NCBI GenBank assembly: GCA_003151975.1
Contig: PLZD01000031.1
Span: 78,488-142,487 of the forward strand
Direction: 5' to 3'
DNA from: Elusimicrobiota bacterium
GTDB lineage: Bacteria > Elusimicrobiota > Elusimicrobia > UBA1565 > UBA9628
Length of the DNA: 64,000 nucleotides
A program made the position numbers and the translations under genes. Shown here one piece after another: positions 1-64,000 of this stretch (position 1 is the first letter of the stretch; the number at the start of each line of letters is the position of its first letter). Under the pieces are notes generated by a model that saw only the letters and a list, made by a program, of their open reading frames with translations, was not told where the DNA came from and searched no databases.

Positions 1-3224
<3,224 letters not shown>

Positions 3225-3240
<16 letters not shown>

Positions 3241-4397
3241 CGCCTGATTCCACGGCTTCCGTTCCCGGGATCTCCGAAAAGGCGAATATCCTCGTCGTGG
3301 ACGACCGGCCGGAGAACCTGCTGGCCATGGAGGCCTTGCTCAGCATGCTCGGCCAGAACATCGTCACGGCCCGCTCGGGTGAGGAGGCCCTGCGCCACGT
3401 GCTGGCGATGGATTTCGCGGTCATTCTTCTTGATGTGAGGATGCCGGACATGGACGGATTCGAGACGGCCGCGCTCATCCGAGAAAGACCCCGGTCGAAG
3501 GATACTCCCATCATCTTCATCACGGCGGCCCTCAAGAACGAGGACAACATTTTCAAGGGCTACGCGGCGGGCGCGGTGGACTACATCATCAAGCCGGTGG
3601 TACCGGATATCTTGAGGTCCAAGGTCCTCATATTCGTGGACCTGGCCCTCAAGAACGCCGAGCTGCGCCGGCTCAACGAGAGGCTTGAGTTCCAAACGGC
3701 GGCGCTGGCCGCGGCCAATAAGGAATTGGAAGCTTTCAGCTACTCGGTTTCGCACGACTTGCGCGCCCCTCTGCGGGGCATCGACGGCTTCAGTTCCATG
3801 CTCGCGCGGCTTTACGCCGACAAGCTCGACGAGCGAGGCAAGGAACTGCTGGAGCGTCTCCAAGCCTCCTCGGATAAGATGGCCCGGCTCATCGACGATC
3901 TGCTCAAGCTCTCGCGGATGTCGCGCAAGGAGATCAAATCCGAGTCAGTCGATCTCAGCGCTCTTGCCAGCTCCATTCTGCAGCGCCTGAGCCTCGGCGA
4001 GCCGGACCGCGGCGTTAAACTCGTCGTGGCGGACGGATTGGCGGCCGAGGGAGACCGTGGCCTGCTAGGCATCCTGCTTGAGAACCTTCTGTCCAACGCC
4101 TGGAAGTTCACCTCCAAGCGGCCGAAAGCCCGCATCGAATTCGGGACGACACGGCGCTCCGGGAAGAAAGTTTTCTTCGTGCGCGACGACGGCGCGGGAT
4201 TTGACATGGCCGTCGTGGGCAAGCTCTTCATCCCATTCCAGCGCCTGCACGCGGCCTCCGAATTTCCGGGTACTGGCATCGGCCTTGCGACCGCACAGCG
4301 CATCGTGGCCCGTCACGGCGGGCGCATCTGGGCCGAGGCGGAGGTCGGCAAGGGTGCGACCATCTTCTTCACTCTTCAGGGGCCAGCCAATGGATGA
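3225..4397 (+). CDS. Receiver domain-histidine kinase fusion
   Basis: A 390-aa protein with an N-terminal receiver (VVDDRPEN at about residue 17, phosphoacceptor Asp in LLDVRMPDMDG, Lys in IIKPV), a short coiled coil, a HisKA box (SVSHDLRAPLRG) and an HATPase domain (NLLSNAWKF, DDGAGF, GTGIGLA). There is no membrane segment, so it is predicted to be cytosolic. It probably receives phosphate on the receiver, which gates the kinase; the partner is not shown. The ATG at 3225 is preferred over an in-frame upstream ATG because the receiver begins right after it and it overlaps the preceding kinase by only 16 nt. It overlaps the following regulator by 8 nt, suggesting translational coupling. Confidence 0.92.
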
Positions 4398-4818
4398 ACC
4401 CATCATTCTCCTGGTCGAAGACGATCTTAACAACGCCGCCCTCACTATCATGGCCCTGAAGGAGGCTCGGCTCGACAATAAAGTGGTCGTGGCAGCGGAC
4501 GGCATGCAGGCTCTCGAGCTTCTTCTGGCCCCGTCCTGTCCGCTTTCGCCGGTCCTGGTCTTGCTGGACCTCGCGATGCCCCGCATGGACGGTTGGGAAA
4601 CGCTGCGCCGCATGCGGCGCGATGGGCGCACGGCCGCTCTGCCGGTGATCGTCGTCACCTCGTCCGAGCAAGAGGAGGTCATCGAGCGCCTGCGCGCCCT
4701 GGGCGCCGACGGCTACATTCACAAATCAGTCTCTTTTGCCCGCTTCACCGCGGATATTCGCGAGGCGGTCCTTCCCTTGCTCAAAACCAAAGAGGGCGCG
4801 CCCCGCCTCGGGCCTTGA
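4390..4818 (+). CDS. Single-domain response regulator (CheY/Rcp1-like)
   Basis: A 142-aa stand-alone receiver with acidic pocket LVEDD near the N-terminus, phosphoacceptor Asp in LLDLAMPRMDGWE, Thr/Ser in VVTSSE and Lys in YIHKSV. There is no output domain. The PxMDGWE form and the placement directly behind a receiver-kinase resemble Rcp1-type regulators that shuttle phosphate between kinases. The ATG overlaps the end of the previous gene by 8 nt (ATGGATGA). It is the last gene of the operon; a converging lipoprotein gene ends 18 nt away and no clear terminator hairpin lies between them. Confidence 0.9.
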   Translation: MDEPIILLVEDDLNNAALTIMALKEARLDNKVVVAADGMQALELLLAPSCPLSPVLVLLDLAMPRMDGWETLRRMRRDGRTAALPVIVVTSSEQEEVIERLRALGADGYIHKSVSFARFTADIREAVLPLLKTKEGAPRLGP

Positions 4819-4836
4819 TCACGGCCATCGCAGCCT

Positions 4837-5376
4837 TTAAGACTCCGGGGGGAACAGCAGGCCCTCGGTCAACGACGAAGACTTGCCTGACGCACGCAGA
4901 TCCATGGTCTTGGCGAAGTCTCTTCGCGCCTCGTCGGGTTTAGTGTAGCCCTTGATGATCTCGGCGGCGAGGTTGATCGTCAGGAAATTCTCGGCCTCGC
5001 TTGCGCCGCGCACCGAGAGCTGCCAGCCGTCTTCGGAAACATGGAGCTTGTCACTGAAGTCCGCCAAAGCCGCGCGCTCGTCGTTCGGGACTTGGTAGGA
5101 GACCGACTGCTCGATGATGTCGGGGGAGCTGGTCAGATTTAGGACCTCGGTGCGGCTCCAGGGGCCTGTATTGGTCCACACCAAGCTCCCGTCGTCGATC
5201 CGGTCAGGGGGCCCGTATTCCTGGATGAGTTTCAGCGCGGCCAACTTCGAGGCGGACGACCAATTCTCGACGGCGGACCGGGCCTCCGATGTCTGAATGT
5301 CGGTTGTCTGAGTGCCCGTCGTGGCGCACGCAGACAAGAGCGAAGCGAGAAAGACAAGACCCATAGCCTTCTTCAT
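4837..5376 (-). CDS. Hypothetical lipoprotein
   Basis: A 179-aa protein with a lipoprotein signal peptide: MKKAMGLVFLASLLSAC puts the lipobox LSAC at residues 14-17, so Cys17 would be lipidated. The rest is soluble and I recognise no family. A purine-rich GGGAGGACGC lies just before the ATG. The C-terminus (SGKSSSLTEGLLFPPES) is nearly repeated at the end of a 31-codon reading frame immediately upstream (5393-5488), which looks like a collapsed duplicate of this gene. It probably acts in the cell envelope; no substrate or partner can be inferred. Confidence 0.75.
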   Translation of the reverse strand: MKKAMGLVFLASLLSACATTGTQTTDIQTSEARSAVENWSSASKLAALKLIQEYGPPDRIDDGSLVWTNTGPWSRTEVLNLTSSPDIIEQSVSYQVPNDERAALADFSDKLHVSEDGWQLSVRGASEAENFLTINLAAEIIKGYTKPDEARRDFAKTMDLRASGKSSSLTEGLLFPPES

Positions 5377-5392
5377 AGCGTCCTCCCTGCGT

Positions 5393-5488
5393 CTAAGGCT
5401 CCGAAGCGAAGAGTAGTCCCTGTGCGTAAGGCGATGACTTGCCCGAGAACGAGATTGCGGCGAAGGCCAGGAGAATTAAATATTTCAT
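5393..5488 (-). pseudogene. Collapsed duplicate of the adjacent lipoprotein gene
   Basis: A 31-codon frame starts with a hydrophobic signal-like stretch (MKYLILLAFAAISFSG) and ends SGKSSPYAQGLLFASEP. That end matches the last 17 residues of the 179-aa lipoprotein at 4837-5376 at 10 positions. The sequence before its start (GGCAGCCTCTTTGCGTCT on the plus strand) also parallels the sequence before the full gene (GCGTCCTCCCTGCGTCT). The simplest reading is a tandem duplication followed by loss of the middle. It could still be translated, as it has a start, a stop and a purine-rich leader. Confidence 0.6.
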
Positions 5489-5617
5489 GGCAGCCTCTTT
5501 GCGTCTCGCTCCCAGTATAGCTCCGCTAGGAAAAGAAATCGCTCAAGAAGTTCTCAATTAGCAGCGGGACGTCGGGCCTTGCGCGATCTCGGGATGGCCC
5601 GCGGCTGGGCCTCATCC

Positions 5618-6127
5618 TCAGCGGCTGATCTTGCGCAGCGAGCTCCCAGGCTCGAAGCGGCATTTCTGCAGCGGCGAGAGCGTAAAAGGAAGCCGCATCT
5701 GCGCTGCCAAGACAGTTTGTCCAGGGGGGATGATCGCGTCGGTGTTGATCTGAAGCGAGGAATGTTCGGTGACCGTATCGGCGTCGAAGCTGAACGTCAC
5801 CATCCCGCTGATCTGGTAGGTCGCGGCGCCGGGGTTGGCCACGTAGCCCATCGCGGTCGAATTGTCTCTGACTTCACAGCTGACCGTACAGCCGGGATCT
5901 TCGGGCGCTTGTGGTGCGGCGGCGGGCGGCGGAGATTGGGCCGGAGGCTCTGCTGCTCCGACAGGAAAGACCGGAACGGGTGACGGCGGCGCGTCAGGCG
6001 CCGGCGCGGCCGCCGGCGCGGCTGCTGGCGCGGAACGCGCGTCCGGCGGGGCCGGCTTCTTCGACCCGCAACCGTAAAGCGATGCCGTGCAGAAAAACAG
6101 TCCCCATGAGACTCTGACCTTATTCAT
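5618..6127 (-). CDS. Hypothetical lipoprotein with Ala/Pro-rich linker
   Basis: A 169-aa protein. The chosen ATG follows an AGGAGTT ribosome-binding site; an upstream in-frame ATG would bury the signal peptide. The signal peptide ends LYGC, with Cys20 as the likely lipidation site. Residues about 25-75 are an Ala/Pro-rich, probably disordered spacer. The C-terminal 90 residues form a small domain with two cysteines (PGCTVSCEVRDN) of no family I recognise. It is monocistronic between a lipoprotein gene and the Crp/Fnr regulator gene, all on the minus strand. Confidence 0.7.
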   Translation of the reverse strand: MNKVRVSWGLFFCTASLYGCGSKKPAPPDARSAPAAAPAAAPAPDAPPSPVPVFPVGAAEPPAQSPPPAAAPQAPEDPGCTVSCEVRDNSTAMGYVANPGAATYQISGMVTFSFDADTVTEHSSLQINTDAIIPPGQTVLAAQMRLPFTLSPLQKCRFEPGSSLRKISR

Positions 6128-6270
6128 ATTCAACTCCTGGGCGTTGCGATGGCGACTGCGGAAAGCGCCCATTGAATCACTCTGAGGAGATGGGGCTCAG
6201 CTAAGTGTAATAGCAGCGCGTTCAAGGAAGTCTCAAGTTCGACCGGCGTGCGCGTGGTCTTCGAAACGGT

Positions 6271-6954
6271 CTAGTCGCGGGAATCCAAGGCCTCTCTTAG
6301 TTTGTCGGGCCGGTTCAGCTCAATGACGCCCCGGCGCGTCTTGATCCAGCCTTTTTTCTCCATGGGAGAGAGGATCCGGATCGAGGTCTCACGCGCGACG
6401 CCGGCCGCTTCCGCGATCAACTGTCGAGTCATGGGGATGCTCCGTCCGAGCTTGCCGTAAAGCCAGAGCAAAATCCAGGCTAACCGCTTCTCCGAGTCCT
6501 GGGCGGCCACCGCCCGCATGACCTGAGCGTCCCAAAGCCGCTCTCCGAGGATGTGGATGATGCCGAGGCTGAACTCCGGATAGCGCAGAAGATCGAGATA
6601 TAGCGGTCTCGGGACAACGATGAAGAGGCAGTCGCCGATGACGAGGCCTTCCATCGGATGCTTGTGACGGCATACTCCATTGAGGCAGCCGACGATATCT
6701 CCCGGCCGCATGATGCCCACGGTCGTCGTTCCGCCGAAGGAGGCCTGCATGGAAAGGCGCAGCAGGCCGCCCGTGATGATCCAGAGATTGTCCCGCCAAT
6801 CGACCTCCGAGGAGACGATGCTCCCAGGCTTGAGATGACGGGATGCGCACGAGGGCGCCAGCCGCTCGATCTCCTGCCGCGGCACGAGGTTGAACGGCTT
6901 GGTCTGGGCGAGCGATGCGGCGATTGATGCTGCCATATTTGTGCGCGAGAGCAT
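6271..6954 (-). CDS. Crp/Fnr-family transcriptional regulator
   Basis: A 227-aa protein with an N-terminal cyclic-nucleotide-binding-like beta barrel (residues about 22-140; PGSIVSSEVDWRDNLWIITG, MRPGDIVG), a dimer helix (about 140-165) and a C-terminal winged helix (MTRQLIAEAAGVARETSIRI, then a wing reading IKTRRGVIELNRP). It lacks the N-terminal cysteine cluster of Fnr, so an iron-sulfur sensor is unlikely; the ligand is unknown. It is the last recognisable core-type gene before the accessory island. Confidence 0.88.
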   Translation of the reverse strand: MLSRTNMAASIAASLAQTKPFNLVPRQEIERLAPSCASRHLKPGSIVSSEVDWRDNLWIITGGLLRLSMQASFGGTTTVGIMRPGDIVGCLNGVCRHKHPMEGLVIGDCLFIVVPRPLYLDLLRYPEFSLGIIHILGERLWDAQVMRAVAAQDSEKRLAWILLWLYGKLGRSIPMTRQLIAEAAGVARETSIRILSPMEKKGWIKTRRGVIELNRPDKLREALDSRD

Positions 6955-7144
6955 TCTGACCTATCCTTGGCGACTTGACGATGACCTGCGTCACTGCCTG
7001 TCCCTTCTTTAGGTTAGCACCCGAAGTTCATGAAAGAATCAATTCCCTTAGGAGTAATCCCACCCACTCGATTCAATATGGGGCGGCGAATGGGCCAGTG
7101 AACTTCGCTGGGAATGTCTGCGATTTGGGCCTTACACCGGAAGA

Positions 7145-7332
7145 CTAGGGACCGCAAAATCGGGTAGTGCAATAGTGCATGCTGCAAAACGTGGCTTTTT
7201 CGCGTACGGGCGGCTATGTTAGAGTAGCCATTTCCCTAAGCCTCGTTCCCCTGAGTCTGTGCCAGTTTTTCTGGACCGACTCTCGCTTGCTAGGGACCAC
7301 AAACCGGCCGTTTTCAGCATGCACTATTGTAC
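7145..7332. repeat. Inverted-repeat element with internal direct repeats (MITE-like)
   Basis: GTGCAATAGTGCATGCTGCA... (7167-7191) is matched in inverted orientation at 7309-7332 (CGTTTTCAGCATGCACTATT...), with one gap and one mismatch over about 24 nt. Each arm is preceded by a direct repeat: CTAGGGACCGCAAAATCGG at 7145-7163 and CTAGGGACCACAAACCGG at 7290-7307. The roughly 120 bp between the arms contain no gene. It could be a non-autonomous mobile element, a recombination site pair or a structured transcript. Confidence 0.55.
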
Positions 7333-7407
7333 TTTGCTCTTTCCCTCGGGAATAAAAGACCTGACCATATATGATCCGATGGGCTCTAAAAACATCTGAC
7401 CATATGC

Positions 7408-7413
7408 TAAAAT
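7408..7413 (+). promoter_or_regulatory. -10 box before the transposase-like frame
   Basis: TAAAAT lies 7 nt before the ATG at 7421, so a transcript starting at the usual distance would begin at or next to the start codon. No strong -35 is visible. Confidence 0.35.
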
Positions 7414-7420
7414 CATACCA

Positions 7421-7870
7421 ATGCCTCGCCGCGTTTCGATTTCCATAGAGTTGCCGGAGTCTCAGAAGCAGCTCCTCGGCAGGCTACATGAGGGGACTTC
7501 AAACGCGAAGTCTGCCATCCGACTGATGATGCGGGCCGAAGTGGTTACGCGCGCAGCGGACGGCCAAACCAATTACATGATCGCCAAGCAACTCGGCATC
7601 AGCCGGAACACGGTCAAGCTCTGGCGCTACCGGTTCGCCCGCGAAGGCCTTGTCGGGCTTAAGTCGCGGCCGATTCCTGGCCGTCCCCGCAAAGCGAGTG
7701 ACTCGGACGGCCGGAACCTATCGCCTATAACCGTAGAACCACCTCGCGATGGAACCGCCGACATCGCGAACGGAGTGGACGGCGCGAGCAGGAATAAGGA
7801 TCTCCTCGCCGGCCTTCGGCCGGAGGAGCCGGCCCTGCAACTCAAGCTCGACATCGCCCTCGGCGACTAG
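7421..7870 (+). CDS. Truncated IS630-type transposase, helix-turn-helix part only
   Basis: A 149-aa frame. Residues about 20-90 form a helix-turn-helix typical of the N-terminus of IS630-family transposases and related winged-helix proteins (YMIAKQLGISRNTVKLWRYR, then EGLVGLKSRPIPGRPRK). The catalytic DDE domain that should follow is absent; after about residue 92 the sequence matches nothing I know. This is probably the remnant of an insertion sequence, although a short DNA-binding protein could still be made. It sits in the accessory island next to IS-end-like repeats. Confidence 0.6.
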   Translation: MPRRVSISIELPESQKQLLGRLHEGTSNAKSAIRLMMRAEVVTRAADGQTNYMIAKQLGISRNTVKLWRYRFAREGLVGLKSRPIPGRPRKASDSDGRNLSPITVEPPRDGTADIANGVDGASRNKDLLAGLRPEEPALQLKLDIALGD

Positions 7871-7945
7871 AAGAGGTTGGCCGTAACGAGCTCCGCGCCT
7901 CACCGCAGCGTGCACACCATCCCCAAGTCGCCCTGACCGATTCGT

Positions 7946-7981
7946 TCTCAAATTACACTCCGCGTTCTCATTTTACACCGC
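7946..7981. repeat. Tandem IS-end-like motif, type 1
   Basis: CGTTCTCAAATTACACTC is followed at once by CGTTCTCATTTTACACCG, two near copies of an 18-nt unit. Short multiple terminal repeats of this kind are found at the ends of some insertion sequences such as IS21-type elements. No matching transposase gene is present, so this would be a solo end. Confidence 0.4.
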
Positions 7982-8017
7982 CGGGATTTCAAAAGAGGCC
8001 TTTATTCGCTTCTTTAG

Positions 8018-8206
8018 GGTGTCAGCAAAATTCATCCAGAGAATTTGGGGTGTCAGGAAAATCTATCCAGGGAATGCAGGCGGCTCGGGGGTGTACAAAT
8101 TCTTCAGCACCAGTGCTCAAGTTTTTATGCACCAGCGTCCGTTCGGGGCATTCAGTCCCACTTGCCGCAGGCGTGGGGGGTGTTCCCAAAATTGATCCAG
8201 GGATTA
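8018..8206. repeat. Repeated IS-end-like motif, type 2
   Basis: Three copies of a unit of the form GGTGTCAGCAAAATTCATCC followed by AG: near 8019-8041, 8050-8074 and a more diverged copy near 8179-8206 (GGTGTTCCCAAAATTGATCC then AG). Direct copies at this spacing suggest the multi-repeat end of a lost insertion sequence. Confidence 0.45.
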
Positions 8207-8273
8207 CGAACAGGCAGCCTGACGCGATCAGGCGATCTCAAAAGGACGGAATCTTAAACGAGGCGGGTGGTTT

Positions 8274-8486
8274 ATGGCGATAGAGCGATTAATGACGGTC
8301 AATGACGTGGCCGGCTGGCTTCAGGTCAAGCCGAGGACGGTCTACCAATGGGTCCACGAGGGCTATATTCCGGTGACCAAAATTGGAGCCCTGGTCAGGT
8401 TCGACCAGGGAAGCGTCGCCGCATGGGTCAAGAAACGCGAGGTCGCGGGGCGAACCCGCCGCCAGCTGGACGTGGGTGTGGCTTAG
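8274..8486 (+). CDS. Excisionase-type DNA-binding protein (MerR-like helix-turn-helix)
   Basis: A 70-aa protein that is almost entirely one excisionase-family winged helix: LMTVNDVAGWLQVKPRTVYQ, then WVHEGYIPVTKIGALVRFD and WVKKRE. Such proteins bind and bend DNA as recombination directionality factors or small regulators. Its presence on the same island as a tyrosine recombinase (10479-11495) makes a role in excision plausible, but the two are 2 kb apart and on opposite strands, so this is inference. Confidence 0.75.
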   Translation: MAIERLMTVNDVAGWLQVKPRTVYQWVHEGYIPVTKIGALVRFDQGSVAAWVKKREVAGRTRRQLDVGVA

Positions 8487-8723
8487 GCCATGGAGACGAT
8501 CCGGCGCATGAGCGCCAAGCCGCTTGAACTCCCGGCTCAGGTACTGGCGGACCTCGGCCGCGGCGGAGCCGACCTTCTGCTCGACCTCGGGGCAGCCATC
8601 GAGCAAGGTGACGATATCCTCCAGATCCTTGCTGGCCTGGAAGTCCTCGCGGCCGCGATCGCGAAAGGCCGTGAGCTTCGACGCAAGCAAGTGCGGCAAT
8701 GAGAAACACCAAAGATTTCGCAT
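8487..8723 (-). pseudogene. AbiEii-type nucleotidyltransferase remnant
   Basis: The minus-strand frame contains LPHLLASKLTAFRDRG followed by DFQASKDLEDIVTLLDG and a helical end YLSREFKRL. In my recollection this pattern is the C-terminal part of AbiEii/AbiGii-type nucleotidyltransferase toxins (ATKLEAFxGRG, SxDLEDI). The N-terminal catalytic half (GSxxxDxD) is missing. The frame runs on into unrelated sequence over the excisionase gene, so I mark only the recognisable part. Probably a decayed toxin or defence gene. Confidence 0.5.
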
Positions 8724-8816
8724 TTTGCAAATCGCGAAACGCGAAGGAGGATGAGGGGGATCAGGCGGGGAAGGCCATTAATCCTTCCCGCCGCCCGGGG
8801 AGGTTTCGAAAACAGG

Positions 8817-8845
8817 TTGACATACTATTTTCGGAACCCTATACT
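8817..8845 (+). promoter_or_regulatory. Strong sigma-70-type promoter for the Fic gene
   Basis: TTGACA (8817-8822), a 17-nt spacer, and TATACT (8840-8845). The octamer ATACTATT occurs twice, at 8822-8829 overlapping the -35 side and at 8841-8848 overlapping the -10, 19 nt apart, which could be an operator. A purine-rich GAGGA (8861-8865) precedes the ATG at 8876. Confidence 0.8.
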
Positions 8846-8875
8846 ATTCGATAATAATGCGAGGACCCATTTTCG

Positions 8876-10087
8876 ATGCCTAAGAGAGCCGCATCCTCAC
8901 CGAAACCCCCTGGGCGCTGGATGCGCTGCCCCGGCGGCTACTCGGCATACATCCCGAATCCTCTCCCTCCGGAGCTGACCTGGACGCCGAAGCTGGTGAA
9001 GTCTCTATCCGATGCTGACCACCTGATCGGCCGCTTGGCCGGCGAGGGCGGACGCTTGCCCAACCCCCACCTGCTGATGCGTCCTTTCATCAGGCGAGAA
9101 GCCGTGCTCTCAAGCAAGATCGAGGGCACGCAGGCCACTTTGGGAGAACTTCTGGAGTCCGAAGCGGGCGCGACCGTCGAGCGGAGCCCAGACGACTTGC
9201 GAGAGGTCGGGAACTACGTCGTGGCCCTGGAATACGGCATCAAGCGGCTTAATCAACTCCCTCTGTCTCTGCGTCTTGTGCGAGAGCTGCATGCGCGGCT
9301 GATGAAAGGTGTTCGCGGCGAACGCGCCACTCCGGGCGAGTTCCGGCGATCGCAGAACTGGATCGGAACGCCCGGCTGCACCCTTTCCCAGGCATCCTTT
9401 GTTCCTCCCCCGCCGACGGACCTGATGGATTGCCTTGGAGCTTGGGAGAAGTTCCTCCACGACCGCAGCACCCCACCGCTGGTCCAGGTGGCTTTGGCCC
9501 ATTACCAATTCGAGGCGATACACCCTTTTCTCGATGGCAATGGCCGCGTCGGCCGCTTGCTGATAACTCTGTTTCTAGTGGAACGGAAAATATTGCCGAC
9601 GCCGCTTCTCTACTTGAGCGCTTTTTTTGAAGCAACTCGCCGCGACTACTACGACTTATTGAGCGCGGTCACCGCGCGAGGAGATTGGGAAACCTGGATG
9701 ATCTACTTCCTCAACGGCGTCGCCCGCCAATCGGAGGACGCCCTCAGTCGGGCGGAGCGCATCAACAAGCTCTTGGAGGCGTGGCGGATCGAGGTCAGCC
9801 GGCTCTCGCCCGGTCACAAAGGCCGCCGCTCGGCCAACGAAGGGGGGCGCCCATCAGATATTCCGAGGCAGCTGCTGGACATGGTCGCGGCGAACCCTTT
9901 CATCACCATAGGGAAGGCCGCGGAGCAGCTCACCGTCGCCTATACCACGGCTCAACGCGGCGTTGAGAAGCTTGAGCGGATCGGCATAGTCAAGCAGATC
10001 AATGCGAACAAACGAGACCGCGTGTATTGCGCAAAGGCCATCTTCGACATCCTTGAGGAACCGGCGCGGATAACGCCCTCACCCTAG
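8876..10087 (+). CDS. Fic-domain protein (class II, with winged-helix tail)
   Basis: A 403-aa protein with an intact Fic motif HPFLDGNGRVGR (residues 216-227), predicted to transfer AMP or a related moiety to target hydroxyls with His216 as the base. The inhibitory motif SSKIEG (residues 79-84) fits S/TxxxEG/N placed N-terminal to the Fic core, as in class II proteins whose Glu blocks ATP binding. The C-terminal 90 residues look like a winged helix (TIGKAAEQLTVAYTTAQRGV), typical of the large Fic/DUF4172-like group. It has its own promoter and its stop overlaps the converging sigma-like gene by 4 nt. Its island location suggests a toxin-like or regulatory accessory role; no separate antitoxin is seen. 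Confidence 0.9.
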   Translation: MPKRAASSPKPPGRWMRCPGGYSAYIPNPLPPELTWTPKLVKSLSDADHLIGRLAGEGGRLPNPHLLMRPFIRREAVLSSKIEGTQATLGELLESEAGATVERSPDDLREVGNYVVALEYGIKRLNQLPLSLRLVRELHARLMKGVRGERATPGEFRRSQNWIGTPGCTLSQASFVPPPPTDLMDCLGAWEKFLHDRSTPPLVQVALAHYQFEAIHPFLDGNGRVGRLLITLFLVERKILPTPLLYLSAFFEATRRDYYDLLSAVTARGDWETWMIYFLNGVARQSEDALSRAERINKLLEAWRIEVSRLSPGHKGRRSANEGGRPSDIPRQLLDMVAANPFITIGKAAEQLTVAYTTAQRGVEKLERIGIVKQINANKRDRVYCAKAIFDILEEPARITPSP

Positions 10088-10458
10088 ACTTCCACCCCTT
10101 CCTGCGCCACCTCTTTCTTGATCGCATCGATGATGAACCCGTCTATCCGTTTCCAGATGTAGGAGGAAAACTTCACGGGCCGGGGATTGCCGCTGCGATC
10201 TCGGTAATCCAGATTGTAGCTCTTGATCTTCTGGTAGAGGACTGGGATCGAGGCTGAAAGCAGATCCGGCCCATGGCGGCGGAGGTGCTGGGGGAATACC
10301 TTCCTATGCAGCCGGAAGATGACGAACCCGACGTGCCGCAGGACGATTTCATCGCGGCTCTTCCTAGACCCGCGCTTCGCTCGTGCGATCAGCTTCCGTT
10401 CTTGTTCGACCGGAATCCTAGGGTATTGCCGGACGATCTCGCCGTAGGCTCCCCACAT
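10084..10458 (-). CDS. Stand-alone sigma-70 region 2-like protein
   Basis: A 124-aa protein. Residues about 15-115 read like sigma regions 1.2-2: an acidic/basic helix (VEQERKLIARAKRGSRKSRD), EIVLRHVGFVIFRLHRKVFP in place of the usual region 2.1, DLLSASIPVLYQKIKSYN at 2.2, and VKFSSYIWKRIDGFIIDAI in place of the FSTYATWWIRQAI core of 2.3-2.4. Regions 3 and 4 are absent, so contact with a -35 element would need a partner. It follows the recombinase gene by 20 nt on the same strand and is probably co-transcribed. It could be a mobile-element sigma factor or a fragment of one. Confidence 0.6.
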   Translation of the reverse strand: MWGAYGEIVRQYPRIPVEQERKLIARAKRGSRKSRDEIVLRHVGFVIFRLHRKVFPQHLRRHGPDLLSASIPVLYQKIKSYNLDYRDRSGNPRPVKFSSYIWKRIDGFIIDAIKKEVAQEGVEV

Positions 10459-10478
10459 GGCAGACTATCGGCACTCTG

Positions 10479-11495
10479 CTAGAACTGAAGCCTTTCCACC
10501 GCGGCCGTGAGGTGATCCGCCGCGAGGTGGGCGTAGATCTCCGTGGTCTTGATGCTGGCATGGCCCAAGAGCTTGGAGACGCTGTAGAGATCGGCTCCCT
10601 TCATGATCAGGTGGCTGGCGAAGGTATGGCGCAGCGAGTGAAGGCTTCCGTCGATTTTGAGCTTGCGCAGGAACTTCTTGAAACGATGGGTCATGAAGTC
10701 CGCCAGATATGGATTGCCGAAGCCGTCGCGGAACACGCAATCCTTGGGGTCGCGGCCTCCAGGCAAACCGTTCAGCGTCTTCACGACAGCGGCATTTAAC
10801 GGAATGTGCCGGACCTCGTAGTCCTTCGGCCGCCAGTCGTCCTTGGCTTGAACGGTCAGGACCTTGCGTTCAAGGTTGATGTCGCCCCAGGTCAGATGCA
10901 GCAGTTCGTCGCGTCGCAGGCCGGTATTGGCCAGCAAGGAGACTATCCGCGCCATGACCGGTTCGTTGGACTCCAGCATCTTCTTGATCTCGGCCTGGGT
11001 GAAGAACTTGGCCTGGCGCTTGGGCTCCTTGAACTTCTTGATCGCCGCCGCCGGGCTGCGGGGCAGCATGCCCCACTCGACGCCGCGATTGAACATGGCC
11101 TTGATCACGGCCAGCTCCCGGTTGACCGAGGAGGGGAGGATGCCGGACTCGCGCCGCCAGTTCTTATACTTCTCGATTTGAAGATGAGAGATGTTCTTTA
11201 GGCGCTCGGTAGCGAGGTGACCTTTGAAGCGCTCGAGCACCGCGACGCTCAAGGTATGCGAGTATTCGATCCCGTTGGCTTTGACGTGCTTGAGGTATTC
11301 CTCAATAAGGTCGTCGAGCTTCTTGTCGGTCTGTGCAAAACCGATCTCGCGCCTCTCTAGTTTGACCTGAATATCGGCCAGCGCCAGGTCGGCCAAACGC
11401 TTGGAGCGGCTGATCCGCTTGCGGACCCGCTTGCCGTCCACGGCATAGTCCAAGAACCAGGTTCCGCCCTTGGCCTGCTGGTAGATGCGTGCCAT
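10479..11495 (-). CDS. Tyrosine recombinase / integrase
   Basis: A 338-aa phage-type integrase. It has an N-terminal arm-binding region (residues 1-60), a SAM-like core-binding domain (about 65-150) and a C-terminal catalytic domain. Catalytic residues visible: Arg in NTGLRRDELLHLTW, HxxR in HSLRHTFASHLIMKG, His in LLGHASIKTTEIYAHL and the nucleophile Tyr in EIYAHL. It lies about 120 bp from the 3' end of tRNA-Ala, as expected for an integrase encoded next to its attachment site. The downstream sigma-like gene is probably in the same operon. The lack of a frameshift suggests it is functional. Confidence 0.92.
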   Translation of the reverse strand: MARIYQQAKGGTWFLDYAVDGKRVRKRISRSKRLADLALADIQVKLERREIGFAQTDKKLDDLIEEYLKHVKANGIEYSHTLSVAVLERFKGHLATERLKNISHLQIEKYKNWRRESGILPSSVNRELAVIKAMFNRGVEWGMLPRSPAAAIKKFKEPKRQAKFFTQAEIKKMLESNEPVMARIVSLLANTGLRRDELLHLTWGDINLERKVLTVQAKDDWRPKDYEVRHIPLNAAVVKTLNGLPGGRDPKDCVFRDGFGNPYLADFMTHRFKKFLRKLKIDGSLHSLRHTFASHLIMKGADLYSVSKLLGHASIKTTEIYAHLAADHLTAAVERLQF

Positions 11496-11502
11496 GCCTC
11501 TG

Positions 11503-11526
11503 ATTATGGCATAAAAATGGCATAAA
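11503..11526 (-). promoter_or_regulatory. Integrase -10 box and helical-turn direct repeats
   Basis: On the minus strand CATAAT (11508-11503) lies 7 nt before the integrase ATG. On the plus strand ATGGCATAAA occurs at 11506-11515 and again at 11517-11526, offset by 11 nt or about one helical turn, overlapping the -10. These could be integrase or excisionase binding sites giving autoregulation. Confidence 0.4.
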
Positions 11527-11540
11527 CGCCAGGGGCCGAA

Positions 11541-11578
11541 AAAAGAGCCGCTCCGGCAAATCCATCTCCGGAGCGGCT
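11541..11578 (-). terminator. Rho-independent terminator after tRNA-Ala
   Basis: AGCCGCTCCGG (11546-11556) pairs perfectly with CCGGAGCGGCT (11568-11578), an 11-bp stem with an 11-nt loop. On the minus strand the hairpin is followed by CTCTTTTTT, fitting a terminator for the leftward tRNA transcript. It also separates that transcript from the integrase. Confidence 0.8.
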
Positions 11579-11615
11579 TTCTCGTCGAGGATTGCTCCTC
11601 TACGCTACGTCAAAC

Positions 11616-11691
11616 TGGTGGACGTGACAGGGATCGAACCTGCGACCTCTTCCTTGCGAAGGAAGCGCTCTCCCAGCTGAGCTACACGCCC
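11616..11691 (-). tRNA. tRNA-Ala (CGC anticodon)
   Basis: Cloverleaf on the minus strand: acceptor GGGCGTG/CACGTCC with the G3:U70 pair that identifies alanine tRNAs, D arm GCTC...GAGC, anticodon stem CTTCC/GGAAG with loop TTCGCAA (anticodon CGC), T arm GCAGG TTCGATC CCTGT, discriminator A and an encoded CCA end. Its 5' end overlaps the end of the upstream hydrolase gene. Its 3' end faces the integrase island, so it is the likely attachment site. Confidence 0.95.
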
Positions 11692-12287
11692 GTCGTATCG
11701 ATTCTAGCAAAAGAGAGCGCGGCTTGGCGACCTCCAACCTCGGCCGCACGCGCCCGACGAGCCTTCCAGACGAGCGCGCCCTGCCAGAGCGCCATCGGCA
11801 GAATGATGAACATCTCCGAGCCAAAAGTCCGCGTCAAACTGTGCGCGACGGGTATGCCGGAATTGTAGGTCAGCGCGTTCGGCAGCAAGGCCACGGGGCT
11901 CGCGTAATAATTCCAGGAGAACGGCCAAAACAGCGGCATCGCCCCGACGTAGGGCGGGATCACGGCGAAATAATCGAGCAGCGGATGGCTGGCGAGCACG
12001 GCGGCGTAGAGAGCGGCGCGTTTGAGCAGAGGTCCTTTGAATAGCAGCGCCTCGATCAGCGCGATCACGCAGCCAAGCCAGAGCGCGGAGAAGAAGCTGT
12101 GGCTGATCGTGCGGTGGAAGAGCGATGTCACGAAGTCCTTCGGGCCGAAGAAGATGTCGAGATCGGCCAGGGAAGCCAGCACCATCAGGAAGAGCGCGCT
12201 CCAGAGGCTCGGCTTTCGTCCTGAGACCTTGGCATGAGGCTCGATGAAGTAGCAGGAGACCAGAGTGTGCCCGAATGGCGAGGCCAT
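11682..12287 (-). CDS. YdjM/DUF457-type membrane-bound metal-dependent hydrolase
   Basis: A 201-aa integral membrane protein with about four hydrophobic segments. It has the family's histidine/aspartate pattern: an N-terminal HTLV, LASLADLD followed by HRTISHSF, and ASHPLLDYF. Family members are annotated as inner-membrane metal-dependent hydrolases; the substrate is unknown. The stop codon lies inside the tRNA-Ala gene (overlap 11682-11691), so the two are probably one transcript cut by tRNA processing. The start codon is one base from the mltG stop, placing it at the end of the mltG operon. Confidence 0.78.
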   Translation of the reverse strand: MASPFGHTLVSCYFIEPHAKVSGRKPSLWSALFLMVLASLADLDIFFGPKDFVTSLFHRTISHSFFSALWLGCVIALIEALLFKGPLLKRAALYAAVLASHPLLDYFAVIPPYVGAMPLFWPFSWNYYASPVALLPNALTYNSGIPVAHSLTRTFGSEMFIILPMALWQGALVWKARRARAAEVGGRQAALSFARIDTTGV

Positions 12288-12288
12288 G

Positions 12289-13260
12289 TCAGGGAAGGCC
12301 CGACTTCTCGCGCGCCATCTTGGCCTTCTCGAGGCGCAGTCCGTGCTTGTACAACTGTTTGTTCTTCAGGTGTTCCTCGAGCGTCGCCGCGAATCTGTGC
12401 CCGCCCGTGCCATCGGCGACGAAGTAGATGGCCTCCGCCTTAGCCGGATGCATGGCCGCCTGAAACGAAGTCAGGCCCGGGTTGCAGATCGGGCCGGGCG
12501 GCAAGCCGAAATGCACGTAGGTGTTGTACGGCGAGGGCGTGCGCAGATCGTCGAGGCTCAAGCCTTTCTTCCAATAACCCAGGGCGTACTGCACGGTCGG
12601 GTCCGCCTCAAGGCGCATGCGCAGGCGCATGCGGTTGACATAGACGGCCGCGATCATGGGCTTCTCTTCGGACTTGACGCCCTCGCGTTCGACGATCGAC
12701 GCCAAAGTCAGGACCTGATTGAGCGTCAGGTTGGGCTTCGGGTTGACGGCGTTGTACTCGGGTTCGACGCGCTTCTTGAACTCCTCGTACATCCGGTGCG
12801 CGACGGCCTCGGGCGAGCTGGGCTCGAAGAAATAGGTCGTCGGGAAGAGGTAGCCCTCGAGCCGGTTCTCGCCCGCGTATTTCTCGAAGCCTGACGCCGG
12901 GCACACGCCCTTGGCCTCGAGGCGCTCGGCGATCTGCTTGGCCGAGAAGCCCTCGGGCACGACGATCTTGATGCCCAGGGAGCCGCCGCCCTCGAGCGCG
13001 TCGAGCAAGGAGGGAAGCCACATCCCTTTTTGAAGGTGGTAGGTGCCGGGCTTGAGCGTGCGGTCGACATCGCTGAGCGACGCTACGACGCGAAAGAGCT
13101 TGGTCGAGCGCACGACGCCCGCGTTGCGCAGCAGCCTGCCGGTCTGCGCCGCAGTCAAGCCAGGCGGTATGGTAACCTCGACGGCCTCGCCCGGAAAGAA
13201 AAGATAGGCGCCCGCGATGAGCCCGAGCACGGCGAGGGCGACGGCCGCCTTCTTCAGCAT
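12289..13260 (-). CDS. mltG: Endolytic murein transglycosylase MltG
   Basis: A 323-aa YceG-family protein. An N-terminal membrane anchor (KKAAVALAVLGLIAGAYLFF) is followed by a LysM-like subdomain (about 30-75, VEVTIPPGLTAAQTGRLL) and the catalytic domain with Glu in LASIVEREG and the signature VYVNRM...LEADPTVQYALG. It cleaves nascent glycan strands at the membrane and sets their length. The ATG at 13260 places the anchor at the N-terminus; a longer frame upstream only adds Arg/Ser-rich sequence antisense to the mutase. One base separates it from the mutase stop. Confidence 0.93.
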   Translation of the reverse strand: MLKKAAVALAVLGLIAGAYLFFPGEAVEVTIPPGLTAAQTGRLLRNAGVVRSTKLFRVVASLSDVDRTLKPGTYHLQKGMWLPSLLDALEGGGSLGIKIVVPEGFSAKQIAERLEAKGVCPASGFEKYAGENRLEGYLFPTTYFFEPSSPEAVAHRMYEEFKKRVEPEYNAVNPKPNLTLNQVLTLASIVEREGVKSEEKPMIAAVYVNRMRLRMRLEADPTVQYALGYWKKGLSLDDLRTPSPYNTYVHFGLPPGPICNPGLTSFQAAMHPAKAEAIYFVADGTGGHRFAATLEEHLKNKQLYKHGLRLEKAKMAREKSGLP

Positions 13261-13261
13261 T

Positions 13262-14869
13262 CTAGGAACTGAAGACCGGGAACTCTCCGAAGACTTCCTT
13301 GAGGGCGTTGGTGACCTCGCCGACGGTGGCGTAGGCCTCGACGGCCTCCAGGATGGGGGGAAGAAGATTGTCGGTGCCGCGCGCAGCCGCGCGCACGCGA
13401 TCGATGCACTTGGCGACTTTGGCGTTGTCGCGCGTGCGCTTGAGCTTCTTGAGGGCGCGGACTTGGCCGGCCTCGACGTGGCTCTCGATCTCGAGGATCG
13501 GGGGCTTTTTGCCTTTATCGGCATGCACGTTAACGCCCACGATCTTCCGGCGGCCCGTTCCCAAATCCTTCTCGAAACGGTACGCGGTCTCGGCGATCTC
13601 GCGGTGGAAGAAGCCGTTCTCGAGCGCCGGCACGACGCCGCCGAACTCCTTGATGCGGCGCATGATGTCGGTCGCGCGCGTCTCGATGTCGGCGGTCAAG
13701 GATTCGAGGTAATACGAGCCGCCGAAGGGATCGAGCGTGTCGGTCACGCCCGACTCGTAGGCGATGATCTGCTGGGTGCGCAGGGCGCACATGGCCGCGT
13801 GATCGGTCGGCAGGGCCAACGCCTCGTCGAAAGAGTTGGTGTGCAGGCTTTGCGTGCCGCCCAGCACCGCGGCCATTGCCTGATAAGCCACGCGGACGAG
13901 GTTATTCAGAGGCTGCTGCGCGGTCAAAGAAACGCCGGCCGTCTGGCAGTGCATGGGCAGCATCCACGAGATCGGGTTCTTCGCGCCGAACTCGTGCTTC
14001 ATCATCTTGGACCAGATCGAGCGCGCGGCACGCAGCTTGGCGATCTCCTCGAAGAAATAGTTATGGACGTCGAAGAAGAACGAGAGCTGGGGGGCAAACG
14101 TGTCGACGTCGAGGCCGCGCTTGATCAGGCGTTCCACGTACTCGCGCCCGTCGGCCAAAGTGAAGGCCAGCTCCTGGACCGCGTCGGCCCCCGCTTCCCG
14201 GATATGATAACCCGAGATTGAGATCGGATAAAATCGAGGGGTCTCCTTGACGCAGAACTCGATCGTGTCGAGCACGAGGCGCATCGAAGGCTCGGGGGGA
14301 TAAAGATATTCGTTCTGCGCGATGTACTCTTTGAGGATATCGGTTTGGCAGGTGCCCTTGATCTTCGCGAAGGGGACTTTCTGCTTGCGCGCGACGGCGA
14401 GAAACATCGCGAGTATGATCGGCGCGGGCAGATTGATCGTCATCGAAGTCGAGACCTTCGCGAGGTCGATGCCGGAAAAAAGGGCTTCCATGTCCGCCAA
14501 GGAGTCGACGGCCACGCCCTCGCGGCCTACTTCGCCAAGAGACTTCGGGTCGTCGGAATCGAGGCCCATGAGCGTCGGCAGGTCGAAGGCCGTCGAGAGG
14601 CCGGTCTCACCGTGCGCCAGAAGGTATTTAAAACGCTCGTTGGTATCCTTGGCCGTCTTGTGGCCCGCGAACTGGCGCATCGTCCAGTGCTTGGAGCGCG
14701 CGTCGCCCGCCTTCATGCCACGGGCGTAAGGCAGGCCGCGAGTGTAGGGATACTCTCCCGGAGCGCCGTTCGAGTCCCGGCCCGCGTCCTCGGCGCGGTA
14801 CTCCTGCTTGACCGGAATTCCCGAAAGCGTCTCGGGACTCGCGCTTTTCTCGGCCTCGGCGACGCTCAC
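13262..14869 (-). CDS. Methylmalonyl-CoA mutase, catalytic (large) subunit
   Basis: A 535-aa protein corresponding to the TIM-barrel part of B12-dependent acyl-CoA mutases: YTRGLPYARG, STAFDLPTLMGLDSD, SMTINLPAPIILAM, QTAGVSLTAQQP and GGTQSLHTNSFDEALALPT. The C-terminal cobalamin-binding domain (DxHxxG) is absent, so a separate small subunit is required, as in archaeal-type two-subunit mutases. It interconverts succinyl-CoA and methylmalonyl-CoA in propionate metabolism. The start is GTG, overlapping the FecR stop by one base (TAGTG). No small subunit, MeaB chaperone or epimerase is seen nearby. Ethylmalonyl- or isobutyryl-type specificity cannot be excluded. Confidence 0.9.
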   Translation of the reverse strand: MSVAEAEKSASPETLSGIPVKQEYRAEDAGRDSNGAPGEYPYTRGLPYARGMKAGDARSKHWTMRQFAGHKTAKDTNERFKYLLAHGETGLSTAFDLPTLMGLDSDDPKSLGEVGREGVAVDSLADMEALFSGIDLAKVSTSMTINLPAPIILAMFLAVARKQKVPFAKIKGTCQTDILKEYIAQNEYLYPPEPSMRLVLDTIEFCVKETPRFYPISISGYHIREAGADAVQELAFTLADGREYVERLIKRGLDVDTFAPQLSFFFDVHNYFFEEIAKLRAARSIWSKMMKHEFGAKNPISWMLPMHCQTAGVSLTAQQPLNNLVRVAYQAMAAVLGGTQSLHTNSFDEALALPTDHAAMCALRTQQIIAYESGVTDTLDPFGGSYYLESLTADIETRATDIMRRIKEFGGVVPALENGFFHREIAETAYRFEKDLGTGRRKIVGVNVHADKGKKPPILEIESHVEAGQVRALKKLKRTRDNAKVAKCIDRVRAAARGTDNLLPPILEAVEAYATVGEVTNALKEVFGEFPVFSS

Positions 14870-15750
14870 TATTTGGCCTTGCGGTTGCGGATCGACTCGC
14901 GGAATTTTTCCATCTTCTCGCGCTTTTGTCGGCTTTCCTTCTCGCCGCGGCGGTCGCTGTCGCCCTTCTTATCGCCCTTTTGCTTGTCGTCGGCGGCCTT
15001 CTTCTCGAGGTCCTTGGCCTTGGCTCGCAAACGCGCCAAGGCCTTTTTCCTGAGGTCTTTGCGCTGTTCGGGCGTAATCCTTTTCCAGGTTTGGCGGAGA
15101 GTCTGCAGGTGCCTCTTCATCGTCACGCGCATGAAGGAGCGATGCTTGATAAAGCGCTGGAGCTGATACGCGTGCAGGGGAGCGGCGCCCTTCGACACTT
15201 TCGTCTCCTGACCGCCGATAATCATCTCGGAGCCGCCGGCCTGGCCCTTGACCTCGACCTTGCCCTCGTCGAAGACGCCCACGTGAGAATCGTCGGGATT
15301 GGCGGCGTCGACCTCGACGCCGAACTCGGTGCCGCGCACCGCGGCGACGGCCGTCGGCGATTGGACGATGAGGCTCTGCGCCGCGAGCAGCTTCTGAATC
15401 TTGCCAAGGAAGGTTCCCGCCGTGAGCTTGAACGCCGTCTGGCTGCGCTTGGTCTCAGAGATCGTGAAGTCGGTCGCCGCGGAGAGGTGGACCAAGGTCC
15501 CGGCATCGAAGGAGAGCTCGGCGCTGGAGTCCGCGCCCGTCGTAATGCGGTCGCCGTCCTCGAGCGGCATGCCCTTCTCGACGGGCAGGGCCTTGTCCTC
15601 TCCCGGAGCGTAGACCTTCACGTCGCCCTTGAAATCAGAGAGTCGCGCGTCCCAGGCGTCGGATGCCGAAGCCGCGTCTTGGGCGCGGGCCGCGACCGCG
15701 GAGGCCAAAAGCCCGGCGGTCAGCACGATCAGCGATAGGCGGTTCTTCAT
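14869..15750 (-). CDS. Secreted FecR-domain protein with basic tail
   Basis: A 293-aa protein with a Sec signal peptide ending in ARAQ (about residue 24). The FecR domain at about 35-145 has the typical LPVEKGMPLEDGDRITTGAD, ELSFDAGTLVHLSA and AVRGTEFGVEV strings. The last 100 residues are Lys/Arg/Glu-rich, probably helical and highly charged. Unlike classical FecR there is no transmembrane sigma-regulator region, so it is more likely a periplasmic or surface scaffold. The ATG at 15750 follows AGGGGGA. It is translationally linked to the mutase gene. Confidence 0.78.
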   Translation of the reverse strand: MKNRLSLIVLTAGLLASAVAARAQDAASASDAWDARLSDFKGDVKVYAPGEDKALPVEKGMPLEDGDRITTGADSSAELSFDAGTLVHLSAATDFTISETKRSQTAFKLTAGTFLGKIQKLLAAQSLIVQSPTAVAAVRGTEFGVEVDAANPDDSHVGVFDEGKVEVKGQAGGSEMIIGGQETKVSKGAAPLHAYQLQRFIKHRSFMRVTMKRHLQTLRQTWKRITPEQRKDLRKKALARLRAKAKDLEKKAADDKQKGDKKGDSDRRGEKESRQKREKMEKFRESIRNRKAK

Positions 15751-15778
15751 AAATCCCCCTGCCTCACCATATTCATTA

Positions 15779-16942
15779 CTATACAAGATTGACGCGCACG
15801 AACTGGTGCTTGCCGATCTGAAGGACGAAGCTGGCCGGGTCTTTGACGGGAGCGTCCGCGGCCACCTTGTTCCCGTCGATCTTGACGCCGCCCTGCGTGA
15901 TCAAGCGGCGCGCCTCGTTCTTGGATTTGACGCCGCAGCGCACGAGCAGCTCGCCCAATTGGACGCCCGACGGCGCGCTGACCAGCGCGATCTCGCCGTC
16001 GCTGGGCAGCTTCTTCTTCGAGAAGGTCTCCTCGAAGAAAGTCCGCGCGGCTTTGCCCGCCGCCTCGCCGTGAAAGCGCGCCGTGAGCAGCTCGGCCAGC
16101 GCCTTCTTGGCCTCCATCGGATGCTTGGCCTTGACCGCGCCGAGGTCCTCGGTGGTCAGCAGCTCGTAATAGGAGATCATGAGCTCGTCGGAGACCTTCA
16201 TGACCTTGCCGAAGACGTCGTTGGGGGCGTCGTTGAGCGCGATGTAATTGCCGTAGGACTTCGACATCTTCTTTACGCCGTCGAGGCCCACGAGCAGCGG
16301 CACCGTCAGCGCGATCTGCGGCTCCATGCCGAGGTCCTTCTGCATCTTGCGGCCCATGAGCAGATTGGTCAGCTGATCGTCGCCGCCGAGTTCGACGTCG
16401 GCCTTGATGGCGACGGAGTCGTAGCCCTGGAGAAGCGGGTAAAGCGTCTCGAGCATGGTCAGCGGCGAGTTGTCGGCCACGCGCGCCTTGAAGTCCTTGC
16501 GCTCGAGGATCTGCTGGATCGTGTGGCGCTTGAGCGTGTCGAGCAGCTTGTTGGCCATGAAGTCGTGCAGCCACTCGCCGTTGAAGCGCAGTTCGGTCTT
16601 CGATTGATCGAGAATCTTGAAGGCCTGCTCCTTGTAAGTCTCCGCGTTGGCCTTCACGTCCTCGGGGGTCAGCGTCGGACGCGTCGAGTCGCGGCCCGAG
16701 GGGTCGCCGACCATCGCCGTAAAGTCTCCGATGATCAAAACGGCGGTGTGGCCGAGGTCCTGGAAGGCGCGCAGCTTGGAGAGCGCGACGCTGTGGCCGA
16801 GGTGCAAGTCGCGCGAAGTCGGATCGACGCCGAGCTTGACGCGCAGCTTGCGGCCGGACGCGAGCTTCTTGGCGAGCTCTTCTTCGCTGACCAAGGAAAC
16901 GCTGCCGCGCTTGAGCAAAGCGATCTGCTGGTCGATTTCCAT
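15779..16942 (-). CDS. tyrS: Tyrosyl-tRNA synthetase
   Basis: A 387-aa class I synthetase with HLGH at residues 46-49 (the HIGH motif), KMSKS near residue 230 and an S4 RNA-binding domain at the C-terminus (LLVRCGVKSKNEARRLITQG). The arrangement fits the TyrRS form found in many bacteria with a GDD-type binding site (LGGDDQLTN). It charges tRNA-Tyr in the cytosol. A -10 box TAGAAT lies 9 nt before the ATG. The gene is upstream of, and may be co-transcribed with, fecR-mutase-mltG. Confidence 0.96.
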   Translation of the reverse strand: MEIDQQIALLKRGSVSLVSEEELAKKLASGRKLRVKLGVDPTSRDLHLGHSVALSKLRAFQDLGHTAVLIIGDFTAMVGDPSGRDSTRPTLTPEDVKANAETYKEQAFKILDQSKTELRFNGEWLHDFMANKLLDTLKRHTIQQILERKDFKARVADNSPLTMLETLYPLLQGYDSVAIKADVELGGDDQLTNLLMGRKMQKDLGMEPQIALTVPLLVGLDGVKKMSKSYGNYIALNDAPNDVFGKVMKVSDELMISYYELLTTEDLGAVKAKHPMEAKKALAELLTARFHGEAAGKAARTFFEETFSKKKLPSDGEIALVSAPSGVQLGELLVRCGVKSKNEARRLITQGGVKIDGNKVAADAPVKDPASFVLQIGKHQFVRVNLV

Positions 16943-16951
16943 CGCTGAAAA

Positions 16952-16957
16952 ATTCTA
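16952..16957 (-). promoter_or_regulatory. tyrS -10 box
   Basis: TAGAAT on the minus strand, preceded by TG one base upstream (extended -10), lies 9 nt before the tyrS ATG. The leader would be two or three nucleotides. No ribosome-binding site is present. Confidence 0.5.
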
Positions 16958-17060
16958 TCACTTTTTGCGGCACTTTTTTCCTCAAGTGGAACTTTTTAGG
17001 GGGGTAAATCGTATACCCATTATGCGCCAACGGCGCAAATTAAAAATAAGGGGAACGAAA

Positions 17061-17657
17061 ATGAACAACAGACAGTGGGTCGTGACGGGGATGCTGGCGG
17101 CGGCGGTGATGATCTTGGGGCTGGGACGCGCGCAGGCCAAGGGCTGGGACAAGAAGTACGTGGGCTCGCTGCCCGACGCGAGCTTCGCCTCGGTTGAGAC
17201 CGGAAGCTCGGGAGAAAAGCTCCGGCATCTTCCGTACCGCGATGATTCGGGCAAGGTGGATGCCGCGCATCTGCGCGCGGCTCTGCGCGCCTGGAAGAAG
17301 GTCAAGTGGCAGAATCAGGCTGACGCTCAGCCCGCGCTCGCTCAGCTCAAGAATGAGGAAAGCAAGCTCTGCGCGACGGGCCAGATGAAGTGCGGCGGCG
17401 GGCCGAAGAAGCCCAAGCACGCCAAGGCCAAGAAGACGCATCTCTCGCCGACGGCCAAGGCCGCGAGCGCCAAGCCCGCCAAGGCTCCGAAGGTCGCCAA
17501 AGCCGCCAAGCCGCACAAGGCGCGCCATGTCGCCAAGGCCGGCCCCAAGCCCGCCAAGGCCCCGAAGGTCGCCAAGGGCGCCCAAAAGCCCGCCAAGGCG
17601 AAGATCGCCCGCAAGCCCGCGCCGAAGAAGTCGAAGCAACCGGCCCAGCCGGCTTGA
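17061..17657 (+). CDS. Secreted Lys/Ala/Pro-rich protein
   Basis: A 198-aa protein with a signal peptide (MNNRQWVVTGMLAAAVMILG, likely cut after AQA). A small conserved-looking unit follows (about 45-75, RHLPYRDDSGKVDAAHLRAA), then two cysteines (LCATGQMKC), then about 100 residues of repeated AKAPKVAK/KPAK units. The tail resembles histone-H1-like or wall-binding basic tails; the function is unknown. AAGGGGAA is a good ribosome-binding site 4 nt before the ATG. The leader carries a perfect 6-bp hairpin TGCGCC-AAC-GGCGCA at 17023-17037. It is divergent from tyrS. Confidence 0.75.
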   Translation: MNNRQWVVTGMLAAAVMILGLGRAQAKGWDKKYVGSLPDASFASVETGSSGEKLRHLPYRDDSGKVDAAHLRAALRAWKKVKWQNQADAQPALAQLKNEESKLCATGQMKCGGGPKKPKHAKAKKTHLSPTAKAASAKPAKAPKVAKAAKPHKARHVAKAGPKPAKAPKVAKGAQKPAKAKIARKPAPKKSKQPAQPA

Positions 17658-17668
17658 AGAATTAAGCT

Positions 17669-17741
17669 CCCGGGGTAGCTCAATTGGTAGAGCGCTTCCC
17701 TGTCAAGGAAGAGGTTGTGGGTTCGAATCCCACCCCTGGGG
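17669..17741 (+). tRNA. tRNA-Asp (GTC anticodon)
   Basis: Acceptor CCCGGGG/CCCTGGG with one G:U pair, D arm GCTC...GAGC, anticodon stem CTTCC/GGAAG with loop CTGTCAA (anticodon GTC), T arm GTGGG TTCGAAT CCCAC, and discriminator G as expected for Asp. CCA is not encoded (GCT follows), unlike the tRNA-Ala in this window. It begins 11 nt after the upstream stop codon. Confidence 0.94.
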
Positions 17742-17760
17742 GCTGTCGTACCAAACCGTC

Positions 17761-17789
17761 TTGACTTCGATGGGGACGCCTGTTAAACT
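17761..17789 (+). promoter_or_regulatory. Promoter of a candidate small RNA
   Basis: TTGACT (17761-17766), 17-nt spacer, TAAACT (17784-17789). The predicted start is near 17796. It lies just downstream of tRNA-Asp and before a strong terminator, with no protein start between them. Confidence 0.6.
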
Positions 17790-17795
17790 AAAGGC

Positions 17796-17861
17796 GACAG
17801 GGAAGCGTAAGTTGAGCTGCTCCGGGAAGGTCCTGGGAAACCAGGACCTTTTCGTTTTTTT
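17796..17861 (+). ncRNA. Candidate small RNA complementary to the tRNA-Asp anticodon arm
   Basis: A promoter predicts a start near 17796 and a rho-independent terminator ends at about 17860, giving an RNA of about 60-65 nt. Its first 12 bases, GACAGGGAAGCG (17796-17807), are the exact reverse complement of CGCTTCCCTGTC at 17693-17704, which is the 5' anticodon stem plus loop, including the anticodon, of the neighbouring tRNA-Asp. No open frame fits inside. It could be an RNA that binds the tRNA or its precursor, a processed trailer, or a coincidental match. It matches no known small RNA that I recognise. Confidence 0.4.
17827..17861 (+). terminator. Strong rho-independent terminator
   Basis: AAGGTCCTGG (17827-17836), GAAA tetraloop, CCAGGACCTT (17841-17850): a perfect 10-bp stem followed by TTCGTTTTTTT. 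It ends rightward transcripts from tRNA-Asp or the candidate small RNA. The T run reaches the priA stop codon on the other strand. Confidence 0.9.
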
Positions 17862-19830
17862 AGAAGAGGTCGTAGGGATCAACGTTGATCTTGAGCTTGA
17901 TGCCGGAGGGGCACACGGTCGCGCGGGCCGCTTCGAGCGCGCGCGTAAGCTGCGAAGATTCCGCGACCTTCATCAAGGCGTGGTAGCGGAACTTGCCCGA
18001 GGCGAGCTTGATCACCGTCGGCGCGGGGCCGACCACCTCGTGGCCGAGCGGCATGAGCTCGTCGCGCAATTTCTCGGCGGCGGCGTGCGCGGCCTCGGCG
18101 ACCTTGGCTTCTTCTTTTCCTGTCCAGACCAAGCGCACGAGCACGGAGAACGGCGGGTAGCCCAGCTCGCGGCGCGCCTTGAGCTCGCCCTCGGCGAAGG
18201 CCGCGTAGTCGCCGTCGACGGTCTTGGAAATCGCGATGTGGTCCGGGTACAAGGTCTGCAGAATCACCTCGCCGGATTTATCGGCGCGGCCGCTGCGGCC
18301 CGCGACCTGCGCGAGCATCTGCATCGTGCGCTCGGAGGCGCGGAAATCGGGCATGTTGAGCATCGTGTCCGCGTCGATGACGCCGACGAGGGTTACATCC
18401 GGAAAATGAAAGCTCTTGGCGACGAGCTTGGTGCCCACCAGCACGTCGGCCTCGCGCGCGAGGAATTTCTGGTAGATTCGCGACTCTTCTTTGCCTTCTT
18501 TCGAGACAGTGTCCCGGTCCATGCGCAGCACGCGCGCGCCCGGCAGGATTTTCTTTAGCTCGGCGACGACCTTCTGCGTCCCGGTGCCGGTCACGCGAAG
18601 AGCGGGCTTGCCGCACTTCGGGCACGCGGCGGGCATCGGCTCTTTTTTCTCGCAGTGGTGGCAGCGCAGGAAGAACGCGCCGTTCTCTTCGTGTTGAATC
18701 TTGGCGACGCCGCACTCGGCGCAGCGCTCGACCCAGCCGCAGCCCTTGCACATGACCAAAGTCGCGAATCCCCGGCGATTGACGAGCAGGATGCTTTGCT
18801 CGCGGCGGCCCAGGCGGTCCTTGAGCTTCGCGAGCAGTCCTTCCGAGATGCAGCCGTACTGCGGCACGGCAAGAATGCCGACGGATGGGCGCGAGACGCT
18901 CGAGACGCGGCCTGGCATGCTGACGAGCTCGAGCTCTTTCTGGCGCGCGAGCTCCCACGCCTCGAGCGACGGGGTGGCCGAACCGAAAACCGCCAGCGCC
19001 TTGAACTGCCGCGCGCGGTGCAAGACGACCTCGCGAGCGTGGTAAAGCGGCGGCTGCTCTTCCTGCTTAAACGACTCGTCCTGCTCCTCATCCACGACCG
19101 CGACGCGCAGATCCGTGAACGGAAGCATGGATGCCGAGCGCGCGCCGACGACGACCTTGACCTCGCCGCGGCGCAGACCGAGCCACGCGAGCCTGCGTTC
19201 GCGCGCCCCGAGCCGGCTGTGCCACAAGACGACCGGCACGTCGAGAGAAGCCTTGAATTCCTCGAAGAACGGCGCCGTCAGCGAGATTTCGGGCACAAGA
19301 AACAAAGCCTGCCCGCCGTCTTGGATCGCGCGCCGGATGAGCCGCAAGTAGACCTCGGTCTTGCCGGAGGCGGGAACGCCGTAGAGAAGCGCGGCCGAGA
19401 ACTCGTGAGCGTCGATCTTGGCGAGCAAGGTCTTCAGCGCGCCGTCCTGGCCGGGCGTGAGCGTGAACGAGGGTCCCGGGAGCACCGTCTCGGGCTTCGA
19501 GAACGAAACGGGCTCGTCGCCCGATTTCACGAAAGCGGGCAACACCGCCTTGACGCAATCGCCGATGGGCGCGCTGTAGCGGCCGGACAGCCAGCGCGCG
19601 AGATGCAAGAGCTCGGGCGTCAGGATCGGCTTCGAGTCGATGAGGTACTCGATTTTTTTCAGCGGCCGCTCAGGCTCGCCGTCGAAGACGGAGAGCGCCA
19701 TACCCACCGCGCGGCGCGGGCCGAACGGCGCGCGCACGCGGCAGCCCGCCTCTAAAGAAAGATGCGGGGGGACCTCGTAATGAAAGGCCCGGTGCAGCGG
19801 AACCGGGAAAGCGACCTCGGCGATGCGCAC
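17860..19830 (-). CDS. priA: Primosomal replication restart helicase PriA
   Basis: A 656-aa superfamily 2 helicase with an N-terminal DNA-binding domain (FHYEVPPHL, GCRVRAPFGPRRAVGM), Walker A YGVPASGKTEVYLR, and a DEEQD box where most PriA proteins have DEEH. Zinc-binding cysteine pairs follow (CKGC, CAEC, CHHC, CPKC), and motifs V-VI are LVGTKLVAKSFHFPDVTLVG and QVAGRSGRADKSG. It reloads the replicative helicase at stalled forks. It is last in the run gmk-rpoZ-coaC-coaB-UDG-methyltransferase-priA; closeness of priA to gmk, rpoZ and coaBC is common in bacteria. Confidence 0.95.
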   Translation of the reverse strand: MRIAEVAFPVPLHRAFHYEVPPHLSLEAGCRVRAPFGPRRAVGMALSVFDGEPERPLKKIEYLIDSKPILTPELLHLARWLSGRYSAPIGDCVKAVLPAFVKSGDEPVSFSKPETVLPGPSFTLTPGQDGALKTLLAKIDAHEFSAALLYGVPASGKTEVYLRLIRRAIQDGGQALFLVPEISLTAPFFEEFKASLDVPVVLWHSRLGARERRLAWLGLRRGEVKVVVGARSASMLPFTDLRVAVVDEEQDESFKQEEQPPLYHAREVVLHRARQFKALAVFGSATPSLEAWELARQKELELVSMPGRVSSVSRPSVGILAVPQYGCISEGLLAKLKDRLGRREQSILLVNRRGFATLVMCKGCGWVERCAECGVAKIQHEENGAFFLRCHHCEKKEPMPAACPKCGKPALRVTGTGTQKVVAELKKILPGARVLRMDRDTVSKEGKEESRIYQKFLAREADVLVGTKLVAKSFHFPDVTLVGVIDADTMLNMPDFRASERTMQMLAQVAGRSGRADKSGEVILQTLYPDHIAISKTVDGDYAAFAEGELKARRELGYPPFSVLVRLVWTGKEEAKVAEAAHAAAEKLRDELMPLGHEVVGPAPTVIKLASGKFRYHALMKVAESSQLTRALEAARATVCPSGIKLKINVDPYDLF

Positions 19831-19840
19831 GGACTTCCCT

Positions 19841-20533
19841 TTACTTAAAGGAAGTGAAGACGAAGTGCGGCGGGAGGTTGCGGATCTCGAACTCGGTCTT
19901 GACCCTGCGGAAATAGTCCTTGAGCAGCGGGATCAAGTGCGTGGTGACCTGGTAGGCGACGAAGCGTCCGCCCGGGCGAAGCAAATCCGACGTCGACTTC
20001 AGAAGCTCGTGCCTGCCGCGGCCCGAGAGGAAAGCGAACGGAATGCCCGAGACGATCACGTCGACGGGGCCCAGGCCGTATTGTTCGACGATCTTCTCGA
20101 TGTTGCGCACGTCGCCGTTGACCGTGATCAGACGCGGGTCGTTGACGCGGGAGGTCAACTCCCTGTAGAGGTCGTCGTTGAGCTCGATGGCGAGCAGGCG
20201 TCCGTCGTGGGGAAGCCTTTTGAGAATCTGCTTGGTCATCACGCCCTGCGCGGCGCCGTACTCGACGATGACCTTCGCGTTCTTGACGTCCATGGCTTTG
20301 ACGGTCCGGTCGACGAGGAACTTGCTCGACGGCGTCACCGCGGCGACGCCCTTGTCGTCCATGAAGGTCTTGAAGTAGCCGAAGAGCTTGTCGTCGGCTT
20401 CCTTGTCGTCCTTGAAAATCTCCTCGACCTTGCTCATGCCTTTGCGCCACTGCTGCTCGATGAAATCCCCCACATGGTCGATGACGTCCTTGTCTTCCTT
20501 CTCTTTCTCGGCTTGAGCGTTGCGCTTTTTCAT
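19841..20533 (-). CDS. SAM-dependent methyltransferase (phospholipid or rRNA dimethylase-like fold)
   Basis: A 230-aa protein. After a Lys/Glu-rich N-terminus, residues about 70-200 form a class I methyltransferase: VIVEYGAAQGVMTKQIL (SAM loop), LLAIELND, ITVNGDVRNI and VIVSGIPFAFL. The pattern is like the PmtA/KsgA-related group that methylates phosphatidylethanolamine or adenines. The ATG at 20533 overlaps the uracil-DNA glycosylase stop by 4 nt, which decides against the longer frame. The substrate is not established; insertion among housekeeping genes does not help. Confidence 0.8.
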   Translation of the reverse strand: MKKRNAQAEKEKEDKDVIDHVGDFIEQQWRKGMSKVEEIFKDDKEADDKLFGYFKTFMDDKGVAAVTPSSKFLVDRTVKAMDVKNAKVIVEYGAAQGVMTKQILKRLPHDGRLLAIELNDDLYRELTSRVNDPRLITVNGDVRNIEKIVEQYGLGPVDVIVSGIPFAFLSGRGRHELLKSTSDLLRPGGRFVAYQVTTHLIPLLKDYFRRVKTEFEIRNLPPHFVFTSFK

Positions 20534-21276
20534 TCTGATTCGAGCTCCTTTTTCAAATTCTTCATATCCGTCCAGACGTCCTTTTTCAAATTGGGATCGC
20601 GCAGCAAAGCCGCCGGGTGAAACGTCGGCAGAAGCTTGACCGCGGCGCCGCCCGCAGGCCGGTACTCGCGCCACTGCCCGCGGACCTTCGTGATCGGAGG
20701 GCCGTCGCCGAGCATCGCCTTGAGCGCCGAGGCTCCGAGCGTGACGATGATCTTGGGCTCGATGATGTTGATCTGTTCGTCGAGAAACGGCCGGCAAGCC
20801 GCCATCTCCTCGGGAGTCGGGGGGCGATCGTTGCCGCGCGCTTCGGGATTCGACGGGTCCTTCATCGGGTGGCACTTGACCGTGTTGGCGATGTAGACTG
20901 TTTGGCGCGAGAGCCCGATCGACTCCATGATCTTGTCGAGCAGCTGGCCCGACCGGCCGATGAAGGGCTCACCTTTGTGGTCCTCGTCGAAACCCGGCCC
21001 TTCGCCGATGAACATGACGCGCGCCTCGGCGGAGCCCACGCCGGGCACCGCGTTGAGCCTTGATGCTCCCAAAGAGCAAAGACGGCAGGCATGGATCTTC
21101 TTGGAGAGCGCCGCAAGGCGCTCCGTGCGGGAACCCTCCTCTTTATTTTTGGCCGGAGGGATGGGCGCCGTCGTCGCCGCGGGACGAGAGCCGGCCGCCA
21201 GCCAGTCGGACTCCGAGGAAAGCTCGACGCGCCGGCGCAGCTCTTTGGCCAACTTCGTCAGTTCTGTTCGCGCCAT
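20530..21276 (-). CDS. Family 4 uracil-DNA glycosylase
   Basis: A 248-aa protein. The basic N-terminal 70 residues are variable; the catalytic domain has GEGPGFDED, PFIGRSGQLLDKIM, a TVKCHP motif and the HPA motif in PTFHPAALLRD. Cysteines in HACRLC, VKCHP and ACRPF fit the four-cysteine iron-sulfur site of family 4 enzymes. It removes uracil from DNA as the first step of base excision repair. It overlaps coaB by 19 nt. Confidence 0.93.
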   Translation of the reverse strand: MARTELTKLAKELRRRVELSSESDWLAAGSRPAATTAPIPPAKNKEEGSRTERLAALSKKIHACRLCSLGASRLNAVPGVGSAEARVMFIGEGPGFDEDHKGEPFIGRSGQLLDKIMESIGLSRQTVYIANTVKCHPMKDPSNPEARGNDRPPTPEEMAACRPFLDEQINIIEPKIIVTLGASALKAMLGDGPPITKVRGQWREYRPAGGAAVKLLPTFHPAALLRDPNLKKDVWTDMKNLKKELESE

Positions 21277-21911
21277 AGCTCCTCTATCGTTTTCAAGATC
21301 ATCCTCGCGACCTGCGTTTTCGACAGCGGCGGCAAATTCACGCTGCGGCCGTCGCGGCGGACCAGCACGGCGCGAGACCGCTCGCCCGCGAGCGATGCGG
21401 GTCCGTTCGCGACAACGAGATCCAGGTTCTTCCGCTGAAGCTTCCCGCGCGCCGACGCGAGCAGGTGCCGCGTCTCGAGCGCGAAGCCGACGACGACTTG
21501 GCCTTTGACGCGCCGCCCGGCCACTTCCTTGATAATATCGGGATTGGGGACCAAAGTCAAATTGAGGCTCGCGGCACTGCGCTTCATCTTGTGGCTCGCG
21601 CGCTGCGCGAAGCGCCAGTCCGAGACCGCGGCCGCGCCGATCACCGCGTCGGCGTCCTTGCAGAGCGACAGAGTCTTTCGGCGCATTTCGAGGCCGGTCA
21701 CGACCGGCACGACGCGGACTCCGCGCGGGGGAGTCTCGGCGGTGGGGCCGCTGACGACGACGACCTTCGCGCCGAGCCTCGCGGCCTCCGCGGCCAGCGC
21801 AAATCCCATGCGTCCGGATGATGCGTTGGTCAGATAACGGATCGGATCGAGATGTTCGCGGGTCGGACCGGAAGTGATCAGAACGGTCTTGCCGCTCCAG
21901 GGACGCTTCAC
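21258..21911 (-). CDS. coaB: Phosphopantothenate-cysteine ligase
   Basis: A 217-aa protein equal to the CoaB half of the usual CoaBC fusion: LITSGPTREHLDPIRYLTN, SSGRMGFALA, AAVSDWRF and the Lys-rich NPDIIKEV region. It joins 4'-phosphopantothenate to cysteine in coenzyme A synthesis. GTG at 21911 overlaps the coaC stop (GTGA), so the two halves are separate but translationally coupled; a longer frame upstream is only the antisense of another reading frame of coaC. Confidence 0.92.
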   Translation of the reverse strand: MKRPWSGKTVLITSGPTREHLDPIRYLTNASSGRMGFALAAEAARLGAKVVVVSGPTAETPPRGVRVVPVVTGLEMRRKTLSLCKDADAVIGAAAVSDWRFAQRASHKMKRSAASLNLTLVPNPDIIKEVAGRRVKGQVVVGFALETRHLLASARGKLQRKNLDLVVANGPASLAGERSRAVLVRRDGRSVNLPPLSKTQVARMILKTIEELWREQN

Positions 21912-22447
21912 TTCAAGACGAGCGCGCGCTTGACGATCTCGCCCGGCTCGAGCAGCCGGCCCCAGCCGATCTTGCCGCTGGCGAGCTCGCCCTTCTCTGG
22001 GCCCCACACGGCGTAGCCATATTCCTTGACGCGGGAGACGTTGGCCTTGGTCGCGGGGTGCTCCCACATCTCGGCGTCCATCGCGGGGCAAAGCGCGACC
22101 GGAACGCGCGCCGACAAGATCAGCGCGTCGAGGACGCCCTCGGCCCGCCCGCCGGCCAGCCGCGCGATAAAGTCGGCCGTCGCCGGAGCGACGAGGACGA
22201 CATCGGCCCAGCTCGCCAGCGAGAGATGCGCCATCTCCCAAAGCGACGGATCGTGCAGGTTCTGCGCGACGGGATTGCGCGAGAGCGCCGCCAGGCTCAA
22301 GGGCGTCACGAACTGCGCGCCGCCGGGAGTCAGCACGCAGCGGACTTCCGCGCCGCGCTTGACCAATCCCCGCACGACCTCGCACGCCTTGTAGGCCGCG
22401 ATGCTTCCCGTGATCCCTAGGACGACGCGCCGCGGCTTGGACGCCAT
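21908..22447 (-). CDS. coaC: Phosphopantothenoylcysteine decarboxylase
   Basis: A 179-aa flavoprotein matching the CoaC half of CoaBC: LGITGSIAAYKACEVVRGL, the His of MAHLSLASWAD, APATADFIARLAGG and CPAMDAEMWEHPATKANV. It decarboxylates phosphopantothenoylcysteine. In the flap that normally carries the catalytic cysteine (LACGxxGxGR in E. coli Dfp) this protein reads LASGKIGWGR, with Ser at the Cys position. Either another residue serves or the family branch uses Ser; I cannot tell. It is split from coaB by a 4-nt overlap. Confidence 0.9.
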   Translation of the reverse strand: MASKPRRVVLGITGSIAAYKACEVVRGLVKRGAEVRCVLTPGGAQFVTPLSLAALSRNPVAQNLHDPSLWEMAHLSLASWADVVLVAPATADFIARLAGGRAEGVLDALILSARVPVALCPAMDAEMWEHPATKANVSRVKEYGYAVWGPEKGELASGKIGWGRLLEPGEIVKRALVLK

Positions 22448-22471
22448 CAGCTTGCCTTAAAAGGGCGGAGG

Positions 22472-22777
22472 TTATTTGTCCTTCGCCTTCTCCTCGCCGT
22501 TGGTGAGGCTGCTGCTCTCGGGTGCTGCGCCCGCGGCGGTGAGGGCCTTCTTGAGATCTTTCCAATCGACCTCGCCGCCGAGAACCTCGCGCAGAGCCTG
22601 CTCGAGGACCTCGTTGGAGGTCAGGTGACGGTGCTCTTCCTTGCGGCGCAGGACTTTCGCCCACTGCGCGGCCAGAGGGATCGCCGTATATTTGCCGCCC
22701 GGGAAATTGAGAATCATCTCCTCGACGGACTTGAGCGGCTTCGGCTGATCTTTCTCGTCGGCTTCCTTCTTCTTCAT
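22472..22777 (-). CDS. rpoZ: RNA polymerase omega subunit-like protein
   Basis: A 101-aa charged protein. The core (GGKYTAIPLAAQWAKVLRRK) resembles the NKYxLVxxAAxRAR core of omega, and HLTSNEVLEQALREVLGG resembles its Lys/Ala-rich downstream helix. Placement between gmk and coaBC is the classical location of rpoZ and carries much of this call. Omega stabilises the beta-prime subunit and can bind ppGpp in some bacteria. Sequence similarity is weak, so the assignment is probable, not certain. Confidence 0.75.
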   Translation of the reverse strand: MKKKEADEKDQPKPLKSVEEMILNFPGGKYTAIPLAAQWAKVLRRKEEHRHLTSNEVLEQALREVLGGEVDWKDLKKALTAAGAAPESSSLTNGEEKAKDK

Positions 22778-22805
22778 CGCTTCTCCTGTGGGTTCGTGGG
22801 TTGGG

Positions 22806-23402
22806 TCAAGCGGGCGTCAAATCCGAGACCGGTTGTCGGAAAGTCCTCAGGCCTTCGGCCGTGAGGATCGCCTCGATCTGCGCCACCGCCTTGTCGAGCT
22901 CGTCGTTGATGACCAGATAATCGTACTTGCGCGCGGCCGACATCTCGCCGCGCGAACTCGCGAGCCTCTTGGCCGCGGACTCGGCGGCCTCGCGGCGACC
23001 GGCCAATCGTTCCTTGAGCGTCTCCATCGAAGGCGGGGTCACGAAGACCAGCACCGCGTCGGGCATTTTTTCGTGAATCGAAAGCGCGCCCTGCACGTCG
23101 ATCGCCAGCACGATGTTCCAGCCCTCTTTCAAATTGGAATCTATGAAGTGCCGGGGCGTGCCGTAGTATTGATCGTGCACCAACGCCCATTCCAGGAATT
23201 CGTTGCGGTGAATCTTCTGCTTGAATTCCTTCTCGCTGAGAAAAAAATAATGCTTGCCGTGCTTTTCGCCAGGGCGAGGGACCCTCGTCGTGCACGAGAC
23301 CGAATACTTCAGGTCCCGGTGTTTTTGAAGGAGTTTGCGGCAAATCGTGGATTTTCCCGTTCCCGAGGGAGCGGAAATAACGACCAACATACCTTTGCGC
23401 AT
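22806..23402 (-). CDS. gmk: Guanylate kinase
   Basis: A 198-aa protein with P-loop APSGTGKS (residues 11-18), GMP-binding TTRVPRPGE, GKHYFFLSEKEF, FLEWA and DVQGALSI. It phosphorylates GMP to GDP in the cytosol. The start at 23402 is supported by a good promoter whose -10 (TAAAAT) lies 8 nt upstream, which would give a nearly leaderless message. It heads the leftward housekeeping run ending with priA. Confidence 0.96.
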   Translation of the reverse strand: MRKGMLVVISAPSGTGKSTICRKLLQKHRDLKYSVSCTTRVPRPGEKHGKHYFFLSEKEFKQKIHRNEFLEWALVHDQYYGTPRHFIDSNLKEGWNIVLAIDVQGALSIHEKMPDAVLVFVTPPSMETLKERLAGRREAAESAAKRLASSRGEMSAARKYDYLVINDELDKAVAQIEAILTAEGLRTFRQPVSDLTPA

Positions 23403-23410
23403 TGGCCGTC

Positions 23411-23439
23411 ATTTTAACAAATTTGGCCGCAAAGCACAA
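23411..23439 (-). promoter_or_regulatory. gmk promoter
   Basis: On the minus strand: TTGTGC (23439-23434), 17-nt spacer, TAAAAT (23416-23411), then 8 nt to the ATG. No ribosome-binding site can fit. Confidence 0.65.
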
Positions 23440-23448
23440 CAAAAATGG

Positions 23449-23454
23449 TAGACT
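23449..23454 (+). promoter_or_regulatory. -10 box of the DUF3467 gene
   Basis: TAGACT lies 7 nt before the ATG at 23462. A -35 is not obvious. It is divergent from the gmk promoter with the -10 boxes about 33 bp apart. Confidence 0.4.
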
Positions 23455-23461
23455 CGCGATC

Positions 23462-23767
23462 ATGCAAGAAAAACCCCCCGAATCCAAGCCGTTGCCCATA
23501 GAGATCGATGACGCCACGGCCAGGGGAATCTACACGAACCTGGCCCTGATCACGCACAACGAAACGGAATTCGTACTCGATTTTCTGTTCCTACAGCCCC
23601 AGAATCCCAAGGCGAAGGTCCTCGCCCGGCTCATCTCGTCGCCGGTCCACGCCAAGCGGTTTCTTTGGGCGCTCAAAGACAACATCGATAAATTCGAAGC
23701 CCGCTTCGGACCGATTCCGGCCGGACAAAACCCGTCGGACAAGGCTCCGGCCGGCGTTTATCAGTGA
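23462..23767 (+). CDS. DUF3467 family protein
   Basis: A 101-aa protein with the DUF3467 pattern: GIYTNLALITHNETEFVLDF, LARLISSPVHAKRFLWALKD and YE/FE-type helix FEARFGPI. The function of this small, widespread family is unknown. The ATG at 23462 is preferred over an upstream one because similarity begins after it and a -10 box sits 7 nt before it. The stop overlaps the cinA start (GTGA), so the two genes form an operon. Confidence 0.85.
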   Translation: MQEKPPESKPLPIEIDDATARGIYTNLALITHNETEFVLDFLFLQPQNPKAKVLARLISSPVHAKRFLWALKDNIDKFEARFGPIPAGQNPSDKAPAGVYQ

Positions 23768-25020
23768 AAGGACCCCGCATCGAGCTGCTGTGCGTAGGCA
23801 CGGAGCTCTTGAGCGGACAGGTCAACACGCACCAGGCGTATCTGTCCACCGCCTTGGCGGCGGCCGGCCTGCCCCTCGCTCGTGAAGGCTCGCTGAGCGA
23901 CGATCTCGCCGAGATCACCGGCGCCGTGCGCGAGGCGTTCAAGAGATCGGATGCGGTGCTCATGTGCGGCGGCCTAGGACCGACCTTCGACGACATCACC
24001 CGCGAGGCGGTGGGGGCCGCGCTCGGCAGGAAGATGAGCTTCCAGCCCGCGCTGTACGCGCGCATCGCGAAGAAATTCTCGCGCTACCGCCTGCCGGTCC
24101 CGGAGGAAAATAAGCGCCAAGCGTTCGTGATCTCCGGCGCCGAGGTCCTGCCCAATCCGTTCGGCTCCGCGCCGGGCCAACTGCTGAAGTCCGGCCGGCG
24201 CATGATCGCGCTCATGCCGGGACCGTACGCCGAGATGTCTCCGATGTTCGAACGGCACGTGCTGCCGAGGCTCAAGGCGGCCTACGCGCGCGGCCGCGCG
24301 ACGGCGCACTTGTGCGTGCGCATGTCGGGCGTTCCCGAATCCGTCGCGGACGAGAACCTCGAGTTCCTCACGCGAGAGCCCGCGCCGGGGCAGTCCTTCA
24401 CGATCCTGTCGTCGGGGGGCCAGGTCGATTTCCACGCGACAGTCACCGCTTCCTCCGGGAAGTCCGCGAAGTCTGAGCTGGCTCGGCTGCGCTCGCGGAT
24501 TTACGAGGCCGTGGGCGAGCACGTCTTCGGCGAAGGCGCCGAGACGCTCGAGTCGGCCGTCGGAAAAAAACTGCGCCGCCGCGGCCTGACGCTCTCGGCC
24601 GCCGAGTCGTGCACGGGTGGGGGCCTCGGCCGGCGCTTGACGGCGGTTCCCGGAAGCTCGGATTATTTCACGGGCGGAGTTATCGCCTACTCGAACGCGC
24701 TCAAGCGCAGCCTGCTCAAGGTCTCGGCCCGGACGCTGTCGCGCTTCGGCGCGGTCTCCTCTCATTGCGCGCGAGAGATGGCCGAAGGCGTCCGGAAGGC
24801 CTGCGGCAGCGACCTCGGGATTTCGGTCACGGGGATCGCGGGCCCGGGCGGCGGCACACGTCAGAAGCCCGTCGGCCTCGTCTACATCGGCCTCGCCGAC
24901 AAGCAGGGAGCGCGCGTCGTCAAGCTGCTGCGCTCGGGGGAGCGCGAGGTCGTGCGCGCGCGCGCCATCGGCGCCGCGCTGCACCTTCTGCTCCGGCACC
25001 TGGATCGCATGCGCGAATGA
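23764..25020 (+). CDS. cinA: CinA-family nicotinamide mononucleotide deamidase
   Basis: A 418-aa two-domain protein. The N-terminal MoeA/MogA-like domain (residues 1-170) has ELLCVGTELLSGQVNTHQAY and MCGGLGPTFDDITREA. The C-terminal PncC domain (about 255-415) has LSAAESCTGGGLGRRLTAVP, YFTGGVIAYSNALK and GIAGPGGGT. The C-terminal domain deamidates NMN in NAD recycling; the N-terminal domain has ADP-ribose pyrophosphatase activity in characterised relatives. The start is GTG in a 4-nt overlap. Confidence 0.95.
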   Translation: MKGPRIELLCVGTELLSGQVNTHQAYLSTALAAAGLPLAREGSLSDDLAEITGAVREAFKRSDAVLMCGGLGPTFDDITREAVGAALGRKMSFQPALYARIAKKFSRYRLPVPEENKRQAFVISGAEVLPNPFGSAPGQLLKSGRRMIALMPGPYAEMSPMFERHVLPRLKAAYARGRATAHLCVRMSGVPESVADENLEFLTREPAPGQSFTILSSGGQVDFHATVTASSGKSAKSELARLRSRIYEAVGEHVFGEGAETLESAVGKKLRRRGLTLSAAESCTGGGLGRRLTAVPGSSDYFTGGVIAYSNALKRSLLKVSARTLSRFGAVSSHCAREMAEGVRKACGSDLGISVTGIAGPGGGTRQKPVGLVYIGLADKQGARVVKLLRSGEREVVRARAIGAALHLLLRHLDRMRE

Positions 25021-25048
25021 AATATTGTAAAATGCGCTTGTCATCGCC

Positions 25049-27379
25049 ATGAAGAAGGCTACGAAGAAGGCTGCTCCGAAAGTCAAAAAGTCGGCCTCTT
25101 GGCCCGCGGCCGGCGAATGGGAGAAGTCGTTCGCGCATCTTCTGCTCAACGCCAACCCCATCCCCTCATATCTCACCGAGATCGAGAACTACAATTTCAT
25201 CGACGTCAACGAGGCCGCCGTAAGGACCTTGGGCTACTCCAGAAGTGAGCTTCTGCGCATGAAGCTCACCGACATCCGGCCGCCCGAGGACGTTCCACGG
25301 CTACTCGAGTACACGAAGACGCGCATCAAGGGTCTGACCGACGCGGGACTCTGGCGCCACAAGCTCAAGAACGGAAAAATCATCGACGTCCACGTGACCG
25401 CCTACCCGGTCGAATGGAAAGGACGCAAAGCCGTTTTCTCCATCGCTCACGACGTCTCGGAGAGCCGCCGCATCGAGAGCGAGCTTCAGGGAGCGCAGGA
25501 GGAGATCGGTGAGATCGTCAACAACGCGCCGATCATCGTCTTCGCCACGGACCTGAAAGGCGTGGTCACGCTCTGCACCGGACAGGCTCTCAGCCTGCTG
25601 GGCCGCAAGCCGGGGGAAACCGTCGGCCAGTCTCTCTTCGAACTGTACCGGGAAAATCCGAAGATGATCGCGGCGTTCCGGCGCGCGCTGGCCGGAGAGA
25701 AATTCACCGAACTGATGGAGGTCGGCGGCGCCCTCTTCAACACCCACTTCTCGCCGCACAAGGAGGAAGGCAAGCTCGCGGGTTTGATCGCCGTCGCGAC
25801 CGATTACACCGAGCGGCGGCGCGCCGACATCCTGCTGCATCAGCAGTCGGCCGCGATCAAAGCCTCCATGGACGGCATGGCCATCCATGACGCCGAGGGC
25901 CGCTTCATTTACCTCAACGACGCGCACGCACGCCTTTACGGCTACGACCGCCCGGAAGACCTCGTGGGCAAAACCTGGAAGGCTCTTTACAGCGCCGAGG
26001 AGCTCAGCCGCTTCGACAAAGTCATCATGCCGAAATTCTGGGCCGAGGGCCAATGGCGCGGCGAATCGGTCGGACGACGCCAGGACGGAAGCGTTTTCCC
26101 GCAGGAGATTTCCTTGACCCGCATCGAAGGCGGGGGGCTGGTCTGCGTCGTGCGCGACATCTCCGAGCGCAAGCGCGCCGAATCCGAACACGGCAAGCTT
26201 CTCTCGCTCGAGAAAAACGCGCGCGCCGAAGCCGAAGCGGCCAGCCGCGCCAAGGACGAATTCCTGGCGGTCGTCTCGCACGAGCTGCGCACGCCCATGA
26301 CGGCCATCCTCGGCTGGACCTGGCTGCTGCGCTCCGGCGACGTTCCCCAATCGGAGCGCAATCGCGCGCTCGAGATCATCGAGCGCAACATGAAGCTGCA
26401 GGCGCAGATCATCGAGGATTTGCTGGACCTCTCGAGCATCGTGACGGGCAAGCTGCACTTGGACGCCCGCGCCGTCGATCTGTCCTCCGTGCTTCAGGCC
26501 GCGGCCGACACGACCCGCGCCAGCGCCGACGCCAAGGCGGTCCGCATCGACATCGAATGCGACTCGTCGCTGTCGGTCTTCGGGGACCACTATCGCCTCC
26601 AGCAGGTGTTCTGGAACCTGCTTTCCAACGCGGTCAAGTTCAACAAGGATGGCGGCGCGGTCCGGGTGCGGGCCAAAGCCGAGGGCGGCTGCGCGTCCAT
26701 CACCGTGCAGGATGAGGGCTCGGGTATCGAGTCGGAGTTCCTGCCCGAGATGTTCGACCTCTTCCGTCAAGGCGAAAGCTCGCTGACGCGCCAGCACCGG
26801 GGCTTGGGCATCGGCTTGGCGATCGTCAAGCACCTCATCGAGCTGCACGGAGGCGAAGTCCGGGCCTCGAGCCCGGGACTTGGCGGCGGCTCGACCTTCA
26901 CGGTCATCTTGCCGCTCTCCAAGCCTGCCGCGGAGGGCCGACCCGCGCGCCTGCCCGCCAAGGGCTCCACGCGGCGCACCAAGCTCGAGCACACTCTCGA
27001 CGACCTCAGCATACTCGTCGTCGACGACGAGCCGGACACTCTGCAGATGATCGCGGAGCTGCTCAAGTACTGCGGCGCCCGCGTCGCCACGGCGCCGTCG
27101 GCCCCGGACGGTTTCCGCGCCCTGGTGAAATCGCGCCCCGAGCTGCTCATCTCGGACATCGCCATGCCCTCCGAGGACGGGTACTCGCTCATCCGGAAAA
27201 TCCGCGCCCTGGGTCCTACGCACGGCGGCGACGTGCTGGCGCTCGCCCTGACCGCCCGCGCCAAGGAAGAAGACCGCAACCTCGCCCTCGAGGCCGGTTT
27301 TCAAATGTACGTCTCCAAGCCAATTGAGCCGGAAGACCTGGTCGCCGCGATCCGCAACCTCGTCAAGCAGCCCCGGTAG
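25049..27379 (+). CDS. PAS-type hybrid sensor histidine kinase
   Basis: A 776-aa soluble kinase. A Lys-rich N-terminus is followed by three PAS domains (about 27-140, 150-265 and 270-385; the first has NPIPSYLTEIENYNFIDVNE), a HisKA box (VSHELRTPMTAILGW, His near 411), an HATPase domain (NLLSNAVKFN, GLGIGLAIVKHLIE) and a C-terminal receiver (VVDDEPDT, SDIAMPSEDGYS, VSKPIEP). There are no membrane segments, so the input is intracellular. It starts 28 nt after cinA. Internal phosphotransfer from His to the receiver is expected; the output is unknown. Confidence 0.93.
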   Translation: MKKATKKAAPKVKKSASWPAAGEWEKSFAHLLLNANPIPSYLTEIENYNFIDVNEAAVRTLGYSRSELLRMKLTDIRPPEDVPRLLEYTKTRIKGLTDAGLWRHKLKNGKIIDVHVTAYPVEWKGRKAVFSIAHDVSESRRIESELQGAQEEIGEIVNNAPIIVFATDLKGVVTLCTGQALSLLGRKPGETVGQSLFELYRENPKMIAAFRRALAGEKFTELMEVGGALFNTHFSPHKEEGKLAGLIAVATDYTERRRADILLHQQSAAIKASMDGMAIHDAEGRFIYLNDAHARLYGYDRPEDLVGKTWKALYSAEELSRFDKVIMPKFWAEGQWRGESVGRRQDGSVFPQEISLTRIEGGGLVCVVRDISERKRAESEHGKLLSLEKNARAEAEAASRAKDEFLAVVSHELRTPMTAILGWTWLLRSGDVPQSERNRALEIIERNMKLQAQIIEDLLDLSSIVTGKLHLDARAVDLSSVLQAAADTTRASADAKAVRIDIECDSSLSVFGDHYRLQQVFWNLLSNAVKFNKDGGAVRVRAKAEGGCASITVQDEGSGIESEFLPEMFDLFRQGESSLTRQHRGLGIGLAIVKHLIELHGGEVRASSPGLGGGSTFTVILPLSKPAAEGRPARLPAKGSTRRTKLEHTLDDLSILVVDDEPDTLQMIAELLKYCGARVATAPSAPDGFRALVKSRPELLISDIAMPSEDGYSLIRKIRALGPTHGGDVLALALTARAKEEDRNLALEAGFQMYVSKPIEPEDLVAAIRNLVKQPR

Positions 27380-27397
27380 GGCCGCTCCTGCGCGAGT

Positions 27398-27427
27398 TTG
27401 ACACGCGCCCCTTCTACTTAATATAAT
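27398..27427 (+). promoter_or_regulatory. rpsO-pnp promoter
   Basis: TTGACA (27398-27403), 18-nt spacer, TATAAT (27422-27427): both boxes are perfect. Only 6 nt separate the -10 from the rpsO ATG, so the message should start at the ATG itself. Confidence 0.85.
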
Positions 27428-27433
27428 GCTTCT

Positions 27434-27700
27434 ATGATAACGAAAGAAAACACGAACGAAATTCTGAAGAAATTCTCAAAGCATCCCGGAGACACCGGGA
27501 GCGCCCAAGTGCAGATCGCGCTCTTGACCGAGCGCATCAAGGCTCTCTCCGGCCATCTCAAGGGCCATAAGAAGGATTATTCCACGCAGCTCGGCCTCCT
27601 CAAGCTCGTCAGCCAGCGCCGCCGCCTGCTCACCTACCTCAAGAAAACCGATCTTGAAGCCTACGGCAACGTCATCAAGCAGCTCGACCTGAGGAAATAA
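27434..27700 (+). CDS. rpsO: 30S ribosomal protein S15
   Basis: An 88-aa protein with family features: HPGDTGSAQVQIALLTERI, LSGHLKGHKKDYSTQLGLL and SQRRRLLTYLKK. It binds 16S rRNA and helps nucleate the platform of the small subunit. A perfect promoter ends 6 nt before the ATG, so this major housekeeping message is predicted to be leaderless. pnp follows 4 nt after the stop, the common rpsO-pnp pairing. Confidence 0.97.
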   Translation: MITKENTNEILKKFSKHPGDTGSAQVQIALLTERIKALSGHLKGHKKDYSTQLGLLKLVSQRRRLLTYLKKTDLEAYGNVIKQLDLRK

Positions 27701-27704
27701 CCAG

Positions 27705-29918
27705 ATGGCCTTCCAACAGAAGATCACCCTACAGGAAACTGTAGGCGGCAAGACCATTTCTATTCAGACCGGCACGATCGCCAAGCAGGCGGGCGGCTCG
27801 GTCACGACACACCTCGGCGAGACGGTCACTCTCTCGGCCGCCACGGCCAACCCCCAGCCCAAGGAAATCAGCTTCGTTCCGCTGACCTCCGACTACCGCG
27901 AGCGCACCTACGCGGCGGGGCGGATTCCCGGCGGCTTCTTCAAGCGCGAGGCTCGTCCCCGCGACAAGGAGACTTTGACGGCGCGCCTGATCGACCGCCC
28001 GATCCGGCCGCTGTTCCCGGAAGGCTGGAACTTCGAGACCATGGTGCAAACCATCGTCATGTCCACCGACCTTCAAAACGACTCCGATGTCATCGCGATC
28101 ACCGGCGCCTCCTGCGCGCTGCTGCTCTCCGACATCCCGTGGAACGGCCCCGTCTCGGCCGTGCGCATCGGACGCCTCAACGGCGCCTTCGTCCTGTTCC
28201 CGACGTTCGAGGAACGCGAGACCATGGAGCTCGAGCTCGTCGTCGCCGGCAAGAAGGGCGCTCTGCTGATGGTCGAAGGCTCGGCCTTGGAAGTCAGCGA
28301 GGAAGTCTTCGTCGAGGCCTTGACCATCGCATCGGAAGCCATCGACAAGCTTTGCGACCTTCAGCTCAAGGTCGTCGCCGAATCCGAGAAATCCGGCCGC
28401 AAGGTCGCCAAGCGGGTTCACAAGCCCGTCGAGATCCCCAAGCACATCGAGGATTACGTCACATCGAAGATCCTCGAGCCCATCAAGCAGGGGCTGCGCG
28501 CCAAGCTCGACAAGCACGGCCTCGACGCCGTCATCAAGGGCGTCAAGGAACCGCTCAAGCTCGAGCTCGCGGAAAAGGGCAAGACCGACGCGCAATGGAC
28601 GGGCGGCGAGAAGTGGGTCGGACCGATCACCGAGAACATCCTTTATAAGGAGTCGCGCGCGCTGACGCTCGACGCCAAGCAGCGGCCCGACGGCCGCGGC
28701 TTCGAGGAGATTCGACCGATCACCATCCAGCTGCCGATCTTCCCTCGGGTCCACGGCTCGGTGCTCTTCACGCGCGGTCAGACTCAGGCGCTCTGCACGG
28801 CCACGCTGGGAACGCCCGGCGACATGCAGATTATGGACGTGCTCGAAGGCGAGTACAAGGAGCGCTTCATGCTCCACTACAACTTCCCGGCCTTCTCGGT
28901 CGGCGAAGTGCGGCCCGAGCGCGGCCCCGGACGCCGCGAGATCGGACACGGCGCGCTCGCGCGCCGCTCATTGGCGGCGCTCTTGCCCGCCGACGACGCG
29001 TTCCCGTACACCCTGCGCGTGGTGTCCGAGATCACCGAATCCAACGGCTCCTCATCGATGGCGTCGGTCTGCGGCGGTTCTTTGGCGCTGATGGACGCGG
29101 GCGTGCCGATGAAGGCCGCCTGCGCCGGAATCGCGATGGGCTTGGTGCTCGAAGGCTCCAAGCACGCCGTGCTCACCGACATCGCCGGCATCGAGGACCA
29201 CAACGGCGACATGGACTTCAAGGTCGCCGGTTCCCGCCAGGGCATCACCGGCTTCCAGATGGACATGAAGATCGAAGGGCTTTCCATCGCCATCATGAAG
29301 GAAGCCCTCGATCAGGCCAAACGCGGACGCCTGTTCATCCTCGATAAGATGGACGCGGCCCTGCCCGAGCACCGCAAGGAACTCTCGCAGTACGCGCCGC
29401 GCCTGTTCCGCCTGCAGATCCCGGTCGATAAGATCGGAGCTCTCATCGGCCCCGGCGGCAAGAACATCCGCCGCCTCATCGAGACCTACGGCGTCTCGGT
29501 CGACGTCGAGGACGACGGTTCCGTGTACATCGCGGGCACCGATCCGCTGGGCTGCGACCAGGCGCGAGCCGAAGTCGAAGCTCTCACGCTCGAGGCCGAA
29601 GTCGGCAAGATCTACAAGGGCCACGTCGTCTCCATCAAGGAGTTCGGCGCCTTCGTCGAGATCTTCCCGGGCAAGGAAGGCCTGCTCCACATCTCCCAGA
29701 TCGACGTCAAGCGCGTCAACCGCGTCGAAGACGTCCTCAAGGAAGGCGACGAGGTCGAGGTCAAGTGCCTCGAGATCGACGGCGACGGGAAGATCCGCTT
29801 GTCGCGCAAAGCGGTTCTTTCTCCCGGCTCCGAAGGTCCGCTCGAACCCCGCCCTCCCCGCCGCGAAGGCGCAGGCGGCGGCCGCGGCGGCAGTCGCGGC
29901 GGCGGCGGCAGACGCTAA
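27705..29918 (+). CDS. pnp: Polyribonucleotide nucleotidyltransferase (PNPase)
   Basis: A 737-aa protein with two RNase PH domains (residues about 10-140 and 320-545; TLSAATANP, RPDGRGFEEIRPI, SSMASVCGGSLALMDAGVP), a KH domain (IGALIGPGGKNIRRLIETYG) and an S1 domain (GKIYKGHVVSIKEFGAFVEI). The Gly/Arg-rich tail is probably an RNA-binding extension. It degrades RNA 3' to 5' using phosphate. It starts 4 nt after rpsO. A stable hairpin lies in the first codons. Confidence 0.97.
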   Translation: MAFQQKITLQETVGGKTISIQTGTIAKQAGGSVTTHLGETVTLSAATANPQPKEISFVPLTSDYRERTYAAGRIPGGFFKREARPRDKETLTARLIDRPIRPLFPEGWNFETMVQTIVMSTDLQNDSDVIAITGASCALLLSDIPWNGPVSAVRIGRLNGAFVLFPTFEERETMELELVVAGKKGALLMVEGSALEVSEEVFVEALTIASEAIDKLCDLQLKVVAESEKSGRKVAKRVHKPVEIPKHIEDYVTSKILEPIKQGLRAKLDKHGLDAVIKGVKEPLKLELAEKGKTDAQWTGGEKWVGPITENILYKESRALTLDAKQRPDGRGFEEIRPITIQLPIFPRVHGSVLFTRGQTQALCTATLGTPGDMQIMDVLEGEYKERFMLHYNFPAFSVGEVRPERGPGRREIGHGALARRSLAALLPADDAFPYTLRVVSEITESNGSSSMASVCGGSLALMDAGVPMKAACAGIAMGLVLEGSKHAVLTDIAGIEDHNGDMDFKVAGSRQGITGFQMDMKIEGLSIAIMKEALDQAKRGRLFILDKMDAALPEHRKELSQYAPRLFRLQIPVDKIGALIGPGGKNIRRLIETYGVSVDVEDDGSVYIAGTDPLGCDQARAEVEALTLEAEVGKIYKGHVVSIKEFGAFVEIFPGKEGLLHISQIDVKRVNRVEDVLKEGDEVEVKCLEIDGDGKIRLSRKAVLSPGSEGPLEPRPPRREGAGGGRGGSRGGGGRR
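27728..27745 (+). promoter_or_regulatory. Hairpin in the first codons of pnp
   Basis: CCTACAG-GAAA-CTGTAGG forms a perfect 7-bp stem closed by a GNRA tetraloop, 23 nt after the pnp ATG. Because rpsO and pnp nearly touch, there is no room for an intergenic control element, and this position could serve that role. Confidence 0.45.
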
Positions 29919-29927
29919 GCTCGGACC

Positions 29928-30416
29928 ATGGCCAAGAAAACTTCTCCAGCGCCCGCGTCGTCCAACGGAGTTCTGCCGAAGCTCAAGGCCGTTTACGAGT
30001 TCATGACCTCCAATAATCTGGAGGTCCTCGAGCTCGACGAAGCCGGCACGCACCTCAAAATGGTGCGGCGCAAAGCCGTCGCTCCGATGCCGGTACCCGT
30101 CCCGGTCATGATGACCGGGACGGTACCGGTCGCGGCATCGGCTCCTGGCGGCGGGGCGGCTCCCGCCGCGCCGGCGGGGACGACGGTCAAGTCGAGCATG
30201 ATGGGCATCTTCTATCGCGCGCCCTCGCCGTCGAGCCCTCCGTTCGTCAAGGAGGGGGAAACGGTCAAGCCCGGACAAATCCTCTGCATGATCGAGGCCA
30301 TGAAAGTCTTCAACGAGATCAAGGCCGAATACCCCTGCACGATCCTCAAGGTCCTTCTGGAGAACGGCAAGCCCGTCAAGGCGGGCCAGGACCTGATTCT
30401 AGTTCAGCGAGCGTAG
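29928..30416 (+). CDS. accB: Biotin carboxyl carrier protein of acetyl-CoA carboxylase
   Basis: A 162-aa protein with an N-terminal helix region, an Ala/Pro-rich flexible linker (residues about 48-83) and a C-terminal biotinyl domain. The biotin-accepting Lys is in CMIEAMKVFNEI (Lys about 126). It carries carboxybiotin between carboxylase subunits in fatty acid synthesis. The biotin carboxylase gene accC, often next door, is not in the window. It sits between pnp and ftsK with gaps of 9 and 7 nt. Confidence 0.93.
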   Translation: MAKKTSPAPASSNGVLPKLKAVYEFMTSNNLEVLELDEAGTHLKMVRRKAVAPMPVPVPVMMTGTVPVAASAPGGGAAPAAPAGTTVKSSMMGIFYRAPSPSSPPFVKEGETVKPGQILCMIEAMKVFNEIKAEYPCTILKVLLENGKPVKAGQDLILVQRA

Positions 30417-30423
30417 CGCCCAC

Positions 30424-32646
30424 ATGCGCCGCGCTTACGCCAAGGGGTCGAAGAGCTCCAAGGGCAAGCGCAGCAATGTGTTTCTGTCCATCCTCTCTTC
30501 GGCGCTTCCCATCCTGGTCGCCGTCGGCCTGCTGTACCTGGGATGGCTTCTTCTGGTGCCCGCGTCCTCGGGAGCGTTGGGCCAACTGATCTTCGACCGG
30601 CTCTTCGGTCTTCTTGGGGTCTGCGCCTATCCGCTGCCGCTGCTGCTCGGCTACGCCGCGGGGCGCTTCTTCTTCGGCAAGCCCGAGGGGCGCATCATCG
30701 CCTCGCTGTTTTGCGCGTTGTCGCTGCTCGCCGCCGCGGCGCTTCTGGCGACGATCGCCCCCGTCTTCTCCGCGCAAGCGGTCTCGGCCGGCGGCGCCAT
30801 GGGTGCTGCGATTTCGGGAGCGTTGTCCGGCAGCGTCGGCGCGTTCGGCTCGTTCGTCCTGAGCCTCGCCGCCCTGCTCGTCAGCCTGCAAATCGTGTTC
30901 GGCATACCGTGGGTGCGGCTGGCCTCCGAGTTCGGACGCGTTTTGAAGGAGGACTACCAGAGCTGGCAGCGCTCGCGCAAAGACCTTTCGACTCAACTCG
31001 CGCAAGCTCGCGCCAGCGGCCCGATCGCCTCGCCCGCGCCGACGAAAGCCTCGGTGCCGGTGGCGGAACCGGAACCGCCGCGCGAAATCAGACCGGGCGA
31101 CGAAAAGCCCAAGGATAGAAAACCCAAAGTCGAGGCGCGTCCTCTTCCGCCGCCGGCGGGCTCACCCTACACCGATTACAAACTGCCCTCCGTCGAACTG
31201 CTCAAGCCCCGGCCGGCCGCGCGGGACACCGGCAAGCCGACGGAAGCCGAGATCCAGTCCGCGATCTCCTCGCTGGAGACGACGCTCAAGAATTTCGGCA
31301 TCGAGGCCCGCGTCTCGGGCTACGCCCCCGGCCCCGTGATCACGCGCTACGAGCTTGCACCCGCGCCCGGCGTCAAGGTCAGCTCGATCGTCGCGCTCGA
31401 GAACGACATCGCGCTCGCGATGCGCGCCAAGGGCATCAGGATCATCGCTCCGATTCCGGGAAAAGCCGCGGTGGGCATCGAGATACCGAATCAGCGGCCC
31501 GCGATGGTCGTGCTGCGGGAACTCCTCGAGAGCCCGGCCCTGCCGATGGGCGCTCCGCTGCTGAGCTTCGGCCTCGGCTTGTCCGCCGCGGGCGAGGCGC
31601 TGTCTTCGGACCTTCAGAAGATGCCGCACCTGCTCGTCGCCGGCGCGACGAATTCCGGGAAGTCGGTCATGATCCACTCGCTGATCCTCTCGATCCTGTT
31701 CCGCGCGCGGCCCGACGAGGTCAAGTTCTTGATGATCGACCCCAAGCGCCTCGAGCTGACTTTCTACGACGGCATCCCGCACCTCTTCGACCCGACGACG
31801 GCCGCCGAGCGCGTGGCCGTGATCACCAACTCCAAGGACGCGGCCAAATCCCTCAACGCGCTCGTGCGCCTCATGGAGAAGCGCTACGAGCGCTTCCAGC
31901 TTTTCGGCGTGCGCAACATCGACTCCTACAACCGCGAGGCCGACAAGCGCGGCCAGCCGCGCGAATTTTTCATCGTCGTCGTCATCGATGAGCTCGCCGA
32001 CCTCATGCTCGTGGCCCAGGACACCGTCGAGGACTCGATCCAGCGTCTAACGCAGATGGCGCGCGCCGTGGGCATCCACCTCGTGCTCGCCACGCAGCGC
32101 CCGTCGGTCGACGTCATCACGGGCGTCATCAAGGCGAACCTGCCTTGCCGCATCGCGCTGCAGGTGATCTCGAAGATCGACTCGAAGGTCATTCTCGACG
32201 GCAGCGGCGCCGAGACCCTGCAGGGCAAGGGCGACATGCTTTATCTCGGCGCGGGAATGCAGAAGGCCGAGCGCTGCCAGGGCGCCTATGTCGGCGAGGA
32301 TGAGATCAACGCGGTCTCGGCGTATCTTAAATCGCAGGGCAAGCCCGAGTATCCGATGCTCGAGACGATGGCGAAATCCGCCGAGGCGGACCTCTCCTCC
32401 TTCGGAGTCGATCCGCTCGAGTTCTCGCAGGCGCTCAAGCTCGTGCTCGAGCGCCGGCGCGTGTCGCAGGACCTCTTGAAATCCCAGTTCGGCTCGTCGG
32501 CGCGCGCGACGAACTTGCTCTCCGCGCTCGAAGTCAAAGGGCTGATCAACAAGCCCGAGGGCACCAATCGTTGGGACATCCACTTCGACCAAATCGAGGA
32601 CTATCTGCGTCAGCATTTCCCGCAGGTCCCGATCGACAACAAATGA
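30424..32646 (+). CDS. ftsK: DNA translocase FtsK
   Basis: A 740-aa protein. The N-terminal 170 residues hold about four membrane segments that tether it to the septum. A proline-rich linker (about 195-250) precedes the motor: Walker A GATNSGKSVM near residue 406, Walker B VVVIDELADLM, and the family string RPSVDVITGVIKANLPCRIA. A C-terminal winged-helix gamma domain (RRVSQDLLKSQFGSSARATN) would read KOPS-like sites. It clears and aligns chromosome ends at division. The stop overlaps lolA by 4 nt. Confidence 0.95.
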   Translation: MRRAYAKGSKSSKGKRSNVFLSILSSALPILVAVGLLYLGWLLLVPASSGALGQLIFDRLFGLLGVCAYPLPLLLGYAAGRFFFGKPEGRIIASLFCALSLLAAAALLATIAPVFSAQAVSAGGAMGAAISGALSGSVGAFGSFVLSLAALLVSLQIVFGIPWVRLASEFGRVLKEDYQSWQRSRKDLSTQLAQARASGPIASPAPTKASVPVAEPEPPREIRPGDEKPKDRKPKVEARPLPPPAGSPYTDYKLPSVELLKPRPAARDTGKPTEAEIQSAISSLETTLKNFGIEARVSGYAPGPVITRYELAPAPGVKVSSIVALENDIALAMRAKGIRIIAPIPGKAAVGIEIPNQRPAMVVLRELLESPALPMGAPLLSFGLGLSAAGEALSSDLQKMPHLLVAGATNSGKSVMIHSLILSILFRARPDEVKFLMIDPKRLELTFYDGIPHLFDPTTAAERVAVITNSKDAAKSLNALVRLMEKRYERFQLFGVRNIDSYNREADKRGQPREFFIVVVIDELADLMLVAQDTVEDSIQRLTQMARAVGIHLVLATQRPSVDVITGVIKANLPCRIALQVISKIDSKVILDGSGAETLQGKGDMLYLGAGMQKAERCQGAYVGEDEINAVSAYLKSQGKPEYPMLETMAKSAEADLSSFGVDPLEFSQALKLVLERRRVSQDLLKSQFGSSARATNLLSALEVKGLINKPEGTNRWDIHFDQIEDYLRQHFPQVPIDNK

Positions 32647-33425
32647 GACTCGGACTCGCCGCGGCCGCCTTGCTCGCGCCCTGTCTCGCGTGGAGCGCTC
32701 CCGTCGGAAAGACCATCCATAAGAATCGTCAAGCTGCTGCGCCCGCTGCCTCAAAATCGAGCGCCACTGCGGAAGGCCTACCGTTGCTCGCGCCGCCGAC
32801 GGGGCCGATCACCGTCGAGCTCGTCACGCGCCGATTCGAACAATTCGACACGACGGTCAACACGCTGAGCGCTGATTTCCGGCAAGTCGTGCGCTGGGAC
32901 GAGTCGGGCGTCCAACAGGCCGTGGAGGGCTCGCTCGAATTTCACAAGCCGAATCTCTTGCGCATCGAGCACCGGCTGCCCGAAAACCAGACGATTATCG
33001 CCGACGGCAACTGGCTGTGGGTCTGGCGCAAGGAAACCAACCAGGTCGTGCAGACGAAGCTCGAGGACTGGAAGAAATCCGAGCCCGTCGCCCAGGCGCT
33101 GCTCGACTTCGGCAACTACGCGCAGCTCTTGAAGACCTACTCGGTCGCCATCGGCACGGTCTCCGCGCCGGGCGCCGACGGCCACCGAAGCTTCGAGGTC
33201 GTACTCAAGCCCAAGGACAAGCCGGCCCAGTTCACTTTGACCATGCGCCTGAGCACCGCCGATTTCTTTCCGGCGCAGACCGAACTGCGCGTGGGCGGTG
33301 TGCTCGTGCGCTCGCTGTTCACCGGCATCCGCTACAATCCCGCGCTCAAAGACAGCCGCTTCCAATTCACGCCCCCGGCCGACGCGGACGTATTTCAAAA
33401 CTTCAAGCCGCCGAGGACGGAATAA
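32643..33425 (+). CDS. lolA: LolA-type outer-membrane lipoprotein carrier
   Basis: A 260-aa protein with a signal peptide (MRLGLAAAALLAPCLAWSA) and a LolA-like half-barrel: RFEQFDTTVNTLSADFRQVV, EGSLEFHKPNLLRIEH, IIADGNWLWVWRKETNQVVQ. It is predicted to ferry lipoproteins across the periplasm, which implies an outer membrane. ATG at 32643 overlaps the ftsK stop (ATGA); ftsK-lolA adjacency also occurs in E. coli. The region after the signal peptide is Ala/Ser-rich and longer than usual. Confidence 0.88.
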   Translation: MRLGLAAAALLAPCLAWSAPVGKTIHKNRQAAAPAASKSSATAEGLPLLAPPTGPITVELVTRRFEQFDTTVNTLSADFRQVVRWDESGVQQAVEGSLEFHKPNLLRIEHRLPENQTIIADGNWLWVWRKETNQVVQTKLEDWKKSEPVAQALLDFGNYAQLLKTYSVAIGTVSAPGADGHRSFEVVLKPKDKPAQFTLTMRLSTADFFPAQTELRVGGVLVRSLFTGIRYNPALKDSRFQFTPPADADVFQNFKPPRTE

Positions 33426-33426
33426 G

Positions 33427-34254
33427 ATGATCCCGAATCCGAGCAACGATCCTTTGAGGCGTCTTCATTCGCCCTTGGTCCCCGAGATTAAGGCCGAGAT
33501 CGGCGGCGCGCTGAAAGCCGCGAGGCTCAAGAAGGGCCAAACGCTGGAAGCCGTGGGACAGCAGACGCGCATCTCCAAGCGGTTCCTCGAGGCTCTCGAG
33601 GATAATCGATTCGAGGAATTCCCGGCCTTGGCTTATCTCCGGGGCTTCCTCAAAAGCTATTGCGACTACCTAGACCTCGACTCCGAGGCCTACTGGCGGG
33701 CGATCCAGTCGGACGCGCCCGCCGCCGAGAAGCCAAAGGATGCGCCCGCGGTTTCCGCGGCGCCGACGAGACCCGCGCAGGCCTCCAAGCCGGCCGCGGC
33801 CCACGCCGCGGCGCACGGGGCGCCGCATCACGGCGCTCCTTCGACGGCGCAGGAGCATCACGAGCCGGACGCTTCCGCCGTGCTGCGCGCCGCCGCCTTC
33901 GCGCTTGTCCTGGCCGTGGCGGTGGGCGTGGTCCTAAGCCGAAGGGCCCCCGTGCCGAGCCGCGAGAGCGAGCCCGTTCCCGCCTTATCGACCGTGCTTT
34001 CGCCCGTGCATCAGACCATCGCGCCGCGCCTGGTCGTCGAATTCCGCGCGGACGCCTGGCTCAGCGTGAGCGCCGATGGGCGGCCGCTGTTCGAAGGAAG
34101 AGCTCCGAAGAACGCCCGGCAGGAATGGACGGCCAGGAAGACCTTCTCGCTGAGGACTCCGACGCCGGACGCTCTGCAATTGACGCTCGACGGAAAGCGC
34201 TTCGCCCTGCCGGCTCCGGACGCCGCGGGCGCTTTCAACATCGAGTCGCAGTGA
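33427..34254 (+). CDS. RodZ-like helix-turn-helix membrane protein
   Basis: A 275-aa protein. The N-terminal helix-turn-helix of the RodZ/Xre kind (GGALKAARLKKGQTLEAVGQ, LEALEDNRFEEFPALAYLRG) is followed by an Ala/Pro/His-rich linker, one membrane segment near residues 155-175 (AFALVLAVAVGVVLS) and a periplasmic domain of DUF4115 type. RodZ links MreB filaments to the cell-wall machinery. It starts 1 nt after lolA and precedes pgsA, a neighbourhood often seen for rodZ-like genes. Confidence 0.85.
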   Translation: MIPNPSNDPLRRLHSPLVPEIKAEIGGALKAARLKKGQTLEAVGQQTRISKRFLEALEDNRFEEFPALAYLRGFLKSYCDYLDLDSEAYWRAIQSDAPAAEKPKDAPAVSAAPTRPAQASKPAAAHAAAHGAPHHGAPSTAQEHHEPDASAVLRAAAFALVLAVAVGVVLSRRAPVPSRESEPVPALSTVLSPVHQTIAPRLVVEFRADAWLSVSADGRPLFEGRAPKNARQEWTARKTFSLRTPTPDALQLTLDGKRFALPAPDAAGAFNIESQ

Positions 34255-34255
34255 G

Positions 34256-34822
34256 ATGAATCTCGCCAACCAGCTGACGGTGGGCCGCATCGTTCTGGCC
34301 GTGGCGACCTTCATCGCCTTGCTCCAAACCGCCGAGTACAGTCACGCCGTCGCGCTGGTTTTGTTCATCGCGGCGATGGTGACGGATTGGATCGACGGCT
34401 GGGTCGCGAGGACGACGCACTCCATCAGCGCGTTCGGAAAGATCGCAGATCCCATCGCCGACAAGATCCTCGTCCTCGGCGGGCTTCTGGCCCTGACGCG
34501 CGACCATCTCGGCATCCCTCTGTGGGCGATCTTCCTGATCATGGCCCGCGAGCTCTTGATGGGCGGCCTGCGGGCCCTGGCCGGCTCCCAGGGCAAGGTC
34601 CTGAGCGCGGAGCGTTGGGGAAAATGGAGCATGGGCGTGCAGAGCGCGGGCGTGCTCATCATCATCGTGCTCCTCAACGCCCGCGACAGGTTTGCAGAAC
34701 TTCCGCCGCTCGTTCACAGGCTTCCATACTTCATCACTTTGATCTGCGCCGCGGTCGCCTGGCTGTCGGCGTATATGTACTATCGTCAATCGAGGCGCAT
34801 GCTCGAGAAGTCGTGGGGATAG
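34256..34822 (+). CDS. pgsA: CDP-diacylglycerol-glycerol-3-phosphate 3-phosphatidyltransferase
   Basis: A 188-aa membrane enzyme with a complete CDP-alcohol phosphotransferase motif: D-x2-DG-x2-AR-x8-G-x3-D-x3-D, visible as DWIDGWVAR followed by GKIADPIAD. About five membrane segments. It makes phosphatidylglycerol phosphate, the precursor of phosphatidylglycerol. pgpA, which removes the phosphate, follows with a 10-nt overlap, so two consecutive steps are coupled. Confidence 0.94.
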   Translation: MNLANQLTVGRIVLAVATFIALLQTAEYSHAVALVLFIAAMVTDWIDGWVARTTHSISAFGKIADPIADKILVLGGLLALTRDHLGIPLWAIFLIMARELLMGGLRALAGSQGKVLSAERWGKWSMGVQSAGVLIIIVLLNARDRFAELPPLVHRLPYFITLICAAVAWLSAYMYYRQSRRMLEKSWG

Positions 34823-35322
34823 ACGCCCTGGCGGTCCTGCTTGCCACTGGATTCTATTTAAGCTATATTCCTTCGAGGCTAATTGGATTTTTCGGCCTCG
34901 GCGGCTCCAAGAAATGGACCGGGGCCGGATTCATAGGAACGGTAGAAGGGCTCGTCGTCGTCCCGTTCCTGCCGCAGGGAACGGCCGCGTTCGCTTCGCT
35001 TCTGACCGGCTCGGTCCTTTTGTCGTGCTGGTTGTGCGGTCGCGCCGAGCGGGCCTTGGGGACGCATGACGACCCAAGGATCGTTCTGGACGAGACGGTC
35101 GGGTACTGGACGGCGATCGCCTTCCTGCCCCGCACCGTTCGCGTCCTGGGGGCGGCCTTCGTCTTGTTCAGGCTCCTGGACTCGGTCAAGCTGCCGCCGT
35201 ACCGGTGGCTCGAGCGCCTGCCCGGAGGATGGGGAGTCGTCGGCGACGATGTAGGAGCCGCGGTCTTCGTCAACCTGATCGTAAGGGTGTTGCTGGCAAC
35301 TTGGCCTTGGCTAAACTACTGA
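34813..35322 (+). CDS. pgpA: Phosphatidylglycerophosphatase A
   Basis: A 169-aa protein with the PgpA signatures: GTVEGLVVVPFLPQG near the N-terminus, HDDPRIVLDETVGYW and FRLLDSVKLPPYRWLERLPG followed by GWGVVGDDVGAAV. It dephosphorylates phosphatidylglycerol phosphate at the inner membrane. GTG at 34813 is the likely start because it precedes the first hydrophobic helix and overlaps pgsA by 10 nt. Confidence 0.9.
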   Translation: MGIDALAVLLATGFYLSYIPSRLIGFFGLGGSKKWTGAGFIGTVEGLVVVPFLPQGTAAFASLLTGSVLLSCWLCGRAERALGTHDDPRIVLDETVGYWTAIAFLPRTVRVLGAAFVLFRLLDSVKLPPYRWLERLPGGWGVVGDDVGAAVFVNLIVRVLLATWPWLNY

Positions 35323-36530
35323 GACTCGTCGTCCTCGTCGCGGCCGCGGCCCTTTGCGCCTCCAGGGCGCAGGCGCAGGCCGATGCGACGTCCATTTCTT
35401 CTCCGACTGTCGTCGCCTCATCCACCGCGCCCATCAGCCTAGGACCCGGCATGGGCGTCAGGCTCTCGATGGACAAGGGCCCCTGGGTGCTCGGAGAGGT
35501 TCTGTTCTACTCAAGGGGGCAGGTCGTGACCGACTACACGTGGCGCGACCGCGTGCGCGGCGTGCGCGGCTCGCTTTACACGAAGAACGACATCAGTTCC
35601 GACGCTGACAGCCTCATGAGTCTCGGTAAATTCGACAGGGTCGAGCCGAGCCTTTACGAAATCGCGGGGTCCCTCGTACCTCCGGAATTCGCCACGATCG
35701 CCGCCACGACGAGCACGGTGCGCCTGGTCTTCGCGGTCGTCGAGAAAGGCGTCGCGGGCTCGACGGTGGCGGTCCGCCGCCCGCTGCCTCCGTCTCCCGT
35801 CTCCGGCATCATCTTGACCCCGACGGCCTACCGCGGAGCGGGAAAGTACAATGCCCCGGGCATGGGCCTCGACGTCAACGCGTTGTACGTCATCGGCCGC
35901 CTGTACGGCAAGAACAACTTCAGCAGGTCGCCCGCGCAGACCAACTACCTTGACCGCGTCGGAGTCTGGATGCTGACCGCCGACGGCAAGATGCAGGTCC
36001 AGTCGGAGGCCGATTGGCGGCCCGCGGTCGCCGTCGGAGGCCAAGGCATCTTTACCTTCCGCGACTCGCCGCAGCCCAACGTCAACGACCCCAACCCGAC
36101 CCTCACGGTCAACGCGAGCCAAAAGTCGACCCGAGTCATGGGAGACGGCTACTTCGCGATGAGCAAGAAGGTGGGGCCGGTGCGCATGACCGCCGGCGTC
36201 ATGCAGGGAGACGCCGGCGACATGGTCGCGAGCTTCACGGAGTTCCTGACCCCAGACGCGCTGCGTTTCTTTGCGGGCCTCAACGGCGGAGCCGAGGTGC
36301 ACAGCCGGACGATGCCGTTCGCGTCAGTGCTCATCATCCCCAAGCCGCAATACCCGCTCGGTATCGAGTGGGTGAAGTTCGACGGCGCTCTGCTCCATCC
36401 GTTCATGGTCAACTTCAAGATGGGCTACTTTCTCCATTTGAACTTCGACATCGGCTTCCTCAAGTTCGACGGCGGCTACGACATTCTGGGCCTCATCGCC
36501 TTCCGCACGAATCTGTTCCCAAATAAGTGA
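35301..36530 (+). CDS. Secreted protein of unknown function, partner of the autotransporter
   Basis: About 409 aa from a TTG start at 35301 (TTG at 35307 is equally possible). The signal peptide is LLRLVVLVAAAALCASRAQA. The mature part is beta-rich with many short aromatic-alternating strands and C-terminal hydrophobic segments (MVNFKMGYFLHLNFDIGFLK). I recognise no family. The start overlaps pgpA by 22 nt and the stop overlaps the autotransporter start by 4 nt (ATGA), so co-translation with the autotransporter is likely. An outer-membrane or periplasmic role is plausible but unproven. Confidence 0.7.
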   Translation: MALAKLLRLVVLVAAAALCASRAQAQADATSISSPTVVASSTAPISLGPGMGVRLSMDKGPWVLGEVLFYSRGQVVTDYTWRDRVRGVRGSLYTKNDISSDADSLMSLGKFDRVEPSLYEIAGSLVPPEFATIAATTSTVRLVFAVVEKGVAGSTVAVRRPLPPSPVSGIILTPTAYRGAGKYNAPGMGLDVNALYVIGRLYGKNNFSRSPAQTNYLDRVGVWMLTADGKMQVQSEADWRPAVAVGGQGIFTFRDSPQPNVNDPNPTLTVNASQKSTRVMGDGYFAMSKKVGPVRMTAGVMQGDAGDMVASFTEFLTPDALRFFAGLNGGAEVHSRTMPFASVLIIPKPQYPLGIEWVKFDGALLHPFMVNFKMGYFLHLNFDIGFLKFDGGYDILGLIAFRTNLFPNK

Positions 36531-39500
36531 TGACGCGCGAGCCGCTCTTCGTCCTGATGTGCATCATTTCGTTTCTCACGGCGCCGCTCCATGCCCAGTC
36601 GCTGAATGTCACTAACACGGCCGATTCCGGCGCGGGTTCACTTCGCCAGATCATCACCAATTCGAACGCCTTCGGAGGCTCCAATACCATCTCGTGGGGG
36701 GCGGGCTCGGGGGGGACGCTGACCCTGTTGAGCAGCCTGCCGTCGATCAACGCCGGGACGACCTTGGACGTCAGCAACGCGCCCTCAGCCGTCACCATCG
36801 CGGGTTCTCCCAACGCCATCCCGATCGCGGGTGCGGCGACTTTCAATAATGCCTCGGCCCAGAACTGGACGATCTCCAGCGTCATCAGCGGCGCCGGCAC
36901 GCTGACGCAGGCGGGCGGCGGGACTCTGATCCTCACCGGCAACAACACCTACTCAGGCGGGACCAATCTCAACGGCGGCATTCTAAACATCAACAACGAC
37001 GCGGCTCTGGGCAACGCGGCGGGGGTGATCACTTTCAACGGCGGCGCCGTCGCGGCGACGCTGCAGACGGCGACGGGGATCACATCGAACCGGGGGATCG
37101 CCCTCAATAACTCCGGGACCTTCGACACTCAAGGCTTAAACTCGACGCTCAACGGAACCATCGTCGGAAACGGGTCCCTCAACATCCTCGGCTCCGGGAA
37201 GGTGACCATCACCGGGACCAACTTCTACGCCAACGGGACCAGCTTCCAGACGGGCATCCTCAGCATCAACAACAGCGCGGCCCTGGGCACGGGAGCCATT
37301 AATTTCAACGGCGGAACCCTGCAGACGACCGTCGCCAACATCTCCATCACGAGCATGACGCTCAATACAGCGACGGACACGCTTGACACCCAAGGCAACT
37401 CCGTCAACTTGCCCGCCGACATCGGCGGCAGCGGAACCCTGAATATTATCAACGACACGCCGACCACCGTCCTCTCTTTCGGCGGGAATAATTCGTGGTC
37501 CGGAGGAACGGTCTTCAACACCGGAATCCTCAACGTCGGTTACAGTGCTGCGCTCGGACTCTCTTCTTCCCTTGGGAGCGGGCCGATCACCTTCAACGGC
37601 GGAACCCTGCAGACTTCGTCGACCATGACGATCAGCAACCTCATAACTCTCAATGCCGCCGGAGGATCTTTCGACACGCAGGGGAACCTGAGCATCCTCG
37701 CCGGTGTCATCAGCGGCGTGGGCGGCCTGACCAATGTCAGCACCGGTACACTCACGATCACGGGAGCCAACACGTACACGGGAGTTACGACCCTCAGCTC
37801 AGGAACCATAAATGTAAACAACAGCGCCGCCCTAGGCACCAACTCCATCATTTTTAACGGCGGCATATTGCAGTTCGGAGCCGGTACGACGCTCGCCAAC
37901 AACATGACGCTTACCCAGACGGCGACGATCGACACCAACGGCGGGACGAACGATACCCTAACGGGCAATCTCAGCGGAGCCGGCGGCCTGACCAAGATCA
38001 ACGGCGGAATCCTCACGCTCATCCCTAGCGTCGCCAACACCTACGGCGGCGCGACGAACGTTCTTGGCGGCACTCTCCAATTGGGCGGCGCCGGCGCTGT
38101 GCCGACCGGAACGGCGCTGACGGTCGCCAACGGCGCGACTTTCGACATGCAGAGCTTCACTCAGACCGTCGCGAGCTACGACGGCAGCGGCGGCGGGGCC
38201 ATGAAGATGGTCCTCAAGACCGGCGGCGGAAACAGCCTTACCGTCACGGGCAACGCCAACCTGACAAACGGGACGCTCTCCGTAGCCCTTCCCTCGGGAG
38301 CCATCGTCACCAAGGGCCAAACGTTCACTCCGATCCATTTTGGGACTTTGACTGGCAACGTCTTGCCATCTACAATCTTGTCTCCCGCCGCACTGAGCTT
38401 CACGCCGTCATTGGCCGGAAACAACGTGCTTCTGACCGTCGGGTTCGTTCCCTTCGCGAGCCTCTCGGCATCCGGAAACCAAGCCTCGATCGGCAACGCC
38501 CTCGAGCCTCTGCGAATTGCTCCGAGCGGCGACTCGGCCCTCGTGATGAGTAATCTCTATACGATGAACTTACCGCAGCTGCAGGCCGCGCTGGATCAGA
38601 TCGGCCCCATCTCGCTGGCCGCGATGAGCGGCGTGGGCAGAGCTGAGTCCAGCGTCCAATCCGCGGCCGTGGGCCAGCGCATGGCCGTCCTGGCCGACGG
38701 GCGCGACCACCTCGGTTTTTCTCAGTACAGCGTGGCACGGCGCTCGTTCTACCCGGGGACCTTGGTCGCGGCCGCGGGCGAGTCCGACGAGCCCGGAAAT
38801 TCGGACTCCGCTCCGGAAGCGCCGGGCTCGAACTCTCCGTGGGGGTATTTCGCCACTGGCGCGGCCACCGCCGGGAAGCTGACGGACGCGAACAGCACTG
38901 CGGGCGCTCAACCCGGCTACGCTTTCAACTCCGGGGGTCTGACGGGCGGCGCCGATTACCGTCTTGATGATCATTTCACGGTCGGAGCGGCGGCCGGGTA
39001 TCTGCGTGGACACGCATCCATTTACACGCCCGGCTCCGGGACCGTCGACGACCAGAGCGGACGCCTCGGCCTGTACGGCGTCGCGACGGCGGACAAGCTC
39101 CATGCGAACCTTTATGTCGGCGGCGCCGTCGACACATTCACGATGAAGCGCGGGATTAATTTCGGAACCATATCGCGCACCGCGACGGGCAAGCCGAGCG
39201 GAGGCGAACTCACCATGAACTCAAGCCTCAGCTACGACTACAAGTACGCCGACTGGGGGATATTCTCGCCTTTCGCAGGCCTCAACTATGACCGGCTGAT
39301 GATCGGAGGCTTCACCGAGACCGGCGCGGACTCCTTGGATCTAAGCGTCAACTCCCAGACCTCGGAGTCCCTGCAGTCGACGCTGGGCATGCGCTTCTCG
39401 AAGAAGTACGAGACGGAAAAGCACATCGTAACTCCGTACGTCAGCCTCGGCTGGCGGCGCGAGTTCGACGACCAGAGCCGCCCGATCACCGCCCAATTCG

Positions 39501-39685
39501 CGGGCGGAGGCGGCACACCTTTTGCGGTGATGACCGGCTCATACGCGCGCGATGGAACGGTCATCGGCTCGGGCGTATCCGCGACGTTGGGAAAGAACAT
39601 GCTGGGGAGATTCGACTGGACGAGCGATTTCCGCTCGCACTACCAGGACACGACGGTCAACGCCACCCTGCGCTTCAGATTTTAA
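36527..39685 (+). CDS. Autotransporter with beta-strand-repeat passenger
   Basis: A 1052-aa protein. The signal peptide ends in LHAQ (residue about 24). The passenger starts with a CSLREA-like unit (NTADSGAGSLRQII) and contains many autotransporter-associated beta-strand repeats (GTLTQAGGGTLILTGNNTYS, then GGTNLNGGILNINN), predicting a long beta helix. After a Pro/Ser linker near residue 760, the last 275 residues form the outer-membrane barrel ending with an aromatic residue (LRFRF). It secretes its own passenger; the role could be adhesion or surface structure. No protease or lipase motif is seen. Confidence 0.9.
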   Translation: MMTREPLFVLMCIISFLTAPLHAQSLNVTNTADSGAGSLRQIITNSNAFGGSNTISWGAGSGGTLTLLSSLPSINAGTTLDVSNAPSAVTIAGSPNAIPIAGAATFNNASAQNWTISSVISGAGTLTQAGGGTLILTGNNTYSGGTNLNGGILNINNDAALGNAAGVITFNGGAVAATLQTATGITSNRGIALNNSGTFDTQGLNSTLNGTIVGNGSLNILGSGKVTITGTNFYANGTSFQTGILSINNSAALGTGAINFNGGTLQTTVANISITSMTLNTATDTLDTQGNSVNLPADIGGSGTLNIINDTPTTVLSFGGNNSWSGGTVFNTGILNVGYSAALGLSSSLGSGPITFNGGTLQTSSTMTISNLITLNAAGGSFDTQGNLSILAGVISGVGGLTNVSTGTLTITGANTYTGVTTLSSGTINVNNSAALGTNSIIFNGGILQFGAGTTLANNMTLTQTATIDTNGGTNDTLTGNLSGAGGLTKINGGILTLIPSVANTYGGATNVLGGTLQLGGAGAVPTGTALTVANGATFDMQSFTQTVASYDGSGGGAMKMVLKTGGGNSLTVTGNANLTNGTLSVALPSGAIVTKGQTFTPIHFGTLTGNVLPSTILSPAALSFTPSLAGNNVLLTVGFVPFASLSASGNQASIGNALEPLRIAPSGDSALVMSNLYTMNLPQLQAALDQIGPISLAAMSGVGRAESSVQSAAVGQRMAVLADGRDHLGFSQYSVARRSFYPGTLVAAAGESDEPGNSDSAPEAPGSNSPWGYFATGAATAGKLTDANSTAGAQPGYAFNSGGLTGGADYRLDDHFTVGAAAGYLRGHASIYTPGSGTVDDQSGRLGLYGVATADKLHANLYVGGAVDTFTMKRGINFGTISRTATGKPSGGELTMNSSLSYDYKYADWGIFSPFAGLNYDRLMIGGFTETGADSLDLSVNSQTSESLQSTLGMRFSKKYETEKHIVTPYVSLGWRREFDDQSRPITAQFAGGGGTPFAVMTGSYARDGTVIGSGVSATLGKNMLGRFDWTSDFRSHYQDTTVNATLRFRF
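36880..38110 (+). repeat. Internal repeats in the autotransporter passenger
   Basis: Units of variable length recur, marked at DNA level by TTCAACGGCGGAACCCTGCA at 37312 and again at 37592, with diverged copies near 37034 and 37855. At protein level the unit is a variant of NNSAALGTGAINFNGGTLQT. Such repeats can expand or contract by recombination. Confidence 0.75.
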
Positions 39686-40800
39686 GAGCCGCGCCAAGTC
39701 CGCAACGCTTCCAGTTTTTCCGCCACGCCGGAAGCCGCCACCTTGCTCTCGTCGGCCGGCCCCAAAACCGCGACCAGCGGCTCCGCGGCCAGGTTTAGGA
39801 GTTTGGGAGTTTCGCGCGGTTTCCCATCTGATTCGAGCCACAAATCGACGAGCGGCCTTGTCAGCATCTTCTTGTCGATCTTCACGACGCAGCCCACGCG
39901 CCCGTCGGCGAGCTGGATCAAGGAGCCCGGGGGAAAGGGGGACAACTGCTCGATGAGGCGCTTGACCAGAACGTGCCCAAATCGCTCTTTGACGCCCAGC
40001 AGATGCTTGAAGGCCAACTGCGCGAGCATGGGGGCCTTGTCGCGGCCGCGCGTCATCGCCTCATAGAGGTCGCAGAGCGTGACGATCTGGGCGCTGAGTT
40101 GAATCTTGTCGAGCACCGCGTCCGGCGGCGCCTCGGGACCGGTCTTGTGCAGCTGGCTGATGATGGAAGCCAGCAAAAGCTTAAGGTCCGACGGCGCGTC
40201 GTCGAATTGATCCAGCGCCCGCGGCGCCTCCTTGAGGCTGAAGCGGATCGACTGCTCTTCCTGGGCGCTCAAACCGCCGAGCCCCAAGCGGTAGGACTTG
40301 CGCCCGCTGATGTCGTGGAGCAGAGCGGCCAGAGCCAGGCGGACGAGCTCCTCGCGGTTCCAGCCCAGTCCCGCGGCGAGATGCGCCGAGAATATGGCGA
40401 CGTTGACGCTGTGGGCGACGGCGGGATCGGCCGGCGTCGAGCAGCCGGTCCAAACGAGCAGAGCCTGGTCTCCCGACTTGATGTTGTCGGCGATGGCGTT
40501 GGCCGCGTCGGCCAAGGCCGGGAAAACGCCCGCGCTCCGGGGCCCCTCCGTCGCGAGGGCCGCGCGCACCGCGTCGACGGCGCGGCCGTAGACCCGGCGC
40601 GCCGATTCGGGGTCGACCGCAGGGACGGGGGCCGGCTTGATGGGGGCGGGCGCGGGCGGCGGCGCCTTCTGGACCAGTTTAGGCGCGGACGGACGCTCGG
40701 GCGGAGGAGCGGCGCGCTCGAGAGGAACGTCCTCGAGGGGGGCGTCCTCGACGGGAGGCGTCGTCTTCGCGAGCTTCTTCTTGAGATCGGAGAGTCTCAT
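39682..40800 (-). CDS. HD-domain protein
   Basis: A 372-aa protein. The N-terminal 80 residues are Pro/Lys/Glu-rich and disordered. Residues about 130-290 form an HD-GYP-like helical domain: SVNVAIFSAHLAAGLGW, LALAALLHDISGRKSYRLGL, and a downstream ALCDLYEAMTR-type string (IVTLCDLYEAMTRGRD). The GYP part is not intact, so cyclic-di-GMP hydrolysis is uncertain. The C-terminus resembles the PilZ-like or HD-GYP tail (FPPGSLIQLADGRVGCVVKI). The ATG at 40800 is chosen; a TTG two codons earlier is possible. It converges on the autotransporter gene with a 4-nt stop overlap. Confidence 0.8.
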   Translation of the reverse strand: MRLSDLKKKLAKTTPPVEDAPLEDVPLERAAPPPERPSAPKLVQKAPPPAPAPIKPAPVPAVDPESARRVYGRAVDAVRAALATEGPRSAGVFPALADAANAIADNIKSGDQALLVWTGCSTPADPAVAHSVNVAIFSAHLAAGLGWNREELVRLALAALLHDISGRKSYRLGLGGLSAQEEQSIRFSLKEAPRALDQFDDAPSDLKLLLASIISQLHKTGPEAPPDAVLDKIQLSAQIVTLCDLYEAMTRGRDKAPMLAQLAFKHLLGVKERFGHVLVKRLIEQLSPFPPGSLIQLADGRVGCVVKIDKKMLTRPLVDLWLESDGKPRETPKLLNLAAEPLVAVLGPADESKVAASGVAEKLEALRTWRGS

Positions 40801-40862
40801 CGGCAACCAAAGTATATCAGGAATAGAGCTGTAATTTCATGTCTCATTTGTGAAAATTCGCG

Positions 40863-40891
40863 TTGATTCGACGGGCTCCGTTTGTTATTCT
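40863..40891 (+). promoter_or_regulatory. Promoter of the candidate RiPP operon
   Basis: TTGATT (40863-40868), 17-nt spacer, TATTCT (40886-40891), then 6 nt to the ATG of the PqqD-like gene. The message is predicted to start at the ATG. The next clear promoter on this strand is at 50542. Confidence 0.65.
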
Positions 40892-40897
40892 GTATTC

Positions 40898-41179
40898 ATG
40901 TCCCAGATCTATAGGAGAAACCCCGAGTTCGTCCAGCGCGAGGTGGCCGGAGAGTGCCTCCTCGTGCCCATCCGCCGCCAGCCGGGGGACTCCAACAGCA
41001 TTTTCGTCCTCAATGAGACCGCGGCCTCGCTGTGGCGCCGGCTCGACGGGACGCAGGCGCTGGCCGACATCGTCGACCAACTGCTTTCGGAGTACGCCGT
41101 GGAACGCGAGCAGCTTCAAAAAGACGTCGCCGTCCTCATCGATGACCTCCTCGGCATCAAGGCGATCTCCGCGGCTTAA
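40898..41179 (+). CDS. PqqD-like peptide-recognition protein
   Basis: A 93-aa PqqD-family protein: YRRNPEFVQREVAGECLLVP, then SNSIFVLNETAASLWRRLDG and LLSEYAVEREQLQKDVAVLI. Such proteins (RRE domains) bind the leader of a peptide substrate and present it to a modifying enzyme. No coding evidence lies upstream of the ATG at 40898, and a promoter ends 6 nt before it. It is the first gene of the cluster and lies 24 nt before the first radical SAM gene, the expected partner. Confidence 0.88.
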   Translation: MSQIYRRNPEFVQREVAGECLLVPIRRQPGDSNSIFVLNETAASLWRRLDGTQALADIVDQLLSEYAVEREQLQKDVAVLIDDLLGIKAISAA

Positions 41180-41203
41180 GCGCGCCCTCTCTTCGAGGGC
41201 GCC

Positions 41204-42103
41204 ATGATCGAAAAAACGCGCTTCGACCTCAAGCCGGACCGCTACCCTTTCTTCTGCCAGTGGGAGCTGACCTGCCGCTGCAACCTCCGGTGCGTGATGT
41301 GCTACACGGACTGCTTCAACGCCCCCGAGAAGCTGCGCCAAGAGCTCTCGACCGCCGAGGTCTTCCGCGTCATGGACGAACTGGCGGCGGCGGGGACGGC
41401 CGAGATACTATTCACGGGCGGCGAGGCGATGACGCGGCCGGATTTCTTCGCGATCCTCGAGCGCGCGCGCCGTATGGGCTTCGTGACGGACCTGTTCACC
41501 AACGGAACGCTGATCGACGAGGCCGCGGCCGACCGGCTCGCGGCGATCGCGCCGCACCGCGTCGAGATCTCCTTGCACGGCGTCACGAAAGGCGTTTTCG
41601 AGTCGGTGACGGCCGGAAAAGGCTCGTTTGAAAAATGCCTGAGGGGCATCCGCTTGCTGAGGGAGCGCGGCATACCGCTCGTGCTCAAGGCGACGGCCAT
41701 GACGCTCAACGAAGGCGAGGTCTTGTCGGTGAAGAAATACGCGGATGAGCTGGGCGTACCTTTCAAGCTCGGCGAGCGCATGCGCGCGACTTTGGAGGGC
41801 GAGGATTCTCCCTCGGCCTACGAGCTGCCGGAGGACCGCCGGTCCCGGCTGATCGCTTCCGATCCCGAGCTCAACAGCGAAGCCTGCGCCAAGCCCGCCC
41901 CCGGCGCCTGCCGAAGCGGTGAGACGACGTTTCACATCGACGCCTACGGAATGCTCCAGCTGTGTTCGGGCAACCGCGCCGACGGCTACGACCTGCGCGC
42001 GGGCTCTTTCCGGGAAGGATTTTACGAGCGCCTTCCAAAGTTCCGCTGCGCCCGCAAGACCGCGCCGCTGGTCCAGCTGAGCGTCCTGTCCAACCATGGC
42101 TGA
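41204..42103 (+). CDS. Radical SAM enzyme A with reduced SPASM region
   Basis: A 299-aa protein. The CxxxCxxC cluster site is at Cys26, Cys30 and Cys33 (CNLRCVMC) and is followed by the radical SAM pattern FTGGEAMTRPDF and TNGTLIDE. The C-terminal region keeps CAKPAPGACRSGETTFHIDA, LQLCSGN and FRCARK, like the start of a SPASM domain, but ends soon after without the final cysteine group. Other frames past the stop add no cysteines, so it is not an evident frameshift. It probably modifies the peptide at 43196-43384. Its stop overlaps the next gene by 8 nt. Confidence 0.88.
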   Translation: MIEKTRFDLKPDRYPFFCQWELTCRCNLRCVMCYTDCFNAPEKLRQELSTAEVFRVMDELAAAGTAEILFTGGEAMTRPDFFAILERARRMGFVTDLFTNGTLIDEAAADRLAAIAPHRVEISLHGVTKGVFESVTAGKGSFEKCLRGIRLLRERGIPLVLKATAMTLNEGEVLSVKKYADELGVPFKLGERMRATLEGEDSPSAYELPEDRRSRLIASDPELNSEACAKPAPGACRSGETTFHIDAYGMLQLCSGNRADGYDLRAGSFREGFYERLPKFRCARKTAPLVQLSVLSNHG

Positions 42104-43199
42104 GACCACCATCGAGAAGCGTCCGTATAAGGATTTCAGCCGCGGCGTCCACTCCGCGGGCAAAGTCGTTAAAGCCCAACTCGAGCTGACATACAAGTGC
42201 AACCTGCATTGCGTCCACTGCTACACCGACCCGTATAATTCCGCCGAGTACTTCCCGCGTGAACTTCAGACTTCCGAGATCAAGCGCATCATCGACGAGC
42301 TGGCCGACTACGGCGTGCTGTGGCTGAGCTTCAGCGGCGGCGAGGCCCTCAAACGCAAGGACTTCTTCGAGATCTACGACTACGCCTTCAAGAAAGGCTT
42401 CGTGCTCGTCATCTTCACCAACGGCACCTGCTTCACGCCGGCCGTCATCGAACGACTCAAGGCCCAGCCTCCTTTTTTCATCGATGTCTCGTGCCACTCG
42501 GTGCGCGAGGAAGCCTTCGACCGCTTCACGCAGGTCCCGGGATCGTTCCGAAAATTCATGGACGGCATGGAACTGCTGCGCCGCAGCGGGCTGCCGTTTC
42601 GCCTGAAGACCAAAGCGATGAACTGGAACAAGGACGAGATACCGGAAATCCGGAAGTATGTGCAGAGTTTCAATGTCGAATTCGGGTTCACGACCTCGCT
42701 GTCTCCCCGGCTCAACGGCGACGTCTCGTCCCTCGAGCACCGGCTCGCGCCGGCCGACATCAAGGAGCTGGAAACGCGCGAAGACATCTGGAAAAACGAC
42801 GAGGAGTCCTGCGCCGTCTCGCGCGGCAGGCTCGGCGCTCCATCCGACGCGCTCTACCGCTGCGGCTGCGGCACCGACACCGTCCACATCAGCGCCTGGG
42901 GGGAACTCGGGACCTGCACCCTGGAATACGAATCGCGCGCTTCCCTGCGGACATTTTCGGTGCGCGAAGCCGTCGAAAAAGTGTTTAATGAGATCAAGTC
43001 GCTCAGATTCTCGTCGGAGAGCGCCTGCGGGACGTGCGAGATCCACGGTTTTTGCGAGCGCTCGCCCACGGCCATCCGGCGCCAGACGGGCGACCGCGAA
43101 CAGCCGGACGCGTACCGCTGCGATGTGGCTCTGGACCGGGCCGAACGATTGACGAAAACGACGCTGGAACATCCGTTGGCCGCGAGGAGGAACTCATGA
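42096..43199 (+). CDS. Radical SAM/SPASM peptide-modifying enzyme B
   Basis: A 367-aa protein with Cys35, Cys39 and Cys42 (CNLHCVHC) for the radical SAM cluster, FSGGEALKRKDF and FTNGTCF. The C-terminal SPASM domain has RCGCGTDTVHISAWGELGTC, ACGTCEIHGFCER and YRCDVA, enough cysteines for auxiliary iron-sulfur clusters. SPASM enzymes commonly form thioether or C-C links in peptides. It directly precedes and overlaps by 4 nt the candidate precursor gene, the strongest hint of substrate. Confidence 0.92.
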   Translation: MAETTIEKRPYKDFSRGVHSAGKVVKAQLELTYKCNLHCVHCYTDPYNSAEYFPRELQTSEIKRIIDELADYGVLWLSFSGGEALKRKDFFEIYDYAFKKGFVLVIFTNGTCFTPAVIERLKAQPPFFIDVSCHSVREEAFDRFTQVPGSFRKFMDGMELLRRSGLPFRLKTKAMNWNKDEIPEIRKYVQSFNVEFGFTTSLSPRLNGDVSSLEHRLAPADIKELETREDIWKNDEESCAVSRGRLGAPSDALYRCGCGTDTVHISAWGELGTCTLEYESRASLRTFSVREAVEKVFNEIKSLRFSSESACGTCEIHGFCERSPTAIRRQTGDREQPDAYRCDVALDRAERLTKTTLEHPLAARRNS

Positions 43200-43384
43200 G
43201 CACCGAAAAGAAACCGTACCAGGCGCCCAAAATTTTCGAAGTCGAGCTCAATCAGGATCAGGCCATCCTGACCCTTTGCGAGACAGGCACGACGAGCACT
43301 GCGAACAACAAGAGCTCGGGCGGCTGCAACGGCGCCTGCAAGAAGTCGATGACCACGGGCGGCAGCGCGGCGCATCCCTCTTGA
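43196..43384 (+). CDS. Candidate RiPP precursor peptide
   Basis: A 62-aa peptide. The N-terminal part (MSTEKKPYQAPKIFEVELNQ) has the KPYxxPxI pattern I associate with leaders of radical-SAM-modified peptides. From Cys28 on, the peptide is rich in Cys (28, 44, 48), Thr, Ser, Gly and Asn and ends CNGACKKSMTTGGSAAHPS, a plausible core. A GAGGAGG ribosome-binding site lies before the ATG. It overlaps radical SAM gene B by 4 nt and the HprK-like gene by 4 nt. No cleavage site is certain. It could instead be a small metal-binding protein, but the neighbours argue against that. Confidence 0.82.
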   Translation: MSTEKKPYQAPKIFEVELNQDQAILTLCETGTTSTANNKSSGGCNGACKKSMTTGGSAAHPS

Positions 43385-44280
43385 TCCGACTCGAGATCGG
43401 GGGCTTCTTCATCTCGTTGGACGCGGGAGAGTCTCCCGTCGTCCGCTGGCCGCCGCAGAATTGCGGGCCGTTCATCGAATCGTCGGAGGGGGAGGCGGAC
43501 CTCCGATTCGCGGTCCGGCTCGTCAAGAACCTTCCGGAGCTGCGTCGGGGACGGCTCCTCCACGACGCGCGGGAAGGATTCTGGAAACTCTTCGAGATCG
43601 ACGGCGGCCTTCTGATCGAAAGCCTCGACCCCGCGACCATGCTCCCGTTCAATCTCGCGAAGGTCTCGAGCGATTTTTCGCGCGGCGAGATCTTCACTTC
43701 TGAAACGTCCCCCGGCGACTGGGACCCCAATCGCGTCATCAATCCCATCGTCGAGATTTGTTTACTGACCCATCTTTCCCGCAAGGGCGCCTTGATGTTC
43801 CACGCCGCCGGAATCGACTGGCGCGGCGCGGGATTCGTCTTCACGGGCCCTTCCGGCGCCGGGAAATCCACCTTGTCCGGCATGTTCTCGGAGCTCGGAG
43901 CCCTGCTGCTCAACGACGAGCGCGTCATCGTCTCCGACGTGACCGGCAGCCCCGTCGTCCACGGAACGCCCTGGTGCGGCTCCAATCCCGTGATGCACCA
44001 CGCGCACGCCCCTCTCCAAGGCCTCTACTTCATCCGCCACGGCGCCGACAACGCTTTCCGGAAGCTTCGCGCCGCTGAAGCCCTCTCGCTCTGCGTCAAG
44101 CAGGCCTTCCTGCCCTATTGGGACGAGCCCGGGATGACCGCGGTTTTGTCGAGCTCGGAAGCTCTTTTCCGCAAGGTCGAAGCGCTCGAGTATTCCTTCC
44201 TGCCGCATCCGAGCGCCGTCGATTCGATTCTCGCGCGGTCGGGGTCCCATGCAGAAGGTCTCCTCCAAAAAGTTTCTTAG
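43381..44280 (+). CDS. HPr kinase-like ATPase
   Basis: About 299 aa from a TTG start that overlaps the precursor stop (TTGA). The P-loop GPSGAGKSTLSG starts near residue 156 and LLLNDERVIVSD follows, as in HPr kinase/phosphorylase-like proteins of peptide clusters. The N-terminal 120 residues have no family I can name. Relatives in some lasso-peptide loci phosphorylate a Ser of the peptide; Ser/Thr are plentiful in the core here, so phosphorylation is a reasonable but unproven role. It overlaps radical SAM gene C by 32 nt. Confidence 0.82.
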   Translation: MIRLEIGGFFISLDAGESPVVRWPPQNCGPFIESSEGEADLRFAVRLVKNLPELRRGRLLHDAREGFWKLFEIDGGLLIESLDPATMLPFNLAKVSSDFSRGEIFTSETSPGDWDPNRVINPIVEICLLTHLSRKGALMFHAAGIDWRGAGFVFTGPSGAGKSTLSGMFSELGALLLNDERVIVSDVTGSPVVHGTPWCGSNPVMHHAHAPLQGLYFIRHGADNAFRKLRAAEALSLCVKQAFLPYWDEPGMTAVLSSSEALFRKVEALEYSFLPHPSAVDSILARSGSHAEGLLQKVS

Positions 44281-45307
44281 CGGTCTGGCCGCGGCCGGCC
44301 GAAAGCGCCGCCAGCCGCACTTCATCACCTTCGAGCTCAGCTACGGCTGCAACCTCACCTGCGCGCACTGCTTCAATCCCACTCACAAGGCCGGGCCGCG
44401 GGAGCTCGCGCTGCCGGAGATCTTCCGCGTCCTCGAGGAGTCGGCCGCGTTCGGGGTCTTCGATGTCTGCTTCACGGGCGGCGAGCCGTTCGCCCGGCGC
44501 GATTTCTTCGCCATTCTCGCGAAGGCGAAAAGCCTCGGGCTCTCGGTCTCGATCAACTCCAACGGGACTTTGATCGACGGAGACATCGCGCGGCGCCTGC
44601 GCGAGATCGGCATCCTGAAAATCTACCTCAGCCTGTACGGCTCCACGAAGGAAGTCTACGAGGCCGTGACGGGCATTGCCGGCTCGCACGCCCGCTTTCT
44701 TGCGGGGCTCGACGCGCTGCTCGCCGAGGAAATACCGCTCACGCTTCAAATGCCGATCATGAAGCTCAACCGCGCGAACGCCGCCGCGGCGCGCGCGTTC
44801 GCGCAAGCGCGCGAACTTGAATTTCTGACTTCCGTCGATATTTACGCGCGCCAGGACGGCGACCCCTCGCCTCTGCGCCAGCGTCTTTCGGCCGAGGAAA
44901 AACTCGAGCTGCTCCGCGAACTCGGCTCGGTGGCCTCTCCCGATCCCAGCGCCTGCGCCCGAGACGGCGCCTCATTCATCGACTGCGACTGCGGCAAGGT
45001 CCAGTTCGCGATCACGCCGTACGGCGAGATGAATCTCTGCACGATCTTTCCGACGCCGAAGTATGACCTCAAAAACGGCAGCGTCCGGGAAGGCTGGGAA
45101 GTCCTCAAGAAGACGGTCGATGAAGCGCGGCCCAACGCGAACTACGAATGCCCGTCGTGCGACCTGCGCTCGCATTGCCGCCAGAGCCGCGCGGACGCCT
45201 GGCAGGAGAAAGGGGACATGAGCGCCTGCCTGCCGCATTACAAAGACTTGGCGCGCCTGGAGAAGGAGGAAAATGCCCTCGCCGGACTCTCTCGAGATAT
45301 TCGCTGA
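44249..45307 (+). CDS. Radical SAM/SPASM peptide-modifying enzyme C
   Basis: A 352-aa protein. The cluster motif is Cys34, Cys38 and Cys41 (CNLTCAHC), followed by FTGGEPFARRDFF and SNGTLIDG. The SPASM domain reads FIDCDCGKVQFAITPYGEMN, LCTIF, YECPSCDLRSHCRQS and a final SACLPH. It is about as similar to enzymes A and B as they are to each other by eye, so a third modification step is likely. It overlaps its two neighbours by 32 and 35 nt. Confidence 0.92.
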   Translation: MQKVSSKKFLSGLAAAGRKRRQPHFITFELSYGCNLTCAHCFNPTHKAGPRELALPEIFRVLEESAAFGVFDVCFTGGEPFARRDFFAILAKAKSLGLSVSINSNGTLIDGDIARRLREIGILKIYLSLYGSTKEVYEAVTGIAGSHARFLAGLDALLAEEIPLTLQMPIMKLNRANAAAARAFAQARELEFLTSVDIYARQDGDPSPLRQRLSAEEKLELLRELGSVASPDPSACARDGASFIDCDCGKVQFAITPYGEMNLCTIFPTPKYDLKNGSVREGWEVLKKTVDEARPNANYECPSCDLRSHCRQSRADAWQEKGDMSACLPHYKDLARLEKEENALAGLSRDIR

Positions 45308-46229
45308 GAAATACGCGCTCGTGGGCGCGGCCAATAAGCGCTCGCTCGAGCGGCTAGCTCTCGTGCTCAAGGCCTTGGAGGCGCGCTCCATCGACTGCCT
45401 CCTGCTCAAGGGCGCCGACCTGCTGACGCGCGTGTACTCCGGCATGGGGCTGCGCCAAATCGGGGATTTCGATTTATTGGTCAAGGAAGCCGACCTGCCG
45501 CGCATCGACGAAGCGCTCTCCGCCCTCGGCTACCGCCAGCAGATCGACGGCAATCCCGCCTACGTCGACGCGGAAGGGGAATCTCAAGTCGATCTCGCCA
45601 CCGAGGTGTGGTATCTGAAGGACGAAGCGGAGATCTGGCGGCGCGCGGTTTCGCGCCCGGCGCTCGGCCTCACGGTTCGCGCGATGGATGCGACGGACGC
45701 TTTGCTGTTCATCTGCCTCTATGTCTGCCTGCACCGCGCCCGCTTCTCGGCCGGCTTCGCGCAGGACATTTTCTTGATGGCCAAAAACGAAACCATCAAT
45801 TGGGACCGGCTCACGACCTCGGCCGCGAATCTAGGACTCAAGGCGCCGTTATTCCACGCGCTCGGCTACGCGCTCTCCAAGCGCGCCGTGCCGATCCCGG
45901 GATCTGCGCTTTCGGCGCTGGCTCCCTCGACCTTCCGCGAGAGAGCGCAATTGTTCTTGCTGCGCCGGCTCGTCAAGGAGGACCGGTTCTTGGGCCTGAG
46001 CCATTTGCTGGTCTTGCTCTCGCGTCCGCGCGGCCGGCGACTCGCGTCGCTGCGCCGGTCCTTCTCACCGAGCCGCGAGTTCATGCGCTATCGCTACGGC
46101 GAGCGCTCGGGCGCGTCATTGACGATGATCCGCGCCGCGCGGCCGTTCTACCTCGCGGCGCAAGCCGCCGTCTTGTTGGCGCGCATACTAAAGAGAGTGC
46201 TGCTCCCCGCCCATGCGTCTGCGCGCTAG
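45273..46229 (+). CDS. NTP_transf_5-type nucleotidyltransferase family protein
   Basis: A 318-aa protein with the pattern of this family: LLLKGADLLTRVY, RQIGDFDLLV (the GDFDLL acidic pair in place of the catalytic GS...DxD region) and VDLATEVWYL. Members occur in RiPP clusters together with HprK-like and PqqD-like proteins; their reaction is not established. The C-terminal 100 residues are basic and end in a hydrophobic stretch (AAQAAVLLARILKRVLL), possibly membrane-associated. It overlaps the preceding gene by 35 nt and the next by 17 nt. Confidence 0.82.
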   Translation: MPSPDSLEIFAEKYALVGAANKRSLERLALVLKALEARSIDCLLLKGADLLTRVYSGMGLRQIGDFDLLVKEADLPRIDEALSALGYRQQIDGNPAYVDAEGESQVDLATEVWYLKDEAEIWRRAVSRPALGLTVRAMDATDALLFICLYVCLHRARFSAGFAQDIFLMAKNETINWDRLTTSAANLGLKAPLFHALGYALSKRAVPIPGSALSALAPSTFRERAQLFLLRRLVKEDRFLGLSHLLVLLSRPRGRRLASLRRSFSPSREFMRYRYGERSGASLTMIRAARPFYLAAQAAVLLARILKRVLLPAHASAR

Positions 46230-46971
46230 GCTGGTCCAGAAGGCCTTCGGCCTGAGCAAACTGCTCGAGACCGTTTTGCCGTGCGTCATGACGCCGGAGA
46301 CTCTCGCGGAGCTGAACCTGCGCTACTTCGCGCGGGACTCCAAGTTCTGGAGCGGCGAGGCCGCCGCCGGATTTTTCATCGAGGAGAAGCGCGTTCTCGA
46401 TGGGCTCGGCCTCAAGGGCGGCAAGGCGCTGTGCCTGGCCTGCGGCGGAGGACGCGAGGCCTTCGCTTTGGCCGAGCGCGGCTTCGATGTGCTGGGCGTC
46501 GAGCAAGTGCCCGAGCTCGTCGAGCACTGCCTTGAAGTCGCCGCCCAAAGAGAGAGCAAGATCCGCTTCCTGCAGTCCGACATGCGCGCGCTGACACTCG
46601 ACGAGAATGACTTCGACCTCATCACGATCATCAACGTCGCCTACAGTTGCGTGCCCTCGAAGAAGGCGCGGGTCGCGCTGCTGGCGGACTGCCGCCGACG
46701 GCTCGCCCCCGAGGGACGCTGCGTCGTCAGTTTCGCGGTCAGAGCGCCGGCCGAGGCGGAGCTTGCGCGCCGCGCCCTTCTGACCGCGCTGAGCCGCGTC
46801 GCGGGGAACCCCGAGCGCGAGATCGGAGACCGCCTGCTCGGCGAGGGCAATTTCGTCCACTTCTTTCCTTCCATGGAAGCCGCGGGCGACGAGGCACGAG
46901 CCGCGGGCTTTACAAGGGTCGAGCTCCACAAAGGGGAGAGCGTCACGTCTTACTTCGCGGCGGCGCCATGA
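46213..46971 (+). CDS. SAM-dependent methyltransferase 1 of the peptide cluster
   Basis: A 252-aa class I methyltransferase. The SAM-binding loop is ALCLACGGGREAFALAERG, then VLGVEQVPE, FLQSDMRAL and a post-core helix LADCRRRLAPEGRCVVSF. It is clearly paralogous to the first half of the following protein (CLGSGGGREAFALARLG, GVEQVGE, LAPGGRCVLSF), so the two arose by tandem duplication. The substrate may be the peptide or a sugar. It overlaps the next gene by 4 nt. Confidence 0.88.
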   Translation: MRLRARLVQKAFGLSKLLETVLPCVMTPETLAELNLRYFARDSKFWSGEAAAGFFIEEKRVLDGLGLKGGKALCLACGGGREAFALAERGFDVLGVEQVPELVEHCLEVAAQRESKIRFLQSDMRALTLDENDFDLITIINVAYSCVPSKKARVALLADCRRRLAPEGRCVVSFAVRAPAEAELARRALLTALSRVAGNPEREIGDRLLGEGNFVHFFPSMEAAGDEARAAGFTRVELHKGESVTSYFAAAP

Positions 46972-48434
46972 ATATGCGCGCGCGCGCCGCTCTCGGTCTT
47001 CTCCGCTGGGCCTACCGGCTCGAGGAGGGCTTGGCCGCGTTCGTCGATCCGGAGAGCCTTCTCGAGTTCAACCGGTCTTCCTACCCGAGCGAGGCGGCGC
47101 AGTGGATCAAGCGCGCCGATGACGGACTCGACGCCGCCGAGACCGCCTTGATGGAGCGTTTGAACATTTCCTCGGGCCGCGCGCTGTGCCTCGGCTCGGG
47201 CGGCGGACGCGAGGCCTTCGCGCTGGCCCGCCTCGGCTGCGAAGTCGTCGGCGTCGAGCAAGTCGGCGAGATGGCCGCATTCAGCCGCGAGCACGCCCGC
47301 GCCCGCGGCCTCAGCGCGTCGTTCGTCGAGGGCGACATGACCCGCTGCGAGGTCGAGGGGAAATTCGAGCACGTCTTCCTCATGAATCTCGTCTACAGCC
47401 TCGTGCCCACGCGCCGCAAGCGCGTCGAACTGCTCCAACGCTGCGCGCGCAGTCTTGCGCCGGGCGGCCGCTGCGTGCTCAGCTTCTCCGTCAAGCCGCC
47501 GACCGACACGGAGCGAAAATGGTTCCCCATCTCAAAGACCGTCGCCATTCTCTGCGGAAACCCCGGCTTTGAGATCGGCGACCGCCTCGACTCGACGCCG
47601 ATCTATTTCCGCTATTTCCCGTCGCCCGAGGTCGTGGCCGACGAGGCGCGCGAAGCGGGGTTCGCCCGGGTCGAATTATTCTCGCCGACGGCGAACGATC
47701 ATTTCGCCGTGCTCGGCGCCCGCGCCGAGTCAGAAAGGATTTCTCCTCTGGACGGGCGAGGCACGCTGCCAATGTCGGCCTTGCCCGCGGAGTTCGCGCT
47801 CGCGGCGGCGGGAACGCTGACGGCGTCGGGGTGGAGCATGCACCCGGCGATCTCCAAGGGAGATCGGCTGACGGTCGTCTGCGCCCCCACGGTCGCGCAG
47901 GGGGACATCGTCGTGTTCCGGCAAGACGGCGCGCTGATTTGCCACCGCGTCAAGCACGTGCTGCCCGGCGGCGCCGTCGTCACGCAAGGAGACAACTCGG
48001 CGACGGAGGACCCGGCAGTCGCCGCCTCGGACATTCTCGGGAAGGTGGCCGCGGTGGGACGCCGTCGCCGCTTGATCCCCGCCCGTCTTGCGATGCCCTT
48101 TGAAGGCATCGGACGCGGCCTTCGCGCGCGCTGCATAGGTGCTGCGGGCAGCGTCATGCGGCTGCCCATCGCCCGCACGGCGGCCTCGGCGCTCCTGCCG
48201 CGCTTTTGCCGCTACTACGCCGCCGAGCGCGCGCCTGTGAAGCTTTTCGCGGCATATTCATTCGTGGAGCTTCGGCCGGGCGAGAAGGCCAAGCGGGGCT
48301 CCATGCTGGTCGCCAAGCTCTTCGGCCTAACCGTGGCCACCCTGGAACCGGCCGCTGGCCTGACCGACGCGCATCCCGCGCTGAAAGGACTCGGAATCGA
48401 GGAGACGCTCGCCCGATGGGCGCCCTCGCGATAA
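46968..48434 (+). CDS. Methyltransferase fused to an S26B-type signal peptidase domain
   Basis: A 488-aa fusion. Residues about 1-255 are a class I methyltransferase paralogous to the upstream gene (ALCLGSGGGREAFALARLG). Residues about 278-370 match the SipW/ER-type signal peptidase fold: GWSMHPAISKGDRLTVV (Ser nucleophile), QGDIVVFRQDG, then ICHRVKHV with His where LepB uses Lys, and TQGDNSATEDP and DILGKV. About 115 residues of no known family follow. No obvious membrane anchor precedes the peptidase. The fusion is one intact frame, so a combined modifying and leader-cutting enzyme is conceivable. Confidence 0.85.
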   Translation: MNMRARAALGLLRWAYRLEEGLAAFVDPESLLEFNRSSYPSEAAQWIKRADDGLDAAETALMERLNISSGRALCLGSGGGREAFALARLGCEVVGVEQVGEMAAFSREHARARGLSASFVEGDMTRCEVEGKFEHVFLMNLVYSLVPTRRKRVELLQRCARSLAPGGRCVLSFSVKPPTDTERKWFPISKTVAILCGNPGFEIGDRLDSTPIYFRYFPSPEVVADEAREAGFARVELFSPTANDHFAVLGARAESERISPLDGRGTLPMSALPAEFALAAAGTLTASGWSMHPAISKGDRLTVVCAPTVAQGDIVVFRQDGALICHRVKHVLPGGAVVTQGDNSATEDPAVAASDILGKVAAVGRRRRLIPARLAMPFEGIGRGLRARCIGAAGSVMRLPIARTAASALLPRFCRYYAAERAPVKLFAAYSFVELRPGEKAKRGSMLVAKLFGLTVATLEPAAGLTDAHPALKGLGIEETLARWAPSR

Positions 48435-50518
48435 AGCCGAAGGCCAAGGACTCCATAGCTCCGCTCTGGAGCTGGCTGCTGCTCTATGTGGCGGTCCGGT
48501 TTATCGTGCTCGCCTTCATCAGACCCGCGCAAATGTTTCCGTACAGCACGGAGGAACTCTATCAGGGAACGATCGGCAAGCTGCTGATCGATCGCCTCGG
48601 GTTTCCTTTGCTCTCCTATCGCCCCAACGACTATCTCGGCGGACCGCTCGTCGTCGGCGTCATGGCCTCGCTTTTCTTCCGCCTGCTGGGCCCAACGGCA
48701 ATCGCGCTCAAGCTCGTGCCGCTGACGATCTTCGGCGCGGCCTTGGCCGTCTGGCACCTGATGCTCAAGCGCTTCTTCAGCCCGCGCGTGGCCGCGATCT
48801 TCTCGCTGCTCTACATCTTTTCGCCTCCGAATTTCACGATGTACACGATCAGCGCCATGGGCTTTCATCCCGAGACGATCCTGTTCACGGGCCTGACTCT
48901 CTGGCTGCTGCTGCTTCTGCTTTCCGACGGCCGCAAGGCTCATCTTTATATCCCGGCCATCGGGCTCACAGCTGGTTTCGCGACTTGGTTCAGCTACTAT
49001 TATGCGCTCACCTTGGCGGCGTGCGCCGTTTATTGGCTATGGAGCGAGCGCCGCGTGCCCTCCAAGCGCGAGGCCGGGCTCTTCTGCGCCGGCTTCCTCG
49101 TCGGCTTCACGCCTTGGCTGGTCTCGAATATCGGCCCCGGCTCGATCCGCGGCTGGATGATCTACGATCTTTCCGTCTGGCAGATCTTCGATCCGACGGC
49201 GCCGTATCATTCGTTCTCGCTGTTCTTACTCGCAGGCTCCTTCGGCGCCGAGAACGGCCCCGACTTCGCCAAGAAGGCCACCGACATCAGCTACACCGCG
49301 AGTCTCGCGCTCATCCTGATCGTGGGCGGCGTGCACTCTTTCCGCGCGATCAAGTGGCGCAAGCCCAGGCCCGAGTTTCTCATCGCGATCTACTTGCTCA
49401 TATTCTTCGTCGCCGTCGAGGCCAGCCTGCGGCAGGCGCCCCGGTACAACATTCCGGGCTTTCCCTTCTTGTTCGTGCTCGTCGCGCTGGCGATCGAATC
49501 CTTTGAACACGAGAGATCGGGGATCCTTAAAAAGATCTCTCCTTTCCTCACTCCTTGCCTCATAGCCCTGTCGCCGCTCTTCACCATACCCTTACTGTCG
49601 ACGCGGCACATCGGCGAGATATTTTCGATGAAAGGCTACGCCTACGGCGGCGCGCCGTACCCGCTGTGCCTCAGGACGGACACCTGCCGGGATTACCTCG
49701 CGGCCCTGCTGCCCCGCGCAACCCACGAAGAGCGCTTTCAAGCCGCGGCAAGCGCCGCGGCGAGCATGGAAAACGACATCGCGACGGCCTACCCCTATGG
49801 CGCGATGCCGCCGCAGCTGCGCGCGCTGGCGTCGACTCAAATCCCGCTGGTCCGCCATCAGCTATTCTACGCCTTCGGCGAAGACCTCAACGGCTACCGG
49901 AAATGGGCGCTGCCGAAGGCCATGCCGCGGCTGGTACCGAGCGAGAGGGACTTCTTCGTGTGGGGCGTTTTCAACGACGGGCTCGGCGACGCGGATCCGA
50001 CGCTCGGGACCTACCGGCGCCTGCTGGCGCAGGAGCCGCAGATTCCGCCCGAGGGCCGCGAATGTTTTTGGCGCGCGGCCGGCAACCGCTTCGCTCGATA
50101 TTGGTTCGGCGTCGATCCTTCAGCCGCGCGATTAGGCCGCAGTGTCCTGCGCGAGTTCACGATCAGGCGCTGGCCCGCCTCGCGCCGCAAAATGTTCGCG
50201 CAGGGCGTCGGCGGCTGGCTTTTCTTGGCGTGGAACAACTCCGGCGACGAGCCGACATTCGACGTCGGGCGCCTCGAGGAGCTTCCGGATTCGCTGAGGG
50301 CCGACGCGTTGTTTGGGGCGGGCATGCAGTCGATCCTCGACCAGCCCATCGAGGACCCTTTCGTTCTGGCGCGACGGCGGGGGGAATTCCTGCGGGCCTT
50401 GAGCCCGGAAGACGCTCGCGCTTTCGACGCAGGCCGGCGCTGGGTCTTCGAGCGCTTCGAAAGGGAGGATGGGGCCGCTTCTTCGCGCCTTCCCTCAAAA
50501 ATGGTATCTATTAAATGA
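48416..50518 (+). CDS. GT39-like polytopic membrane protein
   Basis: A 700-aa protein. The N-terminal 420 residues hold about ten hydrophobic helices (WSWLLLYVAVRFIVLAFI at the start), in the style of GT39/ArnT-like lipid-linked sugar transferases; the first loop carries acidic residues (STEELYQG, RPNDYLGG). The last 280 residues are a soluble domain of no family I recognise, ending in a basic VSIK. It overlaps the previous gene by 19 nt, so it belongs to the peptide operon. It may glycosylate or anchor the product, or belong functionally to the polysaccharide locus that follows. Confidence 0.75.
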   Translation: MGALAIKPKAKDSIAPLWSWLLLYVAVRFIVLAFIRPAQMFPYSTEELYQGTIGKLLIDRLGFPLLSYRPNDYLGGPLVVGVMASLFFRLLGPTAIALKLVPLTIFGAALAVWHLMLKRFFSPRVAAIFSLLYIFSPPNFTMYTISAMGFHPETILFTGLTLWLLLLLLSDGRKAHLYIPAIGLTAGFATWFSYYYALTLAACAVYWLWSERRVPSKREAGLFCAGFLVGFTPWLVSNIGPGSIRGWMIYDLSVWQIFDPTAPYHSFSLFLLAGSFGAENGPDFAKKATDISYTASLALILIVGGVHSFRAIKWRKPRPEFLIAIYLLIFFVAVEASLRQAPRYNIPGFPFLFVLVALAIESFEHERSGILKKISPFLTPCLIALSPLFTIPLLSTRHIGEIFSMKGYAYGGAPYPLCLRTDTCRDYLAALLPRATHEERFQAAASAAASMENDIATAYPYGAMPPQLRALASTQIPLVRHQLFYAFGEDLNGYRKWALPKAMPRLVPSERDFFVWGVFNDGLGDADPTLGTYRRLLAQEPQIPPEGRECFWRAAGNRFARYWFGVDPSAARLGRSVLREFTIRRWPASRRKMFAQGVGGWLFLAWNNSGDEPTFDVGRLEELPDSLRADALFGAGMQSILDQPIEDPFVLARRRGEFLRALSPEDARAFDAGRRWVFERFEREDGAASSRLPSKMVSIK

Positions 50519-50541
50519 ATATTAAGGAAGCCGCCAGAGTA

Positions 50542-50570
50542 TTGACAATGGACGCGCTTGACCCTAAACT
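50542..50570 (+). promoter_or_regulatory. Promoter of the polysaccharide export operon
   Basis: TTGACA (50542-50547), 17-nt spacer, TAAACT (50565-50570). The leader is about 15 nt and carries AAGGGAG 3 nt before the ATG at 50591. Unlike many promoters here, this one yields a leadered message. Confidence 0.85.
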
Positions 50571-50590
50571 TATGCTCGTAAAGGGAGATC

Positions 50591-51325
50591 ATGAAGCTTA
50601 ATAGAATATTCCTGCTTTCCGTCTTCTGTTCCGGGATCCTCGACATAGGATTGGCGCCCGCGGCTTGGTCCCAGGCCTCGTCCGCCATGGGGTCGTCATC
50701 CTCCGCGTCGAAGTCCGCCGCGAGCGAGACCGGCATCGAGATGGCGCAGAATCCGCAGATTCAGTCCGGCGACGTCGTTTCCATCATCGTCTACCCGGCC
50801 GACGAGTACAACCGCGAGGTCACCGTCCAGCCCGACGGCAAGATCGAGCTTCCGTTGGTCGGTTCCTTCGCGGTCGGCGGCCTCACGGCGAAGGAACTCG
50901 GCAAACTCCTAGAGAGCAAGTACTCGCGCTACGTGGACAACCCCAAGGTCACCGTGGCCACGCGCCATTTCGCGGGCCGGCGCATCGCGATCATCGGCGA
51001 GATCCGCCAGCCGGGCTTCTACGAGTATCGCGACGGCATGAAGATGCTCGAGCTCATCGCGCACGCGGGCGGCCTGACCGACACGGCCAAAGCCAGCCGC
51101 ACGAGCGTGATGCGGCAAGGCGCCGCCCAGGCCTTCAGGTTTAATTTTCAGGCGGTCCTCGACGGCAACCTCGATCGCGACATCGCGCTTCTTCCGGGCG
51201 ACACGATCTTCGTTCCGAAAACGGGCTTGGCGAGGAGATCGACTTGGCTGACCAACAACATCATCCCGTGGCTGTCTTTCATCACGGCCGCGGCGACGTT
51301 GGTCCTCCTGGCGAAGACAAATTGA
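50591..51325 (+). CDS. Polysaccharide export protein (Wza-like)
   Basis: A 244-aa protein with a signal peptide (MKLNRIFLLSVFCSGILDIG), no lipobox in the usual place, a polysaccharide biosynthesis/export domain (residues about 55-135; SGDVVSIIVYPADEYNREVT, QPDGKIELPLVG) and a SLBB domain (RIAIIGEIRQPGFYEYRDGM). The C-terminus has a hydrophobic segment (LSFITAAATLVLLA) of the kind seen in export proteins ending in a membrane helix. It would form or gate the outer-membrane exit of the polysaccharide. It is followed by its usual partner, the Wzc-like kinase, at 20 nt. Confidence 0.9.
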   Translation: MKLNRIFLLSVFCSGILDIGLAPAAWSQASSAMGSSSSASKSAASETGIEMAQNPQIQSGDVVSIIVYPADEYNREVTVQPDGKIELPLVGSFAVGGLTAKELGKLLESKYSRYVDNPKVTVATRHFAGRRIAIIGEIRQPGFYEYRDGMKMLELIAHAGGLTDTAKASRTSVMRQGAAQAFRFNFQAVLDGNLDRDIALLPGDTIFVPKTGLARRSTWLTNNIIPWLSFITAAATLVLLAKTN

Positions 51326-51345
51326 GATGACGCGCGGAGAAGACC

Positions 51346-53193
51346 TTGGAAGCTGAACTCAGCCTTCACGACTACTGGCGCATCATCAAGAAGCGCCAGT
51401 GGGGCGGCCTCACTGTCTTCGCCGCGACCTTCTTGTCGACGCTTTTCTACACGCGCCTGCAGACGCCGCTCTACCGCGCCGCGGCCTCGGTTTCGTTCCA
51501 GCCGCCCTCGAACAAGATGCTCGGCTCGGGCTCCTACGACGTCGCCTCGATCATGCAGTCCGAGTTGCGCATGCTCGATTCCGAGGACATGAATGCCCGC
51601 GTCGCCAAAAGGATGAATATTCCGCAGGATAAGCTGCCCGGCTCGGTGGCCGCCGGCTCCGGCGAGGGCTCCAACATCATCAGCCTCACGGCGACCGGGA
51701 CCGACCGCTTAGCCGTCGCGGATCTCGCCAACGCTTTCGCCGACGTCTTCGTCGAGGCCGACCTCGAGGAGCGCTCGCGCCAGAGCCGGACCACTTTACG
51801 CGACATCGAATCGCGCCGGGCCGAGGTCGAAAAATCCCTGCGCGACCTCGAGGACGCGAAGAAAGAGTTCATGCAGCGGAACCCGCTGGTGGCCCAAGGC
51901 GGCGCGCTCGCCTCTTCCTTGTCGGACCTCGAGATGCAGCGCAAGGAGCTCTCCAAGAAATACACGCCCGAGCACCCGGACATGATCAAGCTCGACGAGC
52001 GGATCGCGACGACCAACGCCAAGCTCTCGCAGATGACGGGCCAGGAGACCGAGCTCGAGCGCATGACGCGCGACATCAAGGTCAACGAGGAGACTTACCT
52101 GACCCTCTCGCGCGATAACGAGGAAGCCAAGCTCGCCGTGTCTTCGGAAGTTCCGTGGGTGACCATCCTCTCGCGCGCGTCGACTCCGTCGGCGCCCTAT
52201 TTCCCCAACAAGCACGTCAACTACCTCATCGGCGCGGCCCTGGGCATATTTCTGGCCGTGATGTTCGCCTTCGTGCTCGAGAACCTCGACATCTCGCTGT
52301 CTACGATCGAGGAGATCGAGCGCCTGCTCGGCGTTCCGGTGCTGGGCATGATTCCGCACTTCGGAGGCGAGGGCCGCTGGAAGGAGCTGCGCGCCACGCT
52401 CATGCGCCAACAGCGCTACCCCATGGAGGTGTTTCGGTCTCAACTCGTGTTTCAATATCGGCCGAAATCACCGAGCATCGAGGTCTACCACAGCCTGCGC
52501 GCCAACATCCAGAACAAGCTGACCCGCAAGGACAACATGGTCCTGACTTTCACCTCCTCCGGCGTCGCGGAAGGGAAATCGCTGACTTCGTTGAATTTCT
52601 GCCTGGCCGCGGCGCAGGCGGGCCTCAAGACGCTCTTCGTCGAAACCGACGTGCGCCAGCCGCTTGCGCACAAGGCGTTCGGGCTGCCCAAGAGCCCCGG
52701 CCTCGTCGAGGTTTTGACCGGCAAGATGACCGCCGACGAGGTCATCCACGGCACGTCCGACTTCATCGTCGGAGGCTACGATTCCGACAAGCTGATCTCG
52801 TTCTCGGGCATCGACAACTTCAAGCTGATGACGGGCTGGGCCCAGAGCGGCTCGGACGTCGTCCACATCCTCTCCTCGGCCGCGCTGCCCAAGATGATCG
52901 CGGAGCTGCGCCCTCAGTACGACATCATCGTCTTCGACTGCCCGCCCGTGCTCCTGTTCGTCGACGCCTTGCTCGTCGGCGCCCGCACGGACGGAGTCGT
53001 GATGATCTATAAGGCCGGGAAGATCGCGCGCCGTGCGCTCAAGCGCGCCAAGGACCAGATCGTCGCCGCCAAGGGGAACATCATCGGCGTCGTCCTCAAC
53101 GACATGCGCTCCACCGACATGGAGCCGCGCTACGGCTATTACTACGACTACGAGCACTACGCCAAGACCGAGGATCAACCCGGCAAGGCATGA
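51346..53193 (+). CDS. Wzc-like polysaccharide co-polymerase / tyrosine autokinase
   Basis: About 615 aa from a TTG start preceded by GGAGA. Two membrane segments (near residues 25-45 and 290-315) flank a periplasmic coiled coil with GNVR-type features. The cytosolic kinase has a deviant P-loop SSGVAEGKSLTSLN, a second acidic motif FVETDVRQP and IIVFDCPPVLL. The C-terminus carries a tyrosine cluster (YGYYYDYEHYAK), the usual autophosphorylation site of bacterial tyrosine kinases. It controls chain length and export of surface polysaccharide. It overlaps the next gene by 4 nt. Confidence 0.92.
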   Translation: MEAELSLHDYWRIIKKRQWGGLTVFAATFLSTLFYTRLQTPLYRAAASVSFQPPSNKMLGSGSYDVASIMQSELRMLDSEDMNARVAKRMNIPQDKLPGSVAAGSGEGSNIISLTATGTDRLAVADLANAFADVFVEADLEERSRQSRTTLRDIESRRAEVEKSLRDLEDAKKEFMQRNPLVAQGGALASSLSDLEMQRKELSKKYTPEHPDMIKLDERIATTNAKLSQMTGQETELERMTRDIKVNEETYLTLSRDNEEAKLAVSSEVPWVTILSRASTPSAPYFPNKHVNYLIGAALGIFLAVMFAFVLENLDISLSTIEEIERLLGVPVLGMIPHFGGEGRWKELRATLMRQQRYPMEVFRSQLVFQYRPKSPSIEVYHSLRANIQNKLTRKDNMVLTFTSSGVAEGKSLTSLNFCLAAAQAGLKTLFVETDVRQPLAHKAFGLPKSPGLVEVLTGKMTADEVIHGTSDFIVGGYDSDKLISFSGIDNFKLMTGWAQSGSDVVHILSSAALPKMIAELRPQYDIIVFDCPPVLLFVDALLVGARTDGVVMIYKAGKIARRALKRAKDQIVAAKGNIIGVVLNDMRSTDMEPRYGYYYDYEHYAKTEDQPGKA

Positions 53194-54629
53194 GCTCGAG
53201 CCAGGAAACCCGGGACGCCGTCCAGTTCTGGGTTTTGATCTTCGCCACGGCCATCGGCTGCGTCTACGTCGGGCGCTCCGTCGTCACTTCCTATGACCCG
53301 ATAAGACTTCTCCTGATGATGGCGGGCGTCGGCGTCGCGATCGGAACTTTCGCCAAGCCTAAGTTCGCCATGATCCTGGTCGTCTTCTCCATGATCTTCT
53401 CGCCGCGCATCCAAGGGGCGGGTGCTGCGATCTTCAAGGCCAACGATTTGCTGCTCTTCCTGATCTTGATCGCGTGGATGACGCGCACGGCGATTTTCAA
53501 AGGCACCGCCTTCCTCGTGACGACGCCCTTAAACTTCCCGATCATCATCTTCAGCGCCGTCTGCATCGTGGCGACCGCGCTCGGCATGCTCACGGGAACG
53601 GTGCGCACCGAACTGCGTCCGATCTTCTACTTGGTCAAGTACCTCGAGTACTTTCTGCTCTACTTCATGACCGTCAACACGATCGATACCCGCGAGGACG
53701 CCCGGCGCTTCATGCGCTACGGCTGGATCACGGCGGTGCTAGTGACCGTCTTCGCTTATACGCAGGTCGCCTCCGGCCAGCGCGTCACGGCGCCCTTCGA
53801 CAACGTGATCGGCTCCGCCACCGATTCGACAGGACAAAGCGAGCCCAACACCTTCGGCGGCTACTATGTGGTGGTCTTCGGCCTGCTGCTGGGCTACTTC
53901 ACGCAAACCGAGGGCACCACGCCGCTGCTCATGATCGGCTCGCTGCTGTTCATGTTGACCCCGTTTCTCTTGACGCAGTCGCGCGCGTCGTATCTCGGCT
54001 TTCTAGCCGCCATGATATTCCACATTTTCGCCACTCGAAGGCGGCAAATCTTCCTGATCTTGGGAATGGGCGCGGGGGTCTTCCTCGTGATGCTGGTCCC
54101 GAAGCTGCGCGATACCGTGGTCCAGCGCGTCGAGTACACCTTCGGCAAGTACGGCGACGTCGCGGGCACCGTCGCGGTCGGAGACGAGCAGGTCAAGATC
54201 GAGGGCTCGACGATGGCGCGCATACAGGGCTGGCAAAGAGTCTTCACCGACCGGCTTCCCCGGCGCCCCTTCCTGGGCTACGGCGTGACGGGCGTGGGCC
54301 TCTGCGACGCGTACTACCCGCGCATCGCGGGCGAGACCGGCCTCATCGGGCTGCTGTGCTTTCTCTGGCTCATGTCCCGGATCTGGCGCTGCGCCTGGGG
54401 GCTCTTCCGCATCACGGACCAGCCCGAGGAGAAGGCTTTGGCTCTGGGAATGTTGACGGCTCTGGTGGGCCTGATGGCCCACGCCGTCGGGGCGAACACC
54501 TTCATCCTCGTGCGCGTCATGGAGCCCTTTTGGTTTGCGACCGCGCTGATGGCGCGGCTCTTACTTGAGGCCGAACGCGAGCAAGAGGCTGCGCCCTCCA
54601 ACGCTCCGGTCGCCGCGCCCATCGCCTGA
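53190..54629 (+). CDS. Wzy-like O-antigen ligase / polymerase family protein
   Basis: A 479-aa membrane protein with about ten hydrophobic helices and one large periplasmic loop (about residues 285-360), as in Wzy/WaaL proteins. The loop is followed by FLGYGVTGVGLCDAYYPRIA, resembling the family's HNxxL-type region only loosely. It probably polymerises repeat units delivered by the flippase at 59728. Position between a Wzc-like kinase and glycosyltransferases supports Wzy over a lipid A ligase. Confidence 0.88.
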   Translation: MSSSQETRDAVQFWVLIFATAIGCVYVGRSVVTSYDPIRLLLMMAGVGVAIGTFAKPKFAMILVVFSMIFSPRIQGAGAAIFKANDLLLFLILIAWMTRTAIFKGTAFLVTTPLNFPIIIFSAVCIVATALGMLTGTVRTELRPIFYLVKYLEYFLLYFMTVNTIDTREDARRFMRYGWITAVLVTVFAYTQVASGQRVTAPFDNVIGSATDSTGQSEPNTFGGYYVVVFGLLLGYFTQTEGTTPLLMIGSLLFMLTPFLLTQSRASYLGFLAAMIFHIFATRRRQIFLILGMGAGVFLVMLVPKLRDTVVQRVEYTFGKYGDVAGTVAVGDEQVKIEGSTMARIQGWQRVFTDRLPRRPFLGYGVTGVGLCDAYYPRIAGETGLIGLLCFLWLMSRIWRCAWGLFRITDQPEEKALALGMLTALVGLMAHAVGANTFILVRVMEPFWFATALMARLLLEAEREQEAAPSNAPVAAPIA

Positions 54630-54630
54630 C

Positions 54631-55665
54631 ATGAAAGTCCTGTTCTCGGGCTACAAGAATCCTCATTTCATGGCCGTGACCGACTACATCGAGATCGGTC
54701 TCAAAGAGATGGGCCATGAGGTCCATTTCTTCGACTATCGGAGCTATCTCCTGCCCGGGCGCATCAGGGACCGCGTCCCGGCGCTCGAGCGGTGGGACCT
54801 GCGTCGGCTCAACGGAAGCTTGCGCGAGCGGGCGCGGGCATTGAAGCCCGACCTCTTCCTCGTGGCCGGCGGCCACACGATCGAGCCCGAAACAATCCAG
54901 GCCGCGAAGTCAGCCGGAGCGACGACCGCGCTTTGGACCGCGGACTATCCCCACCTCATCGATATTTATATTAAGCTGGCGCCGCACTACGACCGGTGCT
55001 TCGTCAGCGGCAGCGACGCGCTGTCCGATCACCGCGCCGCCGGAAACGAACGGACCCAGGTCCTGCCCTTCGGGTGCCTGCCCGACCTTCACAAGCCCAT
55101 GACGCTTGATGCAGGCGATAAGGCCCGATTCTCTTGCGACGTCTTTTTCGCCGGCACCGCGTACCCGGACCGCGTGACGGCCTTGGAGGCCATCGCGGAA
55201 ATCGGCGGCCTCGAGCTCGCGATCTGGGGGCCTTGCTGGGAAGACCTGGCTCCGGGGCATCCGCTCAAGCGCTTCGTGCGCGGGGGACCGTTGAACTCGA
55301 TCGATTACGTCAAGGCGGCATCGGCCTGCAAGATCGCCTTCAACCACATCGGCGGTTTCGGCCACATGGAAAACCGGGCACGGATTCGAATGGCGAACAG
55401 CCGGCTCTACGAGCTCTTGGGCTGCGGCGCCTGCCAGCTCGTCGACGCCAAGGAAGACGTCGTCGACGCGTTCCCATCGGGGCGGGAGCTCGTCTGGTTT
55501 AAGGATCGCGACGACATGCTGCGGCTCGTCCGCCTTTATCTCGGCGATGATAAGGAGCGTGCGGCCATCGGCCGGCGGGCGCGCGAAAGCGCGGTGGCGG
55601 TGCACACCTATCGCCTCAGGCTGACGGCGCTTATCGCCGCCTGCGGTCTATCGGGGCGGTCGTGA
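54631..55665 (+). CDS. CgeB-like glycosyltransferase
   Basis: A 344-aa protein. The N-terminal Rossmann-like half starts MKVLFSGYKNPHFMAVTDYI, and the C-terminal half has the YELLGCGACQLVDAKEDVVD pattern of CgeB/DUF3880-type glycosyltransferases. It is a GT-B fold cytosolic enzyme of unknown sugar specificity. It begins 1 nt after the polymerase stop (ATG at 54631) and overlaps the next glycosyltransferase gene by 4 nt. Confidence 0.82.
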   Translation: MKVLFSGYKNPHFMAVTDYIEIGLKEMGHEVHFFDYRSYLLPGRIRDRVPALERWDLRRLNGSLRERARALKPDLFLVAGGHTIEPETIQAAKSAGATTALWTADYPHLIDIYIKLAPHYDRCFVSGSDALSDHRAAGNERTQVLPFGCLPDLHKPMTLDAGDKARFSCDVFFAGTAYPDRVTALEAIAEIGGLELAIWGPCWEDLAPGHPLKRFVRGGPLNSIDYVKAASACKIAFNHIGGFGHMENRARIRMANSRLYELLGCGACQLVDAKEDVVDAFPSGRELVWFKDRDDMLRLVRLYLGDDKERAAIGRRARESAVAVHTYRLRLTALIAACGLSGRS

Positions 55666-56744
55666 AGACCGTCCTTTACACCACACCCTTCGCCGACATT
55701 TTCGGCGGCGGGCAGGAAAGCCTGCTCGTCCTGCTCGGCGCGCTCGATCGCGCCAAGTACCGGCCCCTGCTCGCGGTCCCGGCCGAGGGGGAGGTCGCGC
55801 GGCGCGCGCGCGAGCTCGGCTGCGAGGTCCGCGTCCTCGATCTGCCGGCGGTCCGCTCGGGGCTTTCCGCGGTCAAGGCGTGCCTCGCATTTCGACGGCT
55901 GCTGCAATCGGACGGCGTCGATCTCATTCACACCGACGGCCCACGCTCGACTTTTTACGCGGTTTGGGCCCGGGGCGGCCTCGCGATCCCGCTGGTCTGG
56001 CACATCCGCAACGACGAGAAGGACGGCCTGCTCGACCGCTACCTCGAGGGCCGGGTCGACCGCATCATCCTCGTCGCGAAAGTCCTCGAGGCGCGCTTTT
56101 CCAAACGCACCCGGGCGCGCTGCGTCGCGATCCACAACGGCATCGACCTCTCCGCGATCAAACACGAAACGCCTGAAGGCCTGCCGCCGCATCAGCCGCC
56201 GCTTCTCGTCTGCCCCGGGCGCCTCGACGGCGGCCACAAGGGCCAGGACGTCCTGCTGGAGGCGCTGCCGCGCGTGCGCGAGCGCGCCAACGCTTCGGTT
56301 TGGTTTATCGGCGACGAGCAAAAGGATTACGGCCTCAAGCTCCGAGCCCGCGCCAAGGCGCTCGGGCTTTCGGACTGCGTGCATTTCCTCGGCTTCCGCA
56401 AGGACGCGCGCGCGCTGATGGCGCTTTGCGATGTCGTCGTCCTGCCGAGCCTGCACGAAGGCTTCCCGCGCGTCCTGCTCGAGGCGATGGCCGAGGGCAA
56501 GCCCGTCGTGGCCTCGAAAGTCGGCGGAATACCGGAACTCGTGGAAGACGGAGAGACCGGGTTTCTCGTGCCTCCGTCGGATCCGCAGTCGCTGGCCGCG
56601 GCGCTGCGCGAGATTCTGAGCGCCCCGTCCCTCATGAAGCGGATGGGCGAGGCGGGGCGGGTACGCGTCGCGGGCTTCTCATCTCAGGCGATGGCGCGCG
56701 CCGTCGAGCGGGTCTACGAAGAGGCGCTTGCCGCTATTTCGTGA
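55662..56744 (+). CDS. GT4-family glycosyltransferase
   Basis: A 360-aa GT-B enzyme. N-terminal acceptor domain (TTPFADIFGGGQESLLVLLG); C-terminal donor domain with the glycosyltransferase group 1 signature LHEGFPRVLLEAMAEGKPVV (Glu pair) and GGHKGQDVLLEALPRV. GTG start in a GTGA overlap. It builds the repeat unit on the cytosolic face. It converges with the methyltransferase gene on the other strand, overlapping it by 11 nt. Confidence 0.93.
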   Translation: MKTVLYTTPFADIFGGGQESLLVLLGALDRAKYRPLLAVPAEGEVARRARELGCEVRVLDLPAVRSGLSAVKACLAFRRLLQSDGVDLIHTDGPRSTFYAVWARGGLAIPLVWHIRNDEKDGLLDRYLEGRVDRIILVAKVLEARFSKRTRARCVAIHNGIDLSAIKHETPEGLPPHQPPLLVCPGRLDGGHKGQDVLLEALPRVRERANASVWFIGDEQKDYGLKLRARAKALGLSDCVHFLGFRKDARALMALCDVVVLPSLHEGFPRVLLEAMAEGKPVVASKVGGIPELVEDGETGFLVPPSDPQSLAAALREILSAPSLMKRMGEAGRVRVAGFSSQAMARAVERVYEEALAAIS

Positions 56745-57240
56745 GGACCGCGTCGATCTCGACGGCGGGGAACATCCTCAGCGGGCTCTGCTCGTAAACG
56801 TTGGGGAAAAGGTTGAAGAGCGGCTCGAGCGCGATGTTCCAGAACGAAAGCGTTTTCCCGAAGGTCAGATGCACGCGGCACGAAGAAAACTTGAAATCGA
56901 AATAGCCGCACTCGCGCGCGTAATAAAAAAAGGTGCCGTGCGCGAAGAAATGGCGGTGCGTCGGATCGGCGTAGGCGAACTGCCAGGTGAAGTGGGGGAC
57001 CAGCGCGTGAAGCACGCCGCCGGGCTTGAGGATGCGGTGGATCTCCTTCATCGCGCGGTTGCGGTCGGCGAGATGCTCGAGGCAGTGGGAGATGTAGACC
57101 TCGTCAGCGCAATCCGACTCGAAGGGCCACGGATAGGCGTCGAGATCGTGCACCACGGAGACCTTCGGGGACTTCGGGTTGCTGTCGACGTTGACGTAGC
57201 CCTCGCGGGGCTGTCCGCCCGAACCCAAGTTGATCTTCAT
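56734..57240 (-). CDS. Small SAM-dependent methyltransferase
   Basis: A 168-aa protein like the type 11/12 methyltransferases of polysaccharide loci: KINLGSGGQPREGYVNVDSN (SAM loop), SHCLEHLADR and EIHRILKPGGVLHALVPHF, then HRHFFAHGTFF. A promoter TTGAAA-17-CATACT ends 8 nt before the ATG. Its divergent neighbour is the membrane transferase at 57300. It may methylate a sugar or lipid-linked intermediate. Confidence 0.85.
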   Translation of the reverse strand: MKINLGSGGQPREGYVNVDSNPKSPKVSVVHDLDAYPWPFESDCADEVYISHCLEHLADRNRAMKEIHRILKPGGVLHALVPHFTWQFAYADPTHRHFFAHGTFFYYARECGYFDFKFSSCRVHLTFGKTLSFWNIALEPLFNLFPNVYEQSPLRMFPAVEIDAVLTK

Positions 57241-57248
57241 CGTCGAAC

Positions 57249-57277
57249 AGTATGCCTACTTTGACGCGAGCTTTCAA
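57249..57277 (-). promoter_or_regulatory. Promoter of the small methyltransferase gene
   Basis: On the minus strand: TTGAAA (57277-57272), 17-nt spacer, CATACT (57254-57249), 8 nt to the ATG. It overlaps the divergent promoter at 57261-57288. Confidence 0.6.
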
Positions 57278-57288
57278 GCGGGTATAAT
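57261..57288 (+). promoter_or_regulatory. Promoter of the membrane transferase gene
   Basis: TTGACG (57261-57266), 16-nt spacer, TATAAT (57283-57288), 11 nt to the ATG at 57300. It interlocks with the divergent promoter, so only one polymerase can bind at a time. Confidence 0.7.
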
Positions 57289-57299
57289 ACGAGCCCTTC

Positions 57300-58826
57300 A
57301 TGAACCAAGAGATTCCCGACTCGGACCGCCGGTGGTCGTGGTTCATCGGCGTCCTGATCGCCGTGAGCGCCGCCGCGCGCTTGGTCTACTTTTTCCAGAC
57401 GACCTGGATCAGCGGAGACATGGCCGTCGAGGGCCTGATGGCCAAGCACATCATGGAAGGGCGCGAACTGCCCGAGTTCATATGGATGGGGCAATACTCG
57501 GGGACTTTGACGACCTATCTGACCGCGCTCTGGTTCAAGCTTTTCGGGGTCTCCGCCGCCGGTTATGCCTTTACGTGTCTCCTTATCGGAATCGCGCACA
57601 CATGGGCGGCCTATGCGCTCGCCAAGCGCTGTCTGCCGCGGCCTGGTCTTTATTTCGCTTTGGCGCTGGCGCTAATCCCGCCATTCGAAGCCTTCTACGG
57701 GATATCGTGGTTCCACTACGGCGGCGTGCAAGCGATGGGCTGCCTCGCCTTGATCCTAACCTTGCGGTATTCGGAAGGCGACAGGTCTCCCGGTCTCATC
57801 ACGGGCTTGGGACTTCTCTCCGGCCTAGGAGCATGGTCCTTTCCGGCGTTCACGCCCTTCATCTTCGTCCAGGCCATCATCTTTCTGCAGGCTCGCCACG
57901 CGCATAAGCGCAGGGACTTCTCCTTGTGGTTTGCGGGCTTCCTGTTGGGACACCTGCCGGCGATGCACTACAACGCGACTCATCCCGGCGCGCAATTCCA
58001 CCGTATGGCTTCCCGTTTTCTCCGGATAGATCGCGAAGAGTGGGAGACCTCGACGCACCGAATCCGGTTGATCGCGTCGCATCTGATCCTCAAGCTGATG
58101 TCCGTCCCGACCGTCGTCGGGTGGTTCCCCGCGCAGTTCGCGCGCCTCACCGACTGGCTCGACGCCATCGCGCTCGTCCCGGCGGCTCTCTGGGCGTGGC
58201 GCCGCGGCCGCGGCTCGGTCGCGATCGTTTCGCTCTATACTCTCGCCTTTCTCGCGCTGCACATCTTCGTGGCGGGCGATCCATACGCTCATTCGCTGTT
58301 CTCGCTCTATATTCCGTTCATGATTTTCACGGCGGGGTGGCTCGCGGATGTCTGGTCTCGTTCCAAGCCGCTTGGGGGGATGCTGGCGGGGATGCTCATC
58401 ATCGGGAATCTCTGCTCCCTATCCAACGTTCTTCTCCATCCCGAGGATCTGGCGATACCCGAATTGACCGCGTTTCTCGACGCGCACGCCATCGATCGCG
58501 GCTATAGCGACTACTGGATCGCTTATCCGACGATCTTCCAGTCGCGGGAGCGCATTTTGCTGTCTCCCACCTTGCTCCATCCGACCTTCTACGACCGCCA
58601 CCCTGAGTACACCGAGGAGGTGCGGCGCTCTCCGCGCGCCGCCTTCGTTGTGGACCGCAAGCGCCTCCCATGCGTGGGCCCGGAACTCGAGCGTCTTCTC
58701 AAGGCGAAGGGGGTCTCCTACGAGAAGGTCGAGATCAAAGACCTCAGCGTCTATTATGATTTCTCGCGGCCGGTCTACCCGGAAGAGTTCGCGCTGGGCA
58801 CCATCGAGAACTGCGCCGCGCGCTAA
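57300..58826 (+). CDS. GT39-like polytopic membrane transferase
   Basis: A 508-aa protein with about ten hydrophobic helices and a C-terminal soluble tail of about 110 residues. The first loop contains GDMAVEGLMAKHIMEG, with the acidic residue typical for lipid-phosphate-sugar transferases of the GT39/ArnT type. Its domain plan parallels the protein at 48416 and the partial one at 63124. It probably adds a sugar from a lipid carrier on the periplasmic side. Its stop shares 4 nt with the converging FkbM gene. Confidence 0.8.
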   Translation: MNQEIPDSDRRWSWFIGVLIAVSAAARLVYFFQTTWISGDMAVEGLMAKHIMEGRELPEFIWMGQYSGTLTTYLTALWFKLFGVSAAGYAFTCLLIGIAHTWAAYALAKRCLPRPGLYFALALALIPPFEAFYGISWFHYGGVQAMGCLALILTLRYSEGDRSPGLITGLGLLSGLGAWSFPAFTPFIFVQAIIFLQARHAHKRRDFSLWFAGFLLGHLPAMHYNATHPGAQFHRMASRFLRIDREEWETSTHRIRLIASHLILKLMSVPTVVGWFPAQFARLTDWLDAIALVPAALWAWRRGRGSVAIVSLYTLAFLALHIFVAGDPYAHSLFSLYIPFMIFTAGWLADVWSRSKPLGGMLAGMLIIGNLCSLSNVLLHPEDLAIPELTAFLDAHAIDRGYSDYWIAYPTIFQSRERILLSPTLLHPTFYDRHPEYTEEVRRSPRAAFVVDRKRLPCVGPELERLLKAKGVSYEKVEIKDLSVYYDFSRPVYPEEFALGTIENCAAR

Positions 58827-59662
58827 TCGCGCTCGCAGAGCAGGTCGCAGTGGCTTTGTGAGAAGGCAAACGAGATCTGATCGGCCGTCATCGGCGTCTG
58901 CACGCCTCGGTCCTCATCGATGCGCGAGAAGCGGAAGCCGAACTTCGCCAATCGGTCGAGCCACTCCCAAGGGTCCCGGCCGGAGCGGGTGATCGCGGCG
59001 GGGATGTACTCGAGGACGAGCGCCAACGGCCGTTTCCGCGCCACGAAATCGGACATGCCCTCGAGCGCCCGCCACTCGCCGCCCTCGAGATCGAGCTTGA
59101 TGAGCGAGGGCTCGACATTATTTTCCTTCATCCAGGCGCCTAAAGCGACCGTCTCGATCTCGACCGAGCCCGCAGCCGTGCCGGGTGCGCTGAAGAGGCT
59201 GTGGGCTCCCGTGTTTTGCGCGTGGAGCTGAAGCCGCGCCGTCCCGGCGGAATCCGAGACCGCCTTCGGCACGACGACGACGTTCGCGCGGGAGTTGCTC
59301 GCGACATTTTTCTCGAGCAGGGCGCGATTGCGCGGCTCGGGCTCGAAGGCGTAAACGCGGCCCGACGGCCCCGTCAAGGTCGAGGCGAGCAAAGAGAAGT
59401 AGCCGATGTGAGCGCCGACGTCAAGCACGACCGCGCCGGGTTTGACCAGTTTGCGGAAGACCTCGGTCTCGACGTGGGCCCATTCGCCGTCGATGGCCAG
59501 ACGAAAGGAGATCATGCGGTCGGCGGGGTCGAGATGCAGATGAAAGCCGTCGAGCTCCACGCGGCTCGGCTGAAAGTAGCGCTGGAAGAGCGGCTGAAGG
59601 CCCAGGCCGGGGCCGCCGAATTTTCGGTAGAGTGAGCGCGCAAAACCGAACACCGGATTCAT
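58823..59662 (-). CDS. FkbM-family methyltransferase
   Basis: A 279-aa protein with the FkbM pattern: VLDVGAHIGYFSLLAS (SAM loop), YAFEPEPRNRALLEKNV, IKLDLEGGEWRALEG and LVLEYIP. It is an O-methyltransferase family common in polysaccharide loci. ATG at 59662 is preferred over a GTG five codons upstream because a -10 box (TAGAAT, 59668-59673) overlaps that region and lies 5 nt before the ATG. Confidence 0.9.
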   Translation of the reverse strand: MNPVFGFARSLYRKFGGPGLGLQPLFQRYFQPSRVELDGFHLHLDPADRMISFRLAIDGEWAHVETEVFRKLVKPGAVVLDVGAHIGYFSLLASTLTGPSGRVYAFEPEPRNRALLEKNVASNSRANVVVVPKAVSDSAGTARLQLHAQNTGAHSLFSAPGTAAGSVEIETVALGAWMKENNVEPSLIKLDLEGGEWRALEGMSDFVARKRPLALVLEYIPAAITRSGRDPWEWLDRLAKFGFRFSRIDEDRGVQTPMTADQISFAFSQSHCDLLCERD

Positions 59663-59667
59663 GAGGC

Positions 59668-59673
59668 ATTCTA
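59668..59673 (-). promoter_or_regulatory. -10 box of the FkbM gene
   Basis: TAGAAT on the minus strand, 5 nt before the ATG at 59662. The -35 is weak. Confidence 0.4.
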
Positions 59674-59727
59674 CCACAGGTCGCTGCCGATGCGCATGGA
59701 CAAGGACGGATTCATGTATTACACTTC

Positions 59728-61266
59728 ATGTTCATGAGCAAAATGTTCGATAAGATCGCGAGGAACTCTCTTTTCAACTTCCTCGGCACCGTCTGGGGTG
59801 CGGCGATCTCCTTCTTCCTGACGCCGTATGTCGTTCATCGTCTCGGCAATCAGCACTACGGCCTTCTGGCCTTGGTGGGCACGATCGTCGGCTACGCGGG
59901 GCTGTTCGATCTCTCCATGGACGGCACCTTCGCGAAGCATTTCAGCGAGTACAACGCCAAAGGCGACTACGCCTCTCTCAACAAAGTCATCAGCTGCGGC
60001 ATGGCTTTTTACGCGGTGTTCGCCGCGTTCTTCATTGGTTTTGTCGTGTTCACGATCGATCCCTTGCTGGGTTTTCTCAATATCCCGCCCGCGCTGCACG
60101 ACGAAGCGCGCTTCGCCCTGATCTTCGGCTCCTGCATGTTCGGCTTCAACTCCGTCGGCGGGACCTTCGAGGGTTTGGTCTACGGACTTCAGCGCATGGA
60201 CCTGATCAGCAAGGTCAACATGGGAACGACCTTGCCGAATGTCGCCGCCACGGTCTTCGTTTTGACCAAGGGCTGGGGCATCCGCGGTCTGCTTTGGGTC
60301 CGAGGGCTGACGCGCGCCGTAACCTTCGCGGCCTACCGCAGATTTTGCCGCGTGCTGCTGCCCGAGATCAAGCCCAGCCTTAAGCACCTCGATCGGGAAA
60401 TGTTCGGGCGTCTTATCCGCTTCGGCATGAAGCTTCACATCGGCCACATCGCGAGCACGATCACCGCGGAAACCGACAAATTGTTCATCACGATGTTCCT
60501 GTCCGTAGGCCTCGTGACCGATTTCCAGGTGGGCAACGCGCTGGTCACCTACGGCCTCACGGTGGCCAGCATGGTGGGAGTCACCTTGCTGCCGGCGTTC
60601 TCGGAGCTTGCCGCTCACGGCGACCACAAGCTCGTCACGGAGGCCTATCTTAAAGGAAGCCGCTTTATGTGCGCTTTCACGGCGCCCATTTACGCCTTCA
60701 TCGCCGTCTCCGGCGGCCAGCTGGTCCGCCTCTGGATGGGCTCGGGCTTCGAGGACGCGTCCTTCCTTATCAAGGTCCTCGCAATCGGCTCGTTTACCGA
60801 GGCGGCGACGATGGCGGGCTACTCGGCCAGCATCGCGATCTCGCGGCCGGGAATCTTGGCCAAGCGCGCGGTCGTCGTCGCGATCGTCAACATCGCTCTC
60901 AATTTCGCCTTGATCAAGTCCTTCGGCTTCGTGGGCGCGGGCCTCGGAACGACGATCGCGCTGGCGTCGGGCAATCTCTACCTGCACGCGAGCCTGGGCC
61001 GGGAGCTGGAGATCGAACCGGGCCTACTGCGCCGGTCGGTGACCCCGTTCATCCTGCTGGCGCTGGTCTCCGCGGCGGCCGCGTCGTTCTTTGATCACGC
61101 CGGGGCGTGGGCCTCGATGAACCGTCTTCCGCTGGCGGGCTTCATCGCGGCCAAAGGGATCCTGTTCTGCGCAGTCTACGGCCTCGGAACCGCTGTCTTC
61201 GGCGTGTTCACGCCCGAGGAGATCGGCTTCGTCAAGGAAAAGCTCAGGGCACGGTTTTCCGCGTGA
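59728..61266 (+). CDS. Wzx-like polysaccharide flippase
   Basis: A 512-aa membrane protein with about fourteen hydrophobic helices. The N-terminus (KIARNSLFNFLGTVWGAAIS, then FFLTPYVVHRLGNQHYGLLA) is typical of oligosaccharide flippases of the polysaccharide transporter family. It would flip lipid-linked repeat units to the periplasm, where the Wzy-like protein at 53190 polymerises them. A second ATG two codons in is also possible. It overlaps the next gene by 4 nt (GTGA). Confidence 0.92.
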   Translation: MFMSKMFDKIARNSLFNFLGTVWGAAISFFLTPYVVHRLGNQHYGLLALVGTIVGYAGLFDLSMDGTFAKHFSEYNAKGDYASLNKVISCGMAFYAVFAAFFIGFVVFTIDPLLGFLNIPPALHDEARFALIFGSCMFGFNSVGGTFEGLVYGLQRMDLISKVNMGTTLPNVAATVFVLTKGWGIRGLLWVRGLTRAVTFAAYRRFCRVLLPEIKPSLKHLDREMFGRLIRFGMKLHIGHIASTITAETDKLFITMFLSVGLVTDFQVGNALVTYGLTVASMVGVTLLPAFSELAAHGDHKLVTEAYLKGSRFMCAFTAPIYAFIAVSGGQLVRLWMGSGFEDASFLIKVLAIGSFTEAATMAGYSASIAISRPGILAKRAVVVAIVNIALNFALIKSFGFVGAGLGTTIALASGNLYLHASLGRELEIEPGLLRRSVTPFILLALVSAAAASFFDHAGAWASMNRLPLAGFIAAKGILFCAVYGLGTAVFGVFTPEEIGFVKEKLRARFSA

Positions 61267-61931
61267 AGGACAGCGAGTCGACGCCCAGGACCATCAAGGT
61301 CGTGCGAATGATCCTTAAGGAGCATTCAGGCACTCTGCTCGACATCGGCTGCTCCGACGGCCGGATGACGGAGTGCTTCGCGAAGGAGGGTCGCAGGCTC
61401 TTTGGCTTCGAGCTCAATCAAGCCGAGGGAGCGGCTGCGAAAGACAGGGGGATCGATGTCCTATCCGGAGACCTGACGGGGGGACTTCCGTCGCAGTGGA
61501 ACGGGCGCGATACGACGGCCATGTTCGACGTCGTGTTCGCCGGCGAGATCATCGAGCACATCGAGGACACCGATCGGTTTCTGAGGGAAATCCATCGGGT
61601 TCTTGCGCCGAGCGGCGCGCTGGTCATCACGACGCCCAATCTCGTCAGTCTTGAAAATAGGGTCAGGATGCTCCTGGGATTGTACCCGCTGTTCGTGGAT
61701 TACAGCAAGACCGACGATAATCACGTCCGCGCCTACACGACGCGGGCTTTGGCCGCCCAACTCAAGAAAAACGGTTTCGAGATCGATGAGCTCAACGGAA
61801 GCTGGGTCCCGATCGTCTATTCCATTTTTCCGCGCATCGACGCGCTGCTCAGGCCGCTGACATCAAAACTCGCCGACTGGCTTCCCGGCTTGGCGATGCA
61901 CGCCGTGATCAAAGCAAGAAGAGGACGCTAA
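61263..61931 (+). CDS. SAM-dependent methyltransferase
   Basis: A 222-aa type 11 methyltransferase: LLDIGCSDGRMTECFAKEG, FAGEIIEHIEDTDRFLREIH and LAPSGALVITTPNLVSLENR, the last shared with many sugar or lipid methyltransferases. The GTG start overlaps the flippase stop, so it is translationally coupled. The C-terminus has a hydrophobic patch. The stop shares 4 nt with the converging glycosyltransferase gene. Confidence 0.88.
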   Translation: MKDSESTPRTIKVVRMILKEHSGTLLDIGCSDGRMTECFAKEGRRLFGFELNQAEGAAAKDRGIDVLSGDLTGGLPSQWNGRDTTAMFDVVFAGEIIEHIEDTDRFLREIHRVLAPSGALVITTPNLVSLENRVRMLLGLYPLFVDYSKTDDNHVRAYTTRALAAQLKKNGFEIDELNGSWVPIVYSIFPRIDALLRPLTSKLADWLPGLAMHAVIKARRGR

Positions 61932-63076
61932 GGCTTTAGAAGGTAGGCCGCGTAGATCCTTTCGTGGGCGGAGAGCGACGCCGCCGCGCTCAAATGTTCG
62001 AGAGCGAAGGCCTTGCCCGCCGCGCCGAGCTTGGCCCTGTCGGCCGGTGAATCCAACAGCCGCCGCAGCGCGCCCGCCATCGCCGAAGCATCACCCGCGG
62101 GAACCAGCAGACCCGTCGCGCTCGAAACAAGTTCCGGTATGCCTCCGACATCGGTGCCCACGACGGGCAGGCCGCACGCCATGGCCTCGCCGATCGCGAG
62201 TCCCATCGCCTCCATGTGCGACGGCTGGACATAAAGATCAGCCGCGGCCAGCACCGTTCTTGAGTCGGAAGAGCCGCCCACGATCATGGCCCGGTCCTTC
62301 GCGCCGCCCCGTTCGAGCACGGCCTCGACCTGGTCCTGAAACGCGCGCCGCGCCGCGTCGCCGGACCACGAGCCCATGATGACGAGCTTGGCGGCCGCGC
62401 CGCCGCGGATGAGCGCGCAGAAAGCCTCGGCGAGGACCTCCTGGCCCTTGATCGGGTGGAAGTTCGCGATGCAGGCGATCATTTTGTCATCCGGAGAAAG
62501 CCCCAGGCGTTTGCGCGCCGCGGCGCGCTCCTCGGTGGAGACCGGCGCGAAGAAGCGCTCGTGGACGCAGTTGAAGACCATGTCCAAAGCCTTGCCCTTC
62601 AGGGCGGGAAGCTCGGCCGCGGCGCGCCTGATCGCGTCGGAGACAGCGATGAGCCGCCGCATGGGGGCGGCATACCGCGAGTACTGCTCCGGGCGATCGC
62701 GCACCCAATCCAAGAAAGAGAAGCTCTGTATCGAGACGACCACGGGGAGATCTCCGGCGGCGCGGCAGGCGATGAGATCGGCATCCCACGCGTGCGCGTG
62801 GATGATCTGAGCTCCGAATTCCCGCGCCGCCCGTTTGACGCGTGCGATGACCAGCCGAGTTTTGATCGGCCCCGGCAGCCAGGCCGGAGCGCCAACATCG
62901 TAGACTGGGACGCCGGCGGCGCGCAGCTCCGGAGCGATGCCCTGGTCGCGGCCGTAGTGGGCCAGCGCCGGTTCAAATCCGCGGCTCCGAAGACCCAAGG
63001 CCAGCAGCCTGATGTTCGAGGTAACGCCGCTCTGGCTTGGATCGGACACGACGTGGAGGACCTTCGTCGTCGGCAT
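61928..63076 (-). CDS. GT4-family glycosyltransferase
   Basis: A 382-aa GT-B enzyme: VVSDPSQSGVTSNIRLLALG near the N-terminus, IIHAHAWDADL, donor-site MEAMGLAIGEAMACGLPVVG and GGIPELVSSATGLLV. It transfers a sugar from a nucleotide donor on the cytosolic face. A -10 box TAGAAT (63083-63088) lies 6 nt before the ATG, fitting a leaderless message. It is divergent from the partial membrane transferase. Confidence 0.92.
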   Translation of the reverse strand: MPTTKVLHVVSDPSQSGVTSNIRLLALGLRSRGFEPALAHYGRDQGIAPELRAAGVPVYDVGAPAWLPGPIKTRLVIARVKRAAREFGAQIIHAHAWDADLIACRAAGDLPVVVSIQSFSFLDWVRDRPEQYSRYAAPMRRLIAVSDAIRRAAAELPALKGKALDMVFNCVHERFFAPVSTEERAAARKRLGLSPDDKMIACIANFHPIKGQEVLAEAFCALIRGGAAAKLVIMGSWSGDAARRAFQDQVEAVLERGGAKDRAMIVGGSSDSRTVLAAADLYVQPSHMEAMGLAIGEAMACGLPVVGTDVGGIPELVSSATGLLVPAGDASAMAGALRRLLDSPADRAKLGAAGKAFALEHLSAAASLSAHERIYAAYLLKP

Positions 63077-63082
63077 GACGAC

Positions 63083-63117
63083 ATTCTAGCACAGCCCCCG
63101 CGAGGAATCGGTATAAT
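63083..63117. promoter_or_regulatory. Divergent -10 boxes
   Basis: TAGAAT on the minus strand (63088-63083) ends 6 nt before the glycosyltransferase ATG. TATAAT on the plus strand (63112-63117) ends 6 nt before the ATG at 63124. Neither has a strong -35. Confidence 0.5.
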
Positions 63118-63123
63118 CTCGCG

Positions 63124-64000
63124 ATGACGAAACGAGGCGCATTGACGATCGCGGCGTGCTTCGCGGCGTTCATCCTTGCCTCGCTGCCGGCCTGGCGCGA
63201 GCCGATCATGGGCGACGAGGTCTACATCGCGCTCGCGATGAAGGCCGTCAGCCGGCCCGAAATGATGAGCTACCTGCGGGGCCTAAACCCTCTGTTCGGA
63301 CTCTGGCACCCGCCCGCCTACGTCCATTTGGGCGCGCTCCTCGGCGGATTCTTCGGCTTCGGCGAGGCCGCGATCAGGCTCATGGGAATCGCGTCCTTCC
63401 TCGTCTCGCTCGTTCTCATTTGGCTCATCGCGGAAGGGACCTGCGAGGATCCCGCCGACGGAGGAACGGTCGCAGGGCTCGCCTGCGCCATCTTCGCATT
63501 CAATCCACTCGCGGTGCGCGGCGCTATGCTGGTCGACATCGACGGCTCGATCCTAAACGCGGCTCTCTTACTTTTCATGTACGCGATGTCCCGGACCAAG
63601 GACCTCTCGACTGGGAAGTTCGCGGGGCTCTCCGTGCTCTTCGCGCTGAGTCTTTGGACCAAGCTGACGACGCCGCCGATTCTGATCGGGGCGATGCTCC
63701 TGCGGCGGGTGATCCGGCGCGACGGCGCGGGACTTTTGCGCGTCGCCGCGGTCGCGGCCGTGGGAACCGCGGCCTTCCTGGCGACCTGGGCCTGGTACGC
63801 GCGAGCGCACGGCCTGCCCTTCGACATCATCTTCGGGCATCTGATCAACACGCTCACCGGGTTCGCGTCGCGCAAGACGTCATCGGCCAGCGCGGCCGGG
63901 CCGGCGCGCACGATTTGGACTTTGCTCGTCTGGTGCTCGCCCTCGTTCCTTCTGCTCGGAGTCGCGGCGTGCTTGAAGACCTCGTTCGAAAACACGCGGG
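63124..64000 (+). CDS. GT39-like membrane glycosyltransferase (3' partial)
   Basis: At least 292 aa, open to the window edge. It begins MTKRGALTIAACFAAFILAS, followed by a first loop with MGDEVYIALAMKA (the acidic D-E pair of ArnT/PMT-type enzymes) and FGLWHPPAYVHLGALLGG, FNPLAVRGAMLVDIDGSILN. About seven hydrophobic helices are visible. It probably transfers a lipid-linked sugar in the periplasm. TATAAT 6 nt before the ATG suggests a leaderless transcript. Confidence 0.8.
   Translation, partial: MTKRGALTIAACFAAFILASLPAWREPIMGDEVYIALAMKAVSRPEMMSYLRGLNPLFGLWHPPAYVHLGALLGGFFGFGEAAIRLMGIASFLVSLVLIWLIAEGTCEDPADGGTVAGLACAIFAFNPLAVRGAMLVDIDGSILNAALLLFMYAMSRTKDLSTGKFAGLSVLFALSLWTKLTTPPILIGAMLLRRVIRRDGAGLLRVAAVAAVGTAAFLATWAWYARAHGLPFDIIFGHLINTLTGFASRKTSSASAAGPARTIWTLLVWCSPSFLLLGVAACLKTSFENTR

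Follow-up and report, generated by a model that had tools for sequence, protein, structure and literature searches.

A RiPP operon of an Elusimicrobiota bacterium with three radical SAM enzymes, an HprK-like kinase and a precursor predicted to be phosphorylated at its C-terminal serine

The ten-gene operon described here, located in a 64,000-nucleotide stretch of an Elusimicrobiota bacterium genome (the whole of the DNA analysed, hereafter the window), is almost certainly a RiPP locus. Its product, as far as the chemistry can be predicted from the genes, is probably a radical SAM-crosslinked peptide with a phospho- or phosphoglycosyl-serine at the C-terminus. A precursor with a conserved leader adjoins leader-binding and modifying enzymes in genomes of different phyla, and sequence comparison shows that precursor and enzymes are present and inherited together.

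All ten genes lie on the forward strand (Table 1). Recomputed starts and stops reproduced to the base the layout given in the preliminary description: a gap of 24 nt between D and A, followed by overlaps of 8 nt (A/B), 4 nt (B/peptide gene), 4 nt (peptide gene/K), 32 nt (K/C), 35 nt (C/N), 17 nt (N/M1), 4 nt (M1/M2) and 19 nt (M2/G). The Pfam matches likewise agreed with the domains named there. The promoter that had been placed at 40863-40891 is unsupported, because a consensus scan of the plus strand found none in this stretch. Inspection by eye gives roughly 8 of the 12 consensus bases; the proposed element ends 6 nt 5' of the ATG, so that a transcript starting from it would be leaderless. 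No transporter is present within the ten-gene operon; some relatives have an ABC transporter.

Table 1. Features of the operon (window positions)
Feature	Position	Strand	Basis
D: PqqD-like protein, predicted to bind the leader, 93 aa	40898..41179	+	Pfam PqqD 63.7 bits, cut-off 23.4
A: radical SAM enzyme, 299 aa	41204..42103	+	Pfam Radical_SAM; own clade
B: radical SAM enzyme, 367 aa, SPASM cysteines complete	42096..43199	+	Pfam Radical_SAM; own clade
AGGAGG ribosome-binding site of the precursor gene	43185..43190	+	Sequence; five bases 5' of ATG
Precursor peptide, 62 aa	43196..43384	+	Homologs in many loci; leader and three Cys conserved
K: predicted HprK/PEPCK-fold kinase, TTG start	43381..44280	+	Fold match, catalytic residues
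C: radical SAM enzyme with SPASM cysteines, 352 aa	44249..45307	+	Pfam Radical_SAM; own clade
N: NTP_transf_5 nucleotidyltransferase	45273..46229	+	Pfam 95.5 bits
M1: SAM-dependent methyltransferase	46213..46971	+	Pfam Methyltransf_25
M2: methyltransferase fused to S24/S26 peptidase domain	46968..48434	+	Pfam Methyltransf_25, Peptidase_S24/S26
G: GT39-like (PMT_2) membrane protein, 700 aa	48416..50518	+	Pfam PMT_2 exactly at cut-off

Wza- and Wzc-like export genes and glycosyltransferases stand directly downstream, and the ten genes might be taken as part of an exopolysaccharide cluster in which the small ORF is incidental. However, this is highly improbable. The peptide and the enzymes co-occur in many genomes with no fixed polysaccharide neighbour, and a consensus promoter precedes the Wza-like gene (50542-50570), so the polysaccharide genes look separate. 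G, which has about nine hydrophobic segments, may either decorate the peptide or be part of the downstream polysaccharide genes; the former is favoured because G homologs occur in other peptide loci (L013, L071, L106 and L150).

The small ORF between B and K is, judged by comparison with its relatives, a genuine precursor that is inherited together with the enzymes, as the preliminary description had proposed in calling this a RiPP locus. It comprises a leader (MSTEKKPYQAPKIFEVELNQDQAILTL), a core region with C28, C44 and C48, and a C-terminal Ser62. Ser and Thr are abundant in the core. The GC3 of the gene (0.81) is like that of the neighbouring genes and its codon-position GC pattern also matches; the presence of homologous peptides in many related loci places the ORF beyond chance. 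Y8, P11, L18, L25 and the three cysteines are conserved in 13 aligned precursors, the leader and the cysteines being shared by members of several phyla, and no model in Pfam or NCBIfam matches the family. A profile built solely from leaders and applied to 341 genomes from the phylum of the window found strong matches in six genomes, the same six that have the closest B homologs. A seventh, weak match (G071, locus L113) has no enzymes beside it and was taken as chance. Among Omnitrophota, 49 of 334 genomes had matches to the leader profile, some of them very many. The leader was absent from the stretches read around the other radical SAM arrays of the window's genome (contigs C17, C27 and C57), and a 24,224-aa open frame adjoining other radical SAM genes of this genome is an artefact, a masked run of N.

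The peptide gene lies between B and K in the window and in L009, L013 and L149. The preliminary description had made the RiPP reading depend on relatives with the enzymes having a peptide gene at this position. It is vacant in L012, where the gene is found 3' of K, and in L014 and L016, where it is found 3' of C. These loci differ in the place of the peptide and not in its presence, and the RiPP conclusion stands because the peptide is still in the locus.

A search of genome contigs with B yielded loci from MAGs of Nitrospirae, Omnitrophota, Acidobacteria, "Deltaproteobacteria" and ANGP1. They keep the enzyme set, sometimes rearranged, and most also have a small ORF bearing the same leader. 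In a tree of the radical SAM proteins of the closer loci, A, B and C formed three separate clades, in each of which the window's protein grouped with those of L009 and L018 or L149; B is 60% identical to its L009 counterpart. The three enzymes thus placed appear from their sequences to be co-inherited as a set. L149 has the order of the window (A-B-peptide-K-C-N), L153 is a smaller version with D, one radical SAM enzyme, peptide, K, S26 and N, and L144 is a larger one with a run of five radical SAM genes. The common core comprises the peptide, K, D and one or more radical SAM enzymes; a homolog of D occurs in almost every related locus. Of 23 focal loci, several being truncated at the end of a contig, 17 have an S26-type peptidase and 15 have N. 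A scheme in which each cysteine has its own radical SAM enzyme was rejected because all three cysteines are retained in L153 and L071, loci with a single such enzyme.

In the pathway that we propose, D would bind the conserved leader and present the peptide to A, B and C. The changes that these enzymes would make to the core, some 35 residues long, are most likely thioether crosslinks from the three conserved cysteines. A has CxxxCxxC at residue 26 and a partial SPASM domain (Cys 236, 254 and 282); its AlphaFold model was of moderate quality (pLDDT 72) and was left out of the analysis. Among solved structures SkfB, a sactipeptide maturase, is the best match for all three enzymes, and PqqE is also near. 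The best NCBIfam matches are mixed, including haem, PQQ, mycofactocin and sactipeptide enzymes, none above its cut-off. The bonds formed by radical SAM families of this sort are of several types. It might be supposed that the cysteines bind metal or form disulfides and that the enzymes make C-C bonds or epimers, giving a metal-binding or cofactor-like peptide. The SPASM relatives PqqE and the mycofactocin maturase make no thioethers, and the number of enzymes does not track the number of cysteines in the single-enzyme loci. However, Cys cores beside SPASM enzymes usually signal thioether peptides, and the match of A, B and C to SkfB argues in the same direction. We consider the metal-binding or cofactor-like peptide somewhat unlikely, and thioether crosslinks the favoured outcome by a modest degree of confidence.

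The C-terminus of the precursors is nearly invariant. The leader-only search, in which the C-terminus was not used, gave 67 distinct frames over all fetched loci. The last residue of these leader-bearing peptides is Ser in 60, Thr in three, Gly in two, Gln in one and Asp in one, while the background of terminal Ser in the same DNA is 7.9-10.8%; no p-value is attached to this count, which includes related sequences, but the focal peptides represent several phyla and differ in their end tripeptides. Three of the four ends other than Ser or Thr belong to frames that are truncated or distant from enzymes. The single true exception is the L144 precursor, which ends in Gly and adjoins an intact K gene. 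The position preceding the terminal Ser is occupied by various residues (Ser, Pro, Gly, Thr, Ala and others), and between the last Cys and the C-terminus the distance varies from 2 to 63, which indicates that the end itself is what is conserved. Ser-ending precursors are present in G518, and no K gene was found in this genome, which may be incomplete. This near-invariant Ser, the most informative feature of the family, was missed in the preliminary description.

K scored 42.8 bits against HprK_rel_B (cut-off 200), the other HprK-related score being 28.4 bits, which leaves it outside the HprK-related kinases A/B. Its AlphaFold model (pLDDT 90.8) aligned with PEPCK along most of the chain (Z 14.3, rmsd 4.8, 240 aligned) and matched HprK as well; HprK and PEPCK have a kinase fold in common. 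The earlier HprK-like assignment, weak by sequence, holds by fold, and the model indicates that K is an HprK/PEPCK-fold kinase despite the low score. The catalytic His (His140 in K), the P-loop Lys and an Asp-(Asp/Glu) pair are kept across K homologs; K itself has NDER and carries Glu in place of the second catalytic Asp, a position that is either Asp or Glu in its homologs. His, P-loop Lys and Asp-Asp constitute the signature of lasso kinases (PMC9266682). K thus has the His-Lys-Asp-Asp signature and the HprK-like fold of the lasso-type Ser kinase module, a likeness drawn from fold and motif and not from a dedicated family model, and Ser62 gives the window precursor the Ser end on which that module acts. 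In lasso clusters, according to two reviews, the target of the HPr kinase homolog is the last Ser of the precursor, which it phosphorylates mostly independently of the remaining sequence (PMC9266682, PMC8498205), and in the pseudomycoidin cluster a nucleotidyltransferase puts one or two hexoses on that phosphate (PMC8498205). By analogy, K and N look like the lasso K/N module, here acting on a radical SAM peptide.

We infer that K phosphorylates the hydroxyl of Ser62, and regard this as quite likely. It has to be weighed against the possibility that the locus is a RiPP locus in which K acts elsewhere, on Ser or Thr of the core or on a regulator, the terminal Ser being kept for a methyltransferase or for N at the C-terminus. 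The hydroxyl-rich core, the methyltransferases in the operon and the fold-and-motif basis of the likeness between K and lasso kinases are all compatible with such a role. However, the sole fixed hydroxyl residue of the precursors is at the very end and is mostly replaced by Thr where it is not Ser, those relatives of K that have been characterised act on a C-terminal Ser (PMC9266682, PMC8498205), and K is more constant across the loci than M or N. A site of action other than the terminal Ser is unlikely on this evidence. After phosphorylation of Ser62, N, which has DxD at residues 65/67 (D65 and D67 invariant), would add a sugar to the phosphate as lasso-cluster K and N proteins do, a step that on this analogy could go either way. 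M1, M2 and G would provide further tailoring; M1 is 39% identical to the methyltransferase part of M2. The S26-type peptidase domain of M2, with Ser (GWSMHP) and His (CHRV), would be the likeliest leader protease, although the case for leader removal by this domain is evenly balanced. No membrane segment is predicted in M2, and separate S26-like homologs adjoin the peptide gene in relatives. Counted against the overall reading were the mixed model matches, the absence of N from some loci, the Gly end in L144, G518 without K and the Glu in K.

Several known systems share parts of this operon. Lasso clusters (paeninodin with PadeK/ThcoK; pseudomycoidin with K and N) have in common with it a PqqD-like protein, an HPr kinase homolog, a nucleotidyltransferase and a precursor with a conserved C-terminal Ser (PMC9266682, PMC8498205). 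In contrast to them, Pfam detects neither the Asn-synthetase-like cyclase nor the transglutaminase-like B2 protease in the ten genes, as had been stated earlier, and radical SAM enzymes and a three-Cys core are found instead, which sets the operon apart from lasso loci. The backbone of SynChlorMet, defined in NCBIfam by ScmC (HprK-related), ScmD (PqqD-like) and ScmE and ScmF (radical SAM/SPASM), is the same as that of the operon. However, the scores are all far below the cut-offs (ScmC 25/125, ScmD 30.5/100, ScmE at most 84/400, ScmF at most 66/400), and the operon has three radical SAM enzymes together with N, M1, M2 and G; this separation is one of scores and gene content, and a search for a true SynChlorMet locus whose precursor could be compared found none. 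GeoRSP shares a PqqD-like protein and a radical SAM/SPASM enzyme, but the GeoRSP cut-offs are not reached (PqqD 29.5/100 bits, enzyme C 103/400 bits). Sactipeptides and ranthipeptides, with the maturases SkfB, AlbA, StsB and PapB, share a radical SAM/SPASM enzyme and a Cys-containing precursor. No curated maturase cut-off was reached (best StsB 103/625, PapB 50/340) by models that cover only some maturases, and the operon adds a kinase and a nucleotidyltransferase, its thioethers being suggested by the three conserved cysteines. The shared SynChlorMet backbone makes the earlier statement that no described class has this combination a little strong. The open-access literature yielded nothing on SynChlorMet, nor on HprK with radical SAM and RiPP. 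The operon joins known modules in a combination for which no description was found in open-access papers, a search by which absence is unprovable.

In the sources reached, the HprK-like proteins that recur next to radical SAM peptide enzymes have no assigned substrate, and the near-invariant terminal Ser provides a specific prediction of what these proteins do. With slightly more doubt than confidence, we propose a multi-phylum RiPP class of radical SAM-crosslinked Cys peptides whose C-terminal phospho- or phosphoglycosyl-Ser would be made by K and N; in some Omnitrophota genomes a single kinase would act on tens of precursors. Mining tools built on known families are likely to miss the precursors, for which Pfam and NCBIfam hold no model. 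If the prediction is true, C-terminal Ser phosphorylation would extend beyond lasso peptides to a wider class in several mostly uncultured phyla, and two kinds of peptide chemistry, radical SAM crosslinking and terminal phosphorylation, would be joined.

Short peptides associated with an HprK/PEPCK-fold kinase, as in the ten-gene operon of the window, occur in several bacterial groups. Peptides with a ..LFNS end were observed in loci of Oscillospiraceae, Roseburia and other Clostridia MAGs (L022, L023, L025-L027, L029 and L033), where they lie upstream of the kinase, a radical SAM enzyme and PqqD. They are a further kinase-linked family with a C-terminal Ser. A second conserved system was present in the same class as the window (loci L097-L103 and the kinase matches L073-L096). 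Its short peptide, '..ETAALACGKC..SQLACKTLKKFS', likewise ends in Ser and is accompanied by a diverged kinase and a single radical SAM enzyme. Several of these loci adjoin prepilin-like genes, together with an Rrf2-like regulator and a gene of very large size.

A UPF0489-TPR protein adjoins the PqqD-like protein in loci L011, L012, L016, L018, L062-L065, L149 and L150. This protein has an arginase-like fold and is a relative of the peptide arginases, which convert Arg to ornithine. Peptide cores were Arg-rich (15% versus 4%) in loci with a detected UPF0489 motif, these being raw figures uncorrected for kinship and GC content, from an incomplete motif search that missed some members. The window has no UPF0489-TPR protein, and Arg is absent from its peptide core.

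The exopolysaccharide cluster of the window comprises Wza-like, Wzc-like, polymerase/ligase-like, glycosyltransferase and flippase-like genes.

Location of the exopolysaccharide cluster and its promoter
Feature	Position in window	Remark
Consensus promoter	50542-50570	The cluster's own
Exopolysaccharide cluster	50591-63076	Directly downstream of the ten-gene operon

Elsewhere in the same genome (G000), adjacent radical SAM genes form arrays on contigs C27 (L168) and C57 (L169); the stretches read there hold no peptide with the leader of the window's precursor family. A 24,224-aa open frame at G000:C17:63528 was rejected as an artefact of masked bases (N).

The window's precursor family is greatly expanded in two Omnitrophota genomes, G601 and G555 (L147, L148 and L152). 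A first look gave 108 and 70 candidates, respectively; 24 per genome were scored, and all 24 matched in each. One kinase homolog was found per genome, and it looks as though many substrates are served by one maturation machinery in these bacteria.
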